A DNA stretch of 64,000 bases, from the IMG/VR virus record IMGVR_UViG_3300033149_004458, positions 16,113 to 80,112 of that record, one strand, 5' to 3'. The notes under the pieces are model-generated. The model was not told where the DNA came from, did not search any database, and saw nothing but the letters and a program-made list of their open reading frames with translations. This DNA is from a virus. Numbering within the stretch: position 1 is the first letter of the stretch; every line of letters begins with the position of its first letter. Positions 1 through 64,000 of this stretch are shown here, in pieces. The translations under genes and the position numbers were made by a program.

Positions 1-451
1 ATACTACATCATATCTTGAGTGTCTCATTGGACTTGTGATTGTTGGCGAATCTCCACCCTCAAAATCCAAGTATTGTACACCATTGTAGTGCCAAATTCC
101 ACTAGCCACATGCACCCTCATTGCTCTTGGTGTTGTAACTGTTACTTCAAACCACGTTGCAGGTTTATGATGCCAACGGATATGGTTCAAGTTGTCTACA
201 AGTGAAGAGTGACCACTCATTAAGAAGTGCCCACTTGTCAACATAGTGGCCGCTTCTGTTGTATCATAACAGACTAAAGATTGCGGGAGCTGTCCTTGTG
301 GTGTTCTCCAGGGGCCACCAGTTCCACCATATGGTCCTTCGTCTCCGCCAAGGATTAGACCGCCACCCTGGACTATTCCGAGCATGGCGTCGTCTATTTC
401 CCCCTCAACGAAATCAATTAGGGTGTCATTCCAACTATTTTTACGTCCCAT
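1..451 (-). CDS. Tail tip/fibre protein, partial (runs off left edge)
   Basis: An open frame starts at ATG 451 and stays open to the window edge (about 150 residues visible, starting MGRKNSWNDTLIDFVEGEID). It overlaps the end of the beta-propeller hub gene by 11 bases. The visible part is rich in Gly, Thr and aromatic residues (for example GGGLILGGDEGPYGGTGG) with no domain I can name. Position downstream of the tape measure and hub proteins is where phages carry tail tip, fibre or receptor-binding genes, so that role is inferred from context only. The C-terminus lies outside the window. Confidence 0.7.
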   Translation of the reverse strand, partial: MGRKNSWNDTLIDFVEGEIDDAMLGIVQGGGLILGGDEGPYGGTGGPWRTPQGQLPQSLVCYDTTEAATMLTSGHFLMSGHSSLVDNLNHIRWHHKPATWFEVTVTTPRAMRVHVASGIWHYNGVQYLDFEGGDSPTITSPMRHSRYDVV

Positions 452-3368
452 CTTCTATATCATACTCCCCAACAACCACACTAGTGATTCTATAAGAATG
501 AGTTAGTCCGGCACTTAACTCATCCCAAAGTTGCCCGGTAAGATTGCTTCTCTGTAGGACATTAGTTCCGCCACTCATCGCTCCCGCGAAAACACCGCCA
601 GAAAAATCTTCGGCCCCGCAGTTTACATCGAATGGCAAATTAGCCCGTTTCTCCCAAGATTCTGCGTCCTGATTATACCCCCATGCCTCGCCATCAAGTA
701 AAGCAACATCATCTCCGAAGAATCCTTGTATGAAAGAGCGAACAGTAGATGATTGGGGGAGTCCAGAGCTTATTATCTCCCACGAGTCTCCAAAATAATT
801 AGAATACGCAACTTTGGCTAAATTTGACCAGTTGCCAAATGTCCAAACTCCTTGCGGGTTAAACCTGTCTATCGCAACGCCGGCCCAGCCGCCAGGGATA
901 CCGTTTTTTGCCTGTGTGGTTATTGCAGACAATGTATCAGAAGTAATTACTAGCCTGGGCATGTCTCTATCTTTTAACGTAGCATATATTTCCTTGCCGC
1001 TAGGAGTTATTGCCATCGTGTGCGTTTGCCCAGTGTCATAAAGCTCAAGGTATCCTCCTGTTGGGCATACTTTAAATATAAGTCCATAAGGTAGACAATG
1101 GACATATAAATGGTTATCATGGTAAGCAATTCGAGTTACTGTCATTTCAGAGACAACGTTAGAGATATCACAGATTTCAACATATTGTGTTGCTGTTCTC
1201 TTGTATACCTTTGACCCAGCGCCAACATACAGAACCCCATCTGCTGAGACTCCGCACCTGATTGTGTCTGGGCAGATAATAGAGTCATTAACCCAAGAGC
1301 CGCCAACACGTTTTAATAGTGTTGTAGATGCATGTGCTAAATATAGTGTATTATTATGGGTTATGAATCCACCAGCTCTATCAACGGCTGCATTTGTCTC
1401 TTCTATCCAGTTAGCATAGGTTTCTCCCCAGATTGCTCCAGGGACATCGGTAAAGTTTACAAACCTCAAAACTCTGTTTGGACCAGCTTGCATAAACAGA
1501 TTTCCACCAAAAGAATGTAGGTGATAAGCTTGTGTGTAGCCCAAATTGGTATCTCCAGTCCAGTTAGAACATATGTGGTAACCATTCTCTACAAATGTAC
1601 CATTTTGAGTGTATTGTGTTATGCTGTATGTTATGGGGCTTCCAGAAAAAGAGCTTGACAGTATCCAAATATATCCATTATGCGAACAGATGTCACCATT
1701 GGGATCGCGCTGTCCACTCCCCCCAGGGAGCAGGTGCCTAAAATATGATTCGTCGGCCTCTATCCATGTTGAACCGGTCCAAATCTGTGGTCTTTTATTA
1801 GCTGATGGCGTGCACCAAACACCAATATCACCAGTACATACACAGTACCCTAAGGTTGCACTTAGGTTTGGATTACTTGGTTGGTCCACCCAAACCCCAA
1901 GTTGTCTTTCTTTTGCTCTGCTAGTGTATAAATTCCCTAAAAATGTAGCAAATCTATTACCTTTGGATGACACCCCCCAAACACCTGTTTCCCAGGCATA
2001 TTCTGGTGTAATTTGTTTATATGTCCATGTGCTTCCCTTGTTGTCTGTTTTAGCGATCCATGGGACATCTTCTGATGTATAAGGGTCTACTGTTTTACAA
2101 AGTACATATAGGATGTTTTTGTTTGTTGGGTCTGGAGCCAGGGCATATGGTGTTGGTGGACCATGTCCTGGAGTTGGTTCTGGCATTGTTTTCCCAACCC
2201 AAAGGTCCCCAGAATTCTCGGTTAGGTATAGCCCTCCAGCAGTGGCAACCCAGAGCATGTCTTGGTCTGCCGCCATTTTCATATCATATACTGTTTTTGC
2301 GTTCCCAGAGAGGCCATTATTTATTTCAGACCATTGAACAGAGTAGCCATCCCATGGCGACCGCCAAACACCGCCCCCAAGTGTACTACAGAACAAATAC
2401 GGCAAATAGGTTGGTTCTGTATCCCAACCCCAAAAGTGCCTGCATTTTTCGTCCAAAGTCAATTCCATGGTATATCCATCTGCATCATAAGTTGCGGTCA
2501 AACTAGTTAAAACACAATTTGTTTTATGGTATCCTGTGTGACGGTCATGGAAGTCTATGATTTGACCAATCCAATAATTGGGGTTTGCTACGACTTCTAC
2601 TACCTTTACATCTAATGGATTAGCAAATTCTGCTAACATCTTATCAGCTAAAGCATAGGCTGTCGCAGGAAGATGTATTTGCCCTGTTCCTACTGCTGCC
2701 GTTCTAACCTCCCCTGGCAACAAATATGGATTATCACCACCATATCTTACCGCAGAAAATCCATTTCCAAAGACAACTATTCTATTTCTAATATAACTGT
2801 CATTTATGCTTCTGCTGTACTCGATGTATTCGTCTATGCTGTAGTCAGCGGGGGTATTTCTACTTATTTGCACTACCCAAACTTTGCCATCGCTATCTGC
2901 GTAGATTTGGTATGGCGTCATCTTAAGAATACCAAAAATTGCCTCCAGGCATGATGTGTGGTCCCAACCATATCCTGGGAATATGCTTGCTCCTTCACGG
3001 ACATTATAGCCCCAATTGGTAATTCCAGCCATTCTTAAAAATCTACCAATCCAAGCAATTGCCTGCTCGCCGTTTGAAATATGTGGTCCTATAAACCAAT
3101 AGTCACGAGCAAGGATCAATGGGTCATAACAAGTTATTTCTTTTTTTACTGGTAGTCTGCCTTTTGCAAATGTATAAGTGTAACCAGTGAACACTTTAGT
3201 TCCATTCTCGTAGAATTCCATTTGCTCATATGGTTGAATGTCCCGTGGAAGATTCGGCGACAAGGTAATACTCATTCTACCAATTGGGTTGCATATAGAG
3301 AGTTCTCTGAGACTATCTACTACATAATTTGTGAAATCCTGACCGTCGATTATAAGCTGTACTGCCAT
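441..3368 (-). CDS. Tail hub protein fused to a beta-propeller (BNR/Asp-box) domain
   Basis: 975 residues. Residues 1 to about 330 resemble the next gene upstream (shared blocks RNRIVVFG against RNRVVVFG, NPYLLPGEVRTAAV against SPYLPPNFYKTAIV), so this is a second copy of a baseplate/tail-hub-like domain. From about 345 onward there are repeated short strands with Asp-box-like motifs: TENSGDLWVGKT, KTDNKGSTWTY and YSNYFGDSWEI, as in sialidase or Ycf48-like propellers. A propeller on a tail hub would sit at the tail tip and suits carbohydrate or receptor binding; enzyme activity cannot be told. It follows the paralogous hub gene with one base between them. The fold calls rest on motif reading, not on a profile search. 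Confidence 0.75.
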   Translation of the reverse strand: MAVQLIIDGQDFTNYVVDSLRELSICNPIGRMSITLSPNLPRDIQPYEQMEFYENGTKVFTGYTYTFAKGRLPVKKEITCYDPLILARDYWFIGPHISNGEQAIAWIGRFLRMAGITNWGYNVREGASIFPGYGWDHTSCLEAIFGILKMTPYQIYADSDGKVWVVQISRNTPADYSIDEYIEYSRSINDSYIRNRIVVFGNGFSAVRYGGDNPYLLPGEVRTAAVGTGQIHLPATAYALADKMLAEFANPLDVKVVEVVANPNYWIGQIIDFHDRHTGYHKTNCVLTSLTATYDADGYTMELTLDEKCRHFWGWDTEPTYLPYLFCSTLGGGVWRSPWDGYSVQWSEINNGLSGNAKTVYDMKMAADQDMLWVATAGGLYLTENSGDLWVGKTMPEPTPGHGPPTPYALAPDPTNKNILYVLCKTVDPYTSEDVPWIAKTDNKGSTWTYKQITPEYAWETGVWGVSSKGNRFATFLGNLYTSRAKERQLGVWVDQPSNPNLSATLGYCVCTGDIGVWCTPSANKRPQIWTGSTWIEADESYFRHLLPGGSGQRDPNGDICSHNGYIWILSSSFSGSPITYSITQYTQNGTFVENGYHICSNWTGDTNLGYTQAYHLHSFGGNLFMQAGPNRVLRFVNFTDVPGAIWGETYANWIEETNAAVDRAGGFITHNNTLYLAHASTTLLKRVGGSWVNDSIICPDTIRCGVSADGVLYVGAGSKVYKRTATQYVEICDISNVVSEMTVTRIAYHDNHLYVHCLPYGLIFKVCPTGGYLELYDTGQTHTMAITPSGKEIYATLKDRDMPRLVITSDTLSAITTQAKNGIPGGWAGVAIDRFNPQGVWTFGNWSNLAKVAYSNYFGDSWEIISSGLPQSSTVRSFIQGFFGDDVALLDGEAWGYNQDAESWEKRANLPFDVNCGAEDFSGGVFAGAMSGGTNVLQRSNLTGQLWDELSAGLTHSYRITSVVVGEYDIEDGT

Positions 3369-3369
3369 C

Positions 3370-4356
3370 TTACCTACTCAAAGACATTGAAATTTTATAG
3401 CCATTGTCATCTAAGCGGTGGGTAACATCGTATACAAACCATTTGTCGTTGGACATCCCAATAAATGGCTCTGTGATACCAACGATATCACGACAGCGAA
3501 CTCTTGGGTCTCCTTCAGCCTCTACTCGCAACGTTTCCGTTAACTTATTATACAGATTTAGGTTGTATGAGGCAGAAGCATCTGCCATCTTTTGTGTCTC
3601 AATAAGCTCGCTGGACACAATTGCTGTTTTATAAAAGTTTGGTGGTAAATAAGGACTACTTGTTTTTACTTCAGCATGAATTTTATCCTTGCCAAAAACA
3701 ACAACTCTGTTTCTTAGTTCTTCTGTACTATATTCATAGTCAACCAGTATTATGTTGCCCCCTGTTCCAACATTAAATGAGTGCTCAATCGGGTCGCCGG
3801 CTTCGGGGTAAGGAAATACTCGATCAAAGTAGACCGTTCCTCCCTCTGCCCAACAGTTATAAGCCAAAATATGACAAATTGTCCTCACGGCATCCCACAC
3901 CGACATGAGGTTGAACTCTGCATCATTGTTGACACCAAAAGTAAAACCAACATGTGCGCCGTTATAATTGGTTATTCCTGCCTCATGTAAAAGGTCTCTA
4001 ACTAGATTCTCTGCTTGAATGTTTTTTCTGCTCCACGGGTTGTCTAGGTCCTCACTTACCAGCCAGTATTCCAAGGCAAGCTTCAATATGTCTCTTCCTG
4101 TTACGATGTAGGTCCCTGGCAATCTGGTATATGTTATATCGTCTACATACCCAATAAATATAACTTCATGGTTATCTGGGTAGCCAATATCAATATTGAT
4201 TACTTGGTTTAAGTTAATCCCACTCACATCTGAGAGTTCTATTGAGCATCTTGCGGCAACCTGCTTATAGCTTTCTGAAACATCAACAGAGATGAGGCTA
4301 TCATTTCGTGGGACGCCACCAATTGTAATATTTCTATACAATTGCCTTGCAGTCAT
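3370..4356 (-). CDS. Tail hub/baseplate-like protein
   Basis: 328 residues. Pattern of a phage hub protein (gpD/gp27/gp44-like): an N-terminal beta domain (ITIGGVPRNDSLISVDVSES, then GYVDDITYTRLPGTYIVTGRDI) followed by an alpha/beta insertion and a beta C-terminus ending in YDVTHRLDDNGYKISMSLSR. It lies directly after the 119-residue tail gene, overlapping it by one base, and before its longer paralog. In siphophages this position holds the tail-associated hub connecting the tube to the tip. Family assignment is inferred from position, length and the internal duplication with the following gene. Confidence 0.7.
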   Translation of the reverse strand: MTARQLYRNITIGGVPRNDSLISVDVSESYKQVAARCSIELSDVSGINLNQVINIDIGYPDNHEVIFIGYVDDITYTRLPGTYIVTGRDILKLALEYWLVSEDLDNPWSRKNIQAENLVRDLLHEAGITNYNGAHVGFTFGVNNDAEFNLMSVWDAVRTICHILAYNCWAEGGTVYFDRVFPYPEAGDPIEHSFNVGTGGNIILVDYEYSTEELRNRVVVFGKDKIHAEVKTSSPYLPPNFYKTAIVSSELIETQKMADASASYNLNLYNKLTETLRVEAEGDPRVRCRDIVGITEPFIGMSNDKWFVYDVTHRLDDNGYKISMSLSR

Positions 4357-4715
4357 TATGGCCCATCCTTAATACATTCTATTGTCACTCTATAAACAGG
4401 GTTGGGGTGGTTAATTGCCTGCAACCTATCTGCGCTGATACTTTTGATTGTAACATTGCCAGCACTGCCGTGGTCTGTACATAATTCTACACCAGAGCAG
4501 ACATCAGCTAGTGGTAAAATATTGTTTTCGTAACCACTGACGACCACAAATGTAAGATTCCTGGTGTAGCTAGGTCTTCCCGCACAATGGATAATCGTCT
4601 CATTAGAATCTAATACATTGATTTCCCCACGACGCGGCTGCACTTTCCAACCAGAATCTTTTTCTACATATATTCTAACACCACCAAGATACCATTTTCC
4701 AGATTTACATGTCAT
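4356..4715 (-). CDS. Small tail protein between tape measure and hub
   Basis: 119 residues, starting MTCKSGKWYLGGVRIYVEK. Mostly predicted beta strand, with five cysteines (C3, C44, C73, C78, C113). It is one of a string of genes with almost no spacing: two bases after the tape measure stop, and overlapping the hub start. A protein of this size here is usually a distal-tail or baseplate adaptor. I do not recognise the family, so only the tail role is claimed. Confidence 0.6.
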   Translation of the reverse strand: MTCKSGKWYLGGVRIYVEKDSGWKVQPRRGEINVLDSNETIIHCAGRPSYTRNLTFVVVSGYENNILPLADVCSGVELCTDHGSAGNVTIKSISADRLQAINHPNPVYRVTIECIKDGP

Positions 4716-4717
4716 AA

Positions 4718-7700
4718 TTACCTAGGCCCTCCAGCGGGTGTAGAAGTTCTTGCCCGCAATAATGTGCTTAGGGCTTTCTCCAGGATTCTATTAACATAGC
4801 TTGCAATTATAGTCCCGTCCAACATAATTGTATTAGTAATATTAAAGGTGCCCTCAATTGGAGGGATCTCCACCTCTACTGTTTGAGCTTGCGGTTGAGC
4901 ATAAAAATTAGGAAAGGTCGTCATTAGGACCGAACCAACTTGAGTAACTATATCTAAATAGTTTTTATTTGGAAAAGTTGTTTGTAGAACTGCGCCAGGT
5001 GTGCGTATGTCATCTACAATTCTTACGGGAACAGCTTCGCCGTGCGGCCCAACAGAAACATATGGAGTATGTTGGGCGAAAGCGGTTGCACCGATATACC
5101 CTTCCGAAATTGCCATCATAATATCCTGTGCTGTTGCAAACCACTCACCAGCTTTCATGGCCTGCATATATTGATCGGCCCACTCAGTGGGAGTTGTTGG
5201 ACCCGTCCAAGCCTCTGTTTTACTAATTGGAGCCAATTCCTCTAGCTTTTCAAACCACTGTCTTAATTCTAAGATAAACTCCTCTTCTGTTTGGTCTTTG
5301 TCCCAAACCGGGATGCCCAACTCAAGCATCTGTTGCATCTGTTGTGTCATTCTACTGGTACTATCTGCCGTAACTTGAGTTGGCGGTAATAGCTCTGGCA
5401 ATCCAGGCACACCGCCCTGTTGTTTCTGGTAAAAAAGTGAGGTTAGTGGCACCCAAAAGGTAGCACCAGCAGGAATATTCCACTGACCTTCAAGTTGTTT
5501 TTCTTCTATTTCTTTAATATCTTGAAGAGCGAACAACATTGCTTGATTTGTAGAGTAAATTTGTTGCCAGACGTTGTTCGGGCCAAGAATAAGATTAAAT
5601 GTTTTGCCCTCTGCCTTTAGATACTGCTGTGCGGTCATTCCTTGCAATCTTGCAAGGTATTCAACCCAATACCTACTTCTTGCAGCAATTTCTCCCATCT
5701 TGCTTGGGTCAACATCACGCAAACGCATGATTTCCATGCCCTCTTCACGAGATTGTTTGAGCTCATCAAATTTAGCTTTTTGGGCACTTACAAATTGCTG
5801 CATTAGCCCATCAACGTATTGAAAACTATCATCGTTGTACATTACCCAACGATCCAAATCATCAAATGCCGAATCTGGAATACCCAATTCTTGAGCGAAT
5901 TGTTCTTGCATGGTCCGAGCGGCGTTTAGGATTTGCTGCATTTCTTCGGCAGTATATTCTGAGAAATCGGTAAACCCCGGTATATCAAATATTTCTCTTA
6001 AATTTGCTGCGCTAATAGCGCCAAGTGTTCTACCAAATTCTTCAATTCCAGCATTAAGTTCTTCTATACCAACCGTCCCATCAAGAGCGGCCTGTTTTAG
6101 CCTCATAAGGTCAGTTGCCATTTGTGAGATAAACTCTATATCTGCTCTATCCCACTCTGCCATTTCATCCACTAAATCTTGCAACTGCGGAACTATACTC
6201 CCCAGTGTTTCTCCATGTTTCTCCCAAACAGCTGTGGCCGCAAAAGTTATTTCTGTCAAAGAATCTTGCACAGCGGCTATTTGCTCGTAACCAGCAGCCA
6301 GCTCATTAAGAGTTTCTATATCTCCAGCCTCAAAACCAACTAAGAATTCTTTACGCTTTCTTTGTAGAACTTTCTCTAGACCGGGGTAGATACCTTTTTG
6401 TCTAGAAAGTATCTCTGCCATCGCGGGCGTGGTGCCAGGGCCATATTCTTCTTCAACTTGTCTTTGCTTATCTAACTCAACAAGTTGTTCCAAAAGCTCT
6501 TCCACACGTTCCATTGCTCTTGGTGTAGGCCTGCCTTTCCACGCCTCTTCGCCACGAGCCACTCTTTCAGCTAATCTGGTAATTAACTCTTCATCAGTTA
6601 GCTCTCTGGCTTCTGGACGCCAGAGTCTTTCCATTGTCATGGCAAGCTGCCCAGGGAAACCCTTGCCCACAGCCCAAAATTGTAGCTCAGATAGAATTTG
6701 TTCTCTTGTTAATGCTTCTGCTTCAGGGGCCGGTGCCAACCCCAATGCCTGAGCTATAAATGGAGCTGATTCCTCGATTGCTTGTGCCGCTGCTTGTCCA
6801 ATAAAGGCCCCAGCCATAGCTCCAACTGGCCCGCCAAGGGTAGCCCCAATTGCTGTACCAATACCAGCACCAGCGCCCTGTATCCAACTTCCAGAGGCCA
6901 ATCCAGTAGCAAGACCAGCAATACCACCATAAGCAAGCCCAGGGCCGAATGTTTTTAACCCATAACCTGCCATGCTTGTAAGGGGTTGCCCTAATGCCGC
7001 ACCGCGTTCTTCCAAACGGCCACCCGCAAACAACATTCTCTCTGGTAAACCAATTCTGGCACCAATACCCATAGAAGTTAGGGCCGCCAGAATAGCTGTT
7101 GTTCCGGTTCCAGCAAAGGAGGTAAATTTGTTAAACAGCCCTATTAATCCAGTCAATGCATCAGTTAGCTTAGTAAGTAGTGATAAAATACCACCCTCTT
7201 CACCAAGTACATATGACATTTTTGTAAATGCATTGTTTAGCTCTGTCGTAGCCTGTTTTAGGGTTCTGCTTTTTATAGCCAGGGCGTCCTCAAGGTTGCC
7301 CTGAGCGTTCATGCTCACATTTACAACTTCTTGAATTCTGTGTCTCTGGCGCAAAAAGCTTACATAGTCTGCCTGTCTCCTCGCTCCCTGGGCACCAAGA
7401 GCAGCGGCGATTTCTGCCATATCGCGCTCGCCAAGAACATTTCTGTCTAATAGAGCGCCAATGTCATCAAGAATGTCTGCCATGCTTCGGTAGTTATCAT
7501 TTATGTCTTTAACAATAATACCATGCTGTTCCAGAGTTTTTTGTGTTGAGGGGGTTTGAATAGCAGCAAACATAGCACGAACAGCATTTGCTCCCTCAGT
7601 AGCAGACTTATTTGTAACCTCAGCCATCACTGCAATGTAAGCGTTAAGTTGGTCCTGGCTAACCCCAGCCATTTCTGCCGCAGCCGCTGTAATAGAATAG

Positions 7701-9079
7701 GCTTTGCCGAGGTCAACCATTGTAACTTTGGCCTCTTTAGATACAGCAAGCCATTTCTCCATAAGCTGTTCGCCCTCTGTGATAGAGTATCCCATTTGCT
7801 TTAATGAGCTTACAAGAATATCAGTGGCTTGGTTCATATCTATACCAGTTAGCCTGGCATAAGCCATGGCGTCCCCAAGTAATACGAACGCATCTGCTGC
7901 ACGCTCTGCCTCTACAGACCCCCCGGTTGCTCGCATGGCTCCAATTACAGCTTCCATAGAATCGGTTACGCTAACACCGAAATCAGAAGCCATCTTTGCC
8001 ACCTCAGTGAAATAACCAGAGATGGAAGACATACCCTCGCCTGTAACGATTGCAAGGTCTGTAACACTTTCTTGTAGTACAGATATATTAGCAAATACAT
8101 CTTGCATACGTCTGTATGCGCCAAAAACCACCTCTACAGCAATACCCCACTCGGTTACTTTGCCAATATTGCGTAGAATCATCTGTTCAAAACTCTTGAA
8201 CCGAGTTGTCGTGTCACCTAATTCCCGACCAAACCTATCAAAGGTGAAAGTTGCAGTTCTTACAACTCTGTTGCCATCTACCATTCTGAACGTGAACTGC
8301 TTGACTCCAGTAGCGGCAGATTCACTTGCGGCATGCAAATCTTGCATGCTTAACCCCATACCGCGCAGTCTGTTTCTAAATTCATCGAGCCGCTTTTGTG
8401 TGCCAAGAAGTTTCTCTAAGGTTGCTGCGGGGGTTGATTCTGGTAAAATTTCTCCGGTTGTCGGGGACACACGTTTTGTGGCCTCTGTCACAGCCTTAAT
8501 TCCAGGAGCTAACTCATTTACAAGTCTTGCCTGGACTGTGAGTGCTTCGTTTGTTAGGTCTAGACTTATTTTGGTCTTGTCTAATGTAAAACCAAGACTC
8601 TCATATTCATTTTTAATGTCCTGAACAGCAGAAGCAAGCGCCAAAGGCAAGGTTTTTACTTTGGGACCACCCATAAAAGCCTGAAGCTCTTCTAATGTTC
8701 CAGAGATCGGCATTGGTGGCGCTTGTATCTGCCCACCAGCCGGAATCTGTAACCCAAGTCCGCCCAGTCTATAGCGACGTTGTGCCTGTGACAATTGGCC
8801 TATTTGCTGAGCAGCGTTGGCGGCTCGATACGCAATCTGTTGGAACACACCGCCCATCTGGTCCAAATCACTGATATATTGGCGAAGCTGGGTTATTTGT
8901 TCTCTAGAGATGCCAACAGAGAACGTTGAAACCTGCCCAGTGGGTCTACTTTGTGTGACAATCAGATTTTCTACAGCCCTGGCAAGGTCTTGGAGCTGCT
9001 GTTTGCCTGTCCTTGAAGCGCCAGACAATTCGCGTATCCAATGTACCAGGTCTCTAATTTGTTGAACAGATGTTGGCAT
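4718..9079 (-). CDS. Tail tape measure protein
   Basis: 1453 residues. The middle (roughly residues 350-560) has the TP901-type tape measure core: FGVSVTDSMEAVIGAMRATG, then MNQATDILVSSLKQMGYS and SITAAAAEMAGVSQDQLNAY. A Gly/Ala-rich hydrophobic stretch follows at about 650-780 (GAGAGIGTAIGATLGGPVGA), as is usual for the part that may cross the host membrane. The N-terminus is helical and Gln-rich. The length predicts a tail of about 0.2 um if the common 0.15 nm per residue holds. It lies straight after the frameshifted chaperone pair, which is the standard order. No lytic transglycosylase or peptidase domain was spotted. Confidence 0.95.
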   Translation of the reverse strand: MPTSVQQIRDLVHWIRELSGASRTGKQQLQDLARAVENLIVTQSRPTGQVSTFSVGISREQITQLRQYISDLDQMGGVFQQIAYRAANAAQQIGQLSQAQRRYRLGGLGLQIPAGGQIQAPPMPISGTLEELQAFMGGPKVKTLPLALASAVQDIKNEYESLGFTLDKTKISLDLTNEALTVQARLVNELAPGIKAVTEATKRVSPTTGEILPESTPAATLEKLLGTQKRLDEFRNRLRGMGLSMQDLHAASESAATGVKQFTFRMVDGNRVVRTATFTFDRFGRELGDTTTRFKSFEQMILRNIGKVTEWGIAVEVVFGAYRRMQDVFANISVLQESVTDLAIVTGEGMSSISGYFTEVAKMASDFGVSVTDSMEAVIGAMRATGGSVEAERAADAFVLLGDAMAYARLTGIDMNQATDILVSSLKQMGYSITEGEQLMEKWLAVSKEAKVTMVDLGKAYSITAAAAEMAGVSQDQLNAYIAVMAEVTNKSATEGANAVRAMFAAIQTPSTQKTLEQHGIIVKDINDNYRSMADILDDIGALLDRNVLGERDMAEIAAALGAQGARRQADYVSFLRQRHRIQEVVNVSMNAQGNLEDALAIKSRTLKQATTELNNAFTKMSYVLGEEGGILSLLTKLTDALTGLIGLFNKFTSFAGTGTTAILAALTSMGIGARIGLPERMLFAGGRLEERGAALGQPLTSMAGYGLKTFGPGLAYGGIAGLATGLASGSWIQGAGAGIGTAIGATLGGPVGAMAGAFIGQAAAQAIEESAPFIAQALGLAPAPEAEALTREQILSELQFWAVGKGFPGQLAMTMERLWRPEARELTDEELITRLAERVARGEEAWKGRPTPRAMERVEELLEQLVELDKQRQVEEEYGPGTTPAMAEILSRQKGIYPGLEKVLQRKRKEFLVGFEAGDIETLNELAAGYEQIAAVQDSLTEITFAATAVWEKHGETLGSIVPQLQDLVDEMAEWDRADIEFISQMATDLMRLKQAALDGTVGIEELNAGIEEFGRTLGAISAANLREIFDIPGFTDFSEYTAEEMQQILNAARTMQEQFAQELGIPDSAFDDLDRWVMYNDDSFQYVDGLMQQFVSAQKAKFDELKQSREEGMEIMRLRDVDPSKMGEIAARSRYWVEYLARLQGMTAQQYLKAEGKTFNLILGPNNVWQQIYSTNQAMLFALQDIKEIEEKQLEGQWNIPAGATFWVPLTSLFYQKQQGGVPGLPELLPPTQVTADSTSRMTQQMQQMLELGIPVWDKDQTEEEFILELRQWFEKLEELAPISKTEAWTGPTTPTEWADQYMQAMKAGEWFATAQDIMMAISEGYIGATAFAQHTPYVSVGPHGEAVPVRIVDDIRTPGAVLQTTFPNKNYLDIVTQVGSVLMTTFPNFYAQPQAQTVEVEIPPIEGTFNITNTIMLDGTIIASYVNRILEKALSTLLRARTSTPAGGPR

Positions 9080-9082
9080 ATT

Positions 9083-9364
9083 TTATCCTTCTATGTCTGA
9101 GATAACAAGTTCCACAGAATTAGGTTTGCTGAAATCAAATACATCATCAAACCAAGTTTCAAGTCTCTCTGGATCATCCCAGATTTCTTCTGGTGGTCGT
9201 TTGTCTTTGGGCAATTCCATATATGAATCTATTTGCATTTGCCTTTTTATACAGAAATTAACTGTGTGTGGATAGCTGCTTGGGTCGGTTAGTGACGGAT
9301 GCAATGGCAAACTCAAACTCTTAGCAACGAGCCAAATAGTCCTGAGCTCGTTGCTTTTAGCTAG
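9083..9364 (-). CDS. Tail assembly chaperone, -1 frameshift extension (T part)
   Basis: This frame has no good start of its own: the first candidate is a TTG at 9316 without a clear ribosome binding site. It is open back through the stop of the upstream gene. Read by a -1 slip at 9364-9370, it adds 93 residues (starting LAKSNELRTIWLVAKS, ending ELVISDIEG) to the 239-residue chaperone, giving a fusion of about 332 residues. The same G and GT arrangement precedes the tape measure in lambda and many other tailed phages. The fusion would recruit tail-tube subunits onto the tape measure and is not expected in virions. Confidence 0.85.
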   Translation of the reverse strand, partial: LAKSNELRTIWLVAKSLSLPLHPSLTDPSSYPHTVNFCIKRQMQIDSYMELPKDKRPPEEIWDDPERLETWFDDVFDFSKPNSVELVISDIEG

Positions 9365-9370
9365 TTTTTT
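9323..9370 (-). promoter_or_regulatory. Programmed -1 ribosomal frameshift signal
   Basis: Reading the minus strand: the heptamer A AAA AAC (9370-9364) lies in the zero frame as CTA AAA AAC, directly before the TAG stop. After an 8-base spacer comes a perfect 10-bp stem, AGCAACGAGC (9355-9346) pairing with GCTCGTTGCT (9332-9323), with a 13-base loop. Slippery site, spacer length and stem all fit the canonical -1 signal, and the -1 frame stays open to 9083. The hairpin lacks a T-run, which argues against a terminator. Confidence 0.9.
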
Positions 9371-10080
9371 AGTTCCTTACCTCCAATTTCTAGAGCCAGA
9401 TATGAATCTATTAATTGACCTTTCAGTTGTGTTGCACTATTAGCAAAAGCCGCGAAACTAGGAAAAGCTCTTTGGGTCATTGTTTTATTTTTATATGTAC
9501 CAAGGTAAGTGCACCATTCATTGAAAGTCCTGACCATCTCTGTTTGACATAATGAATTAATAAGCGCGCCAGTAAAAATATCTATCAATTCTTGTCTTGA
9601 TTTACTAGACAATTCTTCTTTTTTCTGCTCGATAAGTTCTTTAGTTCTTTCAACAATAGCTTTTTCTACCTTGTCATCATATTTCTCAAGAGCTACCTCG
9701 TAATTTTCTTGTTCCTCTAAGTCGGCGTCGCTGCCTGGCTGAACTGGCTTACGGGGTTTCTTGTAAGTCTTTTCTGCTTCATTTCTAATAGAAAATGCTT
9801 CTGCTAAGATAATACCATTGATTATGGTCTCGTTGTCCATTTCATTGAAATCGGGAAATAAAGCATTATGCTCAGGTGTATCAGGGTCTCTGAGTTTCTG
9901 ACGTAGCAGTCTACTAGCACTTAATGCTTGCTTTCTCGCTTCACTTATTTCAAAGTCCCCAACGACCCTCTGATAAACTACAACTGGTTTGCCGTTGATC
10001 TCAACGGAATTACCACTTCTATCCTTGATTGTTAGTTCTTTGTGCCATTTGAACAGTGAATCTAATAAATTTTTACTCAT
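9361..10080 (-). CDS. Tail assembly chaperone (G part)
   Basis: 239 residues, helical and charged, with no membrane segment. A long Lys/Glu-rich stretch (YEVALEKYDDKVEKAIVERT) occupies the middle. It lies between the tail-tube gene and the tape measure, the fixed position of tail assembly chaperones, and ends at a slippery A AAA AAC followed at once by TAG. Most ribosomes would stop there to give the short form; a minority would shift into the -1 frame. Sequence similarity to a named chaperone family was not established; the call rests on position plus the frameshift signal. Confidence 0.88.
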   Translation of the reverse strand: MSKNLLDSLFKWHKELTIKDRSGNSVEINGKPVVVYQRVVGDFEISEARKQALSASRLLRQKLRDPDTPEHNALFPDFNEMDNETIINGIILAEAFSIRNEAEKTYKKPRKPVQPGSDADLEEQENYEVALEKYDDKVEKAIVERTKELIEQKKEELSSKSRQELIDIFTGALINSLCQTEMVRTFNEWCTYLGTYKNKTMTQRAFPSFAAFANSATQLKGQLIDSYLALEIGGKELKN

Positions 10081-10105
10081 ATTCCTACCTCTCCTATAAA
10101 GAAAT

Positions 10106-10141
10106 GAGGCTATACCACCTTAATACAAGATGTATAGCCTC
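10106..10141 (-). terminator. Hairpin terminator after the tail-tube gene
   Basis: GAGGCTATAC (10106-10115) pairs perfectly with GTATAGCCTC (10132-10141) across a 16-base loop. On the minus strand it is followed by ATTTCTTT, a modest U-rich tail. It lies in the 113-base gap between the tail-tube gene and the chaperone gene. It probably trims transcription after a highly expressed gene while letting some polymerase through to the tape measure. The other half of the gap holds no gene. Confidence 0.65.
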
Positions 10142-10193
10142 CTTTTCTAAGTCCTTTATGGCGTTAATTAAATTGTGAACAGGCGGTTGTTGC

Positions 10194-11408
10194 TTATGGG
10201 CAAGCTACCCGCGAGCCGCTATAAACATATAGTGACCCATCCAAAGATTTCCAACCAAACGTCTGTGTGGCATTTCCTCCAACGTTAGTTGAATGTCCCT
10301 CGGAAGTAATGACGATTTCTGGGATGTATAGAGTCTTCATAATATCATCACAACTCAGGGTGTCATCACAACCGGCCCCTGGTTTGTATAGCCTAATCTC
10401 CAGTGAAATCCCACTAGCAGTAAGCTCACAGCTTCTGAACTCAGTTACACCAGAAGGTGAAACTTCTCCGGTTGTCAGAAGAGCAATTAATTCTAAATCT
10501 GTATCTAGAACACTGATGTCTCCAGTGACCTGCGGCACCTGTACTATTGTCCCTACGACATCTGTATTACCCATCTCTTTAATTACGGTATTGGGGAATG
10601 TGCCACGGATTGTTACAGATTGAACACGCTCAATTTGATTTGCTGCAATATAAACCGGAATATGTTGCCCACGGATAGCAGCTGGAATATCGTTGTCGAC
10701 TACATCTGACCAGTTGTTTCCCGCCGGGTTAGCATGGTAAACAACCACTAAGGCGTCACTAATGGTATCAGCGAATGAGATATTGCCACCAGAATAGCTA
10801 TATTCACCACTCGCTGGAGCGCCTGCCACTTCAGTTAAGTATTCTCCATCCAGGATAACACTTAGAAGCCAATTGCCATTCTTTAACTGAATTGGTGTTT
10901 CGGAAAGAGCCTGTGGGCTCCCAGCCCCAGCATCAAAGGTGTCTACAACTACGTCATATCTGAACCACCGCTTTTCTGTACCAGAAACAGTGTATTCTTC
11001 AGTCGCCTCAGCATCAACAGAATACGTATACGTAAATCCCGTGACCTGGCAGCGTCGCAAATGAATACTTTTAACGTAATCTGCTACATCCTCATCTCTG
11101 ACGACGCCAATAACGTCAATTTCTCCTAGTTGGTTAACATCTACTCCCACCCCAGGGGACCATGAGGTTGTTCCAGTTAGTGCGCCAAACAACTTTACCG
11201 AAGCATCCATTGCCTGGAAAGTCGCTGTCACTTCTGGAATATCCTGGGTTGTACCTGCATGATGGGGATTCCCTAATTCATCCACGTCAGTCGATGTAAT
11301 GTTCACCGGCATATCCAAACGCTGGATACGTGCAGCTAGATAATCTCCAGCAGGCCCGACTACTTTTAGCGCCATCTTTTGGAACGGTATGGCGATCCTC
11401 TTTGCCAT
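10194..11408 (-). CDS. Major tail (tube) protein
   Basis: 404 residues, mostly beta (for example IEDVIGVVRDE-like strands and KSIHLRRCQVTGFTYTYSVD), starting MAKRIAIPFQKMALKVVG. Its neighbours fix the role: the tail terminator lies just upstream and the chaperone pair just downstream. It is longer than minimal tube proteins, so it may carry an extra surface domain in the C-terminal third. A hairpin terminator follows it, as expected for a highly expressed structural gene. No separate sheath gene is present, which supports a non-contractile tail. Confidence 0.8.
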   Translation of the reverse strand: MAKRIAIPFQKMALKVVGPAGDYLAARIQRLDMPVNITSTDVDELGNPHHAGTTQDIPEVTATFQAMDASVKLFGALTGTTSWSPGVGVDVNQLGEIDVIGVVRDEDVADYVKSIHLRRCQVTGFTYTYSVDAEATEEYTVSGTEKRWFRYDVVVDTFDAGAGSPQALSETPIQLKNGNWLLSVILDGEYLTEVAGAPASGEYSYSGGNISFADTISDALVVVYHANPAGNNWSDVVDNDIPAAIRGQHIPVYIAANQIERVQSVTIRGTFPNTVIKEMGNTDVVGTIVQVPQVTGDISVLDTDLELIALLTTGEVSPSGVTEFRSCELTASGISLEIRLYKPGAGCDDTLSCDDIMKTLYIPEIVITSEGHSTNVGGNATQTFGWKSLDGSLYVYSGSRVACP

Positions 11409-11420
11409 TTATTTTACTCC

Positions 11421-11861
11421 TTAACTCGGTTGATAATAGGTATAAAATGTTATACCAGCGCGCCAGTATAACTTTTCAACCAAATCTTTAAAAACATATA
11501 TTGGTTTTAATACTCTATCGCTGACTATTAAATAACCAATTTGTGTTGGTGAAGCGCCAGGGGGGAACCCTTCATCATAATTGTATACAGGGATTTGTTG
11601 TTCTAAAGCGTCAAAGATTAAAAATGCAAGCTCGTCTCTTTGAGGTGTGTCCTCCGCGAAAATATCAATTCTCCAAAATTCTTTGTCGAGCTCACATCCT
11701 CCCAATTCAAATGGCACTCCCCTGATGTCAAGAGAAACAACTGAAACAGTAGGCAGTAACAGCTTTCCAGAAGGAAAGCCGTCTTCTACATTTACACCAG
11801 TTGGTACTAAACTTGACAGCCAGTAATATATAGATTGACGTAGCTTTCGCTTTATGTTCAT
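11421..11861 (-). CDS. Tail terminator / tail completion protein
   Basis: 146 residues, starting MNIKRKLRQSIYYWLSSLVP. It has the alpha/beta pattern and size of gpU-like tail terminators: an N-terminal helix, the strand LPTVSVVSLDIRG, an acidic FEL..CELDKEFWRIDIFAED segment, a helix (ELAFLIFDALEQQ) and a final strand WRAGITFYTYY. It sits between the neck protein and the tube gene, the usual place. It would cap the finished tube and bind the neck. The call is mainly by position and fold pattern. Confidence 0.65.
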   Translation of the reverse strand: MNIKRKLRQSIYYWLSSLVPTGVNVEDGFPSGKLLLPTVSVVSLDIRGVPFELGGCELDKEFWRIDIFAEDTPQRDELAFLIFDALEQQIPVYNYDEGFPPGASPTQIGYLIVSDRVLKPIYVFKDLVEKLYWRAGITFYTYYQPS

Positions 11862-11882
11862 CTATACCTCTACAAAACAAAT

Positions 11883-12758
11883 TTACGGTGAGAATATTTC
11901 TCCTGTTGGTAATCGTTCTCCAGGACGAATTCTCCCAACATAGCGCCCCCTGACTTTTAACATGAACCATATACCTGTTTTACTTGTTCTTGCCTCTACG
12001 TGAACAGATGGTCCTGGAGATTCATAACGAACTTGGTCCAAAACTACAGGCACGCTCTCATTAGGGTTCTCAAACTGAAAACCTACAGCGTCTTCTATAG
12101 AGTGTACCATGTCCTCAGCAACGTCATCAAGAGCCTCGCTTACTATAGCAGGTACTTCTGCGCGCACCTTAGAGATGAACCCAGTACCTGCAAATGATGG
12201 ATATGCTGGCGCTCCACTGGCATTACCATACTCTAGAAAAATCCAATAAGGAGCTTTTGTGCCCCAGGCATCAAGTCTTGCTTTAATTACTTCTTCATAT
12301 GTAGGAAGTTCCTCAAAGCTAACTGATTTGTTTTTCTTGGTAACAAATGCCCTTGGGCCACCCTCTCTGGCCGGCTTATATATTCCGAACATCCACACAA
12401 AGAGGTTTTGCTCTGGTGTCCCGGTGCCTGGCCCACCTCCAGCAATTTGCCCCTCCAGAATATCACTCGGCATACCTGCTATCTGCTCGTTAAATACTTT
12501 GGCTCCCCTTAAATCTGGGGATACATAATAATGTTCCCAGTTGAGTAAATTTTCCATTAGTCGCTCTTCAAGAGGGGGGTATTGAAACTCCTCAATGGTA
12601 TTAATTGCCTCCTCTGCCATCTTTAGCATGTAATCTCGAATTCTGCTTTCTGCTAGATATTTGGCATTTGATCTAATGGCACTATCAATATTCATCGTGT
12701 CAAATTGAGAGCCAAAATATATAAAACGGTCTAGTTCGTTCAATACGTCTTCTAACAT
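11883..12758 (-). CDS. Head-tail joining / tail completion protein (HK97 gp10-like)
   Basis: 291 residues. The central and C-terminal part has the stretch KAPYWIFLEYGNASG followed by AYPSFAGTGFISKVRAEVPA, which resembles the LEYG...P...RPA core of HK97 gp10-type neck proteins, followed by a long helix ending in a beta domain. The N-terminal 90 residues are helical and not recognised. It overlaps the small gene upstream by one base and precedes the tail terminator, consistent with a neck role. Confidence 0.55.
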   Translation of the reverse strand: MLEDVLNELDRFIYFGSQFDTMNIDSAIRSNAKYLAESRIRDYMLKMAEEAINTIEEFQYPPLEERLMENLLNWEHYYVSPDLRGAKVFNEQIAGMPSDILEGQIAGGGPGTGTPEQNLFVWMFGIYKPAREGGPRAFVTKKNKSVSFEELPTYEEVIKARLDAWGTKAPYWIFLEYGNASGAPAYPSFAGTGFISKVRAEVPAIVSEALDDVAEDMVHSIEDAVGFQFENPNESVPVVLDQVRYESPGPSVHVEARTSKTGIWFMLKVRGRYVGRIRPGERLPTGEIFSP

Positions 12759-12997
12759 TACCTGAATGTAAGCCCCTCTACTTCCTCTCCAAACAATGCC
12801 CTAAACACCGAACGAGCATAGTCATTAAATGAATCTAAAATAGTCTTTCTGACGAGGCCATACTTCTCATGGTCGGAACCAAGTATTTCCTCTATATCAC
12901 TAAGCAGGATAGCAAGATACCGCCTCTTTCTGCGTTCTATGATTGCGGTTATATCTTGTATATCTAATCCATTAATTTCTACAGTATTCACCTTCAA
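12758..12997 (-). CDS. Small helical neck-region protein, unknown
   Basis: 79 residues (MKVNTVEINGLDIQDITAII...), predicted mostly helical with a basic patch ERRKRRYL. It lies between the zinc-binding connector candidate and the HK97 gp10-like gene and overlaps the latter by one base, so it belongs to the structural operon. I recognise no domain. A head-tail connector accessory role is only inferred from position. Confidence 0.6.
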   Translation of the reverse strand: MKVNTVEINGLDIQDITAIIERRKRRYLAILLSDIEEILGSDHEKYGLVRKTILDSFNDYARSVFRALFGEEVEGLTFR

Positions 12998-13002
12998 CCT
13001 CT

Positions 13003-13446
13003 TTATACCCCAGCCGGGTCCTCAATCAGGGTAATTCTTATTCTATTTACATCTTGTACCCCGCGAAGAGCATAATTTTTCAAGTATAAGTTCTTTCCAT
13101 CCACAACAAAATATTTAGAGTTATTAATTGTATTTAGAATTCCACTGCTGTAAGTAACTGTTACAGTGCAATCGCCATCGTCAATAACTCCACCAGAAAC
13201 CCAATATGGCTGACCGGCATATTTCCATCTAATGTGTCCATCATATACATGTTCTGACAAAGTAGTAAGCCAATAAGAACCATTACAGCCGCTGCAAAAT
13301 GGATCGGTAGATTTGTTTGTTGTTGGATCAAGGCTACATAGTGGGCAAGCGCCATATATCTCCTCTGTATAGATACTGAATGGTCTTCCAATTGTTTCAC
13401 GTATATTATCTATGATTTCTTTTGTGTTGGATGGAAAATTAACCAT
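13003..13446 (-). CDS. Putative head-tail adaptor with a Cys4 zinc site
   Basis: 147 residues. ACPLC (about residues 34-37) and CSGC (about 51-54) form a CxxC-x13/14-CxxC pair suited to one zinc ion; the rest is beta rich (CTVTVTYSSGIL, KYFVVDGKNLYL). It stands at the junction where the connector module resumes after the glycosylation cassette, overlapping the end of the adjacent glycosyltransferase gene by eight bases. The zinc site is seen in the sequence; the adaptor role is inferred from position. Confidence 0.55.
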   Translation of the reverse strand: MVNFPSNTKEIIDNIRETIGRPFSIYTEEIYGACPLCSLDPTTNKSTDPFCSGCNGSYWLTTLSEHVYDGHIRWKYAGQPYWVSGGVIDDGDCTVTVTYSSGILNTINNSKYFVVDGKNLYLKNYALRGVQDVNRIRITLIEDPAGV

Positions 13447-14596
13447 TACTTAAAACTTCCTCAAAAAGTTCATCCCATTGTTTACCAATATTTTCCCAGC
13501 GGAATTTGTCCTGGGTGACAAAATTATAAATTGCCTCTGCCTCTACTTCGCGCCGGTCGGGGTGTTCATAATAATAATCTAATGCCCTGGCTACTTCTTC
13601 TGGGGTTACTACCGCTCCTTCTGTTAATAGCCCAGGGTAGGTATCGTAATGGTCTATCGGAATCAAATATGCCAAACCATGATAAAGTTCACTAGTAGCA
13701 GAACTATCTGGAACTACTTGTGCCCTTTTACAAGCAGCATGCTCAAAGGTTGTTAAGCCCCAACCCTCTCCCATTCCTGTGTTTAGTCCAACATCGCAAG
13801 CGTTGTAAATCCAGTTTAATCTCTCGTCCGAAACACTCATTGCTGGACTCAAATCAAGCGAAGTGAGAATCAATCTATCGACAATCCCATGCCGTTTACA
13901 CATTTTAATGAGATTCCACCCGGCGTCTTCCAGTCCCGCGTGGCAATACAACTTAACCGATTTTGGTTTATTTCTTGCGAATTCAGCAAACCCCTTGATT
14001 GTTAGATCAAATCTTTTTCTTGGTTGGTTACGGTTTGCATTTAGCACCACGAATTCATCGTCTTCCATGTCAACTAAATGACTTCTGGCCTCCCTCATAC
14101 CTATAGGGTAAAATACTGATGTATCGAGTCCATGAGGGATCACCCTTACCTTATCGGTTTTCACGTTGTCCAAAATAGCCTGTTTACCAAACTCTGTATA
14201 TGCTACTGGCGTTGACCTCTCTACGATTTTCTGGCACCATTCCCCATCTAGTGGTTTGGCGTCAACCGGAAAGTATGTTACAACTTTTATGTTTTCTGGC
14301 ATCCTGGACAAATAGTCATAAAGTATCCAAGTGTCATTTAAAATGAAAACTAAATCTGGTCTGACATAATCTAACAACGGCTGTATTCTACCAAAGCCGT
14401 ATAGATCACCACCAATAAACGCGGGGTACATTAAATGCTCCGCTTGTGGGTAGGGGTCGCCTCGATAGTTAATTGCCAAATGATGAATGTCATATTTATT
14501 TTTTGGCAGATTATTAATAATACTATGATTCACTCTGGCGAACCCTGTTGCAACACCACCATCTCCTATCCAAAGTATTCTGAACTTATTCCCCAT
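13439..14596 (-). CDS. GT-B glycosyltransferase
   Basis: 385 residues. Group 1 (GT4-like) pattern: N-terminal RILWIGDGGVATGFARVNHS, the interdomain VIPHGLDTSVFYP, the sugar-nucleotide-side VLNANRNQPRKRFDLTIKGF, and a C-terminal NTGMGEGWGLTTFEHAACKR, where the Glu of the E-x7-E type motif and the GEGWG loop are typical. It should transfer a sugar from a nucleotide donor. It is the last of six cassette genes transcribed before the connector genes resume. No membrane anchor was seen, so the acceptor is probably a virion protein or a soluble or host glycan. Confidence 0.88.
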   Translation of the reverse strand: MGNKFRILWIGDGGVATGFARVNHSIINNLPKNKYDIHHLAINYRGDPYPQAEHLMYPAFIGGDLYGFGRIQPLLDYVRPDLVFILNDTWILYDYLSRMPENIKVVTYFPVDAKPLDGEWCQKIVERSTPVAYTEFGKQAILDNVKTDKVRVIPHGLDTSVFYPIGMREARSHLVDMEDDEFVVLNANRNQPRKRFDLTIKGFAEFARNKPKSVKLYCHAGLEDAGWNLIKMCKRHGIVDRLILTSLDLSPAMSVSDERLNWIYNACDVGLNTGMGEGWGLTTFEHAACKRAQVVPDSSATSELYHGLAYLIPIDHYDTYPGLLTEGAVVTPEEVARALDYYYEHPDRREVEAEAIYNFVTQDKFRWENIGKQWDELFEEVLSNG

Positions 14597-14608
14597 ATGC
14601 CTCCCCCT

Positions 14609-15481
14609 TTATATCTCCTCCAATATTCTACTAAACATCTTGGGAACTAGAACTTTCCAACTGAATGTCTTTAAAATCTGTTCATACTCAGAGTCAGTTA
14701 TTGGTTCTGGTTCTTGACTTAAAATGTGGACCAGCTGTTCTACAATATCATCCTCATGATTTACAAAGTAAGCAAATCCCTTATACGCAGAATACGTTGG
14801 AAGGTCAAAGACTATTGGCCGTGCCCCGCAGAATAATCCCTCTACGCCTAACAGCTCAAAACCCTCTACCAATCTTAGGCAAGAAGTATATTTTGTGTAA
14901 TTTAATAAGCCGGCCAACGCTAGAATGGGCATAAACCTTAAATGGCGATAGTGGCCTGTATCCCAACCAAACTGTTCTACAAAATTCCTTCCTGTGTGAT
15001 GGACTATTTTATCTGCCTTTACTGCTGCCTCATAGAGTTTGTCTATGCACTCATCCTTCGCTATATATCCTGTGGTGAGAACATCAACAGTACGAATATC
15101 TCTATTTGTATATGTAAATATATCCGGGTCTGCTCCCCAAGGCATATAGTGGAAGTTAAATGATTCGTCAGTATAATCTGTAAGTTTATGAAACGATATT
15201 ACTAGCTTAGCTTCCTTCCAAAATGGTATATAGTCTACTCGATCTATTTGTGCTGTCCAATAACAATGTTGAACAATAACCTTGTTTGGGTGTTCCCTCT
15301 CTAATACTGGGACCTCTCCTTCTCCAACAACGTGAATAATAAAAATATCACTATCTTCCCAATTTGGCACCCAAACAATATTTTCTGGTGAATATTTGCG
15401 GAAAGCCTCACTGATTCTAGTGAAAGCTGTTCCCCATGATGGGTGTCTATACTCAGATACTTTTATCTTTCCCATAACCAC
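14609..15481 (-). CDS. Glycosyltransferase-like protein (GT-B, degenerate)
   Basis: 290 residues. It has the pattern of a GT-B enzyme (VISFHKLTDYTDESFNFHYM, MPWGADPDIFTYTNR, VDVLTTGYIAKDECIDKLYE, then RLVEGFELLGVEGLFCGARP where the acidic residue of the donor site falls). It is shorter than its neighbours, and the N-terminal Rossmann half is thin, so it may be an accessory or donor-limited enzyme. It lies between two clear glycosyltransferase genes with about 12 bases of spacing on either side. Confidence 0.7.
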   Translation of the reverse strand: MVMGKIKVSEYRHPSWGTAFTRISEAFRKYSPENIVWVPNWEDSDIFIIHVVGEGEVPVLEREHPNKVIVQHCYWTAQIDRVDYIPFWKEAKLVISFHKLTDYTDESFNFHYMPWGADPDIFTYTNRDIRTVDVLTTGYIAKDECIDKLYEAAVKADKIVHHTGRNFVEQFGWDTGHYRHLRFMPILALAGLLNYTKYTSCLRLVEGFELLGVEGLFCGARPIVFDLPTYSAYKGFAYFVNHEDDIVEQLVHILSQEPEPITDSEYEQILKTFSWKVLVPKMFSRILEEI

Positions 15482-15493
15482 TCCTTTAGTATA

Positions 15494-17203
15494 CTACCCT
15501 TTTATCTCAAATGGCTTGTGCCAGTTTTTCCTTGGCACTCTGATCCCCGGTTTACTCTCCCACTTTTCTCTTAGCCGTCTAATTTTATTTCCGTAAGTTC
15601 CATCATCACCACTACAGGAACCTACATGGTGAACTCCGACAGCATTTGCATCTATGACAAGATAGCCAGCATTTCTGGCCTTTAAGCAGAAATCAGCGTC
15701 CTCGTGCCAGAATTTACCATATCCTTCATCAATGAAACCTATCTTGTTAACTAATCTTTTAGGAAATAATTGACAGTACCCTTGAACAACATCTGCTTCA
15801 GTTACCCCTTTTGCTTCCCAAAACTGTCCCCACCTTCCTTCTGGGATATAAGTTCCGGTTTGCCCGACAATACCAACGCGCTTATCAGCAAAGAACCGTA
15901 ATAGCTTGTTTAGCCAGTCATACTTTACAATGTGGGCATCATCATCTAAGAGAAGAATGTATTCTCCTCTGGCAGCCTTTATGCCAATATTTCTACCCTT
16001 AGAAACTCCTGAATTATAGTTTAACCTTATAACCTGATTGTGGGGATGTAATAATGCTAAATCAACCGGAATTTCCCAATTAGCCATATTTTGGTCGACA
16101 ATAACGATCTCAAAACCAGGGTCTTCGTCTCTGGTTGTATACTTGTAAATACTTTTTAGACAACGAGCAAGCATTTTTTGTGGTCGATCAACAGCAAGAA
16201 TAACAATACTGACTTTAATTGGTTTGGCGGCAGCTTTTAAAATATATTCTAGTCTTTCAGCAGACTTATCCCAAGTCCATTCTGTTCTTATATAATCACT
16301 TGCCTCTAAACCTCGTTTTCTGGCCTCGCCTGGGTGATTGACTAACCACCTCATAGTATTTACCAGATGGTCTAACTCTGGCTCCATCCAATATGGTTCC
16401 ATGCTATCAGTTTTATAATGATGTGTTGTCCTTACAGTGTTAAATCTTATCTTATAAATATATTTACCATATTCTTTTATTCCGCTTCCAAAGGGCGCTA
16501 TTACTGGAATACCACAAGCCATTGCTTCCATTGCGATTAGCCCTGGGCCTACACCACGAACTGGGAATAAAAGACAGTCTGCCTGGTGGTAAATATCTGC
16601 CATGCTTTTTACGTTTTTTCTAATTATTTTTATTCTTGGGTCATTAATAGATTCTTCTATTGGTGGGTAATTTGTATCTAGTTTCATAAGAAGCTTAACA
16701 TTCTTATTATCTGAAAAGGCAGCTTTGAACGCTTTGATCGCTAAATCCCAACCATGTCTTTTGTCTGTACCTCCAGCCCATAGAAAAGTAAATGTGCCAC
16801 CTGTTTGTTTTTCTCTGGGCTGAAATTCTTCTGGGTCTACTCCCATGTGGAGAGTTGTAACGTTTTTCAGTCCATTTGCATGGAAAACTCTTCCCACCCA
16901 ATCGCTAATAGCAACCACAAGATCATAATTTTTATTGGCGGCTTTTTTCCAGCCAATAGGAAAAGAATTATTTCCACCAAACTCCCAAGTCATAAAACCA
17001 ACAGTTAATGGGTGCCTAACCTTTATATCAAAATTATATTCGTATGTAAAGGTAATATAAATAGGAGTTAACTCTCCAGCGGAATTTCTGTGTTGGTTTT
17101 TGTAAACAGTGTGCCCTCTACGCTCAAGGGCTTGTGACAGTTTCCGGTTTATAGTCGGAAAAGCGTAAACTTTATCGAAGGCACCTTGCCAAGTAATCTC
17201 CAT
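15494..17203 (-). CDS. Two-domain glycosyltransferase (GT4 + GT2 fusion)
   Basis: 569 residues. The N-terminal part, to about residue 320, is GT-B: FTFLWAGGTDKRHGWDLAIK, and GVGPGLIAMEAMACGIPVIA carrying the E-x7 motif. The C-terminal part, from about 325, is GT-A family 2: KVSIVILAVDRPQKMLARCL, NYNSGVSKGRNIGIKAARG, and LLLDDDAHIV as the DXD-like metal site, then KFWHEDADFCLKARNAGY with the catalytic-base ED. One protein could therefore add two sugars in turn. It overlaps the FkbM methyltransferase gene by 32 bases, so the two are probably coupled. Confidence 0.92.
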   Translation of the reverse strand: MEITWQGAFDKVYAFPTINRKLSQALERRGHTVYKNQHRNSAGELTPIYITFTYEYNFDIKVRHPLTVGFMTWEFGGNNSFPIGWKKAANKNYDLVVAISDWVGRVFHANGLKNVTTLHMGVDPEEFQPREKQTGGTFTFLWAGGTDKRHGWDLAIKAFKAAFSDNKNVKLLMKLDTNYPPIEESINDPRIKIIRKNVKSMADIYHQADCLLFPVRGVGPGLIAMEAMACGIPVIAPFGSGIKEYGKYIYKIRFNTVRTTHHYKTDSMEPYWMEPELDHLVNTMRWLVNHPGEARKRGLEASDYIRTEWTWDKSAERLEYILKAAAKPIKVSIVILAVDRPQKMLARCLKSIYKYTTRDEDPGFEIVIVDQNMANWEIPVDLALLHPHNQVIRLNYNSGVSKGRNIGIKAARGEYILLLDDDAHIVKYDWLNKLLRFFADKRVGIVGQTGTYIPEGRWGQFWEAKGVTEADVVQGYCQLFPKRLVNKIGFIDEGYGKFWHEDADFCLKARNAGYLVIDANAVGVHHVGSCSGDDGTYGNKIRRLREKWESKPGIRVPRKNWHKPFEIKG

Positions 17204-17921
17204 AATACGGTTCCTTTAAACACAAGATGTCTGTGTGGCAACCAGCCTGTCTATAGTAAGTTACTAGCTTTTTGGGCGTTGTGCGTACAATCTCTCTAGT
17301 ATTTTCATCTATATTCCAAATATATTTATAATTATTTTTAGCGAGTAGTTCAAGAAGTTGCCCCGCTGGTACCGCTGTTTGGTCTAGATGTCTTGGGGAG
17401 AACTCTATTATTAAAATAGGAGAATGGTTTCTTAGAGTCCGAAGCATACCAAGAACAATTAGTCCCTCACTACCTTGTGTGTCTAATTTTATCATATCAA
17501 TGGATATGTAAGAATTGCAATATTTACATTTATTCCTTTCCATCCAGGAATCTATAGTAATAACTTCTACCATTTCTTCTTCACGAGCCACATCGCCAGA
17601 TGGGTGTAAACGGTTGTCAACGAGTTTTTTCGGATTGACATAGAGAATACCTTGCTTTGAGCAGACATCCCCAACGGCGACATTGTATGTCGTAACATTT
17701 TTAAATTGCCTAGTATTGTTAACTAGCTCGTTGTAAGATTCTTTGTGTGGCTCAAATGCATAAACGCGGCCACTTGTCCATGATGCAAATTTCTGTGTGT
17801 AATATCCGATATATGCCCCTATATCAAGAATGTTACCATCTGCAAGGTGAGATAGCACTGTTGTCAAAAATGGAGAACGGTATTTATATTGTAGAATATC
17901 AAACTGGTCACTCACCTTCAA
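17172..17921 (-). CDS. FkbM-family SAM-dependent methyltransferase
   Basis: 249 residues. Motif I is GNILDIGAYIGYYTQKFA, motif post-I is VYAFEPHKESYNELVNN, and the typical FkbM core IKLDTQGSEGLIVLGM is followed by ILIIEFSP. The family O-methylates sugars and small molecules. In a cassette with glycosyltransferases the likely role is capping or modifying a glycan. The start is ATG 17921, and the C-terminus overlaps the GT4-GT2 gene. Confidence 0.9.
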   Translation of the reverse strand: MKVSDQFDILQYKYRSPFLTTVLSHLADGNILDIGAYIGYYTQKFASWTSGRVYAFEPHKESYNELVNNTRQFKNVTTYNVAVGDVCSKQGILYVNPKKLVDNRLHPSGDVAREEEMVEVITIDSWMERNKCKYCNSYISIDMIKLDTQGSEGLIVLGMLRTLRNHSPILIIEFSPRHLDQTAVPAGQLLELLAKNNYKYIWNIDENTREIVRTTPKKLVTYYRQAGCHTDILCLKEPYYGDYLARCLR

Positions 17922-17939
17922 TCCTTACATTTAGCACAA

Positions 17940-18440
17940 TTATTTTCTTGCTGTAATTCTCATTTCTATATGATCTTCTAGCTGTTTGTGCCGCTCTATT
18001 TGTTTAAACCCAACACTACTTAGCAATTTGCGCAGAGCTAGGTAATTCCAACCAGCCTTGTGAGTATTCTCTGGATACTCTTGCCCACCATAGAGGTAGT
18101 AAGCAAATAACAAAACGTCAAATCTCTTGCCTGTATAACTATCTCTTACATGGTTAGTGTAATTATAAACCAACTTATCAAGGTCAGGGCAATGAATTTC
18201 TAACGTTCCCCCAGGCCTCAACACTCTATACCATTCCCTTAACACTGCCTCTGTCCTACGGTGGGACCAATGTTCCAAAACATGCCTAGCGTATATTCCA
18301 TCTAATTGGTTGTCTGAGAACCTACTTAGGTTAGCTCCATCTCCAACGATATCAACTTTGCCTGGAATATACCGCGCATCTAGACGAATAGTTGATTTTG
18401 GGTTGGGATGAGCACCACCACCTATCTCTAAGATTTGCAT
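17940..18440 (-). CDS. SAM-dependent methyltransferase (class I, small)
   Basis: 166 residues. Motif I is LEIGGGAHPNPKSTIRLDAR, followed by VGDGANLSRFSDNQLDGIYA and the HVLEHWSHRRTEAVLREWYR to VLRPGGTLEI block of the UbiE/type-11 family. It is shorter than usual and lacks most of the C-terminal acceptor cap. It overlaps the sulfatase-like gene by 13 bases and probably works in the same glycan pathway as the FkbM enzyme. The substrate is unknown. Confidence 0.85.
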   Translation of the reverse strand: MQILEIGGGAHPNPKSTIRLDARYIPGKVDIVGDGANLSRFSDNQLDGIYARHVLEHWSHRRTEAVLREWYRVLRPGGTLEIHCPDLDKLVYNYTNHVRDSYTGKRFDVLLFAYYLYGGQEYPENTHKAGWNYLALRKLLSSVGFKQIERHKQLEDHIEMRITARK

Positions 18441-19168
18441 AATTCCTCCACAAGAAACCTATGCAGCTCAATGTGTCCTTCTATATTGTAACTAATTTCT
18501 CTATTTATCCATAGAGGGACTTCGTACAAATGTTTCCCAGAACCACCATGAAAGAACTCGTTTAAATTGTGTCTATATTTGTTTTCTAATCCCTCAGAGT
18601 GGTCTCCTGTTATTATAAACAGATCATCTTCATTCAACCAAGAGCTAACTTTCTTAATAGCAATCTCTACCTGTCTGAAATAAGCATTTTTAAGTTCCTG
18701 CGTTGTTCTCGTTTGAAGAAGTTCTTTGGCAGCACTTACAGAGTATCTACCAAAATATTCGTTAGAATAATGCCCTTTTAACCCAAGCTCGTATGGTAGA
18801 TGTGTTTTCCAGAAATGAAGAAGAGAGAAACAATTATTGCCGTGGCGGGGGAGAAGTCTAAGAGAATCCGCCCATCCATCTAATCGCTGTTTACATGGGC
18901 GGTTCCAATGGGAATAATTGTAGTTATCAATTAGAAACAGGTTTCCCATGGTATAAGCAGAGACAGAAAACCTGTGTTCTCTTGCCAACATAAATAAATC
19001 CTTTCCAGGCCTTCCCCACCTTTTCCCTAACAATATTGCATACATAGATGCAGGCGTTAGGGTTGCATATGACTTAAAATCAGGAAAATAGGTTCCTTGT
19101 TTAAGATTGAAAACCCTCTCAAATGTTTTCTTTTGCAAGGAATCTATCACAATTAGCCATAGATTCAT
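18428..19168 (-). CDS. Sulfatase / alkaline-phosphatase-superfamily protein
   Basis: 246 residues, starting MNLWLIVIDSLQ (metal-binding Asp) with a Thr/Ser nucleophile region YATLTPASMYAILLGKRWGR. The C-terminal metal site is FIITGDHSEGLENK, followed by FHGGSGKHLYEVPLWI. These are the hallmarks of the sulfatase/phosphoethanolamine-transferase superfamily. It is much shorter than cellular sulfatases (usually 400-550 residues) and lacks a signal peptide. No CxPxR formylglycine motif is visible, so it may be a phospho- or transferase-type member. The start overlaps the upstream small gene by ATGA. Confidence 0.8.
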   Translation of the reverse strand: MNLWLIVIDSLQKKTFERVFNLKQGTYFPDFKSYATLTPASMYAILLGKRWGRPGKDLFMLAREHRFSVSAYTMGNLFLIDNYNYSHWNRPCKQRLDGWADSLRLLPRHGNNCFSLLHFWKTHLPYELGLKGHYSNEYFGRYSVSAAKELLQTRTTQELKNAYFRQVEIAIKKVSSWLNEDDLFIITGDHSEGLENKYRHNLNEFFHGGSGKHLYEVPLWINREISYNIEGHIELHRFLVEELCKS

Positions 19169-19299
19169 TCCATATATCCTAACTCCCTCAGTCTTTCTCT
19201 GAGTATTTCTAGATCATCTTCTTGATCTTCTTCACTCAGCTCCTTCTCTGATGTTTCCTGGTAATTTATATCCTTCGAGGGATTGTCGTGAGGCTCCAT
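19165..19299 (-). CDS. Small acidic protein, 44 residues, overlapping the connector gene
   Basis: ATG at 19299, preceded by AAGGCGAG, reads MEPHDNPSKDINYQETSEKE and then an acidic, amphipathic helix (DDLEILRERLRELGYME) before TGA at 19167-19165. The first half overlaps the end of the connector gene in another frame; the second half fills what would otherwise be a gap. Its stop overlaps the sulfatase-like start as ATGA, typical of translational coupling. The helical periodicity in the non-overlapping part suggests it is real. Function unknown. Confidence 0.6.
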   Translation of the reverse strand: MEPHDNPSKDINYQETSEKELSEEDQEDDLEILRERLRELGYME

Positions 19300-19714
19300 A
19301 TAATCTCGCCTTGAGTAACCGTTCTAGTTCTTCCAGGTCGCGCCCAATACTTGAATCTGCCGATTTCGCAGCAGCAATGTTAGAATATGCCACCTCATCG
19401 TCTCTCCAGCTACCTATATCCCAAACGTGGCCCTCATATTGGGCACCCTTCAGAATAATAGCTGCCTGAAGGATGATTGGCCGTTCATCTGCCGCTGCAA
19501 TTGTTGGCGGAGCAGCATCTCGGAAAGTTGCTGTGCTACTACGTGTAACTGTCCCAGAAGAAGTGGCAGAATATCTATAAGACCATCGCCTGCCAAGAGC
19601 GTTAATAGCAGAGATTAATGCTGTCTCCATAACAGAATCAGAAAAAGTATATGGGGCGGTGTAATCTCCCATATGTAACCTTAGTTGATCTATTAATTGA
19701 GTAACGTCACTCAT
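19232..19714 (-). CDS. Head-tail connector protein (gp6-like)
   Basis: 160 residues, starting MSDVTQLIDQLRLHMGDY followed by YTFSDSVMETALISAINALG, the helical opening of HK97 gp6-type connector proteins, where the first helices precede the ring-forming core. It overlaps the upstream gene by four bases. It would join the portal to the neck proteins. The partner connector genes are not adjacent but 5.7 kb downstream, beyond the glycan cassette. Confidence 0.65.
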   Translation of the reverse strand: MSDVTQLIDQLRLHMGDYTAPYTFSDSVMETALISAINALGRRWSYRYSATSSGTVTRSSTATFRDAAPPTIAAADERPIILQAAIILKGAQYEGHVWDIGSWRDDEVAYSNIAAAKSADSSIGRDLEELERLLKARLYGASRQSLEGYKLPGNIREGAE

Positions 19715-20208
19715 GTATTTGCCTGTAGCTCAGAAAGTCTTTCCTCAATTCTACCTACAACGCCAACAGAAACATTCATTTCCTTAGCCAGGCGCAACAT
19801 CCTCTCTACTGGAACCGGTGAGGTAAATTTGTCTAACAGGGCTTTCACAGCAAAGAATTTCTTTTTGAGGGCTTCCTCTAGCTCTGCGTCAGAGATTTCA
19901 TTTACAGAGATTTTTTCCTCTATTTCTTCAGTAAATGGGGCAATGTCACCACGGTCTAGTAGCGGCTTATTTGCCCTCCTGAAGAATTCATGTTCAAAAT
20001 CTGTCCAGAATGTAAGAACGATATCTTCGATAGGGACTTTGCCTGGCTCACCCGCGAGAATTAGCTCTGTTGGCGATCCAGTGAATTGGTCTATTACTTT
20101 TACACAAACCTTGCCAACAATAGTTTTGACATACTTGGCTACTGGTTGGCCGGTTGCCCGCGCTTTTTGCAAAGCGTCGTAATATATTTTACTTGCAGTT
20201 AACTCCAT
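19711..20208 (-). CDS. Capsid-proximal protein, unknown
   Basis: 165 residues, starting MELTASKIYYDALQKARATG. Central acidic helices (EEIEEKISVNEISDAELEEA) are followed by a Lys-rich helix. It follows the major capsid gene and its hairpin, and its end overlaps the connector gene. I do not recognise a domain. It may be a minor head or connector-associated protein; this is inferred from its place in the head operon only. Confidence 0.6.
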   Translation of the reverse strand: MELTASKIYYDALQKARATGQPVAKYVKTIVGKVCVKVIDQFTGSPTELILAGEPGKVPIEDIVLTFWTDFEHEFFRRANKPLLDRGDIAPFTEEIEEKISVNEISDAELEEALKKKFFAVKALLDKFTSPVPVERMLRLAKEMNVSVGVVGRIEERLSELQANT

Positions 20209-20232
20209 TCCTACCTCCCCGTTAAAATGGTT

Positions 20233-20260
20233 ATAGGAGGGGATAATTATCCCCTCCTAT
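20233..20260 (-). terminator. Perfect 28-bp palindrome after the capsid gene
   Basis: ATAGGAGGGGATAA is followed at once by its exact reverse complement TTATCCCCTCCTAT. It lies ten bases after the major capsid stop. On the minus strand the hairpin is followed by AACCATTTTAAC, a weak U-tail, so it may act as a partial terminator or as a 3'-end stabiliser of capsid mRNA. Confidence 0.65.
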
Positions 20261-20269
20261 CCGATTTTA

Positions 20270-21196
20270 TTAGTCTGTACCAGCAAGAGCTGTGCAGTCA
20301 ATCACGTAAATACCGATGGCCTTATCAATAATCATACCAAACTGCTGGTATAATTCAAGATACCAATCTGGCGGTGTGGGAGCCATGTCTTCCCATTGCT
20401 TCCATTTTGCATCACCGTAGGTGATGAATTCTCCAACATGATTGCCCAAAACCACAACATAGCGGTTCGAGATCATTGGAGTGTAAGTCACCTGGTCTGA
20501 CCAGACCTGGTCAATGGCAACAATATTGGCTCCATACCAGCTACCAAGCCAGCCAGTGCGGTAAATTTCGCGGATTGCGTCCTCATTTCCCCAGGCATTG
20601 TTGTTTACTGGGTCAACGTGGAACCCGCCAAACTGAGTGATTGGTGCCAAGCTTCGTCGTGTACCAACAACAGCGCGTACACCCCCAGGAATACGATAGT
20701 TGATCTCATTAATTGCATTGCGTAAAGCGGCCTGAGTTAGATTGGCTACAGCAACGTAGTTATTTGGTGTGTTGACAGCGGTCCAAATATTTGCCAAAGC
20801 AGTGAACACACGCCCAACGTAAAAATCTGTCAGGGTGGCCTGCATTTCAGCACGAATACTTTCAACCGTACCAAGCTCGCCAGATTCAAGCTCCCAAAGG
20901 TTGGCTCGAACCTTTACGTCTGCTCCATCAAGCATATAGTTAATACGGTCAGCAACCGTGATCTCACTTGCTAGATGAACAGAGCCAGGAACCAAAGTTC
21001 TCACATCAATTCCTGTACGCACCTTCTTGACTAAAGCGTCGCCAGGTTTTAATGCGCGGGTATCTAAAAAGAGCCCCACGATGTTTTCTGTGATATGCCC
21101 AGGATCAATATACTCAACAATTAACGAGGCCAGGGCTTCGCGTTGTGACTTGTCCTTAGCTAGTGCAGCATAAGCAGTTTTAAATTTTTCGTCCAC
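20270..21196 (-). CDS. Major capsid protein (HK97 fold)
   Basis: 308 residues. A GTG start at 21196 is preceded by GAGGAGGTG, the strongest ribosome binding site in the head module. Position after portal, protease/scaffold and decoration genes, the N-terminal helix-rich region, the middle DFYVGRVFTALANIWTAV with TQAALRNAINEINYRIPGG (spine-helix pattern), and the C-terminal beta segment NRYVVVLGNHVGEFITYGD fit an HK97-fold capsid protein. The residue-7 start region MDEKFKTAYAALAKDKSQRE could be trimmed by the upstream protease; this is inferred. Confidence 0.85.
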   Translation of the reverse strand: MDEKFKTAYAALAKDKSQREALASLIVEYIDPGHITENIVGLFLDTRALKPGDALVKKVRTGIDVRTLVPGSVHLASEITVADRINYMLDGADVKVRANLWELESGELGTVESIRAEMQATLTDFYVGRVFTALANIWTAVNTPNNYVAVANLTQAALRNAINEINYRIPGGVRAVVGTRRSLAPITQFGGFHVDPVNNNAWGNEDAIREIYRTGWLGSWYGANIVAIDQVWSDQVTYTPMISNRYVVVLGNHVGEFITYGDAKWKQWEDMAPTPPDWYLELYQQFGMIIDKAIGIYVIDCTALAGTD

Positions 21197-21209
21197 GAAG
21201 GCACCTCCT

Positions 21210-21794
21210 CTATCCCGGTAGTCTCAGCGTTCTAAATGTCAGAGCGAATGTCGAAGTATTGAAACGCTCTGTAATAGCGACGCGAGTAGTACCACTAGCC
21301 ATAACTGCTAACATGCCAGCAAATGCGGCCCCATCAGTTGCGGCATCACAAGCACGCAAACGGCAACCAGGAACCTGAATCGCTGGACTATAGACATATT
21401 GCCCAGACGGAACAGTAAAGACACCACCACCAAAAGCTAGTGCCTGGGACCCACTGGGGATTACCACGCTCTCTTGGTAACCAGGATACGTTAGATATAC
21501 TGTTCCTGTGAATGGCGCGTTTCCAGTCTGGTCAAACCCATGGCGCAGAGCGTATGAATATGAGGGATAGTTAATCAGAGGTGGCTCTCTGCGATCATTC
21601 TGCCAAGTAAGAACAAACATGGCTTCCGCGGCCTCAGCTGGTGTGTCGGGCAATTTTACGCCAGGAAGATCAGTTAGGCGGCCAGTCAAATCGCTGGGGT
21701 ACCCAGGATTAGAGGTAAATAATACCATACGGCCCTCTGTGATGTCTTCTGTTACAACAACACCTGTTACATCCGTGTTCTTGTTGATTTCCAT
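21210..21794 (-). CDS. Capsid decoration / cement protein candidate
   Basis: 194 residues, nearly all beta, Gly/Thr/Pro rich, starting MEINKNTDVTGVVVTEDITEGRMV. It lies between the scaffold/protease and capsid genes, where small head-stabilising proteins of the DUF2190 or lambda gpD type are common. The opening resembles DUF2190-like cement proteins (VTGVVVTEDITEGRMV), but this was not confirmed. No enzymatic motif is seen. Confidence 0.55.
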   Translation of the reverse strand: MEINKNTDVTGVVVTEDITEGRMVLFTSNPGYPSDLTGRLTDLPGVKLPDTPAEAAEAMFVLTWQNDRREPPLINYPSYSYALRHGFDQTGNAPFTGTVYLTYPGYQESVVIPSGSQALAFGGGVFTVPSGQYVYSPAIQVPGCRLRACDAATDGAAFAGMLAVMASGTTRVAITERFNTSTFALTFRTLRLPG

Positions 21795-21801
21795 TTAATT
21801 T

Positions 21802-22734
21802 TTACTCCCGTCTTAATTCTTTCAGACCCTGGCGAACGATTTCCACAATGTCGTTCTCGCTAGGATCATCTCCGTGTACATCTGGTACATGGACCGAAGC
21901 AGCAGAACTTTTAACCTTTTTCATTGCTTCTAGCATTAACTCAAAAGTATTATCGTCCATTGCAGCCCATGCGTCTTGCTTCTCCTGGATTTCTTCCAGA
22001 GAAAACTCAAAACCAGCGGCTTTTAAAGCCTCTACACGTTCAGCGAGTTTGCTGGCCTTTGCGTCGGCTTCTTCTCGCTCTTTCTTATACTTACGTAGTG
22101 TGGCGACTTCTTCCTCTAAAGTAGCCAATGTTTCCTTTAGCTTTGCCAACTCCTTTTCTGCCGGAGATTCAGTTTCCCCAGATGAGTCCTCTGTGGTTAC
22201 TTCTTCTTGTGCAGTATTCTCATCATCAACTGTAGAGGCCACGGAGAGAACTGGTGTCCGATCTCCATATGCCGGTTTGCTGACAATAGCAGCTCCAACC
22301 AACACGGGGTCAGAAAGCCATTCCACACCATCATCATCAATAGTTGATTTTGAATAAAGAATTTCCCAAGAGATATTAATAGGCTCATCACTAGAGTGTT
22401 TTTCGACAAGCATTTTGTATTCGTCTGGTTTGTCAGCTTTCCAAATTGCCGCCTTGCCTAAAATTTTATCCTCTTCTGGGGTTAGTTTGGCAATAGTGCC
22501 AAGAGGCTTGGCGTTATCGTGGTCTTTACTGATCTCGCCTTCACCGATCTTGAGTGGCATAAATAACCCAGAATCTACCAACGCAGCAAAAGCAGAACGT
22601 GGAACACCCTGCTTATTCTCGTTTGGCTTGTCATCTGTTAATATAAATTCTAACCACCCAAGGTTGGGATGCCCCTCGGAGGCATTAGCCTGGACAAACT
22701 GTGCGGAAGAAGTTAGCCTTAACTTTTTGTCCAT
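21802..22734 (-). CDS. Prohead protease-like domain with scaffold coiled coil
   Basis: 310 residues. The first 170 residues are beta rich, with a protease-like core (HSSDEPINISWEILYSKS, then VLVGAAIVSKPAYGDRTPVL) resembling S78/S80-type prohead maturation proteases; His and Ser residues fit but the full triad cannot be confirmed by eye. From about 195 to 260 there is a clear charged coiled coil (EKELAKLKETLATLEEEVAT) followed by a helical tail, as in internal scaffolds. A combined protease-scaffold is common in siphophages. Confidence 0.7.
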   Translation of the reverse strand: MDKKLRLTSSAQFVQANASEGHPNLGWLEFILTDDKPNENKQGVPRSAFAALVDSGLFMPLKIGEGEISKDHDNAKPLGTIAKLTPEEDKILGKAAIWKADKPDEYKMLVEKHSSDEPINISWEILYSKSTIDDDGVEWLSDPVLVGAAIVSKPAYGDRTPVLSVASTVDDENTAQEEVTTEDSSGETESPAEKELAKLKETLATLEEEVATLRKYKKEREEADAKASKLAERVEALKAAGFEFSLEEIQEKQDAWAAMDDNTFELMLEAMKKVKSSAASVHVPDVHGDDPSENDIVEIVRQGLKELRRE

Positions 22735-22740
22735 TTATTG

Positions 22741-24198
22741 TTACTCCATATTTTGTTTATCTGGTTGGGGGCTGAAGGGTACCGGAGCAAAGTCTGGAAG
22801 GCCTAGTTCCTTCATTTTCTTCTGTTCCTTAGCACGTCGTTCCATTTCGACATTGAAGTCAAAATCAGCGATTTCCCCAAGCCCGGTCTTAGAAATAACT
22901 CCACGGTCATGTAATTCCACACCAATACTCAATAGGTCTGCAAGCTTTTGCAGCCTGATTGGAGGATAATATGGTTCTGGTACTCCCTTGAAATTATTTC
23001 GTTTCTGTATTTCCTTATAAAGGTGCCTCACAAAAGATAGCAAATCTTCCCGCATAGAGTCAATTGAACAACTCGACGGCAACATAGCTACCTCTGATGT
23101 TCCAGCACCACTTCTAAGGTTCTCTCCTACCAAGACAAGCCTTGGTAAGCCAAGAGCAACAAGTATATCCTCATTGATTGAGCGGTACTTACCCTCGTCC
23201 AAAAGAGCCTTAGTGTCTGGCATTATCCAATCAATTTGTAAAGTATGATTACTGAACAATTGAAAGACTCTTTCAACGTTGTTGGGCAAACCCCTCCAAT
23301 ACATTTGTTCTCTTAATTCAGTTATTTGGTCGGCATCATCCTCTGTAAGAGGATATTCGTCATTTCCTAATCTAAACAACTGAATGGCCTGAATAACTCG
23401 TGCAGCGATAGAGTAATCCATTTTTCTTAAATTGCGTTTGTGCATAAAAAGCTCAAGAGCTGGTAACAAATACGGCGTCGGCCACACGTTACCACTTCTT
23501 GGCTTTCTTCGCACGACAAACGGATCAGGAAGTTTGAAGAAAGTATCTCCATTTTTTACAGCACGTACAAAATCTGGGTAATTTTCAACTAATAGCTCAT
23601 AAGTTTCTTTATCTTGTGACCCATCTTTAAATTTACCATTGTTCATAATGAAATAGCGATCTTCGTCTGATACCTTTACAAATACTACTAATCGGTTAGG
23701 TAAAGGTGTTTTCTTTATGTCTAATGAGTTCGGGTCTCTAACCCAGATATCTACAGGCAATAAAACACTACCGCGACGCCGTTGCTCTATACTACTAAGT
23801 CTAATTCTGTCCCACGTAACTTCTGGTATAACAAGCCCAGACAATAGATACTCCAAGGATGCCTCATTGAGAAACCTAGAAATTCTTTCATTTAATGATT
23901 TATAGACGACAAATTCCCTATCCGTACAGCTCCCTTGATTGATCTTGTAGCCATTGTTTGCAATTTCCACTTGTTTATTAATTGTGGAGTGGGCTAAACC
24001 CTCATGTGTATAGAAAAACCTACAAAGGCTGACAATTGCATGATAATCGGTTGGGACAACCATTTTATCTATTGCAGAACGCCCTTTGCCCAGGCTCCAA
24101 AGGGCTCCATCAGTGTCTACTTCTGTTGGAAAACTATAAGCAGCCTTTGCCAGGCGAAACACTTGCGTCTCTCCACCAATTACTATTTCTTCCGGCAT
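22741..24198 (-). CDS. Portal protein
   Basis: 485 residues. It lies straight after the large terminase. It has the stem/wing pattern of phage portals: an early AIVSLCRFFYTHEGLAHSTI helix, the core YLLSGLVIPEVTWDRIRLSS, the clip-region AALELFMHKRNLRKMDYSIA, and the late LVALGLPRLVLVGENLRSG segment commonly found before the C-terminal helices. It forms the dodecameric DNA channel at one capsid vertex. The C-terminus ends in a charged tail (AKEQKKMKELGLPDFAPVPF). Confidence 0.88.
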   Translation of the reverse strand: MPEEIVIGGETQVFRLAKAAYSFPTEVDTDGALWSLGKGRSAIDKMVVPTDYHAIVSLCRFFYTHEGLAHSTINKQVEIANNGYKINQGSCTDREFVVYKSLNERISRFLNEASLEYLLSGLVIPEVTWDRIRLSSIEQRRRGSVLLPVDIWVRDPNSLDIKKTPLPNRLVVFVKVSDEDRYFIMNNGKFKDGSQDKETYELLVENYPDFVRAVKNGDTFFKLPDPFVVRRKPRSGNVWPTPYLLPALELFMHKRNLRKMDYSIAARVIQAIQLFRLGNDEYPLTEDDADQITELREQMYWRGLPNNVERVFQLFSNHTLQIDWIMPDTKALLDEGKYRSINEDILVALGLPRLVLVGENLRSGAGTSEVAMLPSSCSIDSMREDLLSFVRHLYKEIQKRNNFKGVPEPYYPPIRLQKLADLLSIGVELHDRGVISKTGLGEIADFDFNVEMERRAKEQKKMKELGLPDFAPVPFSPQPDKQNME

Positions 24199-24202
24199 TT
24201 AT

Positions 24203-25756
24203 TTACCCCCATCTTGGCCTATACAATCCTTTGTGTTTTCGCCAAGAATAATCTTCAAATTCTTCAGTCATATAATGACCCACTATAAAGCAGAGTAGCG
24301 CAGCGAGGTTATGATCTTCTCCGTGTCTTGTCCCCCCGCGTAAAGTAAGAGTCTTAAAAACTAATTCGCCACTAGGAGTCTTTGAATAAGTAGTTCTCTC
24401 TAACTCACCGATAACCGCCTCATCCAAAGAAGTAAACTGTATCTCATGGTTATTGACTTTGGTTTGCAAAAGCTGCATAGCAAACTCTTTTGCTCTTACT
24501 TCGACACGATCACCCGCTTCATCCATTCCGACAGGAAGCATAGAACGGAATTGGACAGGTACTATTCTATCCTTATAGTTTTTATACTTAAACTTTTGGT
24601 CGCCCAAGAGGTGTTGAACGACCGCCTTGCCAGAACTCCCTTCATCTATCCCCAATACCTGTGGATTATAAAAAGAATCCAGCCTATCTATAATAACTTC
24701 TTGCAGTGGGTACTCTACATGCCTCAGTGTAATCCTTGCAAGATACCGCCACAAACGAGCAACTCTATAAAGAACAAAGATCACAGTGGGGTCAGTATAA
24801 CCAAGGTCAATCCCGAATTCTACCATATTTACATCTTTTTCCATTTGTGGGAGTGCGTTGTAAAATCTGGTAAGATAGGTCTTGTCCTCCTTTATCTTCG
24901 TTCCAGAGAGAGTGGCCCTGAAAACACTGTATTTACCAATAAGCATCCTTGCGCGGTCGAATAAAGCATAAGAAGGAGCGCCATGTTCTCCAAGAACCAG
25001 GTGAACGTAATCCTCACCCTCAACACCACCATATTGTCTCCTATTTCTTTTTTCATCAGCATCGGTGTATCTTGGGTTCATGTGCTGAGAAACTCGATGT
25101 TTTGTATACCCAGTCTCCCTTTGGTCTACTTGGTAGAGAACGTTTTTCTCTCTCATGCCGGTCGGCACACCAGAAACTATTAGTTGAAATCCTTCTTCCC
25201 AAGTGTTAAGGCATGGTTGAAGCTCTAGCCAGGTTCCCCAAGGGTATAAAGCGGCCTCGTCAACGATTATAATTGGAGAATGAAGCCCAACCACATTTGC
25301 TCCAGTCCCAGATTGTCCAGCTATTCTACAATCTATTACTGCTGAATTGTAAAGAATTATTCGGTATGACTGAGAATTAATTCCAGTTCTTCCAATGAAA
25401 CTACTCAAGAAGGGGTTCGTTCTAAACCAACGAGACATTCTTAAGAATACTGGTTCTAAGTGTACCTTATTAGGAACAGTGTAAACTAGAGGGTCATTCC
25501 AAAATTTATTAATTGAATACCATACCAATTTATCAATAATAGAAACGGTTTTTCCTATGCTTCGTCCACAACAAATAGAAACATAAGGGTTGAAATCGCA
25601 GAGAAACTCTTTCTGGTAGCTTGTGTATTCCCACTGTTCTTCTTTGGGCAAATCATCGTTGTCCAAAGCACGAATAAACTCACCAAACCAAAGCGGGTGA
25701 CGGATAACTTCCAGTAAAGCCAGCTCTTCTTCATCGAGTCTTTTTACTATCGCCAT
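24203..25756 (-). CDS. terL: Terminase large subunit
   Basis: 517 residues. The N-terminal ATPase has a Walker A-type loop CCGRSIGKTVSIIDKLVW and Walker B HSPIIIVDEAALYPWG. The C-terminal nuclease has its RNase H-like first acidic strand FGIDLGYTDPTVIF and later acidic residues around LGIDEGSSG. It packages DNA into the prohead with the small subunit. It follows the small-subunit candidate with one base between. Packaging strategy (cos or pac) cannot be told from this. Confidence 0.95.
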   Translation of the reverse strand: MAIVKRLDEEELALLEVIRHPLWFGEFIRALDNDDLPKEEQWEYTSYQKEFLCDFNPYVSICCGRSIGKTVSIIDKLVWYSINKFWNDPLVYTVPNKVHLEPVFLRMSRWFRTNPFLSSFIGRTGINSQSYRIILYNSAVIDCRIAGQSGTGANVVGLHSPIIIVDEAALYPWGTWLELQPCLNTWEEGFQLIVSGVPTGMREKNVLYQVDQRETGYTKHRVSQHMNPRYTDADEKRNRRQYGGVEGEDYVHLVLGEHGAPSYALFDRARMLIGKYSVFRATLSGTKIKEDKTYLTRFYNALPQMEKDVNMVEFGIDLGYTDPTVIFVLYRVARLWRYLARITLRHVEYPLQEVIIDRLDSFYNPQVLGIDEGSSGKAVVQHLLGDQKFKYKNYKDRIVPVQFRSMLPVGMDEAGDRVEVRAKEFAMQLLQTKVNNHEIQFTSLDEAVIGELERTTYSKTPSGELVFKTLTLRGGTRHGEDHNLAALLCFIVGHYMTEEFEDYSWRKHKGLYRPRWG

Positions 25757-25757
25757 A

Positions 25758-26387
25758 CTACAATGGTGGCCCTATTTCTATATTTTTGCCTGACTTTAAC
25801 TCTGAGCTAGAAACGGTGAAAACCTTCCTACAACGCTTCCTGCCACAAGATAAAGTAATTTTGTTGTCCTGTTCTGGGTAGAGAAACCACACCTTAGCAA
25901 TCAACATTCCACACTTTGGGCAATAAATTTCTGCTAAGCGGTCAGCAAGAAAATGTTTTGCTCGCTTTTTCAAATCTGTTAAAAGCTCATGAACGGATTC
26001 CCCGCTCTGCTCTTTTCTAGCCTTTCTTGTAATATTTAAGTCGCCCTGAATAGTAGAAGCAGTTGCGCGTAGTCGCGCTGCCATACGGTCTATTTTCTCC
26101 AATGCGGTCAGGTCTGGTTCATCATCGTTTAAAATATCTTGTTGTCTCTCCGAAAGCTGGTCTAGCATTACTGAGATTTTGGCAAGCTCACGCAACGACA
26201 GCATGTCATTTGCTGTCATATCAGAGAGATCATAGTCTGTCTCAAATGATTTTAAGACCTTTGCTATTCTACCTTCCAGGCCACCACTTCTTACATTATC
26301 TACGACTTTTTCTAGTTCCTCTTCTGAAAGTCCTCGATATTGTGGTAAATTAGCAAGCTGCTTCGCCGTCATTCTTTTCTTAGCCAT
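25758..26387 (-). CDS. Putative terminase small subunit with C-terminal zinc ribbon
   Basis: 209 residues from ATG 26387 (MAKKRMTAKQLANLPQYRG). The frame is open further upstream to 26474, but there it overlaps a better-supported zinc peptide, so the later start is preferred; it is coupled to that peptide by an overlapping stop. The N-terminal half has helices and a coiled-coil-like segment; the C-terminus carries CPKCG and a second Cys pair in SCGRKRCRKVF, a zinc ribbon. Position before terL suggests the DNA-recognition subunit. The zinc ribbon is not typical, so this is tentative. Confidence 0.6.
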   Translation of the reverse strand: MAKKRMTAKQLANLPQYRGLSEEELEKVVDNVRSGGLEGRIAKVLKSFETDYDLSDMTANDMLSLRELAKISVMLDQLSERQQDILNDDEPDLTALEKIDRMAARLRATASTIQGDLNITRKARKEQSGESVHELLTDLKKRAKHFLADRLAEIYCPKCGMLIAKVWFLYPEQDNKITLSCGRKRCRKVFTVSSSELKSGKNIEIGPPL

Positions 26388-26496
26388 AATCACACTTGCT
26401 CCAACCACAAGACATACATAAACTGCACCTTCCTGTTCGGTATAGAGTTTCTCCACAGATAGGACAGGTTTCATCTACACTTAACTCTTTGTCCAT
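26380..26496 (-). CDS. 38-residue zinc-ribbon peptide resembling the class II RNR C-terminus
   Basis: ATG 26496 has a strong GAGGAGG site eight bases before it; an in-frame ATG at 26547 would add 17 residues but has a poorly spaced site. The peptide has CPICG, then L-x5-C, CMSC and CGWSKC, the pattern CP-C-G...L...C-x2-C-x2-CG-x-SKC that normally ends vitamin-B12-dependent ribonucleotide reductases. The phage reductase at 49055-50770 lacks exactly this tail. It sits at the head of the small-terminase gene and overlaps it by eight bases. A trans-acting reductase partner is a hypothesis; it could also be an unrelated zinc peptide. Confidence 0.7.
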   Translation of the reverse strand: MDKELSVDETCPICGETLYRTGRCSLCMSCGWSKCDYG

Positions 26497-26550
26497 TGGT
26501 GGTTCCTCCTCATGTGGTTCATATGTTATAATGGGTTCGCTATCCATAAT

Positions 26551-26754
26551 CTACAAATCATCTCCTAGAGGAACAGTGAAAATTCTATGCCTGGCACGCT
26601 TATTTCTTTGCTCTATAGTTACCAGAGCTTTGACCCAGGCCGGCCAATCTCTATAGTCCACACCAACCAGACCATATTTTTCTTCGCATTGTCTACACAC
26701 CCAAAACTGGGGTGTTATTGGTTTATCGCAAATAACACATCTGTTCATTGGCAT
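26551..26754 (-). CDS. Small protein with a Cys4 zinc site
   Basis: About 67 residues from the second Met (MPMNRCVICDKPITPQFWVC), or 83 from an upstream start at 26802. CVIC and CRQC form one zinc knuckle; the rest is basic (EQRNKRARHRIF). The opening NRCVIC resembles KRCVIC of another small phage gene at 44110. It belongs to the string of small minus-strand genes leading into the packaging module. Function unknown. Confidence 0.6.
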   Translation of the reverse strand: MPMNRCVICDKPITPQFWVCRQCEEKYGLVGVDYRDWPAWVKALVTIEQRNKRARHRIFTVPLGDDL

Positions 26755-26773
26755 CTTCTGAGAAAAGTTAATC

Positions 26774-26956
26774 TTAATGATAGAGAACGTCTTTGGCAAC
26801 AAGGTAAAGCCAAACGATTAGCATAAAAGCCACACTAAGTACAACTCTAAGTGAAACACTAGCAACTTTAACACAACTAAGTAAAATGTAAACAAGAGCC
26901 CCACAAAGAATGGCTATAAAACATCTTGCAAATGTTGCTATAACTTCTGCATCCAT
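26774..26956 (-). CDS. Two-helix small membrane protein
   Basis: 60 residues. Two hydrophobic segments are visible: FARCFIAILCGALVYILLSC and VVLSVAFMLIVWLYLVA, with a short polar turn between them. The start at 26956 follows GGGAGAAGAAAA, a good ribosome binding site. Such peptides can be holins, antiholins or superinfection-exclusion proteins, but nothing here separates these. Confidence 0.55.
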   Translation of the reverse strand: MDAEVIATFARCFIAILCGALVYILLSCVKVASVSLRVVLSVAFMLIVWLYLVAKDVLYH

Positions 26957-26967
26957 TTTTCTTCTCC

Positions 26968-27066
26968 CTATGGAATATCATAAAAAATCCAGTATAGCCC
27001 CGCCGCAAGAGCGATTATCCCAATAATAAGTAGGAAAACAGTGATTCCGCTCGGACACTTTTGCAT
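26968..27066 (-). CDS. Single-helix membrane peptide, 32 residues
   Basis: ATG 27066 follows AAAAGGAGCACAAG and reads MQKCPSGITVFLLIIGIIAL, then AAGLYWIFYDIP, ending at TAG 26970-26968. One membrane segment of about 20 residues fills it. The ribosome binding site and tight packing between neighbours support translation. Function unknown. Confidence 0.55.
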   Translation of the reverse strand: MQKCPSGITVFLLIIGIIALAAGLYWIFYDIP

Positions 27067-27093
27067 CTTGTGCTCCTTTTCATCTTAATGTTA

Positions 27094-27285
27094 CTAATCG
27101 TGGGCATACCACAGCACTTCTCTAATACGCCAGAGCTCTTCTAACAGATCAAGCAAATCGGACGAATCATTTATAACTTTCCTGGCGATTTCTGTAGTAG
27201 ACATTCCAGCTTGATTGTTTAGGTAATCTCTCATTTTATCTAAGACCGACCGCATGTCACGTAGAATTCGCTCTTCACTATTCAT
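27094..27285 (-). CDS. Small helical protein, unknown
   Basis: About 63 residues from Met 7 (MNSEERILRDMRSVLDKMRD); an upstream start at 27303 overlaps the next gene by four bases. The whole protein is a series of amphipathic helices (SDLLDLLEELWRIREVLWYA). No known domain. It lies just after the phosphoesterase gene and is probably co-transcribed with it. Confidence 0.55.
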   Translation of the reverse strand: MNSEERILRDMRSVLDKMRDYLNNQAGMSTTEIARKVINDSSDLLDLLEELWRIREVLWYAHD

Positions 27286-27299
27286 AGTGTTGTTTCCTC

Positions 27300-27866
27300 T
27301 CAATAAGATGTTGCAGCTTCAGCTGCTTCAAGAAAGTTAACTGGCTTGAAATCCCAACAGTCTACCCCAACATCACATGAGTTTATTAGCTTCCTGAGCT
27401 TTCCGTGGCTATGCCCATAGAAGTGTAATGCTCCATAGTGAGATTTATCCCAAACGCGCATAGCATAATGACAGAGGACCACGGGTAATTTGGGAAGCAG
27501 TCCAGAAATAGAAACCATCCGTGGGAGTATCTCTATTTTCCCAGAGGTTGCCCAACCGGGGCTCAGCCGCTGAATCCATCTATAGTCGTGGCTCCCTGGG
27601 ACAACTTTTATATTCCCATTGAGCCTGCCCAAATATTGATTAACCCTCTCTAATAGAGAGAAATCCCCTAAATATAAAACTAGGTCGTTCTGTTTAACCA
27701 GAGCGTTCCAGTTAGAGATCAGTTTTTCATCCATTTCCTCTACTGAACTAAAGGGTCTGTTGCAGAATCTTATTATATTGGCATGTCCAAAGTGATGGTC
27801 TGCCGAAAGCCAGATGTTCTTATAATTAACACCTGTAAATTTTATGGTCCTCTTGTAATCCATCAA
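27300..27866 (-). CDS. Calcineurin-like metallophosphoesterase
   Basis: 188 residues. Metal-binding motifs in order: SADHHFGHAN (D-x-H), YLGDFS (GD), PGSHDYR (in place of GNHD), CHYAMRVWDKS, and FYGHSHGKL (GHxH). This is the compact phage phosphodiesterase type (about 180 residues). It may act on cyclic or linear nucleotides or RNA 2',3' ends; its neighbour is an RNA ligase, which would fit end repair. The start is TTG or ATG (27863). Confidence 0.88.
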   Translation of the reverse strand: MMDYKRTIKFTGVNYKNIWLSADHHFGHANIIRFCNRPFSSVEEMDEKLISNWNALVKQNDLVLYLGDFSLLERVNQYLGRLNGNIKVVPGSHDYRWIQRLSPGWATSGKIEILPRMVSISGLLPKLPVVLCHYAMRVWDKSHYGALHFYGHSHGKLRKLINSCDVGVDCWDFKPVNFLEAAEAATSY

Positions 27867-27978
27867 TGCTCTTCCTGACTTTATTATAGGTAAATACTAA
27901 AAGTAGTCCAACTAAAATAAAAGCAACAAATAAAGCAATAAGGGCAATATAGTCAAACTGAATGATTAAAGCTAACAT
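27826..27978 (-). CDS. Single-helix membrane peptide, 50 residues
   Basis: ATG 27978 reads MLALIIQFDYIALIALFVAF then ILVGLLLVFTYNKVRKSI and a charged tail, ending at TAA 27828-27826. One or two merged hydrophobic segments are followed by a positive patch (cytoplasmic side by the positive-inside rule). It overlaps the phosphoesterase start by about 40 bases, so it may be coupled to it. Function unknown. Confidence 0.5.
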   Translation of the reverse strand: MLALIIQFDYIALIALFVAFILVGLLLVFTYNKVRKSIDGLQEDHKIYRC

Positions 27979-28196
27979 AATTTATCTTGTTCCCTCGCTA
28001 TATTACTTTGCGCAAGCAAATTTAACATTTCGCGCAACTGCTGAATGAGAGTATAAACATCTCCAGCTTTTAAAGTAACAAACCTTTCAATTTTGCCGGT
28101 TTCTTCACCTATTATGAAACTAATAAATCCAAGTGCGTCGGTATCCACAGTAAGTTTGTTACCATATATTCCACTATATATTATTTTTGACATCAT
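27972..28196 (-). CDS. Hypothetical 74-residue protein
   Basis: Starts MMSKIIYSGIYGNKLTVDTD, overlaps the RNA ligase stop by one base and the following membrane peptide by seven. N-terminal beta strands are followed by a helix (AGDVYTLIQQLREMLNLLAQ). No recognised domain or zinc site. Real by its coupling and codon pattern; function unknown. Confidence 0.6.
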   Translation of the reverse strand: MMSKIIYSGIYGNKLTVDTDALGFISFIIGEETGKIERFVTLKAGDVYTLIQQLREMLNLLAQSNIAREQDKLC

Positions 28197-29095
28197 TATC
28201 TCCCATCAAAGATTTCCGGTAGAAGTCGCTTTACCTCCTCGATGGTACTAGAATAAAAGAAGCGAAAATTTATTGTTACGTTTCCATACGATTTCAAAAT
28301 ATTCCACATCTCTTCAGTGATAATCTCGTGCCAAACACGACCAAACAGCTCTGGGATTCGCTTACGTGAGAATGGGCCGGTTTCTCTCATTTTAGCTAAA
28401 ACCTTGTTTAGTCTTGCCTCTGTAACAAATTCCTGAGCTAGTTTGTGTTCAAGGGGGGACATTTGTGCCCGTGGCAGGCCAAAATTATTAATATGCTTCT
28501 CTCTAAACTCATTTCTCACAAGCTTCGCCCAGACTGTTCTACCATAGTTATTTTTAAAACCATATCTCTTTACAACAATTCCCTCTCCACTACCTTTGCC
28601 ATCCTCAATCAGAAAAGTATTAGAACTCAGCAACTTGACAAGATGTTCTTCTGTTGGGTTATCAACAATCTCTATTGGCGGAATAAAATCAACTCCGTAT
28701 TCTTGTAAGGCTTCTATGTATTCATAATATGGGAGATATTCTTCTCTAGCATCATCAAAGACATCAAAAACATAAAAATGTTTCCATGCATCTTCTCTAT
28801 ACGTTTTAAGAGTATGCGGAACCAACCATTCTCCATATAGTCTCCAAGAAGGCTTATCAGAGAATAACGCGAGAAGCCGTTTTTCCATTGGCGAAGATAA
28901 AACAAAGTCTAAAAATCCTGCGTTATCTTTCTCTAGTGTCAGCTCCCGTTTTCTACTTCCTGCATGTAGCTTCCCATTATACCAAACTGAGGCATTGGTG
29001 CCATCTATTTTAGGGAATATATAGCATGTTCCAACATTTATTCCTGCAACCTCATCAAGACCAAATCGCTCAATGTGCATATATGGCTTAAACAT
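28196..29095 (-). CDS. RNA ligase (Rnl2-like)
   Basis: 299 residues of nucleotidyltransferase type. Motif I FPKIDGTNASVWY carries the adenylated lysine (KxDG), motif III RLYGEWLVPHTL, motif IV GSGEGIVVKRYGF, and motif V VWAKLVRNEF. It seals RNA nicks or ends, using ATP. Phages use such ligases to repair tRNAs cut by host anticodon nucleases, and a tRNA-Trp lies about 0.8 kb upstream. No separate kinase-phosphatase was seen; the nearby phosphoesterase could stand in for part of that. Confidence 0.9.
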   Translation of the reverse strand: MFKPYMHIERFGLDEVAGINVGTCYIFPKIDGTNASVWYNGKLHAGSRKRELTLEKDNAGFLDFVLSSPMEKRLLALFSDKPSWRLYGEWLVPHTLKTYREDAWKHFYVFDVFDDAREEYLPYYEYIEALQEYGVDFIPPIEIVDNPTEEHLVKLLSSNTFLIEDGKGSGEGIVVKRYGFKNNYGRTVWAKLVRNEFREKHINNFGLPRAQMSPLEHKLAQEFVTEARLNKVLAKMRETGPFSRKRIPELFGRVWHEIITEEMWNILKSYGNVTINFRFFYSSTIEEVKRLLPEIFDGR

Positions 29096-29127
29096 TATCC
29101 TTGCCTCATTTCTAGAGTAAGCATATC

Positions 29128-29421
29128 TCAGTATGGGTATCTTTTCTGTTCTTTCTCAGCAATTTCATCTTCTATATCTGTTGCTTGTTCTCCTAGAATC
29201 TCATGTCTAAGCCTGATAAAAGCTCTCTCTGGAACAGTGTGCCCACGCTTAAGATGTTCCTGAAGATGCTCATACGCTTCCTCTAAAGACGTAAAGACAG
29301 AATTCCATGTTTTTCCTTGGCGCTGGTCTTCTATAAGAATAAGACACATCTGACAGACAATAGTGCCGTCGACACTGGGATACATATAAACATCCCCCTC
29401 GCTAAATCTACAGTATGACAT
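29128..29421 (-). CDS. MSYCR-family phage protein with Cys/His cluster
   Basis: 97 residues. The opening MSYCRFSEGDVYMYPSVDG is characteristic of a small conserved phage family (MSYCRW.. in many phages). CQMC and downstream His residues (EHLQEHLKRGH) may bind zinc. A full sigma70 promoter stands upstream (29486-29514), so this is probably the first gene of a leftward transcript running through the RNA ligase. Function unknown. Confidence 0.7.
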   Translation of the reverse strand: MSYCRFSEGDVYMYPSVDGTIVCQMCLILIEDQRQGKTWNSVFTSLEEAYEHLQEHLKRGHTVPERAFIRLRHEILGEQATDIEDEIAEKEQKRYPY

Positions 29422-29485
29422 ATTGCTCCTCTCTTGTTTAATGATAAAATTCTTGGTGCCTGTATTTCTCTCCTAATCTATTTCC

Positions 29486-29514
29486 ATTATAGCAAATGGT
29501 AAGATTTTTGTCAA
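29486..29514 (-). promoter_or_regulatory. Sigma70-like promoter for the RNA ligase region
   Basis: On the minus strand TTGACA (29514-29509), a 17-base spacer, and TATAAT (29491-29486): a consensus match. It faces the MSYCR-family gene. It lacks the GGTTAA/TTAACC operator of the right arm. Confidence 0.85.
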
Positions 29515-29581
29515 GTTAGTTCAACCATAAGATTTCTTCGTTGTTATTAGTCAGTGAGAAGTTATCCTTTTGTCTTTCGAC

Positions 29582-29779
29582 TCATTTCAGTTCACGCTCC
29601 ACCTGTTCTGAGGATAGCTTTGGAAGAGTGTCGCACAATGTATCAGGAACACACGGTGTTGTCTTTAGCCCTCCCCGCTCGCTATGTTCAAGCCTATATG
29701 ATATCCAGCATCCTGTGGCAACCGCGATCAAGACAGCTCCTAGTATCAATATTCCTATCCAGGCAGAAATCATTTCCAT
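29582..29779 (-). CDS. Membrane-anchored small protein
   Basis: 65 residues. One N-terminal membrane segment (SAWIGILILGAVLIAVATGC) followed by a polar tail with two cysteines (TPCVPDTLCDTLPKL). AAAGGAG precedes ATG 29779, and a sigma70 promoter lies about 35 bases upstream, so this small gene has its own promoter. Function unknown. Confidence 0.6.
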   Translation of the reverse strand: MEMISAWIGILILGAVLIAVATGCWISYRLEHSERGGLKTTPCVPDTLCDTLPKLSSEQVERELK

Positions 29780-29811
29780 TCTTTCTAAACTCCTTTCCTT
29801 GAATCATTTTC

Positions 29812-29840
29812 ATTTTATCATGTGATGAAATTTTTGTCAA
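29812..29840 (-). promoter_or_regulatory. Sigma70-like promoter
   Basis: Minus strand TTGACA (29840-29835), 17-base spacer, TAAAAT (29817-29812). It lies just downstream of the tRNA-Trp and drives the membrane peptide at 29779 leftward. Confidence 0.75.
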
Positions 29841-29873
29841 GCCAAACCAACCGTTTTTCTTTATTGCTACAGA

Positions 29874-29945
29874 CGAGAGAGCCAGGGATCGAACCTAGAT
29901 CTCTGATTTTGGAGACCAGTATTTTGCCGATTAAACTACTCTCTC
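29874..29945 (-). tRNA. tRNA-Trp (CCA)
   Basis: 72 bases. Acceptor GAGAGAG pairs perfectly with CTCTCTC; D stem GTTT/AAAT; anticodon stem CTGGT/ATCAG around the loop CTCCAAA, giving anticodon CCA; T arm CTAGG-TTCGATC-CCTGG. The 3' CCA is not encoded. It decodes UGG. It lies close to an RNA ligase gene, which may repair it or host tRNAs. Confidence 0.88.
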
Positions 29946-29996
29946 TTAGTCTAATACGAAGGGGCAATACTCATAAGTCCTGCTCACCCATGTCAG

Positions 29997-30068
29997 TGGA
30001 GGTGTGAGGAATCGAACCTCAGTTTCCAAGACAACATATGTCATCTTAGAACGAACCCTTTCACCCCC
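29997..30068 (-). tRNA. tRNA-like gene, isotype undetermined
   Basis: 72 bases. Acceptor GGGGGTG pairs with CACCTCC (one G-T pair), and the T arm TGAGG-TTCGATT-CCTCA is perfect. The D stem is weak, and the middle folds best as an 8-bp hairpin with an ATAT loop instead of a normal 5+7 anticodon arm. Possible anticodons (ATG or CAT) each require a mismatch or a missing U33. It may be a decayed or unusual tRNA. Confidence 0.45.
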
Positions 30069-30152
30069 GACTTAATTGTGTCTATTTAAAACTCTTCTTT
30101 CACTTCGCACAACTCTTTTACTTTTCCTGTTTAAATAGCTGCTTGAGATAAG

Positions 30153-30374
30153 CTACTCTCTCTTAGTTTGTCCAAACAACGATGTTCTTACGCTTTGATA
30201 CGCATCCAAATAATAAACGGCCCACTTAACGCCATGCTCCTTAGCGGCTCTCCAGTAATCAATGCACTCATCAAGATACCTTTTTACGGCCTCTTCGGTG
30301 AGCTCAATCTTCTTGGTCACTGGTTCCGTCCCCGCATCTTTTCTTCCTCTGATTCCTATATCTAGTCCTACCAT
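30153..30374 (-). CDS. Small helical protein, unknown
   Basis: About 73 residues from MVGLDIGIRGRKDAG (an earlier ATG at 30383 is possible). The C-terminal two thirds are helical with many aromatic residues (KRYLDECIDYWRAAKEHGVK). It sits directly before the tRNAs on the minus strand. No known domain; function unknown. Confidence 0.55.
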   Translation of the reverse strand: MVGLDIGIRGRKDAGTEPVTKKIELTEEAVKRYLDECIDYWRAAKEHGVKWAVYYLDAYQSVRTSLFGQTKRE

Positions 30375-30514
30375 CAGTGGCATCTCTTAAACCAGCCATA
30401 ACGCCACTTGACGACCACAAGTGGTGTCCATTTATATCCTTTCAGGTAAATGCGTTCGCGGATAAAGTAAGAACCATGCGCACTACACCATTTGCCGAAT
30501 GATAACCAAATCAT
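30374..30514 (-). CDS. 46-residue basic/aromatic peptide
   Basis: ATG 30514 is preceded by GGGAGGTAATA, a very good ribosome binding site, and reads MIWLSFGKWCSAHGSYFIRE then RIYLKGYKWTPLVVVKWRYG, ending at TGA 30376-30374. It is rich in Trp, Tyr, Lys and Arg. It lies between two other small genes with no room wasted. Function unknown. Confidence 0.6.
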   Translation of the reverse strand: MIWLSFGKWCSAHGSYFIRERIYLKGYKWTPLVVVKWRYGWFKRCH

Positions 30515-30535
30515 TATTACCTCCCAACTCTTATA

Positions 30536-30769
30536 TCACAGACCGCGCTCCAGGAGTGCTAATCCATCCCTCAAGATAAAGGCCCGACCAGTAACGTCTT
30601 TGAGCAGCGTATCAATTCTCGCTAGAGCAGTATAGCGCAGCTGTTGGTCAGACACTTCAAGATCACATGGCCCTATGATGCCCTCCAAGTGGTTTATTGC
30701 ATGGACCAGCAGGGAATTAATCTCTTCGAGCCTATCCGTGATTTTCTCTGTTGTTCCGTTATCTGCCAT
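30536..30769 (-). CDS. Small helical protein, unknown
   Basis: 77 residues, starting MADNGTTEKITDRLEEINSL, all predicted helix, with a single Cys. It is one of a run of similarly sized early-type minus-strand genes. No recognised family; function unknown. Confidence 0.6.
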   Translation of the reverse strand: MADNGTTEKITDRLEEINSLLVHAINHLEGIIGPCDLEVSDQQLRYTALARIDTLLKDVTGRAFILRDGLALLERGL

Positions 30770-30781
30770 TTTACTCTCCCT

Positions 30782-31222
30782 TTATGATTTTTGTGTCTCT
30801 TTATGTCTACTCACAACGCCCCGTTCTGGTCGGCGGGCATCGTTGAAACCCCTGGTATATGCTCGATCTATATCCTCGCACCAGCTACAATATCGTGTGC
30901 CATCATCTCGTAGTTTCTCAGCAATATGTGGATGACCACATGGCATCGGTCTAAACCACTTAGAGAGCTCCTCGATATATGCTGCCATTTGCTGTATAGC
31001 ATCAACCGGATTGCGAAAAGCGGTATAGATACCCGCAATATCACAAGCATCTAGAGCTTGTTCGATTTTAGTTGATTCCTCGCGGTAGTGCTGAATTGTA
31101 TCATCCAGACGCCGTTGCAGCTCCTCACATTGTCCCACTAGACCAGTGACTATCCCAACCCAATCAACATGGGCCTCTAGACAAATCCACCTTTGAAGAT
31201 CATTAAGTAACTCGCTGTTCAT
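30782..31222 (-). CDS. Hypothetical protein with a C-terminal Cys/His zinc motif
   Basis: About 146 residues from MNSELLNDLQRWICLEAHVD (an upstream start at 31258 has no better site). The middle is helical (CEELQRRLDDTIQHYREEST); the end has CGHPHIAEKL and YCSWCEDIDRAY, which can bind zinc in the manner of small phage RING- or HNH-adjacent knuckles. No catalytic HNH motif is seen. Function unknown. Confidence 0.6.
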   Translation of the reverse strand: MNSELLNDLQRWICLEAHVDWVGIVTGLVGQCEELQRRLDDTIQHYREESTKIEQALDACDIAGIYTAFRNPVDAIQQMAAYIEELSKWFRPMPCGHPHIAEKLRDDGTRYCSWCEDIDRAYTRGFNDARRPERGVVSRHKETQKS

Positions 31223-31262
31223 TGTACTTCTCCTATCCACCCGGTTATTTACGACCAACCAC

Positions 31263-31439
31263 TCATTTTGCGTACTTTCTCTGTCTTTTCCTCTCCGTTC
31301 CTGTTAAACACCCTGCTATCAGTCTGGCCTTATCCATCAATTCGCCCGCGTCGATACAGTGAGGATTCCAATATCCCAACCTGACCAGCGCACGCACCCA
31401 TGTATCAAATATGTAATACTGTATTTTTCTCGTCGTCAT
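31263..31439 (-). CDS. 58-residue basic protein
   Basis: ATG 31439 follows TTGGGGATAAA and reads MTTRKIQYYIFDTWVRALVR, then LGYWNPHCIDAGELMDKARL and a very basic tail (TERKRQRKYAK), ending at TGA 31265-31263. It fills the gap between two neighbouring genes. Its charge suggests nucleic-acid contact; this is only an inference. Confidence 0.55.
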   Translation of the reverse strand: MTTRKIQYYIFDTWVRALVRLGYWNPHCIDAGELMDKARLIAGCLTGTERKRQRKYAK

Positions 31440-31468
31440 TTTATCCCCAATGTCGTTGGCGTCAGCAA

Positions 31469-31696
31469 TTACCCCTCATCTACTTTACACAACTTCAGTG
31501 CCTCTTCCAAAGGATACAGCGTCTCTACGCCGTCAGCATTGATCTTGTAGCAACGCATTGCCTTCTGTCCATCGAAGCCACAGATACGGCACACATTGTC
31601 TCGTTCCCAGGCAGCAGAGATCGATGCAGCGATCACAGCAGTAGCAATTAGTATCCATGCCAGGCCCAGAAGCAAAGCGGCTCCAAACCTCTTCAT
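31469..31696 (-). CDS. Membrane-anchored small protein with CxxC
   Basis: About 75 residues from MKRFGAALLLGLAWILIATA (an upstream ATG at 31735 would add 13 Gly-rich residues). An N-terminal membrane segment is followed by CRICG and later single Cys residues, which may bind metal or form a disulfide outside the membrane. Function unknown. Confidence 0.55.
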   Translation of the reverse strand: MKRFGAALLLGLAWILIATAVIAASISAAWERDNVCRICGFDGQKAMRCYKINADGVETLYPLEEALKLCKVDEG

Positions 31697-31968
31697 TCTC
31701 TTACTTCCTCCTCCGCCAATTCCGCCCGTGTCCAAACACCACCAGCAAAAAGTGCCTTGTCAAATGGTGGCGGCTTTTGGCAAGGGCTACGGTAGATACA
31801 CCACATAGTAGGACTAACCCACACGCAAATGGAACATGCGGAGTGTACGTCTCTAATAGCATGACATAAGGTTAATGACAATCGCCGATGTCTCCATAGC
31901 CATAACCAATCGTGCCAATGCCGCAAGGATTCTCTCCAGCGGGAAAGACATTCACTTATTCGAGCCAC
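31693..31968 (-). CDS. Cys/Trp-rich small protein, start uncertain
   Basis: 91 residues with a GTG start (MARISECLSRWRESLRHWHD). It has seven cysteines and a Trp/Arg-rich N-terminus. The same frame just upstream would encode a hydrophobic segment (GILLILLIVVIVARI) but has no start there, so either the GTG is right or a frameshift separates it from the upstream 26-residue peptide. The end overlaps the following gene. Low certainty. Confidence 0.4.
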   Translation of the reverse strand: MARISECLSRWRESLRHWHDWLWLWRHRRLSLTLCHAIRDVHSACSICVWVSPTMWCIYRSPCQKPPPFDKALFAGGVWTRAELAEEEVRE

Positions 31969-32032
31969 AATTACAACTATTAATAAGATAAGTAGTATAC
32001 CAGGCCAGCCATAACAACATAATTTCCAACAT
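31952..32032 (-). CDS. 26-residue membrane peptide
   Basis: ATG 32032 after AAAGGGGATTTAG reads MLEIMLLWLAWYTTYLINSC, then NCGSNK before TGA at 31954-31952. A single hydrophobic helix is followed by a Cys. It overlaps the following GTG gene in another frame. Very short, so support is mainly the ribosome binding site. Confidence 0.4.
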   Translation of the reverse strand: MLEIMLLWLAWYTTYLINSCNCGSNK

Positions 32033-32043
32033 CTAAATCCCCT

Positions 32044-32823
32044 TTAATTGTTACTAGCCTCAACATTGGTTTTAGCCAGTTCTTTACGCACTTCAGCACG
32101 ACCTTCCTCACGAGCCTTTTCTAACATTTCCTCAAGCTCACACTTGCGGCATTGCCATTCACCCGGTCGTACAAGGTCCATTTCAGAGTTACAGTTAGGA
32201 CACAGACAAACTTGATCGGCCTTATCCCACTCATATTCCGCGCCACACTTAAGTTCCTGAAACGCTTTGACCTTCAACATTTTAGTGATTTCCGCGAGGT
32301 CTGCTGCTAATTCGTCCCTTGCCTGCTTCAGTGTTCCAGCTAACTCGCGGGCCGCATCACGCTGCGCTTCCAAACGTCCAAGTTTCTCAGCGGCTACCTG
32401 CTGGTGTAGCATTTCCAGTTTCAACAGTGCATTATACTGTATCCCTAGCCGCCTGGCCTCTGCCTCAGCTGTTCGCTTCTCTAGCCTCAACAATGCATTG
32501 TCACCTTGCAACCATTCAACCTCATCCAGCAGCGCCGCCAGCCAGCGACGGGCGTTAGCGAAAAGCCGCGCATAAGCACGACCATCTGGTCCGCACAGGA
32601 CATCATTATTCCACGTGCCATCAATGAAAGCGGCTATAGTCCAATACGGTCCAACTGGTCCAGTTTCCAGCGGCACATCTGGTGTAGCTTCCACATTAGT
32701 CCAGTATCCATCAATGTCGCCCCAGACTGAAGCGCCATAGTCATCACCCGTGTTGCTCACAAGCCTTGTGTCCGGCGTGGCTTCAATAGCCTCTTTGATC
32801 TCATCCAGCAACGCAGCATCCAT
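32044..32823 (-). CDS. Coiled-coil protein with a C-terminal zinc ribbon
   Basis: 259 residues. An N-terminal domain rich in Asp and Trp (DDYGASVWGDIDGYWTNVEA) is followed by a long coiled coil at about 90-190 and a zinc ribbon (CLCPNCNSEMDLV and WQCRKC). The last helix is basic and acidic (EEMLEKAREEGRAEVRKELA). The design suits a scaffold or DNA-associated protein, but no family is recognised. Confidence 0.65.
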   Translation of the reverse strand: MDAALLDEIKEAIEATPDTRLVSNTGDDYGASVWGDIDGYWTNVEATPDVPLETGPVGPYWTIAAFIDGTWNNDVLCGPDGRAYARLFANARRWLAALLDEVEWLQGDNALLRLEKRTAEAEARRLGIQYNALLKLEMLHQQVAAEKLGRLEAQRDAARELAGTLKQARDELAADLAEITKMLKVKAFQELKCGAEYEWDKADQVCLCPNCNSEMDLVRPGEWQCRKCELEEMLEKAREEGRAEVRKELAKTNVEASNN

Positions 32824-32909
32824 TATTCACTCCTTTTACTCACAAGTCTACCGGCCCACGACATTTCCGAGAAACGCACCATCAAGTCATATCTGCTCGG
32901 CGTCGTCAT
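32823..32909 (-). CDS. 28-residue peptide
   Basis: ATG 32909 overlaps the end of the preceding gene (ATGA type) and reads MTTPSRYDLMVRFSEMSWAG, then RLVSKRSE before TAA at 32825-32823. The exact coupling with the upstream gene suggests translation. Function unknown. Confidence 0.4.
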   Translation of the reverse strand: MTTPSRYDLMVRFSEMSWAGRLVSKRSE

Positions 32910-33094
32910 GCCATCATCATCCATTCCCATACACCACTGTCATCAATATCGAGGTCGTCGCTATCTCTTTCGTCATAACTGCTCACCACTTGCTCCTCAA
33001 CAACAGCTACCTGGTGTTGGCAAATGCCATACAGCCTGTCGACCGCCCCTTGCTTCATGGCCTGCTCTTGTGCTCTGGCTAGTAACTCATCCAT
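32906..33094 (-). CDS. Small acidic protein
   Basis: 62 residues, starting MDELLARAQEQAMKQGAVDR and ending in an acidic tail (SSYDERDSDDLDIDDSGVWE). It overlaps the preceding gene by eight bases and the next peptide by four. The acidic C-terminus is of the sort seen in DNA-mimic proteins, but there is no other support for that role. Confidence 0.5.
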   Translation of the reverse strand: MDELLARAQEQAMKQGAVDRLYGICQHQVAVVEEQVVSSYDERDSDDLDIDDSGVWEWMMMA

Positions 33095-33386
33095 TGATTG
33101 TCCTCCGATACAACATCTCTACAATCATGCCCCAGAAATTACCTTGTGCATGTTCGTACACCGAGGGGCTTTCTAGCTTCAATTCCTCTGGTGTTATTTG
33201 GTTGAGACCGTGCCGCAATGCTACGTCGAACCAAAACGCTTTATCTCTCCAGATATACGGCTTAATCCGCCTTAGCCGAGGTCCAGTTACACCAGTGCCG
33301 CCCCCACTACCACCGACAACCCATTGCTCAATAAAGTGGTTCCAGATCAAATGCTTGCGCTCATCCGTCAATTCAACACTCATCAT
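33087..33386 (-). CDS. Hypothetical 99-residue protein
   Basis: Starts MMSVELTDERKHLIWNHFIE. A Gly-rich turn (GGSGGGTG) separates an N-terminal helix from a helical C-terminal part (DKAFWFDVALRHGLNQITPE). It is coupled with the next gene by overlapping ends. No recognised family. Confidence 0.55.
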   Translation of the reverse strand: MMSVELTDERKHLIWNHFIEQWVVGGSGGGTGVTGPRLRRIKPYIWRDKAFWFDVALRHGLNQITPEELKLESPSVYEHAQGNFWGMIVEMLYRRTING

Positions 33387-33426
33387 TTGTCCCTTTTGCT
33401 CAAACCTACCAGTACACCGTGGGCAA

Positions 33427-33666
33427 TCACATTAAAATTTTAACGGTATTTTTCTTATTCTTAGTAGTCTCTGCTTGATCCTTTAAAAGCTTTAACCTCT
33501 TAGCCATATTAACTAGTGTTTCATACTGTTCAAACGTAAGTAGTGACACATCTCCATTTGAGAAATAAGCCACTCTCCAGCCGTCCTCTTGCAACTTAAC
33601 TACAAATGCTGTTTTATCTGGGATAACAACTTTTATTGCTTGGTCGATGCCAACAGTGTTATTCAT
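33427..33666 (-). CDS. Hypothetical 79-residue protein
   Basis: Starts MNNTVGIDQAIKVVIPDKTA. Beta strands (FVVKLQEDGWRVAYFSNGDV) are followed by a basic helix and a Lys-rich tail. It is a compact early-type gene with no known domain. Confidence 0.55.
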   Translation of the reverse strand: MNNTVGIDQAIKVVIPDKTAFVVKLQEDGWRVAYFSNGDVSLLTFEQYETLVNMAKRLKLLKDQAETTKNKKNTVKILM

Positions 33667-33706
33667 TTTCTAGCCTTTCTGAAAGTATTTTCCTGGTTTT
33701 CTGATG

Positions 33707-33973
33707 CTAAATACATTTCTCAAGAAGTTCTTCAATCTGCTCCAGGTCCTCTCGAATCAAAGACAATAATACACAAGCCATACGAATTCTCTTGGCTTCG
33801 TCTTTATAACTAATGCGGTTTGCGATGGACTTACCAATACAATTGAATATCTCTTCAATTTCTTCCAGGTGCTCTATCTTTGTTTTCTGAGGGGTATTTA
33901 AAAGTCCCCCAGAAGGTCTATGAAGTTTGGTTGACATGGTCTCCACTCTCCAGTTTCTAGTTTTCTCTGCCAA
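33707..33973 (-). CDS. Hypothetical helical protein
   Basis: 88 residues, or about 76 from the inner ATG (MSTKLHRPSGGLLNTPQKTK). The C-terminal half is acidic helix (EEIEEIFNCIGKSIANRISY, then LIREDLEQIEELLEKCI). The first part overlaps the next gene by 76 bases in another frame, which favours the inner start. Confidence 0.5.
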   Translation of the reverse strand: MAEKTRNWRVETMSTKLHRPSGGLLNTPQKTKIEHLEEIEEIFNCIGKSIANRISYKDEAKRIRMACVLLSLIREDLEQIEELLEKCI

Positions 33974-34317
33974 TAACGGGCTCTTGCACCATATCCTGTT
34001 ACTATAACATCAGAGGCTACGATTAAACCTCCAACTAAACCTGTGTTGGGGTCTTCGCACAAGTAAAGCTCTCTACTCCCATTGCAGTAATATCGGACTG
34101 TAGCACAGGACCTAGAGCTAATTAGCGTCGCAATACGCCAGGCGTCTAAACTCTCACCGACGTGCTTGGCAGCATGAGCTGAGATTGGTGGTTGGGAAAT
34201 GGCTGGCTGTTCCCACAAATTCTGTATTTGAATTGTCAGGACTAAGCCGCCAACCAGCAGCAAGAGAAACACAAACCCCGCCATCCCGCCTTGTCTCTGT
34301 GTATTATCCTGGATCAT
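33898..34317 (-). CDS. Membrane-anchored protein, unknown
   Basis: 139 residues. One N-terminal membrane segment (GMAGFVFLLLLVGGLVLTIQ) is followed by a soluble part with Cys residues and a WRIATLISSRSCATVRYYCNGS stretch. The design fits an exported or periplasmic-facing protein, perhaps for superinfection exclusion or lysis, but nothing specific is seen. Confidence 0.55.
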   Translation of the reverse strand: MIQDNTQRQGGMAGFVFLLLLVGGLVLTIQIQNLWEQPAISQPPISAHAAKHVGESLDAWRIATLISSRSCATVRYYCNGSRELYLCEDPNTGLVGGLIVASDVIVTGYGARARYWQRKLETGEWRPCQPNFIDLLGDF

Positions 34318-34399
34318 TTTTACTGACCTCCATAACTCTCCAACCCAAGAATCACTTTTGGCCCACGCCTTATATTCTAGGTTTTATTGTTTATACTCT

Positions 34400-34492
34400 T
34401 TACCAGCCCCCGCACCGTGCCACACATGCTAATATAATAACTAGAGCTAAAATCAATAGTATTAGCAAGCCCACTTTGTCTGCATCTTTCAT
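34400..34492 (-). CDS. 30-residue membrane peptide
   Basis: ATG 34492 after AAAGGAAAG reads MKDADKVGLLILLILALVII, then LACVARCGGW before TAA at 34402-34400. One membrane helix with a Cys-containing end. It lies between two larger genes. Function unknown. Confidence 0.45.
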   Translation of the reverse strand: MKDADKVGLLILLILALVIILACVARCGGW

Positions 34493-34510
34493 CTCTACTT
34501 TCCTTTCCAG

Positions 34511-35332
34511 TTAAGATGAGTTATCGGTATGAATAAACTCTACTGCATCTTGGTCAAATAAATTTGGCTGTAATCGTAATCTAAGAATATCTTCAAGGGA
34601 CTTATTCTTTTCAATGCCTATACCAACCCTACCAAGGTCTCTTGCCACTTTAATGGTGGTTCCTGTGCCAACAAATGGGTCCAAAATAATATCTTCTCTT
34701 GCTGTATACATCGTTATCAGTCTCTTTGGTAATTCCTCTGGGAAAGTAGCCTGTTTGCTCCCTTCTACTATAATGTTATCTGCCACACTACTAAAATTCC
34801 ATACTCCATGAACATATTGCGACCATTCTTCTTTGCTCATATTTAACTGCTTTGGTTTCAATTGTGCTCCTTTGGAATACTTGCGCCAAACAAATATATA
34901 TTCCCAAGAAGGCGATACACGCATTTGTCCTTCAAACCTTGATTTCTGAGTTAGGTGTCTGGCTGCATCTAACATAGGCCTATTTTTATTCCAGATAATC
35001 CTGGCCCACAAGTCCATCCCGACCCGATTCATAATATCCACATAGAAGGGAACATATGATATCTCTAATGGTCTACCGAACTCTTTAGCGTTTGCATATT
35101 TATCAGCAAAATTGATAGCAATCTTGCCCCAAGGTTCAAGCAATGGTACACATCTGGAGAAAACTATGTCTAACAGTTTAAGATATTCTTCCCAATTGTT
35201 CAGATATAGTTCATATTCTCGATTAACAAAATAAGGAGGGCTGGTAACCACTAAGGCTACTTTTTCTTTCAGCTCTCCTGCTAACTCCAATAGAACTTCT
35301 CTGCTATCTCCAAAATAAATCCTATGATTCAT
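34511..35332 (-). CDS. DNA methyltransferase (beta class; N4-cytosine or N6-adenine)
   Basis: 273 residues from MNHRIYFGDSREVLLELAGE (an upstream start at 35374 overlaps the next gene). The order of motifs is TSPPYFVN (motif IV) first and DPFVGTGTTIKVA (motif I) near the C-terminus, which is the beta class. SPPY is most often linked to N4-cytosine methylation but also occurs in adenine enzymes. No restriction gene is next to it, so it probably protects phage DNA or regulates it. Confidence 0.9.
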   Translation of the reverse strand: MNHRIYFGDSREVLLELAGELKEKVALVVTSPPYFVNREYELYLNNWEEYLKLLDIVFSRCVPLLEPWGKIAINFADKYANAKEFGRPLEISYVPFYVDIMNRVGMDLWARIIWNKNRPMLDAARHLTQKSRFEGQMRVSPSWEYIFVWRKYSKGAQLKPKQLNMSKEEWSQYVHGVWNFSSVADNIIVEGSKQATFPEELPKRLITMYTAREDIILDPFVGTGTTIKVARDLGRVGIGIEKNKSLEDILRLRLQPNLFDQDAVEFIHTDNSS

Positions 35333-35531
35333 CCGCTCCCCAGTAGTTAAGCTTGCCCTCTCTCGTAAATGCAAAATATATTACTTCTGGACCTATAGAT
35401 GGAAGCTCAACATATGTATGTGTTTTTCCACAAGGAGAGGCTTTCCCTCTACGAACAATCCCTCTATGAACAACTCTATAATTTACCTGAGCGCCGTTTA
35501 GCATATGCAAAAACATCTCCAGATCAGACAT
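35322..35531 (-). CDS. Hypothetical 69-residue protein
   Basis: Starts MSDLEMFLHMLNGAQVNYRV and is mostly beta in its second half (THTYVELPSIGPEVIYFAFT). It overlaps the methyltransferase start by 11 bases, suggesting coupling. No known family. Confidence 0.55.
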   Translation of the reverse strand: MSDLEMFLHMLNGAQVNYRVVHRGIVRRGKASPCGKTHTYVELPSIGPEVIYFAFTREGKLNYWGADES

Positions 35532-35532
35532 A

Positions 35533-35715
35533 TCAAACTCCTTTATCAGTCTTTCCTTTCAACGAGAAATTTCTAATAGCTAATTCCTTCTGTTCTTCTG
35601 TTGCTTTCTTCCAACATTGTTTGTGCCAAATAATATTAGCGTATGGACGATCACTTGCTTGTAAAAATTGTTCTTGTTCTTCTTCTATTGGTTTGTTACA
35701 GCCAGGGCAAATCAT
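35533..35715 (-). CDS. Small protein with CxxC zinc knuckle
   Basis: 60 residues. MICPGCNKPIEEEQEQFLQA gives one CxxC; WHKQCW supplies a possible His/Cys pair, so a C2HC zinc knuckle is plausible. It overlaps the next gene by four bases. Function unknown. Confidence 0.55.
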   Translation of the reverse strand: MICPGCNKPIEEEQEQFLQASDRPYANIIWHKQCWKKATEEQKELAIRNFSLKGKTDKGV

Positions 35716-35951
35716 CTTAGCTTCCTATATCTTTTCAATGTATCCCACAAAGTCTTAGTCAAAAAGCGGTCTTCCTTAGTAACTATAAAGTTCAGCAGGC
35801 TTTCTACGTCTGCTCTTAGCAGTGGTACATATACTACTTTATGTTTCTCTTCACACTGCTTAGCCCTCTTAAATGCTTTTTCTCTATCATTACTTGTATA
35901 GGTCCTACCACAGATTGAGCACCTATAAGTATGCTTTAAACTTTCTGGCAT
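35712..35951 (-). CDS. Zinc-finger-like protein, first gene of the leftward early block
   Basis: 79 residues. TYRCSICGRTYTSNDREKAF and CEEKHKV resemble a C2HC or C2H2 finger, followed by a basic helical tail (LWDTLKRYRKLR). AAGGAGCTGAT precedes ATG 35951. It is the first coding gene downstream of the leftward promoter at 36177-36205, leaving a long 5' leader of about 220 bases. It may be an early DNA-binding regulator. Confidence 0.6.
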   Translation of the reverse strand: MPESLKHTYRCSICGRTYTSNDREKAFKRAKQCEEKHKVVYVPLLRADVESLLNFIVTKEDRFLTKTLWDTLKRYRKLR

Positions 35952-35960
35952 ATCAGCTCC

Positions 35961-35989
35961 TTGACAAAATTTTTATTTTATGTTATTAT
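35961..35989 (+). promoter_or_regulatory. Rightward sigma70-like promoter with no gene after it
   Basis: TTGACA (35961-35966), 17-base spacer, TATTAT (35984-35989). No sizeable open frame follows for 340 bases, so it would make an untranslated RNA antisense to the leader of the leftward block, or a replication primer. Confidence 0.55.
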
Positions 35990-36176
35990 GAATTTTAAGA
36001 GTAGCCAGAATTATGCTTAATAACAAAACCTCTTAATTTAAAAAAAATTTAAAAGCTTAAAATTTTAAATCTTCATTTATATATAAAAATTTATTTGTTT
36101 TAACTTTTAAACTTCCTGTACCTCCGCAGTATTCGGCGGCGACATTTTAATTTTAATTTTCATTTTTGTCAATAAT

Positions 36177-36205
36177 ATTGTAACACAAAAAAGATTTTTT
36201 GTCAA
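36177..36205 (-). promoter_or_regulatory. Leftward sigma70-like promoter for the early small-gene block
   Basis: Minus strand TTGACA (36205-36200), 17-base spacer, TACAAT (36182-36177). It faces the zinc-finger-like gene at 35951, leaving a leader of about 220 bases. Confidence 0.75.
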
Positions 36206-36277
36206 GGGAATTTTGCGCTAAGAACGTCAAAAATTTCTTAAAAATTTCTTAAAATACGTAGAAACGCTGTTTTTGTC

Positions 36278-36306
36278 TTGACAAAATTTGCTTTTTGTGC
36301 TATAAT
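36278..36306 (+). promoter_or_regulatory. Consensus promoter for the polymerase gene
   Basis: TTGACA (36278-36283), exact 17-base spacer, TATAAT (36301-36306). Transcription should start near 36313. AAAGGAG precedes the polymerase ATG. Confidence 0.9.
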
Positions 36307-36336
36307 AAGGAAGATCAAAAATTTTAAAGGAGCAGC

Positions 36337-38127
36337 ATGGAGTTTGTAACTTCTGATATTGTCTTACAAGAGGAGATATTGCCTGATATACTTAGGCATG
36401 ATATTCTCTCTTTGGACGTTGAGACTACAGGCTTTAATCCTAGAGAGAGTGTTTTAGTTCTAGTTCAAATTGCTACTCCAGAAGAGATATATGTTTTTGA
36501 TGCTAGAGCATGTAATCTCACACCGCTATTCTCTGGGATTGAGCAAGTAAACCCACTTATCATTGGACACAACCTAAAGTTTGACCTGAAATTTCTCAAG
36601 CAAAAATACAATTTTACACCTAAAAGATTATTTGACACAATGTTAGCTTGGGGAATAATCTACAACGGAAAGCGAAGTCAATTTGCTTCGTTGCATGAGT
36701 TGACTCTTCTCCTGTTAGGGGAAACTCTGGATAAAGACTTAAGAGCATCTTTCCAATATACTTATGGAGATGTTACTGAAGAACAGATAAAGTATGCTGC
36801 CAACGACGTTCGCTTTTTATACAATATATTCAGAGAGGAGCTGACACTATTAAAACAAGATGACCTTATTGCTACTGCCAAGCTAGAGTTCTCCCTTATT
36901 CCTGTAGTAGTTGATCTGGAACTTACTGGCATAAGAATAGATAGAAATAAATGGGAAGAAATAATCGCCAGACTCCCAGAAGAGATACAGGCACTAGAGC
37001 AAGAAATAGGGAAAATGTTATCTAACAGAAGTAGTGGTTACTTGCAAAGCGCCCTTGTCGAAAAAAGCGGGAGCTTGGTGCAAACAGATGGCCTACCTGT
37101 AGACTTTAACCCAAGAAGCAATTTACAAGTCAGAAGAGAATTGGTTAATTTTGGTTACAACGTAGATAATGTTCGTGCTTCGACCTTGCGGTCTATTCCG
37201 CACCCATTTGCACGGGCAATCCTCAAACATAGAAATCTGGCAAAGATAGCATCTACGTATGGAAAGAATTTCCTTGCGCTGATTGAGTCTGATGGGAAGA
37301 TACATGCAAACTTTAATCAGAATGGTTCTAGAAGCGGGAGATTCTCAAGCAGCAACCCGAATTTACAGAATATTCCAAGATCGAGTGCTTTTAGAGGTTG
37401 CTTTATTGCAGATGCTGGTTGTAAATTTATTACGGCGGATTTTTCTCAAATTGAGTTAAGAACAGCGGCGGTTCTTAGTGGAGAGCCAAAGATGCTGGAA
37501 GAGTATTCCAGGAAGGACGCTGATTTACATAGAAGAACTGCCTCTTACATTTACAAGATACCAGTAGATAAAGTAACAAGTGAACAACGATCTGTTGGAA
37601 AAAATGGGAACTTTAGTATCATTTACCAGATTTCTCCGGCAGGCTTTGCCTCTAGATATGAAATTAGCATCAAAGAGGCAGAGAGAATAATAAGCGGTTT
37701 TTGGTCTGCCTATGACATGCTCCATAATTATATGTTGTCGCAGGGGGACTTGGCAGTTACTCGTGGATACACCAAAACAGCTATTGGTAGACGCCGATAC
37801 TTCCTTCCACCGAGCCAAAATTCTAGAATGTACAGAGCAGAGATTTCTAAAATTCGTAGAGAGGGAGCAAACTTTCCTGTTCAGGGTACCGCAGCAGATA
37901 TTATGAAGCTTGCTCTCATAAAAGTACGAGAAGCAATAATGCCATACGGTGCTAGTATAGTAAATACTGTACACGATGAGCTCGTAGTCAACACTCCAGA
38001 GGAAACTGTTGCTGAAGTTGCGGCACTTGTCTACAACGAAATGATTAATGCTGCTATCGATACTCTTGGAGATGAGTTGCCATGGGAAGTGAACATGAAG
38101 ATTGGAAATTGTTGGGAAAAAGCTTGA
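36337..38127 (+). CDS. DNA polymerase, family A (with 3'-5' exonuclease domain)
   Basis: 596 residues. The exonuclease domain has ILSLDVETTGFNP (Exo I), IIGHNLKFDLKFL (Exo II) and IKYAANDVRFLYNI (Exo III). The polymerase has motif A DFSQIELRTAAVLSGEP, motif B RSVGKNGNFSIIYQIS and motif C VNTVHDELVV. In motif B the usual NFG is NFS; the Phe is the residue that discriminates against dideoxynucleotides. No 5' nuclease domain is present, as is usual in phages. It replicates the phage genome and starts the rightward replication block. Confidence 0.95.
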   Translation: MEFVTSDIVLQEEILPDILRHDILSLDVETTGFNPRESVLVLVQIATPEEIYVFDARACNLTPLFSGIEQVNPLIIGHNLKFDLKFLKQKYNFTPKRLFDTMLAWGIIYNGKRSQFASLHELTLLLLGETLDKDLRASFQYTYGDVTEEQIKYAANDVRFLYNIFREELTLLKQDDLIATAKLEFSLIPVVVDLELTGIRIDRNKWEEIIARLPEEIQALEQEIGKMLSNRSSGYLQSALVEKSGSLVQTDGLPVDFNPRSNLQVRRELVNFGYNVDNVRASTLRSIPHPFARAILKHRNLAKIASTYGKNFLALIESDGKIHANFNQNGSRSGRFSSSNPNLQNIPRSSAFRGCFIADAGCKFITADFSQIELRTAAVLSGEPKMLEEYSRKDADLHRRTASYIYKIPVDKVTSEQRSVGKNGNFSIIYQISPAGFASRYEISIKEAERIISGFWSAYDMLHNYMLSQGDLAVTRGYTKTAIGRRRYFLPPSQNSRMYRAEISKIRREGANFPVQGTAADIMKLALIKVREAIMPYGASIVNTVHDELVVNTPEETVAEVAALVYNEMINAAIDTLGDELPWEVNMKIGNCWEKA

Positions 38128-38152
38128 CAAAAAATAACGAATCTGATATAAT
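38124..38152 (+). promoter_or_regulatory. Consensus promoter giving a leaderless recA-like mRNA
   Basis: TTGACA (38124-38129) overlaps the polymerase stop; the 17-base spacer is followed by TATAAT (38147-38152). The recombinase ATG is at 38159, where transcription should begin, and no ribosome binding site lies before it. Confidence 0.8.
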
Positions 38153-38158
38153 TGTAAT

Positions 38159-39142
38159 ATGGAAAAAACTAACGAAGTTTTGAAAAAAATTAAACGCTTG
38201 TATGGAGAAGAGGCTATTTATCTTCTTAACGATTTCCCGACGCAGGATGTTGACGTAATCCCGACTGGAGCCCTACTATTAGACCAAGCATTAGGAGTGG
38301 GGGGAATTCCTAGAGGAAGAGTAACAGAAATATTTGGTCTATATAATACTGGCAAGACAACAATCTGTCAGCATATTATTGCGGAGGCACAAAGACTCGG
38401 GTTGACCCCCGCTTATATTGACGTAGAAAATGTACTTGACTTTCAGTGGGCGTCTCTTTGTGGTGTAGATTTTGACAATCTCCTTTTGTCTCAACCAAGC
38501 TTTGCAGAAACAGCTCTTGGAATTGCAGAAAAATTGATCAAAAGTGGTGAGATTGGGTTAGTAGTAATTGACTCCGCTGCAGCTCTGACTCCTAAGTCTG
38601 AAGAGACGGAAGAAGAATTTAAAGATGTTAATACCACAGGGATGCGGCGCGCAAAATTACTGTACCACTTCTTCCGCGTCGTAGTTCCTGCACTTAGAAG
38701 AAATAACGTGGCCCTGGTTTTTACAAATCAGATGCGAGATAATACCAAATCCATATATGGAGGAGTTCTTCCAGGCTGCGGCCACGCAATTAAATATTAT
38801 GCCTCTGTTAGAATGGAATTAAAAGTGAAGAAAAGTGGAAGAGTGTTCTCTGGAGACACAGTAGTTGGTCAGGAGGTTCAGGCTAATATTGTGAAGAACA
38901 GGGTGGCACCGCCATTAAAGACTGCCTCTTTCGTGATATTATTTGACGCTGGTATAGATAAAGCAGCGGACGTGTTAACAGCGGCCCTCTCTTTTGGGAT
39001 AGTAACGAAGGCTGGACCGTATTTACGTTACAATGAAACTACTATAGGACAGGGGAAAGCAAAAACTATTCAAGCGTTACGCGAAAACCCAGAATTACTA
39101 TTGGCTATAGAGCAAGAGTGCAAGGAGATTTTGTATGGCTGA
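38159..39142 (+). CDS. RecA-family recombinase
   Basis: 327 residues. Walker A FGLYNTGKTTICQH, Walker B GLVVIDSAAAL, the ATP-linked loop FTNQMRDNTKSIYGG with the usual LPGCGHAIKYYASVRMEL. It lacks the long C-terminal domain of bacterial RecA (about 350 residues). Role: strand exchange in replication-linked recombination. The start at 38159 is supported by homology-like N-terminal residues (KIKRLYGEEAI) and by the promoter geometry, which would make the mRNA leaderless. Confidence 0.93.
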   Translation: MEKTNEVLKKIKRLYGEEAIYLLNDFPTQDVDVIPTGALLLDQALGVGGIPRGRVTEIFGLYNTGKTTICQHIIAEAQRLGLTPAYIDVENVLDFQWASLCGVDFDNLLLSQPSFAETALGIAEKLIKSGEIGLVVIDSAAALTPKSEETEEEFKDVNTTGMRRAKLLYHFFRVVVPALRRNNVALVFTNQMRDNTKSIYGGVLPGCGHAIKYYASVRMELKVKKSGRVFSGDTVVGQEVQANIVKNRVAPPLKTASFVILFDAGIDKAADVLTAALSFGIVTKAGPYLRYNETTIGQGKAKTIQALRENPELLLAIEQECKEILYG

Positions 39143-39434
39143 TACAACTTCGATAGAGCGGCTTTTTAATCTCGGAGAGTTTAGTAATATCAGAATAACC
39201 GTAGCAGATATTAGCAAACCCTTACAAGAGCGCAGGATAGAGATGCTAGAAAGGATTTTAGATATCTACGAAGCATTTTACCTGCAACAAGTTATAAGGT
39301 ATATGCTACAAGACAATGATAAGCTAACTGAACTTTGGTGTACCAGATATGAGAATTTAATCGCAAATAGAGATACCTATTTCAAGGAACTTACTAAGAA
39401 TGAGGAGGAAACGCAAGATGACACAACTAACTGA
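39135..39434 (+). CDS. Small helical replication-block protein
   Basis: 99 residues, starting MADTTSIERLFNLGEFSNIR, mostly helix with an acidic tail (NEEETQDDTTN). It overlaps the RecA gene by eight bases and the ssDNA-binding gene by 17. The context suggests a role with RecA or the ssDNA-binding protein, perhaps a loader; the family is not recognised. Confidence 0.6.
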   Translation: MADTTSIERLFNLGEFSNIRITVADISKPLQERRIEMLERILDIYEAFYLQQVIRYMLQDNDKLTELWCTRYENLIANRDTYFKELTKNEEETQDDTTN

Positions 39435-40164
39435 CTTTTCAGGACCAGAGAAGGTTGCACGATCTAATGACTTTATCAAAATTGTTCCTGGTATTCCGGT
39501 GACAATTCAGATTTTAGATAAGAAGTCACATCACATTGTGGTCCACTGGATTGCCGATGGGACTGGCAGACGATTCAGCTTCCGCTGTTTGGGGAAAGAC
39601 GTTTGCCCTGTGTGTATTAGAAATGCAGAAATTGGTTGGGACCGGAAACACCCGAACTATATTCCTGCCCAGAACAGGTATAGAGTTAATGTCCTTGACT
39701 TGACTCAGGGGAAAATTTGTCCGGCATGCGGTGCGGTCTATGTCGGAAATATTCCAGAAGTTTGCACTAATGAGGCTTGTTCTGCGAGCTTGCGGGATGT
39801 AGAGGCAGCTCCACTGAACCGAGTTCGTATCTTGGAGCGTGGGCGTAGGCTCTTCCAGAAATTTAATGCACTACAAGAAGTCCCGAACCCGTTTGCGAAT
39901 GATGAGATTATTCCTATTCAGTCCTACCCGATTAGATTAGTTGCTACTGGGCAGGGAACACAGATGGAGATTACTGTGTTGCCACAACCCCCCAATAACA
40001 TTGATCCAACCCAATATGAGCTTTTAGACCTAGATGCTGGACTGGTCCTCACTCCAGAGGAAATTCAGTTCATCATGGACGGCGGCTCTTTGAATGACGT
40101 GTTGTCAGAGCGTCGTGCGGCAAAGGCAAATGCATCATCTGACGAAGGCGATATTCCATTTTAA
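39418..40164 (+). CDS. ssDNA-binding protein with zinc sites
   Basis: 248 residues from ATG 39418, preceded by GAGGAGG nine bases away (an earlier frame start at 39400 is not needed). A beta-rich core (HHIVVHWIADGTGRRFSFRC) holds CPVC and CPACGAVYVGNIPEVC-type Cys pairs that can bind zinc, as in gp32-like proteins. The C-terminus ends SSDEGDIPF, the acidic DDxIPF-type tail by which ssDNA-binding proteins recruit partners. A large palindrome follows the stop. Confidence 0.85.
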   Translation: MTQLTDFSGPEKVARSNDFIKIVPGIPVTIQILDKKSHHIVVHWIADGTGRRFSFRCLGKDVCPVCIRNAEIGWDRKHPNYIPAQNRYRVNVLDLTQGKICPACGAVYVGNIPEVCTNEACSASLRDVEAAPLNRVRILERGRRLFQKFNALQEVPNPFANDEIIPIQSYPIRLVATGQGTQMEITVLPQPPNNIDPTQYELLDLDAGLVLTPEEIQFIMDGGSLNDVLSERRAAKANASSDEGDIPF

Positions 40165-40172
40165 TTACTCCT

Positions 40173-40204
40173 GGTTGGTGGGTGTAAATTTACACCCACC
40201 AACC
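40173..40204 (+). terminator. Perfect 32-bp palindrome after the ssDNA-binding gene
   Basis: GGTTGGTGGGTGTAAA is followed at once by its exact reverse complement TTTACACCCACCAACC. The downstream sequence AAAAATTATT has no T-run on the plus strand, so this is not a classical intrinsic terminator. It may stabilise or process the mRNA or partly stop polymerase before the helicase-loader gene. Confidence 0.6.
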
Positions 40205-40217
40205 AAAAATTATTACA

Positions 40218-40559
40218 ATGGTCGGGAAATTTCTAAGCCAACTTAATCAAAATGAGAAGGGGTCGCATTTAATATTGGCTAGAGTCTTCTCAGAGATTTT
40301 TGGGAGGAAATTGAGGAACGAAGAATGGGGGTGGCTTCGGAGGCTAATAAAACTTTATGGTAGTGAGACAGTCTTTTGGGCTTTACTTTCTAGTGTTGGC
40401 ATAAGCAACACGAACAAACCTTTAGCTTACGTGAGTAAAATCTGTATAAATTGGCTGGCTGATGGGGTCGAAGAGGCCTACAGGGATACAGCGAATAACT
40501 TTATTGACGAAACACAAGAACTGCTTTTGGAACTAAGAGGGGAAAATGCTGCTGAATAG
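40218..40559 (+). CDS. DnaD-like helicase loader candidate
   Basis: 113 residues. NEEWGWLRRLIKLYGSETVF then PLAYVSKICINWL is close to the DnaD/DnaB_2 C-terminal pattern (YI..IL..W ending). It lies immediately before, and overlaps by 14 bases, the DnaB helicase gene, which is where phage loaders lie. There is no clear ribosome binding site before ATG 40218. The call is tentative. Confidence 0.6.
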   Translation: MVGKFLSQLNQNEKGSHLILARVFSEIFGRKLRNEEWGWLRRLIKLYGSETVFWALLSSVGISNTNKPLAYVSKICINWLADGVEEAYRDTANNFIDETQELLLELRGENAAE

Positions 40560-41853
40560 ACCAAATAGTCTGCAAGATGAACGGGCAGTATTGAAATGCT
40601 TGATTTTGAATTACGAATTGTACTTTGACATGAAACAACAGCTCACCCCAGATATGTTCTTCGGTGAGGACAATGCGCTTGTCTATAAAGTTTTCTTAGA
40701 GTTAGTGCTAGATGGACAATCCCCAGACACGGTTCTTGTTATGTCAAAGTTGCAAGAGAAGGGCCATCTTGACCTAATAGGGGGGGAGGAATATTTCAAA
40801 AGTCTGCTTGGCCTTGAAACATTAGAAAGCAACTTTAGTAACTATGTGGATAACGTATTCTCCACATATCTGTCCAGGCAGATCATAGATGCGGGGAAAG
40901 AGATAGTAGATGTTGGTTACAAAGAGAACGCTAATACAGCTCTTCAAGTTCTTTGCAATAAAACAGATACTTTGTTGACTATTTCTACAAATAGGGGGTC
41001 CGCTGTTACAGCGGCAGACATAATGAGTACAGAACTTGAGGCACTCATTGATCGAATAAAGACTGGGACAGGGGGCTCTGGATATAAAACCTTATTTTTG
41101 GATTATGACGATTTGACTGGGGGCTTGCACCCGTCAGATGAGGTTATTATCGCTGCAAGGCCCAGTGTTGGTAAAACAACAATGGCAACGCGCTGGATGT
41201 TGAACCTTGCTAAGCAAGGCATACCTTGTCTATTTTTCTCTTATGAAATGTCTAGAACACAACTTGCTCAAAGAATGATGGCAATGGAGTCCGGTGTCAA
41301 CCTGGCAAAAATAAGGTCTGGAAGATTGCCCGCTGGAGACGAGTACAATCGTGTTGTTGCTGCATCTAAAGAGGTTGGCTCTCTTCCTGTTTATATAAGT
41401 ACCGCTGCTAGTGCTGGTGTATTGGATGTAATTAAAGAATCTAAAAAGATGTCTCGTAAACATGGGGTAAAGGCAGTTTTTATTGATTATATTCAGCTGA
41501 TGCCAATGAGAATTGAGTATGCAACACAGGATTTGGGAGAGATTGCTAGAAGTTTAAAAATGATGGCAATAGACACAAACCTGTTAGTTGTGTACCTTAG
41601 CCAGCTAAACCGTGGCGTAGAGTCCAGGGCGAATAAAGTCCCCCTGCTATCAGATTTGAGACAATCGGGCAACCTTGAAGAGCATGCCGATGTTGTCTTA
41701 ATGCTTCACCGCGAAGAGCTGTATAATCCAACTCCAGATAACAGAGGGATAATAGAAATCTGGATTAGAAAAAATAGAAATGGACCAATTGGAGTATTAC
41801 CGGCAGTGTTCCATGCTGCTTCTGTAGACATATCTCCAGTTGGTGGAACTTAA
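40546..41853 (+). CDS. Replicative DNA helicase, DnaB-like
   Basis: 435 residues. The N-terminal helical domain (RPNSLQDERAVLKCLILNYE) is followed by the RecA-like ATPase: Walker A IIAARPSVGKTTMATRW, Walker B KAVFIDYIQLM, and the sensor/DNA loop VVYLSQLNRGVESRANKV, ending with VVLMLHREELYNPTPDN. It unwinds the fork as a hexamer. The loader candidate is upstream and overlapping. Confidence 0.95.
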   Translation: MLLNRPNSLQDERAVLKCLILNYELYFDMKQQLTPDMFFGEDNALVYKVFLELVLDGQSPDTVLVMSKLQEKGHLDLIGGEEYFKSLLGLETLESNFSNYVDNVFSTYLSRQIIDAGKEIVDVGYKENANTALQVLCNKTDTLLTISTNRGSAVTAADIMSTELEALIDRIKTGTGGSGYKTLFLDYDDLTGGLHPSDEVIIAARPSVGKTTMATRWMLNLAKQGIPCLFFSYEMSRTQLAQRMMAMESGVNLAKIRSGRLPAGDEYNRVVAASKEVGSLPVYISTAASAGVLDVIKESKKMSRKHGVKAVFIDYIQLMPMRIEYATQDLGEIARSLKMMAIDTNLLVVYLSQLNRGVESRANKVPLLSDLRQSGNLEEHADVVLMLHREELYNPTPDNRGIIEIWIRKNRNGPIGVLPAVFHAASVDISPVGGT

Positions 41854-41867
41854 ATCAAGGAGGAATC

Positions 41868-42083
41868 ATGCCTATCAATCCAAAAAAGGGTGAAGAGCAA
41901 CAGGAATTTATCAGTCGTTGTATCGCTATTGAGAAGCGAGCACATCCTGAAATGAAGTCAGATCAGATTGCGGCTATTTGCTACAACGCCTGGCGTAAGG
42001 CTCATCCTGGCAGTGCTCCACCACCTACCAAGAGTTCAGAAGAACAAGAGTACAAATTGGCAACCGCAGAAAATGACGAGTAG
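41868..42083 (+). CDS. Small phage protein with FISRCI...AICYNAW motif
   Basis: 71 residues, preceded by AAGGAGGAATC. EEQQEFISRCIAIEKRAHPE then QIAAICYNAWRKA is a small Cys-containing domain often seen in phages, sometimes at the N-terminus of portal or protease genes. The C-terminus overlaps the resolvase gene by 11 bases. Its role is unknown. Confidence 0.6.
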   Translation: MPINPKKGEEQQEFISRCIAIEKRAHPEMKSDQIAAICYNAWRKAHPGSAPPPTKSSEEQEYKLATAENDE

Positions 42084-42510
42084 ACAAAAGAGGGCTGGAA
42101 GTAATTGGGAAAGGGAACTGGCAAAAAGGCTCAAGGGCAAAAGACAGCCTAGCTCTGGTGCTTTTGGAACACAACATCATGATGCAAAACTCACAGGAGA
42201 CGTTGTAGTTTCGTATCCATGGTGGAACAAGCCGCTTCACATTGAATGTAAATACGGCTATGGTGGCAAATCACAACTTTCACTTAAGCGGGGGTGGTTT
42301 ACAAAAGTAAGACAAGAGGCAGCAAACGCTAACCGTTATCCATGCGTAGCTATAAAGTTTAGAGATGTAACCAGTGACGTTGAAACAGCTAAAGTAATTT
42401 GCTTTAATATAGATACTTGGGAAAGAATGATGCAAGAATTAAAATACTTATACTTAGATTATCTCTCGATGCTAAAGGAGCAATATGAGAACCAAGAAAA
42501 GAATAAGTGA
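42073..42510 (+). CDS. Holliday-junction-resolvase-like nuclease (PD-(D/E)xK)
   Basis: 145 residues from ATG 42073 (MTSRQKRAGSNWERELAKRL). RAGSNWERELAKRL gives the first Glu, KLTGDVVVSYPWW the Asp, and LHIECKYGYGGKSQL the E-x-K, in the order of archaeal-type Hjc and phage resolvases. It would resolve branched replication intermediates before packaging. An earlier start at 41968 would overlap the preceding gene in an unlikely way and is not used. Confidence 0.8.
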   Translation: MTSRQKRAGSNWERELAKRLKGKRQPSSGAFGTQHHDAKLTGDVVVSYPWWNKPLHIECKYGYGGKSQLSLKRGWFTKVRQEAANANRYPCVAIKFRDVTSDVETAKVICFNIDTWERMMQELKYLYLDYLSMLKEQYENQEKNK

Positions 42511-42763
42511 GTTTGCTGACCCCTATAGAGAGTGGGTTGTAGTTGCAGAGTTTCTGTTGGCCCTGGATAGGGACGCTACAATGTTTGATCTTATTAAGGT
42601 TATGTATGAGTGGAAAACCAGTTGTCCTTTTCCAGAGATGCCAGACGAAGACGTAGTTTTATCTTTATTTGATAGCGGTATGTCGCCAGTGAATATTGCT
42701 CGCAACCTTGATACAGAATCAGGAGTAGTCAGAGCGATCTTAGAGAGTTGTAAAAGGATTTAA
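42485..42763 (+). CDS. Hypothetical helix-turn-helix-like protein
   Basis: 92 residues, starting MRTKKRISEFADPYREWVVV. The C-terminal helices (FDSGMSPVNIARNLDTESGV then VRAILESCKRI) have the spacing of a small helix-turn-helix. It overlaps the resolvase end by 26 bases. It may regulate the replication block; not proven. Confidence 0.55.
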   Translation: MRTKKRISEFADPYREWVVVAEFLLALDRDATMFDLIKVMYEWKTSCPFPEMPDEDVVLSLFDSGMSPVNIARNLDTESGVVRAILESCKRI

Positions 42764-42767
42764 AACT

Positions 42768-43142
42768 ATGGTAAAGCAAGAATCGCTTATCCCTGATTTT
42801 GACCAGCTTGACCAAATGGTCAATACACTAGGGGAGCTCAAACGCAAGGAGTTACTTACTAAGCATACACTAAAAGCCTTGGAAGCCAGCTATATAAAGA
42901 GAGCTCTCACAGACCAAAATTGTTGGGTTGGTGGAAAGCGTCCAACAATGTCGTATTGTGAGCGGGTTGTTGCTGTTATTGGCAACACAGAGGAAGAGAG
43001 GGAAGCTCTTCTAGGACTCAGAACAACATTGGCAGAGCTGGCTGAGGGGATAGAAATTACCGGGCAGCTAATTAGAACGATGCGAGACAGACTTGATCTA
43101 TATAGAACGCTATCAGCCAATGAAAGGAACTCTTTATTGTGA
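42768..43142 (+). CDS. Hypothetical helical protein
   Basis: 124 residues, starting MVKQESLIPDFDQLDQMVNT, mostly helix with a heptad-like pattern near the C-terminus (ITGQLIRTMRDRLDLYRTLS). It overlaps the Cas4-like nuclease start by four bases, so the two are probably coupled. No known domain. Confidence 0.55.
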   Translation: MVKQESLIPDFDQLDQMVNTLGELKRKELLTKHTLKALEASYIKRALTDQNCWVGGKRPTMSYCERVVAVIGNTEEEREALLGLRTTLAELAEGIEITGQLIRTMRDRLDLYRTLSANERNSLL

Positions 43143-43903
43143 TTTATATCTCTGCTTCGTCGCTTAAAGCATTTAATGACTGCATGTACAAGATAAAGCT
43201 GCGACGAGAAAAAGCGGCTAGAATTATTACTGCAAGTCAAGTTGCGGGGTTGGTGGTGCATGATGCTATAGAGCATTATTCTGCTACTGCTGCGAATGAC
43301 GTGGCAAGAATACTTGCTGAACGGCTAACGGAAAAGAACTTATTTTTCTACCCAAGACAATCTGTTGCTGGTTTAATTCGTGATAGTGTCACTTGTGTAA
43401 ATAACTACAAGCAATTGCGTGAATACCTGCCAGAATCTAAAGGGAGAGAGGTAAACTTTCGTTTCAATTTCTCTAATAATGCAGAGATACTGGGAAGGTT
43501 TGACGAGTTATGCTACCCAGATGTAATAGTAGATTACAAGACCACTAAGCGACCGCCAACAAAGTATACTTTAGCTTATGACCTACAGGCAACTTTCTAT
43601 ACTTGGGCTTACAAACATATGTATGGAGTTTTGCCTGAATATTACTATGTCCATTTATTTTCAGCCAGGATATACAAGTTAGTTAGAACTGATTTTAGAG
43701 ATTTGATTAGTAACATCGAGAATTTTATATTTAGTTGTTCTAATGATTTTCTACCGAGGCAACCAGATGGGTACAAGTGTGGAAACTGTGAGTACAGGGA
43801 AAACTGCGCCGAATGGGGCAAAAATAGTGGCTCTCTTTTTGCGTCAGTACATGAATCTAGACAGAGAAAAGCTAGACGGGTTGATCCCCTCACTACGTTT
43901 TGA
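43139..43903 (+). CDS. Cas4/RecB-like PD-(D/E)xK exonuclease with Fe-S cluster motif
   Basis: 254 residues. HDAIEHY and LGRFDELCYPDVIVDYKTTK give the nuclease core (D ... D-x-K), followed by a Gln-bearing helix LAYDLQATFYTWAYKHMYG. The Cys cluster is C183-type near the end: YKCGNCEYRENCAEW, together with the N-terminal NDCMYK Cys, as in Cas4 and AddB-like enzymes holding an iron-sulfur cluster. In phages these process DNA ends for recombination. No CRISPR array accompanies it. Confidence 0.88.
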   Translation: MIYISASSLKAFNDCMYKIKLRREKAARIITASQVAGLVVHDAIEHYSATAANDVARILAERLTEKNLFFYPRQSVAGLIRDSVTCVNNYKQLREYLPESKGREVNFRFNFSNNAEILGRFDELCYPDVIVDYKTTKRPPTKYTLAYDLQATFYTWAYKHMYGVLPEYYYVHLFSARIYKLVRTDFRDLISNIENFIFSCSNDFLPRQPDGYKCGNCEYRENCAEWGKNSGSLFASVHESRQRKARRVDPLTTF

Positions 43904-44108
43904 TATAGAAAATGCTATTAAGACTTTACTAGATAGCGGAGAATTTGGGAGTTACGAGAAGTTCCTCATAGATTTGTATGTCTTAGGGTTTTCTATTTCA
44001 GATATTTCTGCTATATTTGGTTGCGCCAGGTCTACATTAGACAAAGAAATGTTTAGAATTTGTAAGAGAATTGCTGACTTCCTTGGTGATAATTATTTCG
44101 AGGTATAA
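43851..44108 (+). CDS. Sigma-factor-region-4-like helix-turn-helix protein
   Basis: 85 residues from ATG 43851 (MNLDREKLDGLIPSLRFDIE). FLIDLYVLGFSISDISAIFG then CARSTLDKEMFRICKRI is a helix-turn-helix of the region-4 or small-regulator type. The N-terminal part overlaps the nuclease end by 53 bases. It may direct polymerase or act as a regulator. Confidence 0.6.
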   Translation: MNLDREKLDGLIPSLRFDIENAIKTLLDSGEFGSYEKFLIDLYVLGFSISDISAIFGCARSTLDKEMFRICKRIADFLGDNYFEV

Positions 44109-44109
44109 C

Positions 44110-44319
44110 ATGAAAAGATGTGTTATCTGCGGCAATTTTAGTTCGACTAGTATTTGCTCCAGTTGCTCTGAGGAGCTTGCTAATGTTTCTACAGCGGTTG
44201 TGAATAAGCTTGTACGCGCTATAGCAGCAAAGCATAGGGAGCCAAAGTATAAGAAAATGGAGGATGGATGCGAACCTATAGACGAGATAGAGATGAATAT
44301 CTTACAAGAAGAGCTTTAG
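44110..44319 (+). CDS. Small zinc-knuckle protein
   Basis: 69 residues from ATG 44110 (MKRCVICGNFSSTSICSSCS). CVICG and CSSC form a Cys4 site; the rest is helical (NVSTAVVNKLVRAIAAKHRE). The opening resembles the small zinc protein at 26551-26754. It overlaps the following gene by 52 bases. Function unknown. Confidence 0.6.
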   Translation: MKRCVICGNFSSTSICSSCSEELANVSTAVVNKLVRAIAAKHREPKYKKMEDGCEPIDEIEMNILQEEL

Positions 44320-45278
44320 AATTATCTACGATATTCTCTGAATCTAGAATAGCTCAGATATTATCTGAGGAACTAGGCGAGGAGATAACCAGGAATACGG
44401 TGCATGGAAGGATATATAGAAGAACCAGATCATCCGGCTTAGAGTGTAAGCCACGTACAAGCATGCCGTATTTTGAACGTTATGAACGTTATCTGAGAAA
44501 GGTAGAACCGCCCCCAGAGAAGGCTAACTTCTCTTTTGATAAAGGACATATTAAGATATTAGTAATCAATGATTTGCATGCTCCTTTTCAACATGAGGAA
44601 GCGTTACAAACAGCCTTGACAGATAACTTTTCTTCTGATATAATAGTTACATCGGAAATTTCAGACCTATATTCTTATTCTCCCTTTGCTAAAGATAAGC
44701 ACGTGTCTTTTGAATTGGAAGTTGAGGAAATACTCAGACTGTTTGAATATTTTAATCAGACCTTTCCTGTTACTTTTGTTGTCAGTGCAGGACATGAGAA
44801 GAGAATAACTAGAGCAATAACTAGAAAAATACACACAGAGTTGCTATTTCTAATAGAGACAAATTTACTAGAGCTTCTTGCAAGTCCTTTTCCAAACATT
44901 ATTACAATTCCAGAGCCATACTTCCAAATCAATGATGCGCTGTTTACACATCTAAATAAATATTCTCAGACAATTCCTATGAGAAGTGCGCACAACACAC
45001 ATCGTTGGATACAGAATTGGAAGAAGTCTTTGGGTATAGGGGAGTATCGGGTTTTAGCTCAAGCCCACTCTCATCATAGTGGTATATACAATATGCCGAC
45101 GGTACAGCTTATTGAGACCGGCTGCTTGCAAAAAATACCAGAGTGGGTACTTGATAGGTGTCCAATGTTACCATGGATGACAGGGTGGACTGTGATTGAG
45201 CAGAATGACGGAAGGACGGATTTGAACGCAACGAAAGTAGTGATATATGAAGATAGACGAGTTGGCACAAAGGGTTAG
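44268..45278 (+). CDS. Metallophosphoesterase with N-terminal helix-turn-helix
   Basis: 336 residues. The first 70 residues (LELSTIFSESRIAQILSEEL, then GEEITRNTVHGRIYRRTR) look like a helix-turn-helix DNA-binding unit. The rest has calcineurin-like motifs: LVINDLHAPFQHEEA (D-x-H), a changed GxxD (SEISDLYSYSP), SAGHEKRI in place of GNHE, and AQAHSHHSG for GHxH. The altered motifs suggest a changed metal site. It may act on DNA ends or nucleotides in replication. Confidence 0.78.
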   Translation: MRTYRRDRDEYLTRRALELSTIFSESRIAQILSEELGEEITRNTVHGRIYRRTRSSGLECKPRTSMPYFERYERYLRKVEPPPEKANFSFDKGHIKILVINDLHAPFQHEEALQTALTDNFSSDIIVTSEISDLYSYSPFAKDKHVSFELEVEEILRLFEYFNQTFPVTFVVSAGHEKRITRAITRKIHTELLFLIETNLLELLASPFPNIITIPEPYFQINDALFTHLNKYSQTIPMRSAHNTHRWIQNWKKSLGIGEYRVLAQAHSHHSGIYNMPTVQLIETGCLQKIPEWVLDRCPMLPWMTGWTVIEQNDGRTDLNATKVVIYEDRRVGTKG

Positions 45279-46194
45279 TATTGTTCCAATTATCGAGGAG
45301 GCTTTTACTCTACGGCAGTCTGGGCAACATTACTTGCGTGGGGTAGAGCACGATAGCCTGGTTGTAGATATAAGAAAGAATAAGTTTTACTGGAATTCTC
45401 TTGGGATTTCAGGGGGGCCTATTACCTGGCTAATGCAGATACGCGGTTTATCTTATAGACATGCTTTAGACGAGCTCCAGAGATTTAGCGGGTTACCATT
45501 TAGAGAGGCATTATTGAAAATAGATAAGCCTACTCCGATCTACCCCAGACTGCTAGATACGTTTTTTGAGTTGGGGAAAAGAAATAGGAGCTATTGGTAT
45601 AGCCGTGGTTTTACAGATGATTCGATTGATAAGTTCAAACTTGGTTTTACCGGTAAAGCCAATGTTATACCAATTATCCAGGATGGAGTGTTAGAGAATT
45701 TCCAGTGTAGAATTGGACAAGGGGCTGAGAAAAGAGTTTGGTGGTGGGCAAAACACAAGGCCTTAAATCTGTTCGGTGCAGATGACTTGAGATCAAGTTA
45801 TGTGGTTTTAACAGAGGGTCCAATAGACGCAATAACTTTACATCAGGTTGGTATTCCAGCAATTACTCAATCTGCGATAAACTATTGGAATAACTTGTGG
45901 AATAAATATTTAGTCGATTGTTACACTATATACATTTTATATGATAATGATTTAGCTGGAAGGACGGCGGCAAGAAAGATAGTCAAGCGGTTTTTAAATA
46001 GAGGGAAGATCGCTTATTGGCCGTCATTCTTACCGGAAAAGTTTGACGTAAATGATGGGCTTATTCAGTTTGGGGAAGATACTTTGAAGAAGCTACTAAC
46101 TGAAATAATCTTTCCATATTCTGTTTATCAGGCAGAGGAAAATGATACCAGTTATATAAAGGAGCGGGATGAAGCAGCACGAAAAATTCTTTGA
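45247..46194 (+). CDS. DNA primase (TOPRIM), zinc-less N-terminus
   Basis: 315 residues. The catalytic TOPRIM fold is clear: VLTEGPIDAITLHQVG (Glu) and YILYDNDLAGRTAA (DxD). The N-terminal part aligns with the CHC2 zinc domain by layout (VEHDSLVVDIRKNKFYWNSL, then SGGPITWLMQIRGLSYRHAL) but all zinc-binding Cys/His are replaced. It would make RNA primers for the DnaB helicase. It overlaps the phosphoesterase by 32 bases. Confidence 0.88.
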   Translation: MKIDELAQRVSIVPIIEEAFTLRQSGQHYLRGVEHDSLVVDIRKNKFYWNSLGISGGPITWLMQIRGLSYRHALDELQRFSGLPFREALLKIDKPTPIYPRLLDTFFELGKRNRSYWYSRGFTDDSIDKFKLGFTGKANVIPIIQDGVLENFQCRIGQGAEKRVWWWAKHKALNLFGADDLRSSYVVLTEGPIDAITLHQVGIPAITQSAINYWNNLWNKYLVDCYTIYILYDNDLAGRTAARKIVKRFLNRGKIAYWPSFLPEKFDVNDGLIQFGEDTLKKLLTEIIFPYSVYQAEENDTSYIKERDEAARKIL

Positions 46195-46567
46195 TTTCCC
46201 TTGGCCGTTGAAACGAGCAAGGAAGGAAAGTAGAAAGGTAAAACACAGCGGCAGACATGTCGGTGCGGCAATAACAAAAGGGGGAAGGTTGTTGTCTGTA
46301 GGAAGAAACAAGCTAAAGACGCACCCCGCTCTAACTACGTTTTCGATACACGCAGAGCAAGATGCCATTCTCTCTAGAATTCATTGCGACGACATGACTG
46401 GGGCAACGATGTGGGTGTTTAGAGAGACCGCAGATGGTATGCCAGCGATGGCAAAGCCGTGTGACAAGTGTGTTAATATGATGTTGGCTTTTGGAATTAA
46501 AAAAGCAGTATATAGTGTGCCTTACCCACCATATATTGGGGTAACTGTTTATAGAGGTGAAACATGA
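46169..46567 (+). CDS. Deoxycytidylate/cytidine deaminase
   Basis: 132 residues. FSIHAEQDAILSR is the catalytic HAE and AKPCDKCVNMMLAFG the PCxxC zinc pair. It converts dCMP (or cytidine) to dUMP, feeding the dUTPase and thymidylate pathway. It overlaps the primase end by 26 bases and the next gene by four. No thymidylate synthase was seen in this window. Confidence 0.88.
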   Translation: MKQHEKFFDFPWPLKRARKESRKVKHSGRHVGAAITKGGRLLSVGRNKLKTHPALTTFSIHAEQDAILSRIHCDDMTGATMWVFRETADGMPAMAKPCDKCVNMMLAFGIKKAVYSVPYPPYIGVTVYRGET

Positions 46568-46941
46568 AATTTGTAGCGGTAGGAAAGGAAAGGATTTACC
46601 TCTCCGACTACGAAGGCAATGCTGAAGAGCTTGAACGCCTTCTTAGGTCATGGGCTTCGTCTGTAGAAGCTGTTATGACCAAGAACCTTGAGTTGTATCA
46701 TAAACTCTACAAGGAGGTTTTTGGTATCCCAGAGGGTGTCAAAACGCCAGAAGAAGAGCGTGAGTTTATGGTTGCGCGTTGGGGAGAGGATCTATTGAAG
46801 AATGAAGAGGTCGTTGAGTTGCTTCGTGAAGCTACGGTAAAGTATGAAGAGGTAAAGAATGAATTGCCCAGTTTTGAAGATTGGGCAACGGAACATAATT
46901 TGGAATTGGAGATAATTCCATACGTTGTTGAGATTCCTTAA
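46564..46941 (+). CDS. Hypothetical protein
   Basis: 125 residues, starting MKFVAVGKERIYLSDYEGNA. Acidic helices (VEAVMTKNLELYHKLYKEVF; EEVVELLREATVKYEEVKNE) make up most of it. It overlaps the deaminase gene by four bases. No recognised family. Confidence 0.6.
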   Translation: MKFVAVGKERIYLSDYEGNAEELERLLRSWASSVEAVMTKNLELYHKLYKEVFGIPEGVKTPEEEREFMVARWGEDLLKNEEVVELLREATVKYEEVKNELPSFEDWATEHNLELEIIPYVVEIP

Positions 46942-46951
46942 GGAGGGTAAT

Positions 46952-47125
46952 ATGGTAGACGTAGCAGTGCTGGTTGGTTTGGAAGTTATTGCGGTAAAGA
47001 AGTTAGATAATGGTGGCGTTGCTTTTCTGTTTGATGACGGTTTGATTTTTGTTGCCAGTGAAGAGGATGGTTACTCCCTGGTTAGAGCCGAGAACTGGGA
47101 AACTGTCTTTGATAGTTTATCATAG
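46952..47125 (+). CDS. Small beta-rich protein
   Basis: 57 residues from ATG 46952, preceded by AAGGAGGGTAAT (the ATG at 46925 overlaps the upstream gene). It reads MVDVAVLVGLEVIAVKKLDN then AFLFDDGLIFVASEEDG. A hairpin follows its stop. Function unknown. Confidence 0.6.
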   Translation: MVDVAVLVGLEVIAVKKLDNGGVAFLFDDGLIFVASEEDGYSLVRAENWETVFDSLS

Positions 47126-47134
47126 GCTTCTTTG

Positions 47135-47169
47135 GTTTGGGGGAAGTTGTTAAAAGGCTTCCCCCAAAC
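47135..47169 (+). terminator. 12-bp stem-loop after the small beta protein
   Basis: GTTTGGGGGAAG (47135-47146) pairs perfectly with CTTCCCCCAAAC (47158-47169) across an 11-base loop. It is followed by TAACTAAAAG without a T-run, so it may act as a weak or processing terminator. Confidence 0.55.
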
Positions 47170-47185
47170 TAACTAAAAGCAGGAC

Positions 47186-47851
47186 ATGAAAGCCAAGAGT
47201 AAATCAGAAGGCGACAAGAGGCTGTATAAGATTATCTATGCAGACCCACCTTGGAGATATAAGAATTGGTCTATGTCTGAGCTTGCCCAACGTGGTGAGA
47301 AGTGGGCCAGGCGGATGGGTAGAAGCCCTTATGATGTCATGGACACAGAGGATATTTGTAAACTTCCTGTTGGGGAATTAGCTGCTAAAGATTGTGTTCT
47401 TTTTCTTTGGGTTACAGACCCAAAGCTTGAGGAGGCTTTCAAAGTTATTAATGCATGGGGATTTAGCTACCGAACGGTTGCATTTACGTGGGTTAAGACG
47501 AACAAGAAACGCGGTCTTGCCCCATTAGGAGAACATTTAGGCGCTTTAATGGCTTATGGCCTAGAGGGATACTTTGATTGGTTGTTTTGCTTCGGGCTCG
47601 GTTTCTGGACAAGGGCAAATCCAGAAATGTGCTTACTTGCTACACGGGGACACCCGAAGAGAGTTAGCAACAAGGTACAACAGCTATGTATTGCTCCAAG
47701 AAGAGATCACAGTAGAAAGCCTGATGAGATAAGAGACAGAATAGTTGAATTGTGTGGAGATTTACCTAGAATTGAATTATTTGCCAGGCCCCCAATTCCC
47801 GAAGGATGGGACGTTTGGGGAGATGAAGTAGAAAGTGATGTAATTCTATGA
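47186..47851 (+). CDS. MT-A70-family adenine methyltransferase
   Basis: 221 residues. IIYADPPWRYKNWS holds the DPPW catalytic motif, followed by LPVGELAAKDCVLFLWVTDP, the VAFTWVKTNK region and a late RGHPKRVSNKVQQL. MT-A70 enzymes methylate N6 of adenine; in phages this is usually DNA protection. It comes directly after the hairpin and ends four bases inside the next gene. Confidence 0.9.
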   Translation: MKAKSKSEGDKRLYKIIYADPPWRYKNWSMSELAQRGEKWARRMGRSPYDVMDTEDICKLPVGELAAKDCVLFLWVTDPKLEEAFKVINAWGFSYRTVAFTWVKTNKKRGLAPLGEHLGALMAYGLEGYFDWLFCFGLGFWTRANPEMCLLATRGHPKRVSNKVQQLCIAPRRDHSRKPDEIRDRIVELCGDLPRIELFARPPIPEGWDVWGDEVESDVIL

Positions 47852-48030
47852 AAGACACAATTAGATATAGAAAGGAAAATAGACTGGTTGACCAGGAATA
47901 TGAAAGTCCTCCGATTATGAGGAACGGCAAAGTTATAACAAAAATTGAGGGAAAACGGGTGCCTATAAAAATTGATGACGTTGTTGGCTGGACGTTGCAT
48001 GGCAGACCAGTTTTGCCTGGGAACAAATAA
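47848..48030 (+). CDS. Small protein, unknown
   Basis: 60 residues, starting MKDTIRYRKENRLVDQEYES, charged with a beta-like C-terminus (GKRVPIKIDDVVGWTLHGRP). It overlaps the methyltransferase gene by four bases. No known family. Confidence 0.55.
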   Translation: MKDTIRYRKENRLVDQEYESPPIMRNGKVITKIEGKRVPIKIDDVVGWTLHGRPVLPGNK

Positions 48031-48042
48031 AAGGGGAAGCTA

Positions 48043-48129
48043 ATGCCTATTTGGGTGCAAAGTATATTGGCCTTAATAATTGTTGTCTTGGTTTTAATAT
48101 CGTTGGGACAGCCATTGCTGCGGCAATGA
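48043..48129 (+). CDS. 28-residue membrane peptide
   Basis: ATG 48043 after AAAGGGGAAGC reads MPIWVQSILALIIVVLVLIS, then LGQPLLRQ before TGA 48127-48129. One membrane helix. It lies in a 158-base gap before the dUTPase; the remaining 59 bases of the gap hold nothing I can identify. Confidence 0.45.
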   Translation: MPIWVQSILALIIVVLVLISLGQPLLRQ

Positions 48130-48188
48130 TACTCTGGCTGACAAGCAAAAGCATATGATAGAACAAGATATCATTAAAAGAAGAAGCC

Positions 48189-48635
48189 ATGAAAGCTAAA
48201 TTTAAACTATTGACTAAGGATGCCAGACTTCCTACAAGGAAACATGAGGGAGACGTTGGCTTTGATATTTACTCCATAGAGAATACAGTTATCCCGCCTG
48301 GGCACTGGAAGATTGTACATACGGGAATTCAATTGGCAGATATGCCAGGGAATATATTTGTTCAGGTATGGCCTAAGAGCGGGCTGGACGCAAAAGAAGG
48401 GATTACCGTCGGAGCAGGGATTATAGACTCTGGGTACCGTGGAGAGGTATTAGTATTATTGCGCAACCTGTCTGGTTTTAATTTTCACCTTGCTGCTGGC
48501 GACCCGATTGCACAATTGATTTTCCTTCCGCGCCTAGACGTAGAGGTAGCAAGGGGCGAGGAGATAGTCGATACGGAGCGGAGTGCAGATGGTGGGATAG
48601 TAAGAACAATCAAGGAGAAAAGAAGTGAGACTTAA
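48189..48635 (+). CDS. dut: dUTP diphosphatase
   Basis: 148 residues. Motif 1 EGDVGFDIYSIENT, motif 2 VWPKSGLDAKEGITV, motif 3 GAGIIDSGYRGEVLVLLRN, motif 4 AAGDPIAQLIFLP, and motif 5 DTERSADGGIVR. All five trimeric dUTPase motifs are present in order. It hydrolyses dUTP to dUMP, keeping uracil out of DNA and feeding the deaminase product. It overlaps the following gene by 11 bases. Confidence 0.93.
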   Translation: MKAKFKLLTKDARLPTRKHEGDVGFDIYSIENTVIPPGHWKIVHTGIQLADMPGNIFVQVWPKSGLDAKEGITVGAGIIDSGYRGEVLVLLRNLSGFNFHLAAGDPIAQLIFLPRLDVEVARGEEIVDTERSADGGIVRTIKEKRSET

Positions 48636-49053
48636 AAGATTGAATGACCAGGTGGAGTTACCAGAGAAAACAAATAATAATAAATATATTAATGTTCGTA
48701 GTGCCGTTCGTATTGACGTAAGACCAGGGGAGACAGTGGAAGTTCCAACTGGAGTTGCTGTTTCCCTGGCTAAGGAAGAAACAGCATATATTTCTGGACC
48801 GAATGTTGTCCCAACAGAGTTGCCACATGGTAAATATAAGGAGATTATTGTACCCATTTATAATGATGGAGACAGAAATCTTCTTATTTATCCAGGACAG
48901 GTTATCGCAACAATCTCTGTTGAAAGAAAGAAAAAAGCTACAATTGTAACCAAAGCAACTCTTGTCCAAAAGAAACCAACAAAGAGCGAATATCTAGATT
49001 CCGCTTCTACAGAGGCAGGCTTTCACGAGAAGCCTTGTGGAGGTTGCCCGTGA
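48625..49053 (+). CDS. dUTPase-like paralog without a full active site
   Basis: 142 residues. The beta pattern (VRSAVRIDVRPGETVEVPTG, VAVSLAKEETAYISGPNVV, GDRNLLIYPGQVIATISV) matches the dUTPase fold, but the typical SGLxxK and gDRGxGGFGS motifs are missing. It is next to the true dUTPase and ends with a Cys-rich KPCGGCP tail. It may be an inactive or regulatory subunit. Confidence 0.6.
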   Translation: MRLKRLNDQVELPEKTNNNKYINVRSAVRIDVRPGETVEVPTGVAVSLAKEETAYISGPNVVPTELPHGKYKEIIVPIYNDGDRNLLIYPGQVIATISVERKKKATIVTKATLVQKKPTKSEYLDSASTEAGFHEKPCGGCP

Positions 49054-49054
49054 G

Positions 49055-50770
49055 ATGAAATTATCTGAAACTGCCAAGAAGATATTAGAGAGGAAATATC
49101 TTTTAGATGGCGAGACATTTAATGATCTATGTGCCAGGGTTTCTTCCTACATTGCTCGTGCGGAAGAAGATAGAGCATATTGGACAGGAAAATTTTATCA
49201 ATTGATAAACGAAGGTTGGTTTATGCCAGGCGGGAGAATACTTGCTAATGCTGGAACAAAAAACGGAAATCTATTTAATTGTTATGCGTTAGAAGTAGAG
49301 GATAGTAGAGATAGCATATATTCTACATTGGGACTGGCAGCGGAGATATTTGCTCACGGTGGTGGGGTAGGATATAATTTTAGTAAACTTAGAGAGAGAG
49401 GAACCCCTGTATCTAATGGGAGTGCTGCTTCTGGACCAGTTTCCTTTCTAGAGCTTTATAACGTTTCTGCTTCTGTTATTAGCCAGGCCAGCAGAAGGGG
49501 GGCACAGCTTGCAGTTTTAAACGTAGATCACCCAGACATAGAGTTATTTCTAAAGGCAAAGCAAGTAGAGAACAAGCTTCCACATTTTAATATTTCTGTT
49601 GGGCTTACAGATGCTTTTATGGGAGCTGTTCAAAAAGGTGAAAAATTTTGGCTGAAATCCAGGTATGATAATTCGCCGGTTAAAGAGGTTTCAGCGAGAA
49701 AATTATTTTCCTTGGTTGCTAAAAACGCATGGCAGCGTGGAGACCCTGGGGTATTATTCGTGGATGCTCTCGAAAGAGATAATGCAGTGCCACATTTAGG
49801 GATTCTTAATACATGCAACCCATGTGGAGAGGTGCCGCTTTTGCCTAATGAGGCCTGTTGTCTCGGCGCTATAAACCTAATGATGATGTTGACTTTTCAC
49901 TCTGGAAACTGGAAGTTTGATATGGCAAAATTATCTTATGCAGTTTCTATAGCGATTAGATTCTTGGACGATGTGCATGAGGTAAACAGGCCAATTACCG
50001 AGAAGATAAAAGAAGCCTCTCTTAACACAAGAAAGCTAGGTCTGGGAGTCATGGGTTGGGCAGACATGTTAGCTAGGATGGGCATCCCATATGATTCTCA
50101 AAGAGCTAGAAACCTGGCAGAGAGTATATCAAAACAAATGCGCAGAATTGCTTATCAAACATCTAAACTTCTAGCTGAAGAGAGAGGACCCTATAGAGCC
50201 TTTGACCCCGATAGGTCCAGAAATATTTGGTACCCAGGAACTCCTGTTGTCCCTACCAGAAATGCTACCCTTATGTGCCTTGCTCCTACAGGTTCTATTT
50301 CTTTGATTGCTGGAGTTAATTCTGGAATAGAGCCATTTTTTGCACTGGCCTACACCAAGCTAGTCACAGAAGGAGAGGGAAACACAAAGTACAAGGTTAT
50401 GAATGTCAATCCTTACCTTAGTGATTACCTTGAAACCCAACCCAAGAAAGTAAGAGATAAAGTATTAGAGATAGTAAAAGAAAAAGGAAGTATACAAGAG
50501 ATAGATTTCCTGGATAATAATGTAAAAGACATTTTCAAGACTGCTCATGACATCTCTCCAATTAGCCATGTAAGGATGCAACAAGCCTGGCAACTATACA
50601 CTGATGGTTCAATAAGTAAGACAGTAAACCTACCAGAAACAGCCAGTGTAAAAGATGTAGAGGATATAATTTTGGGTGGATGGAAAGCCGGTTTAAAGGG
50701 ACTTACTATTTTCAGGGATAACTGTCTTTCATTCCAGGTTCTAAACGTGGGGGCAAATTCTGGTAGCTAA
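49055..50770 (+). CDS. nrdJ: Class II (B12-dependent) ribonucleotide reductase, zinc tail missing
   Basis: 571 residues from ATG 49055 (GGAGG 11 bases upstream; a GTG at 49037 would add six). Residues NGNLFNCYALEVED and FAHGGGVGYNFSKLRE start the barrel; LGILNTCNPCGEVPL holds the catalytic Cys-x-Glu loop; CLAPTGSISLIAGVNSGIEP is the phosphate loop. It reduces ribonucleotides with adenosylcobalamin. It ends soon after GLKGLTIFRDNCLSFQV, so the C-terminal zinc ribbon with the disulfide-exchanging Cys pair is absent. Confidence 0.93.
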   Translation: MKLSETAKKILERKYLLDGETFNDLCARVSSYIARAEEDRAYWTGKFYQLINEGWFMPGGRILANAGTKNGNLFNCYALEVEDSRDSIYSTLGLAAEIFAHGGGVGYNFSKLRERGTPVSNGSAASGPVSFLELYNVSASVISQASRRGAQLAVLNVDHPDIELFLKAKQVENKLPHFNISVGLTDAFMGAVQKGEKFWLKSRYDNSPVKEVSARKLFSLVAKNAWQRGDPGVLFVDALERDNAVPHLGILNTCNPCGEVPLLPNEACCLGAINLMMMLTFHSGNWKFDMAKLSYAVSIAIRFLDDVHEVNRPITEKIKEASLNTRKLGLGVMGWADMLARMGIPYDSQRARNLAESISKQMRRIAYQTSKLLAEERGPYRAFDPDRSRNIWYPGTPVVPTRNATLMCLAPTGSISLIAGVNSGIEPFFALAYTKLVTEGEGNTKYKVMNVNPYLSDYLETQPKKVRDKVLEIVKEKGSIQEIDFLDNNVKDIFKTAHDISPISHVRMQQAWQLYTDGSISKTVNLPETASVKDVEDIILGGWKAGLKGLTIFRDNCLSFQVLNVGANSGS

Positions 50771-50905
50771 AAGCGCCGGTTATAAGGAAATTCTGAATCG
50801 AAAGATCGCCGGTAAACGAAAACTGGTAAAGGAGAATTGAAATGTTTTATGGTAATGGTTAAGAGGGAAGGGAATAAGGTATCTAACCCTAACGGGGGGA
50901 AATAA
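50771..50905. repeat. Noncoding gap with repeat words shared with the right arm
   Basis: No gene here. It holds GCGCCGGTTATAAGG (from 50772) and GATCGCCGGTAAACG nearby, and GGTATCTAACC at 50878-50888. The same words recur at 60.66, 60.7, 63.0, 63.1, 63.2 kb. A GGAGAA-preceded ATG near 50842 gives only six codons. Confidence 0.6.
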
Positions 50906-50935
50906 AAATAGCCTACCTAGTCTGGTAGGCTATTT
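50906..50935. terminator. Bidirectional terminator between convergent operons
   Basis: A 12-bp perfect stem (AAATAGCCTACC pairing with GGTAGGCTATTT) around the loop TAGTCT. It sits between the ends of the rightward nucleotide block (nrdJ) and the leftward accessory operon, with A-rich sequence before and T-rich after, so it can stop polymerase from both sides. Confidence 0.8.
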
Positions 50936-50937
50936 GT

Positions 50938-51852
50938 CTACTTGAACCTTCGTGGGGAGAGAAGGGAGAGTATGCCTAGCTCTTTTACCCAAGACACTAT
51001 CTCCCGAACTGATTGGTATCGCGCTTCCTTCGCCAATAGCCATGTTCGGTACCCATTAACCCCCACATCTTCACTGTTATGGCCTGTAAGGAGTGCTTCT
51101 GTTGGTACTTCAACACTCCTGGTTGCTATTCCAAGGAGTATTGAAGTAAACGCCCAGTAGTCCCACTCTCCATACTCATGGAACCATGTGGGTAACAACT
51201 GGAGACCAAACGTACCTAGCAACCGCTCCAGCGCGTTGTCAAGACACCCACTTGGACGTATCCCACCAGCCACCCAATGTTCTCTTGGTAGGGGGGGAGC
51301 GTTTAGGCTGTCCCACCATATTCTTACCGTTTGTATCAGGTAGCTCAATACAGCGGCGCTCCCCATCAGAGAGACCGGAAAGTGCCGGATCACCCCAGGG
51401 TAATTGTTCTTATACCGCCAAGGAAAAGTTATGGTTATTGCGCTCTCCTCTGGTGGCAGCTTGCTCTTGTAGAACCTGGTTGGCTCATAAGGCCCACCAA
51501 GGTATTTACCATAAAGTCCTTTTGTGCAATAACGACCGCCCCCCTTGGTCAGTAGGTCATTGCTAATGCTGACCATAAACTTGGCCCACCGGTTAAAGCT
51601 TTGGTCAGTTGGACCGGGCCTGTCAGAACCCTTGCGGCGGTGTGGCAGGTAGATGTCGAACAGGGAAACCCTGGTGCTATCTAGCGTATTGGTCTTTACC
51701 ATCCAGCGGTACAAGTCGGTAAGGTGACCACATGCTATCTCCCTGCAGTGGCCTATATCTTTGAACCACCCATTGGTGGCACAAGGAGTATAATCAAACT
51801 TTTCTAAGAATGATACGGCTTTGCTGCTGGTCTCTACGTATATGAACATCAC
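50938..51852 (-). CDS. Unknown-family paralog C of the accessory operon
   Basis: 304 residues, starting MMFIYVETSSKAVSFLEKFD. It shares with its two neighbours the blocks GHCREIACG, SYLIQTVRIWW, LLPTWFHEYGEWDYWAFTSI, and VNGYRTWLLAKEARYQSV. No catalytic motif, signal peptide or membrane helix is recognised; the Trp/Tyr-rich central block is the most conserved. Last gene of the leftward amidoligase operon, six bases from paralog B. I do not know the function; a substrate-binding or scaffold partner of the ligases is the simplest inference. Confidence 0.7.
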   Translation of the reverse strand: MMFIYVETSSKAVSFLEKFDYTPCATNGWFKDIGHCREIACGHLTDLYRWMVKTNTLDSTRVSLFDIYLPHRRKGSDRPGPTDQSFNRWAKFMVSISNDLLTKGGGRYCTKGLYGKYLGGPYEPTRFYKSKLPPEESAITITFPWRYKNNYPGVIRHFPVSLMGSAAVLSYLIQTVRIWWDSLNAPPLPREHWVAGGIRPSGCLDNALERLLGTFGLQLLPTWFHEYGEWDYWAFTSILLGIATRSVEVPTEALLTGHNSEDVGVNGYRTWLLAKEARYQSVREIVSWVKELGILSLLSPRRFK

Positions 51853-51858
51853 TTTCTC

Positions 51859-52881
51859 CTAAAAAGAGTCAAACTTGCAGAGGGTGGGAAGCGTCCCCCT
51901 CTGTGGGGTCATGATGGCAAGCAGGCCCTCACTCTTAAGGGTTTCAAGGTGAGATGGTTTGTCCTCTAACGCATTTAACCACGTCTCATACCCGTTGATA
52001 AATATAGAATAATCCTCCTCTACCAAATGACTACCATGGCGAAGGAACACCTCGGGTGAGAGTTTCAACTTGCCCATAACAGTATCCAACAAGACACTGC
52101 TGAACCCCCAGTAGCTCCAGCCACCATAGTTGTAGAACCAAGTTGGTAACAGGTCCTTTACAAACATTCGCAAGTTCCTAAGCTCTGGGTGTACAGTGCT
52201 CTTGATGGCGAAATACCGCCAGAGATCGTTGACCCCTTTTCTTACAACTGTTGCAGACCAGATTCTCATGGTTTGCAATAAGAAGCTGGTCATAGATACA
52301 GACTTTAGAATCTCTGGGGGGATGTTTCTTATTGCACCACCCCCGACCGCTTGCACCCCTGGGTCTCTGTATACTTTCTTCACGAGAGTATCAAATTCAG
52401 GGTCGTCTAGAAGCCCGGTATCAAACTCTACTGGACACCAGGGGAGACCCGTGGTATGTGTATCATATTTCAGATAGCTACCAGTGATCTTTAGATAGTC
52501 TACCGGTGGTTGTTCCCCTAAGATGGCAAGCATGATTGATACAATCAGATTACTCCACCGCCGGTAATTGATATTGAGTCTCTCGTTTTCTCCGTGGGGG
52601 AGAGTAGAGAGATTCTTTACCATCCCCTGGAAGCCCTTGCCCTCTCTATCATAGGGAGAGGCGTTGATGAAATTTACCCCCAGAATATCTACACTGTCAA
52701 TATATTCCTCTACCGGCCCCAATTTGCTTTCTACTGTTTCCATCGCTGTAGATAGGTTGCCGGTGGCAAACTCGCGGCAGCAGCCAAGGTCGCCTGCCAT
52801 AATATCACCTGCCTGACACCGCCACAGATAGGCTAAACACTCTTTGACTCGCTCATTTTTGGTGTGGATAATTGCTATCAT
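51859..52881 (-). CDS. Unknown-family paralog B of the accessory operon
   Basis: 340 residues, starting MIAIIHTKNERVKECLAYLW. Shared blocks: LGCCREFATGNLS, SFLLQTMRIWS, LLPTWFYNYGGWSYWGFSSV and FINGYETWLNALEDKPSHL. The middle contains a variable stretch not matching the other two. It overlaps paralog A by four bases (ATGA), so the three are translated together. No recognised domain. Confidence 0.7.
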   Translation of the reverse strand: MIAIIHTKNERVKECLAYLWRCQAGDIMAGDLGCCREFATGNLSTAMETVESKLGPVEEYIDSVDILGVNFINASPYDREGKGFQGMVKNLSTLPHGENERLNINYRRWSNLIVSIMLAILGEQPPVDYLKITGSYLKYDTHTTGLPWCPVEFDTGLLDDPEFDTLVKKVYRDPGVQAVGGGAIRNIPPEILKSVSMTSFLLQTMRIWSATVVRKGVNDLWRYFAIKSTVHPELRNLRMFVKDLLPTWFYNYGGWSYWGFSSVLLDTVMGKLKLSPEVFLRHGSHLVEEDYSIFINGYETWLNALEDKPSHLETLKSEGLLAIMTPQRGTLPTLCKFDSF

Positions 52882-53864
52882 CTTCCTAACCTCACTGGCA
52901 AATTTTCTCTGGCTGATATAAGAGACTTGACCCCATCTTGTCTTAGCATATTCTTGGTATAGGTTATTTCGGGGTGGCTTCTACCAGCAAACGCCAGCCA
53001 CGACCTATACCCATTTACACCGTTGTATTGACTTCTTGATGACATTGTGAGGTCCTCAAATGTCACCCCAAACTTGCCAATACCAAAAGCTGCTCCTAGT
53101 AAGACGGTGGCAAATGCCCAATAATCCCACCCCCCGTAAGAGTAGAACCAAAAGGGCAGCAGCTTGGTACCAAGGGGAGCAATTGGCTGTATTATAGCCG
53201 ACTGACGCGGCCCAAGATACCGGCTCATGAGACTCAATCCTGGAGTCTCCGCAACCGTAGCCCAAATTCTTAGAGTTTGGACCAGGAAGCTAATTACCGG
53301 GGTGGCTGGCATCAACTCAACTGGCAACCTGAGTATGGTACCAGTCATATCGCTATATTCCATATTTTGTAGTAAATGTTTTTCTACCCCTGCCCTGTTT
53401 ACATAATATTGTGTCTCAGGGCGGGTTATAAGGTTGGTGCTGTCCCAAAAAACCTTGGGACTCACCAGCCCTGCATAGAGCTTGTAGTACGTTTTGGTAG
53501 GAAGTGTTTCTCCTGGATGGTTATGGAGAAACATTGTTAAGCCTACTACAATGTCCATCCACCGCTTCACCCAGTTACCAAACCTCTTATCCTTCACTTG
53601 CAGGGTATTCATTGGAAGGTCATAAGAATATCCCCTGATGCCCATAATACTGAAATACCTAATTTCCGGGTATTTCCTAACATACCCATAAGTATTTCCA
53701 AGTAGAGAGCAAAGTACCTCTCTACATGAAGAGGTGCTTCTGACTATTGACCTTCCGCGTCCAGGTACCGTCCACCCAGAAACATAAGGCCAATTAGGCA
53801 GAGCGCCAAGCTCACTCACCACCGGGTGTTTGCTAGAAGGAAGCGTAATATGAACTAACATCAT
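52878..53864 (-). CDS. Unknown-family paralog A of the accessory operon
   Basis: 328 residues, starting MMLVHITLPSSKHPVVSELG. Shared blocks: SSCREVLCSLLG, SFLVQTLRIWA, LLPFWFYSYGGWDYWAFATV and VNGYRSWLAFAGRSHPE. It follows the phiEco32-type amidoligase with a four-base overlap. All three paralogs are divergent from each other, so the duplication is old. No recognised domain. Confidence 0.7.
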   Translation of the reverse strand: MMLVHITLPSSKHPVVSELGALPNWPYVSGWTVPGRGRSIVRSTSSCREVLCSLLGNTYGYVRKYPEIRYFSIMGIRGYSYDLPMNTLQVKDKRFGNWVKRWMDIVVGLTMFLHNHPGETLPTKTYYKLYAGLVSPKVFWDSTNLITRPETQYYVNRAGVEKHLLQNMEYSDMTGTILRLPVELMPATPVISFLVQTLRIWATVAETPGLSLMSRYLGPRQSAIIQPIAPLGTKLLPFWFYSYGGWDYWAFATVLLGAAFGIGKFGVTFEDLTMSSRSQYNGVNGYRSWLAFAGRSHPEITYTKNMLRQDGVKSLISARENLPVRLGR

Positions 53865-54691
53865 TCTACCTCCACCCAGCGGCCAATACCCCCGCTGCGG
53901 TCTTTTGGTATTGGAGGGAATCCAGTGAGGTCATATAGCTCTTCCGCGCTTTCCGGTTTATTTGCGGTTAAGACTTCCCACAGCAGATATGACGGGAAAA
54001 TCTTGTCAAACTTGAAACCACCAAGTGCCTTCTCTACCGCCATCTTTCCTACTTCTAGAGTAAAGCGGTATAGCTCTGGGTTACCGAGAATGAGGTTGGA
54101 GGGAGTTCTATACTCTATTCCGTGAGGCTGAATCCGATAGATGCCCGGTCTACCGTAGATTGCTCTCCGTCGGAGGTCTCTGTCCCCAGAGACCACAACA
54201 GAGATTAACCCAACGGTATAGTCAAGACCTCTGATAATTCTCACTGCCTCAACCTCGTTTGGTGGGGATGGTAGACCAAAGTGGATATGCGCTCCTGCGT
54301 AGCGCCAAGGGTGGTTGGGAACATCTATTTTATCTAGAGCCCGTTTCTCACCCCAGGCACTCTTATCCGGGTCGCAACCAAATACCGCCAATTGCTTGTC
54401 TCGCTTGGCCCACTTCAGGTCAAAGGGAACCTGGGGTTCGATTATAATCTCTGCAAGATCACCAAAAAGCATTTGAGCCAGTACCAATAGCTCTTTTATG
54501 TTTTTGGTGAGCTGGGCGGGTGTTGGGTCAGGCAGGGGTTGAAGCTCCAGGGCTGCTCCATCCACATAAAGACTACCGCTTGGGGTGACAAGAGTATGTT
54601 CGATGTAGTGCTTATCGAAGATCACCCCAGCAGGTAATACCTGCCCCTCTACTGAAAAGAACATTTCCGGGTCAGCACCTAGTGTAATCAT
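53861..54691 (-). CDS. PhiEco32-type COOH-NH2 ligase (amidoligase type 2)
   Basis: 276 residues. MITLGADPEMFF, LYVDGAALELQPLPDPTP, AGAHIHFGLPSP and YRTPSNLILGNPELY are the motifs of the phage phiEco32-like COOH-NH2 ligase family: a glutamine-synthetase-like fold that joins a carboxyl to an amine using ATP. It is expected to make amide or isopeptide bonds on small metabolites or proteins. It overlaps the zinc-ribbon gene by four bases and paralog A by four. Confidence 0.85.
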   Translation of the reverse strand: MITLGADPEMFFSVEGQVLPAGVIFDKHYIEHTLVTPSGSLYVDGAALELQPLPDPTPAQLTKNIKELLVLAQMLFGDLAEIIIEPQVPFDLKWAKRDKQLAVFGCDPDKSAWGEKRALDKIDVPNHPWRYAGAHIHFGLPSPPNEVEAVRIIRGLDYTVGLISVVVSGDRDLRRRAIYGRPGIYRIQPHGIEYRTPSNLILGNPELYRFTLEVGKMAVEKALGGFKFDKIFPSYLLWEVLTANKPESAEELYDLTGFPPIPKDRSGGIGRWVEVE

Positions 54692-55077
54692 TGTTCCTCC
54701 TTAACTGTGTTGAGTAGATTACATTTGTCTCTAAATATACACGCTTTGCAATACTCTTCCCTCTGTCTCACACAATGTTCGCAGAGGTAGGAATTGCGAT
54801 CGTAACAGTAAAACCTAGGGGCGTCTTCCGCCTTGGTGGTCAAGGTCGCCCCGCAAGAGTTGCAATATATTATCACCTCATAGTGGTCAATATCACTACC
54901 ACAAGAGCGACAATGATACCCCACAATCTTTACAGGTCCTATCTGCTCCCCTGGTCCCTCACTTACAAGTGCCAGAACACCATTCTGGTCTGGCGACACG
55001 CAAGCAGGGAAGGCCAGGAGAACCTGACCCTTTACAATAATATCTCTACTACCACATTTGGGACAATGTATAGACAT
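54688..55077 (-). CDS. Multi-zinc-ribbon protein
   Basis: 129 residues with four or more Cys pairs: CPKCGSRDIIV, HCRSCGSDID, YCNSCGATLT, LCEHCVRQREEYCKACIFRD. It is likely to hold two or three zinc ions. It lies between the unknown 120-residue gene and the amidoligase, overlapping the latter. It may recruit the enzymes to nucleic acid or a protein target; this is inference. Confidence 0.7.
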   Translation of the reverse strand: MSIHCPKCGSRDIIVKGQVLLAFPACVSPDQNGVLALVSEGPGEQIGPVKIVGYHCRSCGSDIDHYEVIIYCNSCGATLTTKAEDAPRFYCYDRNSYLCEHCVRQREEYCKACIFRDKCNLLNTVKEEQ

Positions 55078-55082
55078 TATAC

Positions 55083-55445
55083 CTACTCCTTATCAGAGTG
55101 CCAGAAAATACTCACAGGTCTTTGAAAGAACTCACCCAACACCCTCTCCCATTTTGCTTTTATCCTCTCTGAGTACTGTCCACGTACCCAGAGATCATAC
55201 ATAATTTCATTGTTTCGTTTCACCATCACGATGTCCATTATTGTAAATGGTTTGGAGTGTTTGTATGGATCGCCTTCAGCGAACCACACACCCCAAGCCT
55301 CGTTCAGGTATGAGTGTAGTCTGGTAAGAACGCCCCTATCTTTGGCTTGCTGCCAGGTCAAAAGACAATCTACCCAAGTATTCCATTGGACTTTCCTTAC
55401 CACACTTTCGACTACCAGGGAGTCAAATTTCTCAAAGGACAACAT
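55083..55445 (-). CDS. Hypothetical accessory-operon protein
   Basis: 120 residues from ATG 55445, preceded by AGGGGGTAGCC (an earlier frame start at 55610 would lie inside the upstream gene). It reads MLSFEKFDSLVVESVVRKVQ, rich in Trp. No recognised domain. It overlaps the upstream gene by 14 bases. Confidence 0.6.
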   Translation of the reverse strand: MLSFEKFDSLVVESVVRKVQWNTWVDCLLTWQQAKDRGVLTRLHSYLNEAWGVWFAEGDPYKHSKPFTIMDIVMVKRNNEIMYDLWVRGQYSERIKAKWERVLGEFFQRPVSIFWHSDKE

Positions 55446-56151
55446 GGCTACCCCCTGCGGGTGCAGTGGTGTGCCCAACAAAACTTTGGCATAGTTCCTG
55501 CACCCGGTGATAATGATAATTGAAGAAGTTAGCCTTGAATAGAGATATGGGTTCCTTGTCTCGGCATGCAGCCTCCCCAAGGAAAAACCAAGTGACCGGC
55601 ACAAGGTCATCTACATCTGCATAGGCAATCTCTACCATCCCCTGGTAAGAGAGAGTACAGATTGCCGCCACCGACACGCCAAACGTACTTGTGCCAAGTA
55701 GCCTGACCACACGGTTCCCAATGTAGACAACCGAGACCTGCTTCACTGTTCGGCGAAGTACCTCCCACCCAAATTGAGATAGAGAGGTTACCTTAACCAC
55801 AGGAGTAAGCTCAACACCTAGAGCATGAGCCAGCTCTTTGGTGTTACGTTGAGAGGCACAAGTCAAATTCCACTGGTTATCGAAAAACCACTCCTCACCG
55901 ATCGGGCTTAGCGGCTCCACCGCCGCCAAAACACTGTCTGGCGGGCACTTACCCTGGGAGAAGGTTGTTGCTCTCTCCAGGTTAATTTTCCCCTGGGAAG
56001 GGAATCGCATGATTACACCAGGGGAATACCCCTCTAGTGTAATGTCTACCTCGAATGGCTCTAGGGAGAGCAATAGACGGACCAAATCCTCCGGGTTGAG
56101 GTACTTTCCCGGTGCAAGTGCTGGCAAACTGTGGTTTATCGATACTATCAT
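55432..56151 (-). CDS. Hypothetical accessory-operon protein
   Basis: 239 residues, starting MIVSINHSLPALAPGKYLNP. Mixed alpha/beta with a late HYHRVQELCQSFVGHTTAPA segment. No recognised family or catalytic motif. It overlaps the RuvB-like gene by four bases and so is co-translated with it. Function unknown. Confidence 0.6.
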   Translation of the reverse strand: MIVSINHSLPALAPGKYLNPEDLVRLLLSLEPFEVDITLEGYSPGVIMRFPSQGKINLERATTFSQGKCPPDSVLAAVEPLSPIGEEWFFDNQWNLTCASQRNTKELAHALGVELTPVVKVTSLSQFGWEVLRRTVKQVSVVYIGNRVVRLLGTSTFGVSVAAICTLSYQGMVEIAYADVDDLVPVTWFFLGEAACRDKEPISLFKANFFNYHYHRVQELCQSFVGHTTAPAGGSHVVL

Positions 56152-56897
56152 GCTATTGTCCTTCCTCTACTTGTTATGGTTATTCTACCTTCACGAAGTA
56201 GCCATTCTTCTACCCTATCCAACTCTACGGAGTCTAGCGATAGGATAGCCTGCATGGTCCTCCGTGATTTTGGTCCTGTCTCTAGAGCTTTGAGGTATCT
56301 TCGATCTATGGGTGTTGTCCCGTCTCTATCAATACCCATAGCAGCAAAGAAACCCATTACCACCTCCAGGCTTAATGGGTGTCCATCAAACCTGGAAACA
56401 TCAATAAACTTGTTGATGAGTTCTACCACCCTCCGTGGGTTACCCTTGGCCCGTGAAGCTACCTCGAAGGCAACTTCATCTGGTATAGCTGCCTTTGCAT
56501 GTAGCTTCGCTATTTCTGCCAGCTGGTCTACCGTGTAGTCATCCATTCTAAACGTGATACACCGACTGATAAACGGTTCTGGTAACTTCCCTGCCATATT
56601 GGAGCAGAAGATCATTCGGTTTTGCTCCATAGCAGGGTAAATCTTTTCAAAGTTCCCTGACCAAACATGGATCTCATCTATGATGTGGACCATCGCGTCA
56701 GGGTGTATAACTACACCATTACGTCCTGGAATCTGCATGGTGTAGGTTCCTACCATTGCAGCTAGAGCTTCTGCAAAGGTGGTCTTGCCATAGCCATAAT
56801 GACCGCGCAACAGAATTGACCAGGTATTATTCTGCGTCATTATGGCAAGACAGCGCGTTTTCAATTTGTCTTGCCCAATCAATTTGTATAGGTTCAT
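56148..56897 (-). CDS. RuvB-like AAA+ ATPase
   Basis: 249 residues. Walker A LLRGHYGYGKTTFAEAL, Walker B MVHIIDEIHVWSG, sensor 1 MIFCSNMAGKLP, Arg-finger region EPFISRCITFRM, sensor 2 KGNPRRVVELINKF. The C-terminal winged helix MGIDRDGTTPIDRRYLKALE ... EWLLREGRITITSRGRTIA matches RuvB (DRRYL; G.I..T.RGR) closely. RuvB proper drives branch migration with RuvA/RuvC; none of those is next to it. Here it sits inside the amidoligase operon, so it may serve as a motor or a DNA-linked switch. Confidence 0.88.
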   Translation of the reverse strand: MNLYKLIGQDKLKTRCLAIMTQNNTWSILLRGHYGYGKTTFAEALAAMVGTYTMQIPGRNGVVIHPDAMVHIIDEIHVWSGNFEKIYPAMEQNRMIFCSNMAGKLPEPFISRCITFRMDDYTVDQLAEIAKLHAKAAIPDEVAFEVASRAKGNPRRVVELINKFIDVSRFDGHPLSLEVVMGFFAAMGIDRDGTTPIDRRYLKALETGPKSRRTMQAILSLDSVELDRVEEWLLREGRITITSRGRTIA

Positions 56898-57618
56898 AGT
56901 TATCGATATTCTCTCTTAACCACCTATCCAGCTCTCTTCCATAGAACAGAAGGGAAATCTGGTTGAGGGATGGCCCGGTATTGACCTCGAAGACTACATA
57001 CTTTCTAGTAGTCTCTGACCATCCGAGGTCAACTGCTCCAAAGGTAAGCCCAAGGGCAGCAACCGCTTTTACTGCCACCCTCTGGCCCACTTTATAATGT
57101 TCTTCACCATTAACCCTGGAATACCCCCACCCTCTCAGAGATGTTCGTATTCTAGAGTCAGCCTCTGGTACTCTAGGTACTTTTCTGAACACCCTGAGAG
57201 CCTTGTCACCAAACACATGCACTCTCAGCTCCAGGTCTACCGGAATATACCCAGTGAAAAACCTAGAATTGGAACTTAGAGCCTCTTCTTTGTTCTCACA
57301 CCACTGTATATCCAATCCAGCACGGTGGTTTATTCTTCTTCCTAGTATAGGATAGCCATCGTCTGGTGGCTCCAGAAAGACTGGTGGGGTGTTAACCCCC
57401 TCTTCCTGGAGTCTTTGTAGAGAAGCTAACCCATTGCTGGTAAGCAATATGGACTCCCTGCTATTGATGGTACTCTCAGTATCAACAGCGGAGAGACTGC
57501 TACCCCACCGGACGACGACCGTGGTATATCTATTTGGCACGCGCCTGGGTCTCAAACCCAACAGGCGAGCCAAAGCTCTACCAGTAACGCAAGTGCTTCT
57601 ATGGTATAAGATGTCCAT
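56827..57618 (-). CDS. ATP-grasp ligase
   Basis: 263 residues from ATG 57618 (a GTG at 57621 is also possible). The C-terminal half has the ATP-grasp pattern: VDLELRVHVFGDKALRVFRK, LGLTFGAVDLGWSE and KYVVFEVNTGPSLNQISLLF with the metal-binding E-x-N. The N-terminal half has the TSNGLASLQRLQEEGVNTPP PEP-like stretch of RimK-type enzymes. It ligates a carboxylate to an amine using ATP. The stop-start overlap with the amidotransferase is TGATG. Confidence 0.85.
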   Translation of the reverse strand: MDILYHRSTCVTGRALARLLGLRPRRVPNRYTTVVVRWGSSLSAVDTESTINSRESILLTSNGLASLQRLQEEGVNTPPVFLEPPDDGYPILGRRINHRAGLDIQWCENKEEALSSNSRFFTGYIPVDLELRVHVFGDKALRVFRKVPRVPEADSRIRTSLRGWGYSRVNGEEHYKVGQRVAVKAVAALGLTFGAVDLGWSETTRKYVVFEVNTGPSLNQISLLFYGRELDRWLRENIDNYEPIQIDWARQIENALSCHNDAE

Positions 57619-58748
57619 CACATCTCCAATGAGAGACGCAGAAGGTCTAATGTCTCTAGGTCGTTCATAAACCAGGGAAACTCCAAGTTCATGAACTCAC
57701 CAAATAGGTCATAGGGGTCTTTGTACTCGGCTACCAGCTCATTCCAGATAATTTCTGCAACTTCTATATTCGGTTTATTCTGATAGTGCTCCCTGGAGAG
57801 CTTTTTGAGTACCGCTAATGCAGCCTCTGGATCGACCACGTCATACCAGGGCTTTTCATGCAACCTCTCTAAAGCATATTTTGCTTCCAGAAAGCCTACC
57901 CCTGGAATACTGTCCACCGCCTCAGCTAAAGAGACTGCGCGGTCTATCGTCCCAGTAGCTACACCTGAGACAAAGTTGGTGGTCTTGTGAACCACTGTGG
58001 GTTTAGGTCTGGGTATGGAGGCGACTTTCTCCAACTCACCCCCATCTTTGAACCTATAAATAGTGTCCATCTCTAGAAGTTCAGTAGGTCCAATCTCCCA
58101 CTCATCTAACCCGAGCAGAGCCTGGGTTAGCTTAACCCTCTCTGCAACCTCTTGGAGGTTCTTTTCTGATGTGTTTATTACCACCAGAGGACCAAACTTG
58201 GCTTGGTAGAGGGAATTCGACCCCCTCACCACCCAGATAGTCTTACATTCATAGTCATAAATCAGGAAGGCAAAACTTCCGGTAAATAACTTAATTGTGT
58301 CGGTAATACTCTCTGCGGTAATGGGCTTCTTTTTTGCCAGTACCGCAGTGAATACGTGACTATCCACCGGGTCATTTCCCAAATCTATATTCTCGTCTTT
58401 CATTACCTTTTGATAGTTCAGCAGCGTGCCATTGTGGGCTACTGCTACACCATTTACCAAAAATGGGTGAGCGCCTTCCCGTGCCCGCTGACCCGTGGAG
58501 ATTGCCCGAACGTGGGCAATCAGCGGGTAACCGCCATTCTCTACAATGGCTTTCTTGTAATCATCAGAAACCACGATGGTTTCTGCTGGCCTCTCCCACT
58601 TCACTACACCCCAGGGAGAGGCAAAACCTACCCCATCTCGATTCCCCATACTATTGCGTATGAGGAGATTAGATAAAAATAGGTTGGTCACCTTTACCTC
58701 TTTCTCATTTAACTCACGTGTCGGATAGATGCTAGTTAACATACACAT
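57618..58748 (-). CDS. Class II glutamine amidotransferase
   Basis: 376 residues. The chain begins MCMLTSIYP, so removal of Met leaves the catalytic N-terminal Cys of the Ntn-hydrolase glutaminase. NRDGVGFASPWG, LIAHVRAISTGQRAREGAHP and VAVAHNGTLLNYQ are the family motifs. It releases ammonia from glutamine to feed the ligases. The C-terminal 150 residues have no recognised synthetase domain, so the ammonia acceptor is presumably one of the neighbouring amidoligases. Confidence 0.9.
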   Translation of the reverse strand: MCMLTSIYPTRELNEKEVKVTNLFLSNLLIRNSMGNRDGVGFASPWGVVKWERPAETIVVSDDYKKAIVENGGYPLIAHVRAISTGQRAREGAHPFLVNGVAVAHNGTLLNYQKVMKDENIDLGNDPVDSHVFTAVLAKKKPITAESITDTIKLFTGSFAFLIYDYECKTIWVVRGSNSLYQAKFGPLVVINTSEKNLQEVAERVKLTQALLGLDEWEIGPTELLEMDTIYRFKDGGELEKVASIPRPKPTVVHKTTNFVSGVATGTIDRAVSLAEAVDSIPGVGFLEAKYALERLHEKPWYDVVDPEAALAVLKKLSREHYQNKPNIEVAEIIWNELVAEYKDPYDLFGEFMNLEFPWFMNDLETLDLLRLSLEM

Positions 58749-59866
58749 TATTCATTCTCCCAATGTAAAGTACCAAGATGAGTTGTCAACGGTGGGTGTC
58801 CTTGTACTAATGGGGCACCGTCAAACCCTGTTGGTCCAAACTCACGCGGCAGCTCCTCTGGCTCTGGGGGTATGATTTCTGGCCTTACACCATACCAAGC
58901 CACTGGGTGCCCTATATGACCCAATTGAGGACTACGGACTGGCGGCGGGAAGTCGGACAAACCCCAGAGCTCCTCCAGAACATAAGTCAGGTTATTGTCC
59001 AACATGAGGAACTCTACTACATCTTCTAGAGCTATTTGGGTGGTCCCTAGAGGGTTATAATCTAAGATGGTTCTCTTTGCAAAAGAGTTTCGCACTATCT
59101 CTTTACAAAGAGAAACCCAAGCCCACACAAAGGTGGGTCTCTGGGTGAAATTAAATAGTCTAAACTCTATTGAGCCGTATACCATAAAGCTCAGGGGGTT
59201 AAGCCAAACGTACCTGGCTTCATGGTACTTCCCTCCACCCCAGCGGTCGTATCTACCAACCGCTTGACGGTACTCTTTCCAGGACTGAACGTTGAGAATC
59301 TGGTTCAGTCCAAATACCGGTCTAGTGACTGTATCAGTGGGAGTACACGGGGGACCCGGTATGGTCAGAGGCCGACAATACCCATAGTCGTTTCTCAGCG
59401 AACCACGGTGTATACCGGCCTCTCCGCAGGCCAACCGATACATAGCAGCTTCCAGGTGAGCCGCTATTAGAAATAAATACTTGAGAGCAAACAGGGGGAA
59501 CCCTGTAACATTTACATGGACATGAATCGAGGTTCTGGCGTCCACCCCCTCACCATGTTGGCGGAGCCAGGTTATTATTCTCTTTACATTGGACAACCAC
59601 CTATCATTGGTGGTATCAAGCATAGGAGAAACGAACTCCCCACCGAACATCCTATAACCACCAGAGGAGAGCTCCAGCCCAGAATTGAGGGCGTAACGGT
59701 AATTTCTGGTAGAACCATCTTCTACCAATCGCCACCGTATACTTCGAGCCAAATCTCTAGCGTTCGCCTTAGGTATATTGGCGAACTCTATTTCTAACCC
59801 TATACTCTCTATTATAGATGCCATAGTCGCCCTTTCTGGTGCTACAATTTCTATTGTGGAAGGCAT
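58748..59866 (-). CDS. Amidoligase (PF12224-like)
   Basis: 372 residues from ATG 59866 (an inner ATG at 59824 is also possible; the frame extends upstream to 59989 but there it would cover the promoter). SIIESIGLEIEFANIP, RWRLVEDGSTRN, GGEFVSPMLD and the ligand-binding ARTSIHVHVNVTGFPLFALK are the family motifs: a glutamine-synthetase fold. It is the first gene of the leftward operon, 37 bases after the -10 box of a dedicated promoter. It overlaps the glutamine amidotransferase by one base. Confidence 0.85.
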   Translation of the reverse strand: MPSTIEIVAPERATMASIIESIGLEIEFANIPKANARDLARSIRWRLVEDGSTRNYRYALNSGLELSSGGYRMFGGEFVSPMLDTTNDRWLSNVKRIITWLRQHGEGVDARTSIHVHVNVTGFPLFALKYLFLIAAHLEAAMYRLACGEAGIHRGSLRNDYGYCRPLTIPGPPCTPTDTVTRPVFGLNQILNVQSWKEYRQAVGRYDRWGGGKYHEARYVWLNPLSFMVYGSIEFRLFNFTQRPTFVWAWVSLCKEIVRNSFAKRTILDYNPLGTTQIALEDVVEFLMLDNNLTYVLEELWGLSDFPPPVRSPQLGHIGHPVAWYGVRPEIIPPEPEELPREFGPTGFDGAPLVQGHPPLTTHLGTLHWENE

Positions 59867-59902
59867 ACTTATAGTCTCTATTCTAACGATAAAAGCAAAA
59901 AA

Positions 59903-59931
59903 ATTATAACAGCTGGTTAAAAAAAAGACAA
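59903..59931 (-). promoter_or_regulatory. Leftward operator-promoter P4 of the amidoligase operon
   Basis: Minus strand TTGTCT (59931-59926), 17-base spacer carrying TTAACC at positions 6-11, TATAAT (59908-59903). GGTTAA lies 17 bases before that TTAACC (59943-59938), so the -35 box is inside GGTTAA-N17-TTAACC. Confidence 0.8.
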
Positions 59932-59987
59932 GCCAAATTAACCAAAATCTTTTTTTCTGGTTAATCTTCCTTGACAAAAAATTAACC
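59915..59987. promoter_or_regulatory. Operator array: four 6-bp half-sites between divergent promoters
   Basis: GGTTAA 59915-59920, TTAACC 59938-59943, GGTTAA 59959-59964, TTAACC 59982-59987. Starts are 23, 21 and 23 bases apart, about two helix turns. Each pair forms GGTTAA-N17-TTAACC across one promoter. Confidence 0.85.
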
Positions 59988-59999
59988 AACCGCTAAAAT
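59971..59999 (+). promoter_or_regulatory. Rightward operator-promoter P1
   Basis: TTGACA (59971-59976), 17-base spacer with TTAACC at 59982-59987, TAAAAT (59994-59999); GGTTAA at 59959-59964. It drives the gene at 60039. Confidence 0.85.
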
Positions 60000-60038
60000 A
60001 AAAGAAATTGCCATTCCTATACTATAGTGGAGGGAGAA

Positions 60039-60401
60039 ATGCCTAGAAAAAGTAGAGAGCGTGGGGAGGACACAAGGTATACTTCCCACTATATTTGTAC
60101 CGTCTTTGACGAAACAGATGGTACATTCTATATAGTGGGGGGTCAGGGTCAAGCGGAAGTGTTGGTAGATATGCTGAAGGAAGAGGGGCATAGTCTCTAC
60201 AAGTGGCGGTGGGAAGATGATAGTACCCGCCACTATAAGATAGTAGAGAAGAATGGTAGAACCAGGTACGGGGTTCAGCCAGACGAGGATGTCTGGTGGG
60301 ACCAACTGGTGGTTCTACCGGGAGAGGCAGATTTTAGGTTGACCATTCTTAACCTCTGGGGACGGCAGAGGTCAGATGGTGTGATAGAGGTGCTCAAATG
60401 A
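60039..60401 (+). CDS. Hypothetical protein under P1
   Basis: 120 residues from ATG 60039, preceded by GTGGAGGGAGAA. It reads MPRKSRERGEDTRYTSHYIC, then IVGGQGQAEVLVDMLKEEGH and a beta C-terminus with WWDQLVVLPGEADFRL. It is the first gene of the rightward part of the regulon. No recognised domain; it could be a regulator, but no helix-turn-helix is seen. Confidence 0.65.
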   Translation: MPRKSRERGEDTRYTSHYICTVFDETDGTFYIVGGQGQAEVLVDMLKEEGHSLYKWRWEDDSTRHYKIVEKNGRTRYGVQPDEDVWWDQLVVLPGEADFRLTILNLWGRQRSDGVIEVLK

Positions 60402-60652
60402 CCACAAAATTTGAAACTCTCAAGCAGAGAGCCAACCAGGTACTTTTAAGACTAGAGCGGGTATCTGGTAGCGGAGTGGTGCATACCAAAAATACATATA
60501 TAGCAAAAATTCACCACCTGGTGAAACATATTGAAAAGAAAGGTGAACATATACATATAGACGCCAGTGGTTATAGCGATCACACCCTCCGCGGATTAGA
60601 GCGGCTTGTCAATGAAGCCGAACGTTGGTGTAGAGAGAAGGGATTCTGGTAG
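60398..60652 (+). CDS. Hypothetical protein
   Basis: 84 residues, starting MTTKFETLKQRANQVLLRLE, basic with several His (TYIAKIHHLVKHIEKKGEHI). It overlaps the upstream gene by four bases. Possibly nucleic-acid binding from its charge. No known family. Confidence 0.6.
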   Translation: MTTKFETLKQRANQVLLRLERVSGSGVVHTKNTYIAKIHHLVKHIEKKGEHIHIDASGYSDHTLRGLERLVNEAERWCREKGFW

Positions 60653-60850
60653 AAACAGTCGCCGGTTATATGGGTCCATACTTGATAGTCCGGTTAGATT
60701 TTAGGTAAAAATGATCGCCGGTTATAATTGAACCAGACTATCAAGAACTAGCAGAGGTGAGATTTGATTATAGGGTTAACTTCTGCCAAGGGCGGTTATT
60801 CTGAGACCTTTATATACGCGCGTGCGCACGCGCGTATAGGTGAACTGCTC
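60653..60850. repeat. Repeat-rich gap before promoter P2
   Basis: It holds GTCGCCGGTTATATGG (from 60658) and GATCGCCGGTTATAATT (from 60713), a near-perfect inverted repeat (CTTGATAGTCCGGTT 60681-60695 against AACCAGACTATCAAG 60731-60745, one mismatch), GGCGGTTATT at 60791, and the CG palindrome. No gene. Confidence 0.7.
60813..60838. repeat. 26-bp perfect palindrome of alternating purine-pyrimidine
   Basis: TATACGCGCGTGC followed at once by its reverse complement GCACGCGCGTATA. Every step alternates purine and pyrimidine, the pattern that favours Z-DNA, and it can also extrude a cruciform. It ends one base before the GGTGAA half-site of P2. Confidence 0.9.
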
Positions 60851-60879
60851 TTGACAAAGAGTTAACCATGTGCTAGAAT
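60839..60879 (+). promoter_or_regulatory. Rightward operator-promoter P2
   Basis: TTGACA (60851-60856), 17-base spacer with TTAACC at 60862-60867, TAGAAT (60874-60879). The upstream half-site is GGTGAA (60839-60844), one base off GGTTAA, again 17 bases from TTAACC. Confidence 0.85.
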
Positions 60880-60885
60880 TGGGAT

Positions 60886-61025
60886 GTAGGGCAGGCCATC
60901 CGGTTAACCTGCTCTGCCCGGTGAAGGCAAATCTGGTGAAAAGGGAGGTGGTGAGTTCTTGTCGCCTTGCCCGAACCGAGAGATGTTGGAACCGGAACAT
61001 CAAAATAATTACGGAGGTAGATAAA
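60886..61025 (+). other. 140-base leader with hairpin and GGTTAACC site
   Basis: From the expected transcription start to ATG 61026. GGGCAG (60889-60894) can pair with CTGCCC (60914-60919), and GGTTAACC at 60902-60909 is an extra overlapping pair of half-sites. The start GGGATGTAGGG is shared with P3. No other gene is seen. Confidence 0.55.
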
Positions 61026-61331
61026 ATGCCAGCTAGGACAACCGCTAAGAGGACAACCGCCAGTAGTCGTACACCGAGATCGGTCACAGAGATCCTTGGT
61101 GAGCACACCGACCTGAGTTTGCTTCGGATTAACATCGTCGGCGTGACCAGTGATGGTCAGGAAGTTCAGCTTGGTACTATCACAGCACCACCTAAGAAGA
61201 GCTCACGCGGGTCAGTCATGTTCTATGGTTTTGGAAAATTGGCTGATCCAACCCCCACGGCTCTTGATACCGGCAACCGGGGGCTACAGGTTGGTGCATC
61301 ACTGACTTACATTAAGAGCAACGGCTGGTAA
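61026..61331 (+). CDS. Small basic protein with very strong ribosome binding site
   Basis: 101 residues from ATG 61026, preceded by GGAGGTAGATAAA. The N-terminal 22 residues are Thr/Arg rich (MPARTTAKRTTASSRTPRSV), the rest beta rich with a Gly-rich C-terminus (DTGNRGLQVGASLTYIKSNG, ending W). A strong terminator follows. It is the first gene after P2 and is likely to be highly expressed; it could be a structural or modified substrate protein, but no family is recognised. Confidence 0.7.
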   Translation: MPARTTAKRTTASSRTPRSVTEILGEHTDLSLLRINIVGVTSDGQEVQLGTITAPPKKSSRGSVMFYGFGKLADPTPTALDTGNRGLQVGASLTYIKSNGW

Positions 61332-61336
61332 AGATT

Positions 61337-61366
61337 GGGGGAGAGAGGTGAAAGCTTCTCTCCCCC
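61337..61366 (+). terminator. Hairpin terminator after the 101-residue gene
   Basis: GGGGGAGAGA (61337-61346) pairs perfectly with TCTCTCCCCC (61357-61366) across a 10-base loop, followed by CCTCTTTTATC. It probably ends most transcripts here while allowing some read-through. Confidence 0.75.
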
Positions 61367-61392
61367 CCTCTTTTATCTAAGGAAGGTGAAAA

Positions 61393-61569
61393 GTGAATTG
61401 GATACAGATTATCTATCTGGCGGTAGCAGTGTTGGGGTTGGCCGCTCTGCTACTACCGGATGACCAAACAGAGGGCGACCCCAGAGGGCAGACGAACCAG
61501 CTTGGTAGAAACGCCGCTGGAGTGGCACTGCTACTTGCTGGTGGAGTATTTGTGTTTCTATTTCTCTAG
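61393..61569 (+). CDS. 58-residue two-helix membrane protein (holin-like size)
   Basis: GTG 61393 after AAGGAAGGTGAAAA reads MNWIQIIYLAVAVLGLAALL, a polar loop (PDDQTEGDPRGQTNQLGRNA), then GVALLLAGGVFVFLFL before TAG. Two membrane helices joined by a charged loop is a common small-holin layout, but no lysis enzyme is next to it, so it may instead belong to the modification system. Confidence 0.6.
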   Translation: MNWIQIIYLAVAVLGLAALLLPDDQTEGDPRGQTNQLGRNAAGVALLLAGGVFVFLFL

Positions 61570-61580
61570 AAGGAGGTAAA

Positions 61581-61877
61581 ATGCCAGCATTGGTTGTGCA
61601 GCTTGTCAGAAATGCCGATGGTTACCGTGGTGACCTAAGTTGCGTTGGAATTCTCACCCCGTATACCGCTAAGTATGTCGGCGGTAACGGGGACCCAGAT
61701 ACCCATGAGGTTTGGGTTGGCAACAGCCTCGTCGGTCATCTCCGAGTCTGGTATGGCTCTGGAGGCCACGGTAAGCTGGCGGCCTCGGAGTTTATACCAT
61801 TTTCTGGTGTCAGGGTTGAGTGGGTGGACCGGAACACTTATTGGAAAATAAGAAGGGAGGTAAACAGTGCCTTATAG
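61581..61877 (+). CDS. Hypothetical beta-rich protein
   Basis: 98 residues from ATG 61581, preceded by AAGGAGGTAAA, among the strongest ribosome binding sites in the window. It reads MPALVVQLVRNADGYRGDLS and is beta rich with a Gly/His segment (YGSGGHGKLAASEFIPFSGV). It overlaps the next gene by 11 bases. No known family. Confidence 0.65.
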   Translation: MPALVVQLVRNADGYRGDLSCVGILTPYTAKYVGGNGDPDTHEVWVGNSLVGHLRVWYGSGGHGKLAASEFIPFSGVRVEWVDRNTYWKIRREVNSAL

Positions 61878-62085
61878 GTGGGCAGGGGAAATCAGGGTTG
61901 GGGAGGCGCGGGAATTGCTTGTCCTGTTCGATGACTTGTTGCAGGATGGGACGCCAATTACCCAAGCCCGACTCAACCAAAAAGCCGCAAATGCACTTAT
62001 TGCGGTCACAAACACGCTACGTGGTATCTCCTCTATGGTGGTAACGTTCACGTTAAGTGTAGAGGAAGGGGGTGATGCAGAATAA
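61867..62085 (+). CDS. Hypothetical helical protein (GTG start)
   Basis: 72 residues with a GTG start after AAGGGAGGTAAACA. It reads MPYRWAGEIRVGEARELLVL then an alpha-helical core and an acidic end (LSVEEGGDAE). It overlaps the previous gene. Function unknown. Confidence 0.6.
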   Translation: MPYRWAGEIRVGEARELLVLFDDLLQDGTPITQARLNQKAANALIAVTNTLRGISSMVVTFTLSVEEGGDAE

Positions 62086-62100
62086 ACCTGGGGGTGGATA

Positions 62101-62136
62101 TTGTTGGGGAGGGTAACGCTCGGCTCTCCCCAACAA
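62101..62136 (+). terminator. 11-bp stem-loop before the 223-residue gene
   Basis: TTGTTGGGGAG (62101-62111) pairs perfectly with CTCCCCAACAA (62126-62136) over a 14-base loop, followed by CCTTATTTCT. It may be an intrinsic terminator or an attenuator between the two genes. Confidence 0.65.
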
Positions 62137-62156
62137 CCTTATTTCTAGGAATTATT

Positions 62157-62828
62157 ATGGGTAGAAATATTAAGGGTAAAATCTTAGCACCGGTGGCTTT
62201 CCTGATAGGGGTATTTATGGGAAGGCCATTAAGTGCTACCTGGCTCTTTCATTACCTCTGGGGCAGCGGGAAAGATAGAAAACTACCCAGAAGGTATGAG
62301 CAAGAGCTACTAACGGCTTACCTTCGGTTTTATGTCAGAGTAGAAGGTAAGAGAAGAAGTATAGGTCCTATGACCACGGGGGACCTGTATACTACAGTAG
62401 GAGAGATAACCGTCTGGGAAGAGGACGGTAGACTGTTTTACCACGATAAATATGACTGGCACCCAGGTAAAAAGTGGGTTTTCGATGCTTACTTATTTGG
62501 GCTGCCATTTACCATTTGCGTTCGTGGCAAAGACGAAATGTTCAACCACGTCGGTAAAAGCTTTGCCACGAAAGGTAGTATAAAAATAATTCCAGAAAAC
62601 CAAAAAGAGATAAAACATATCGAGCCCCTGGTAGACCTGACTTCGGTATATAATGATATCAAATATCAGATCTATCATCTTTGGTGGGCTATAGAAGAGG
62701 CAGCAACAGGTAGAAGAGTCTCGTACACCGAAATCATTAATTACCTGCCCCCAGACCACCTCTTCTATAGGGCACTTACCTATTCAGGTAAAGCGAAAAG
62801 AAAGAGAAAGAGAGTAAGAAGAGGTTGA
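62157..62828 (+). CDS. Hypothetical basic protein with N-terminal hydrophobic segment
   Basis: 223 residues from ATG 62157 after TCTAGGAATTATT (an earlier frame start at 62094 would lie in the hairpin). The N-terminal IKGKILAPVAFLIGVFMGRP could be a signal or membrane anchor; the centre is beta rich and aromatic (VWEEDGRLFYHDKYDWHPGK), the end very basic (GKAKRKRKRVRRG). The family is not recognised. Membrane localisation is inferred. Confidence 0.65.
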   Translation: MGRNIKGKILAPVAFLIGVFMGRPLSATWLFHYLWGSGKDRKLPRRYEQELLTAYLRFYVRVEGKRRSIGPMTTGDLYTTVGEITVWEEDGRLFYHDKYDWHPGKKWVFDAYLFGLPFTICVRGKDEMFNHVGKSFATKGSIKIIPENQKEIKHIEPLVDLTSVYNDIKYQIYHLWWAIEEAATGRRVSYTEIINYLPPDHLFYRALTYSGKAKRKRKRVRRG

Positions 62829-63366
62829 GGGATTTGGTCAACTATTAAAACCCCCAATTTTACCATTTTCCCCGAATTACCCCCGTGAAAACCCCAATTA
62901 CTGAACGTTGTTTTACCCCCAAAATTGCCTACCAACTCAGGTAAGCGTTTTCTGCGGTTACTAAAGCACATAAGTAAACTTAACCTGGGCAATAAAAGCC
63001 TTCTGAGATTAGGTATCTAACCTAAATTTGGGTGGAAAATTATTCCGGTTACGCAAGCATTTACTCAGGTTTAACCAGCAACCAGTTTATATTGAAGTAG
63101 TTAGAAGCTGGTCTTGATATGGTATCTAACCTGAAGAGAACTATTGGTGAAGTTAGATTTTTGGTAAATTCTTTTGGCGGTTATATTTGTTTTGGTTGGT
63201 TAGCAACCGATTTTGGCTACTTGTCAGATGTAATGAGGTATCTAACCTTGGCAGGCAGTGGAAACAGAAACTTTCCAGATTTGGAAACATGATATTCGAG
63301 AAACTTTCCATGCGCACCATTTATATAGGGCCAGGGAGTCTGGCATCTAGTATAGGTTAACTGCAC
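62829..63366. repeat. Repeat-rich 540-base gap before promoter P3
   Basis: No gene. It holds five C-tracts (62851-62855, 62870-62873, 62880-62884, 62892-62895, 62916-62920), three GGTATCTAACC words (63012-63022, 63121-63131, 63237-63247), GTTAGATTTTTGGTAAATTC and GGCGGTTATATTT near 63152-63187, and a 12-bp direct repeat AGAAACTTTCCA (63266-63277 and 63299-63310). Confidence 0.75.
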
Positions 63367-63395
63367 TTGACTTGGAATTAACCTTATGATATACT
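63355..63395 (+). promoter_or_regulatory. Rightward operator-promoter P3
   Basis: TTGACT (63367-63372), 17-base spacer with TTAACC at 63378-63383, TATACT (63390-63395). The upstream half-site GGTTAA is exact (63355-63360), 17 bases from TTAACC. The leader starts GGGGATGTAGGG as in P2. Confidence 0.85.
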
Positions 63396-63455
63396 GGGGA
63401 TGTAGGGGAGAATACCGGTGAAAGACAGAATTTGGTTATTATGATGGAGGTAAAC

Positions 63456-63665
63456 ATGAATGAGAGGTTATTGCGGGAGTGGGTGGGGGAGGTAGTAGAG
63501 GTTATCCAGGGAAGACTCTCCGTGAGGGGAGTTCTCCGTAAGGAAACCAGCGGATACGCTATTTACCGTAGTGGGTTCATCGGCGGGTTTGCTGCTTTCA
63601 CCGCTGATGAGGTAAGGAAGGTCAGTCTCATGGAGAGCTGGCCGGTAATCTTTTTGGAGGGGTAA
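63456..63665 (+). CDS. Hypothetical small protein under P3
   Basis: 69 residues from ATG 63456, preceded by ATGGAGGTAAAC. It reads MNERLLREWVGEVVEVIQGR, mostly beta and helix with a hydrophobic C-terminus (SLMESWPVIFLEG). It is the first gene after P3. No known family. Confidence 0.65.
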   Translation: MNERLLREWVGEVVEVIQGRLSVRGVLRKETSGYAIYRSGFIGGFAAFTADEVRKVSLMESWPVIFLEG

Positions 63666-63666
63666 A

Positions 63667-63909
63667 ATGAAAAAGAGTTTCTGGGTTATTTTTGTTCCGT
63701 CGAACCCGCCTCAAGGGCAGGTGACCACCTCGGAGGCAACCGTCAGGCACATTAAGGCGGTTGCCGAAGACCACCGCCGGAGGGGCCACCCCTACCGGTG
63801 GCCATGGGCCGAGGCACGAGGACCCTACCAAAGCAAGGAAGAGGCGGAAGAGGTCCTTGACCAATTAATGAAGCCCTCTCGGTTTTGGTGGTGGGAGGAG
63901 GAAGAATGA
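63667..63909 (+). CDS. Hypothetical basic/acidic protein
   Basis: 80 residues from ATG 63667 after GGAGGGGTAAA. It reads MKKSFWVIFVPSNPPQGQVT, then an Arg-rich middle (AEDHRRRGHPYRWPWAEARG) and an acidic end (RFWWWEEEE). No known family. It follows the previous gene by one base. Confidence 0.6.
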   Translation: MKKSFWVIFVPSNPPQGQVTTSEATVRHIKAVAEDHRRRGHPYRWPWAEARGPYQSKEEAEEVLDQLMKPSRFWWWEEEE

Positions 63910-64000
63910 AATAATAGACTAGGTGAACACGAAGAGTTGGGGTAGAAAGGTTTTCTCGGTAAAGACGATAGCCAAATTATTAGAATGAGGGAGGTAAAAA
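63910..64000 (+). other. Leader of a gene beyond the window
   Basis: No gene fits here. The last bases (GAGGGAGGTAAAAA) form another strong ribosome binding site, so the next gene of the P3 operon should start just after the right edge. No terminator is seen. Confidence 0.5.

Follow-up and report, generated by a model that had tools for sequence, protein, structure and literature searches.

The accessory region of an uncultured bacterial virus carries four promoters whose -35 boxes are flanked by the same pair of half-sites, raising the question of whether a single protein controls them all and, if so, whether it blocks or recruits RNA polymerase. The DNA analysed (the window) is a 64,000-nucleotide stretch, bases 16113-80112 of an 80,112-base virus record, and window numbering is used unless stated. 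Both ends of the record share a 114-base repeat, from which a complete genome, circular or circularly permuted, is probable. It encodes a PolA-type polymerase, UvsX, DnaB, a primase, ribonucleotide reductase and a tape-measure protein. In the searched collections the phage is without a close relative. Comparison with phage and plasmid DNA by similarity gave no match to it, and protein searches with the terminase, PolA, amidoligase, UvsX, ribonucleotide reductase and a 222-aa protein found no relative closer than ~30% identity, the single-protein contig search relying on short exact peptides that moderately distant relatives may escape.

A symmetric site in fixed register at five promoters

The original prediction held that leftward P4 and rightward P1, P2 and P3 each place GGTTAA 17 bases before TTAACC around the -35 box. 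A pattern scan of the window confirms this at all four, with fixed offsets from the -35 and -10 boxes. Three copies are exact (P4, P1 and P3) and one has a single mismatch, GGTGAA in P2, which is indeed the lone differing base across the eight half-sites. The remaining matches in the window carry two or three mismatches and occur at the frequency expected by chance. Extending the search to the rest of the genome reveals a fifth site (P5), also exact and in the promoter register of the other four, which, given a circular or circularly permuted genome, lies ~1.3 kb past P3. The sites and their core promoters are as follows.

59915-59943, minus strand: P4 operator, exact, toward the amidoligase operon (pattern scan)
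59903-59931, minus strand: P4 core promoter, -35 TTGTCT at 59931-59926, -10 TATAAT at 59908-59903, spacer 17; read leftward, GGTTAA TTTGGC TTGTCT TTTTT TTAACC AGCTGT TATAAT
59959-59987, plus strand: P1 operator, exact (pattern scan)
59971-59999, plus strand: P1 core promoter, -35 TTGACA at 59971-59976, -10 TAAAAT at 59994-59999, spacer 17; GGTTAA TCTTCC TTGACA AAAAA TTAACC AACCGC TAAAAT
60839-60867, plus strand: P2 operator, one mismatch, GGTGAA (pattern scan)
60851-60879, plus strand: P2 core promoter, -35 TTGACA, extended -10 TAGAAT, spacer 17; GGTGAA CTGCTC TTGACA AAGAG TTAACC ATGTGC TAGAAT
63355-63383, plus strand: P3 operator, exact (pattern scan)
63367-63395, plus strand: P3 core promoter, -35 TTGACT, extended -10 TATACT, spacer 17; GGTTAA CTGCAC TTGACT TGGAA TTAACC TTATGA TATACT
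Record 765-793 (G000:C1:765-793), outside the window: P5 operator, exact; GGTTAA AGGGGC TTGACT TCTGA TTAACC ATATGC TATACT

The genome thus holds four exact copies in addition to P2. All copies with at most one mismatch stand at promoters and none lies elsewhere in the genome, so that the many off-promoter copies that would speak against a shared operator are not seen. The reversed pattern, used as a genome-wide control, has no copies. Dinucleotide shuffles (n=200) give a mean of 0.005 exact copies per genome against the four observed, and 3000 such shuffles of the 5.9-kb accessory region give 0.0023 per region. Among all exact pairings of GGTTAA and TTAACC at gaps of 0-59, only the inverted N17 arrangement (four pairs) and a direct N13 arrangement (three pairs) recur, the latter belonging to a separate repeat array.

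All five sites share one order, namely half-site, 6 nt, -35, 5 nt, half-site, 6 nt and -10, with a 17-nt promoter spacer. In the usual numbering the half-sites occupy -47 to -42 and -24 to -19, with centres near -44.5 and -21.5, placing the dyad at ~-33 and the half-sites 23 bp apart centre to centre, about one helical turn either side of the -35 box. Each of the ten half-sites is preceded by A or T (WGGTTAA). The operator is symmetric and restricted to promoters, and its inner bases outside the -35 box are free to vary. The core promoters are near consensus, with a TG one base upstream of the -10 box in four of the five.

The phage λ activator CII uses direct repeats one turn apart that flank the -35 box of weak promoters. 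Half-sites on either side of the -35 box are likewise found here, as would be expected of an activator that recruits polymerase in the manner of CII. The phage half-sites are, however, inverted and 23 bp apart centre to centre, and the promoters are near consensus rather than poor, making such an activator quite improbable. A repressor is favoured because the core promoters are near consensus. GGTTAA-N17-TTAACC, with its WGGTTAA half-sites, is probably the operator of a single dimeric repressor, bound so as to occlude the -35 box. One DNA-binding dimer, probably phage-encoded, would occupy both half-sites, cover the face at -35 on which sigma region 4 docks and so block RNA polymerase. The promoters, mostly of the extended -10 type, would then stay repressed as long as the dimer is neither lost nor out-titrated. 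The site, its register, its confinement to promoters and its conservation are observed directly, whereas the dimeric state, the repression, its timing and the encoding of the regulator by the phage are inferred.

Conservation of the half-sites and relatives in the left arm

A shared site could also reflect the copying of one promoter, with no regulator involved. P2, P3 and P5 agree at 24-34 of the 57 positions outside the half-sites; the match between P2 and P3 is 79% over 61 nt, and P3 and P5 share 29 of the 57 other positions. These three are likely duplicates and, as related copies, are therefore not fully independent sites. Comparison of P1 or P4 with this trio gives a different result, as only 10-22 of the 57 other positions are shared, the low end being near random, while 11-12 of the 12 half-site bases are retained, which is better preservation than that of the -10 boxes. 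Duplication on its own is thus highly improbable as the source of the likeness, and selection on the half-sites appears to be the simplest reason for their retention. The symmetry of the half-sites, their fixed register, the lack of copies elsewhere and a conservation exceeding that of the surrounding promoter DNA together fit a shared operator for one dimeric factor.

The left-arm and replication promoters at 29486, 36278 and 38124 had been described as free of the motif. They were compared within a set of eight further promoters close to consensus (spacer 17, perfect -35 and no more than one mismatch in the -10), two of which, both in the left arm, have relatives of the operator in register.

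29498-29526, minus strand: degraded operator GGTTGA-N17-CTTACC, 9/12 in register, with -35 TTGACA at 29514-29509 and -10 TATAAT at 29491-29486; read leftward, GGTTGA-N6-TTGACA-N5-CTTACC-N6-TATAAT
29824-29852, minus strand: degraded operator GGTTGG-N17-TTCATC, 8/12 in register, with -35 TTGACA at 29840-29835 and -10 TAAAAT at 29817-29812; read leftward, GGTTGG-N6-TTGACA-N5-TTCATC-N6-TAAAAT

The other six score 3-5/12. The description therefore holds for 36278 and 38124, which both score 3/12, and fails for 29486. Random positions reach a score of at least 9 at a frequency of 0.00066 and at least 8 at 0.0037, and two in-register relatives among eight promoters are unlikely by chance, though the count is post hoc. 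Both may represent relics or else operators of low strength. The proposal of a regulon under one dimeric factor that occludes the -35 region is partly supported: a shared operator fits, and the membership is wider than first described through the fifth site and the two degraded left-arm sites. Occlusion itself is suggested by the position of the dyad and the strength of the promoters.

A separate resemblance is seen at L005:1580-1630, where TTGTGT-N17-TATAAT presumably serves the 222-aa gene as promoter and GGTCAT and TGACCT occupy the operator register. They form an inverted GGTCA-N18-TGACC, possibly a further degraded operator.

Candidate regulators and known parallels

No CI/Cro-like or other clear repressor was identified by Pfam or PHROGs in the regions scanned, which cover the tail and structural genes in part. 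Within the same scope, no HTH repressor gene was found next to the operators as in λ CI/Cro-type immunity. No integrase was seen, and a lysogeny repressor would therefore be without an obvious partner. Two phage proteins are the best candidates by sequence, their tie to the operator being conjectural.

43767-44108, plus strand: sigma-region-4-like protein (HTH), candidate phage transcription regulator (PHROG sigma factor, E 7.6e-5)
42485-42763, plus strand: weak candidate regulator, a small protein whose C-terminus is HTH-like (low-confidence model)

Structure models of two candidate proteins were too poor for use (pLDDT 41 and 51).

The closest working parallel, and the best described, appears to be protein p4 of phage phi29. 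One p4 dimer binds inverted hexamers that are widely spaced, ~two turns apart, and overlie the -35 box of early promoters transcribed by the host polymerase; at A2c and A2b, its long-spaced inverted repeats span that box (PMC3100819). The p4 sites are A-tract based (CTTTTT-15-AAAATG, with three A-tracts), and four of them form one cluster that acts as a switch with A3 (PMC3100819). The phage operator is likewise a long-spaced inverted repeat over the -35, with its dyad at ~-33 and half-sites 23 bp apart, but it differs in its GGTTAA half-sites, its spacing of 17 and its spread over at least five promoters rather than a single cluster of four.

This precedent raises the prospect of a p4-like switch protein, which would repress over one -35 and activate the neighbouring promoter, and could shift transcription between the gene sets at P4 and P1. 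These promoters are divergent, with each operator centre computed to lie at ~-77 of the other promoter, and the presence of the sigma-region-4-like protein points to modification of host transcription by the phage. However, family searches of the scanned regions yielded no p4 homologue, the -35 and -10 boxes of P1 and P4 are good enough to require no activator, and a divergent partner is absent at the other three sites. Such a switch is rather unlikely.

A second comparison is with the operators and stoperators of L5 and TipsytheTRex, cluster A mycobacteriophages in which one repressor site is found at many places in the genome, some of them promoters (PMC9283540). That site is 13 bp, asymmetric, bound by a monomer and also present in intergenic gaps (PMC9283540). 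The repetition of one site across a phage genome is common to both systems, whereas the site described here is symmetric and confined to promoters. Since its sequence and layout differ from both, the operator is classed neither with p4 sites nor with L5 stoperators.

Pattern scans of viral contigs revealed no related phage with the motif, returning chance or unrelated matches only. One lies within a coding region of an AT-rich phage (L007), another within a short ORF (L016), and a third is a short-palindrome site upstream of an ORF in another phage (L017). A literature search for the half-site in connection with operators or repressors gave nothing relevant.

A host protein is a possible regulator. 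The phage may have borrowed the operator of a host repressor dimer, so that its genes track host physiology, and the lack of an obvious phage repressor in the regions scanned is consistent with this. The full pattern is also present at one promoter in a Bacillota MAG, upstream of a surface-protein/ABC-transporter operon (L015:6721-6761). Yet this is a single copy in a 1.5-Mb MAG, in a scan for which ~0.5 chance matches are estimated. Its half-sites are each part of a short TTAACC-NN-GGTTAA-like palindrome, unlike those of the phage. A host origin for the repressor is accordingly judged unlikely.

Putatively controlled genes and intergenic repeats

Under the favoured reading of a dimeric repressor, the repressed set would comprise the amidoligase operon behind P4 and the small genes behind P1, P2, P3 and P5, with weaker sites at the two left-arm promoters.

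58748-59866, minus strand: first P4 gene, amidoligase-like (Pfam Amidoligase_2)
60039-60652, plus strand: two P1 genes (60039-60401, 60398-60652), no family match
61026-62828, plus strand: small P2 genes (61026-61331, 61393-61569, 61581-61877, 61867-62085, 62157-62828), no family match
63456-63909, plus strand: two small P3 genes, no family match

P5 likewise heads small genes without a family match. The leftward set headed by P4 runs on to 50938 and encodes amidoligase, GATase, COOH-NH2 ligase and clamp-loader-like proteins; this operon (50938-59866) suggests a peptide-type modification. Joint control of a set of mostly small, uncharacterised genes by a single protein is most likely. The operator is sharply defined and testable, and joins ~ten genes of no known function to the amidoligase operon. 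It could be used as bait for its regulator, and the order of repression is predicted to follow the grading of the sites, which runs from 12/12 down to 8/12.

A different set of repeats lies between genes. The unit, ~TTCTGGTRR-N11-SGGTTA, often with a second GGTTA 19 bases on, occurs 11 times on the plus strand, distributed over five gaps that follow rightward ORFs (window 50762-50890, 60648-60740 and 62940-63240; L005:579-705 and 1133-1335). Two further matches on the minus strand look like chance. No RNA family or shared fold was found for the arrays, and an RNA role is unsupported; possible readings are binding arrays, stoperator-like sites and a replication element. A more far-reaching proposal is that the operator marks a phage-wide regulon whose dimeric regulator is an unrecognised phage protein of a new type. 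Site quality would set how this protein grades the accessory, amidoligase and left-arm promoters, and the GGTTA arrays would provide it with a second set of sites. This is speculative and considered doubtful.

Interleaved with the arrays is GGTATCTAACC, present in seven exact copies, all on the plus strand (window 50878, 63012, 63121 and 63237; L005:560, 739 and 1104). A further element, GTGGAAACAGAAACTTTCCA, has two exact copies, which precede P3 (window 63258) and the promoter of the 222-aa gene (L005:1436), respectively.
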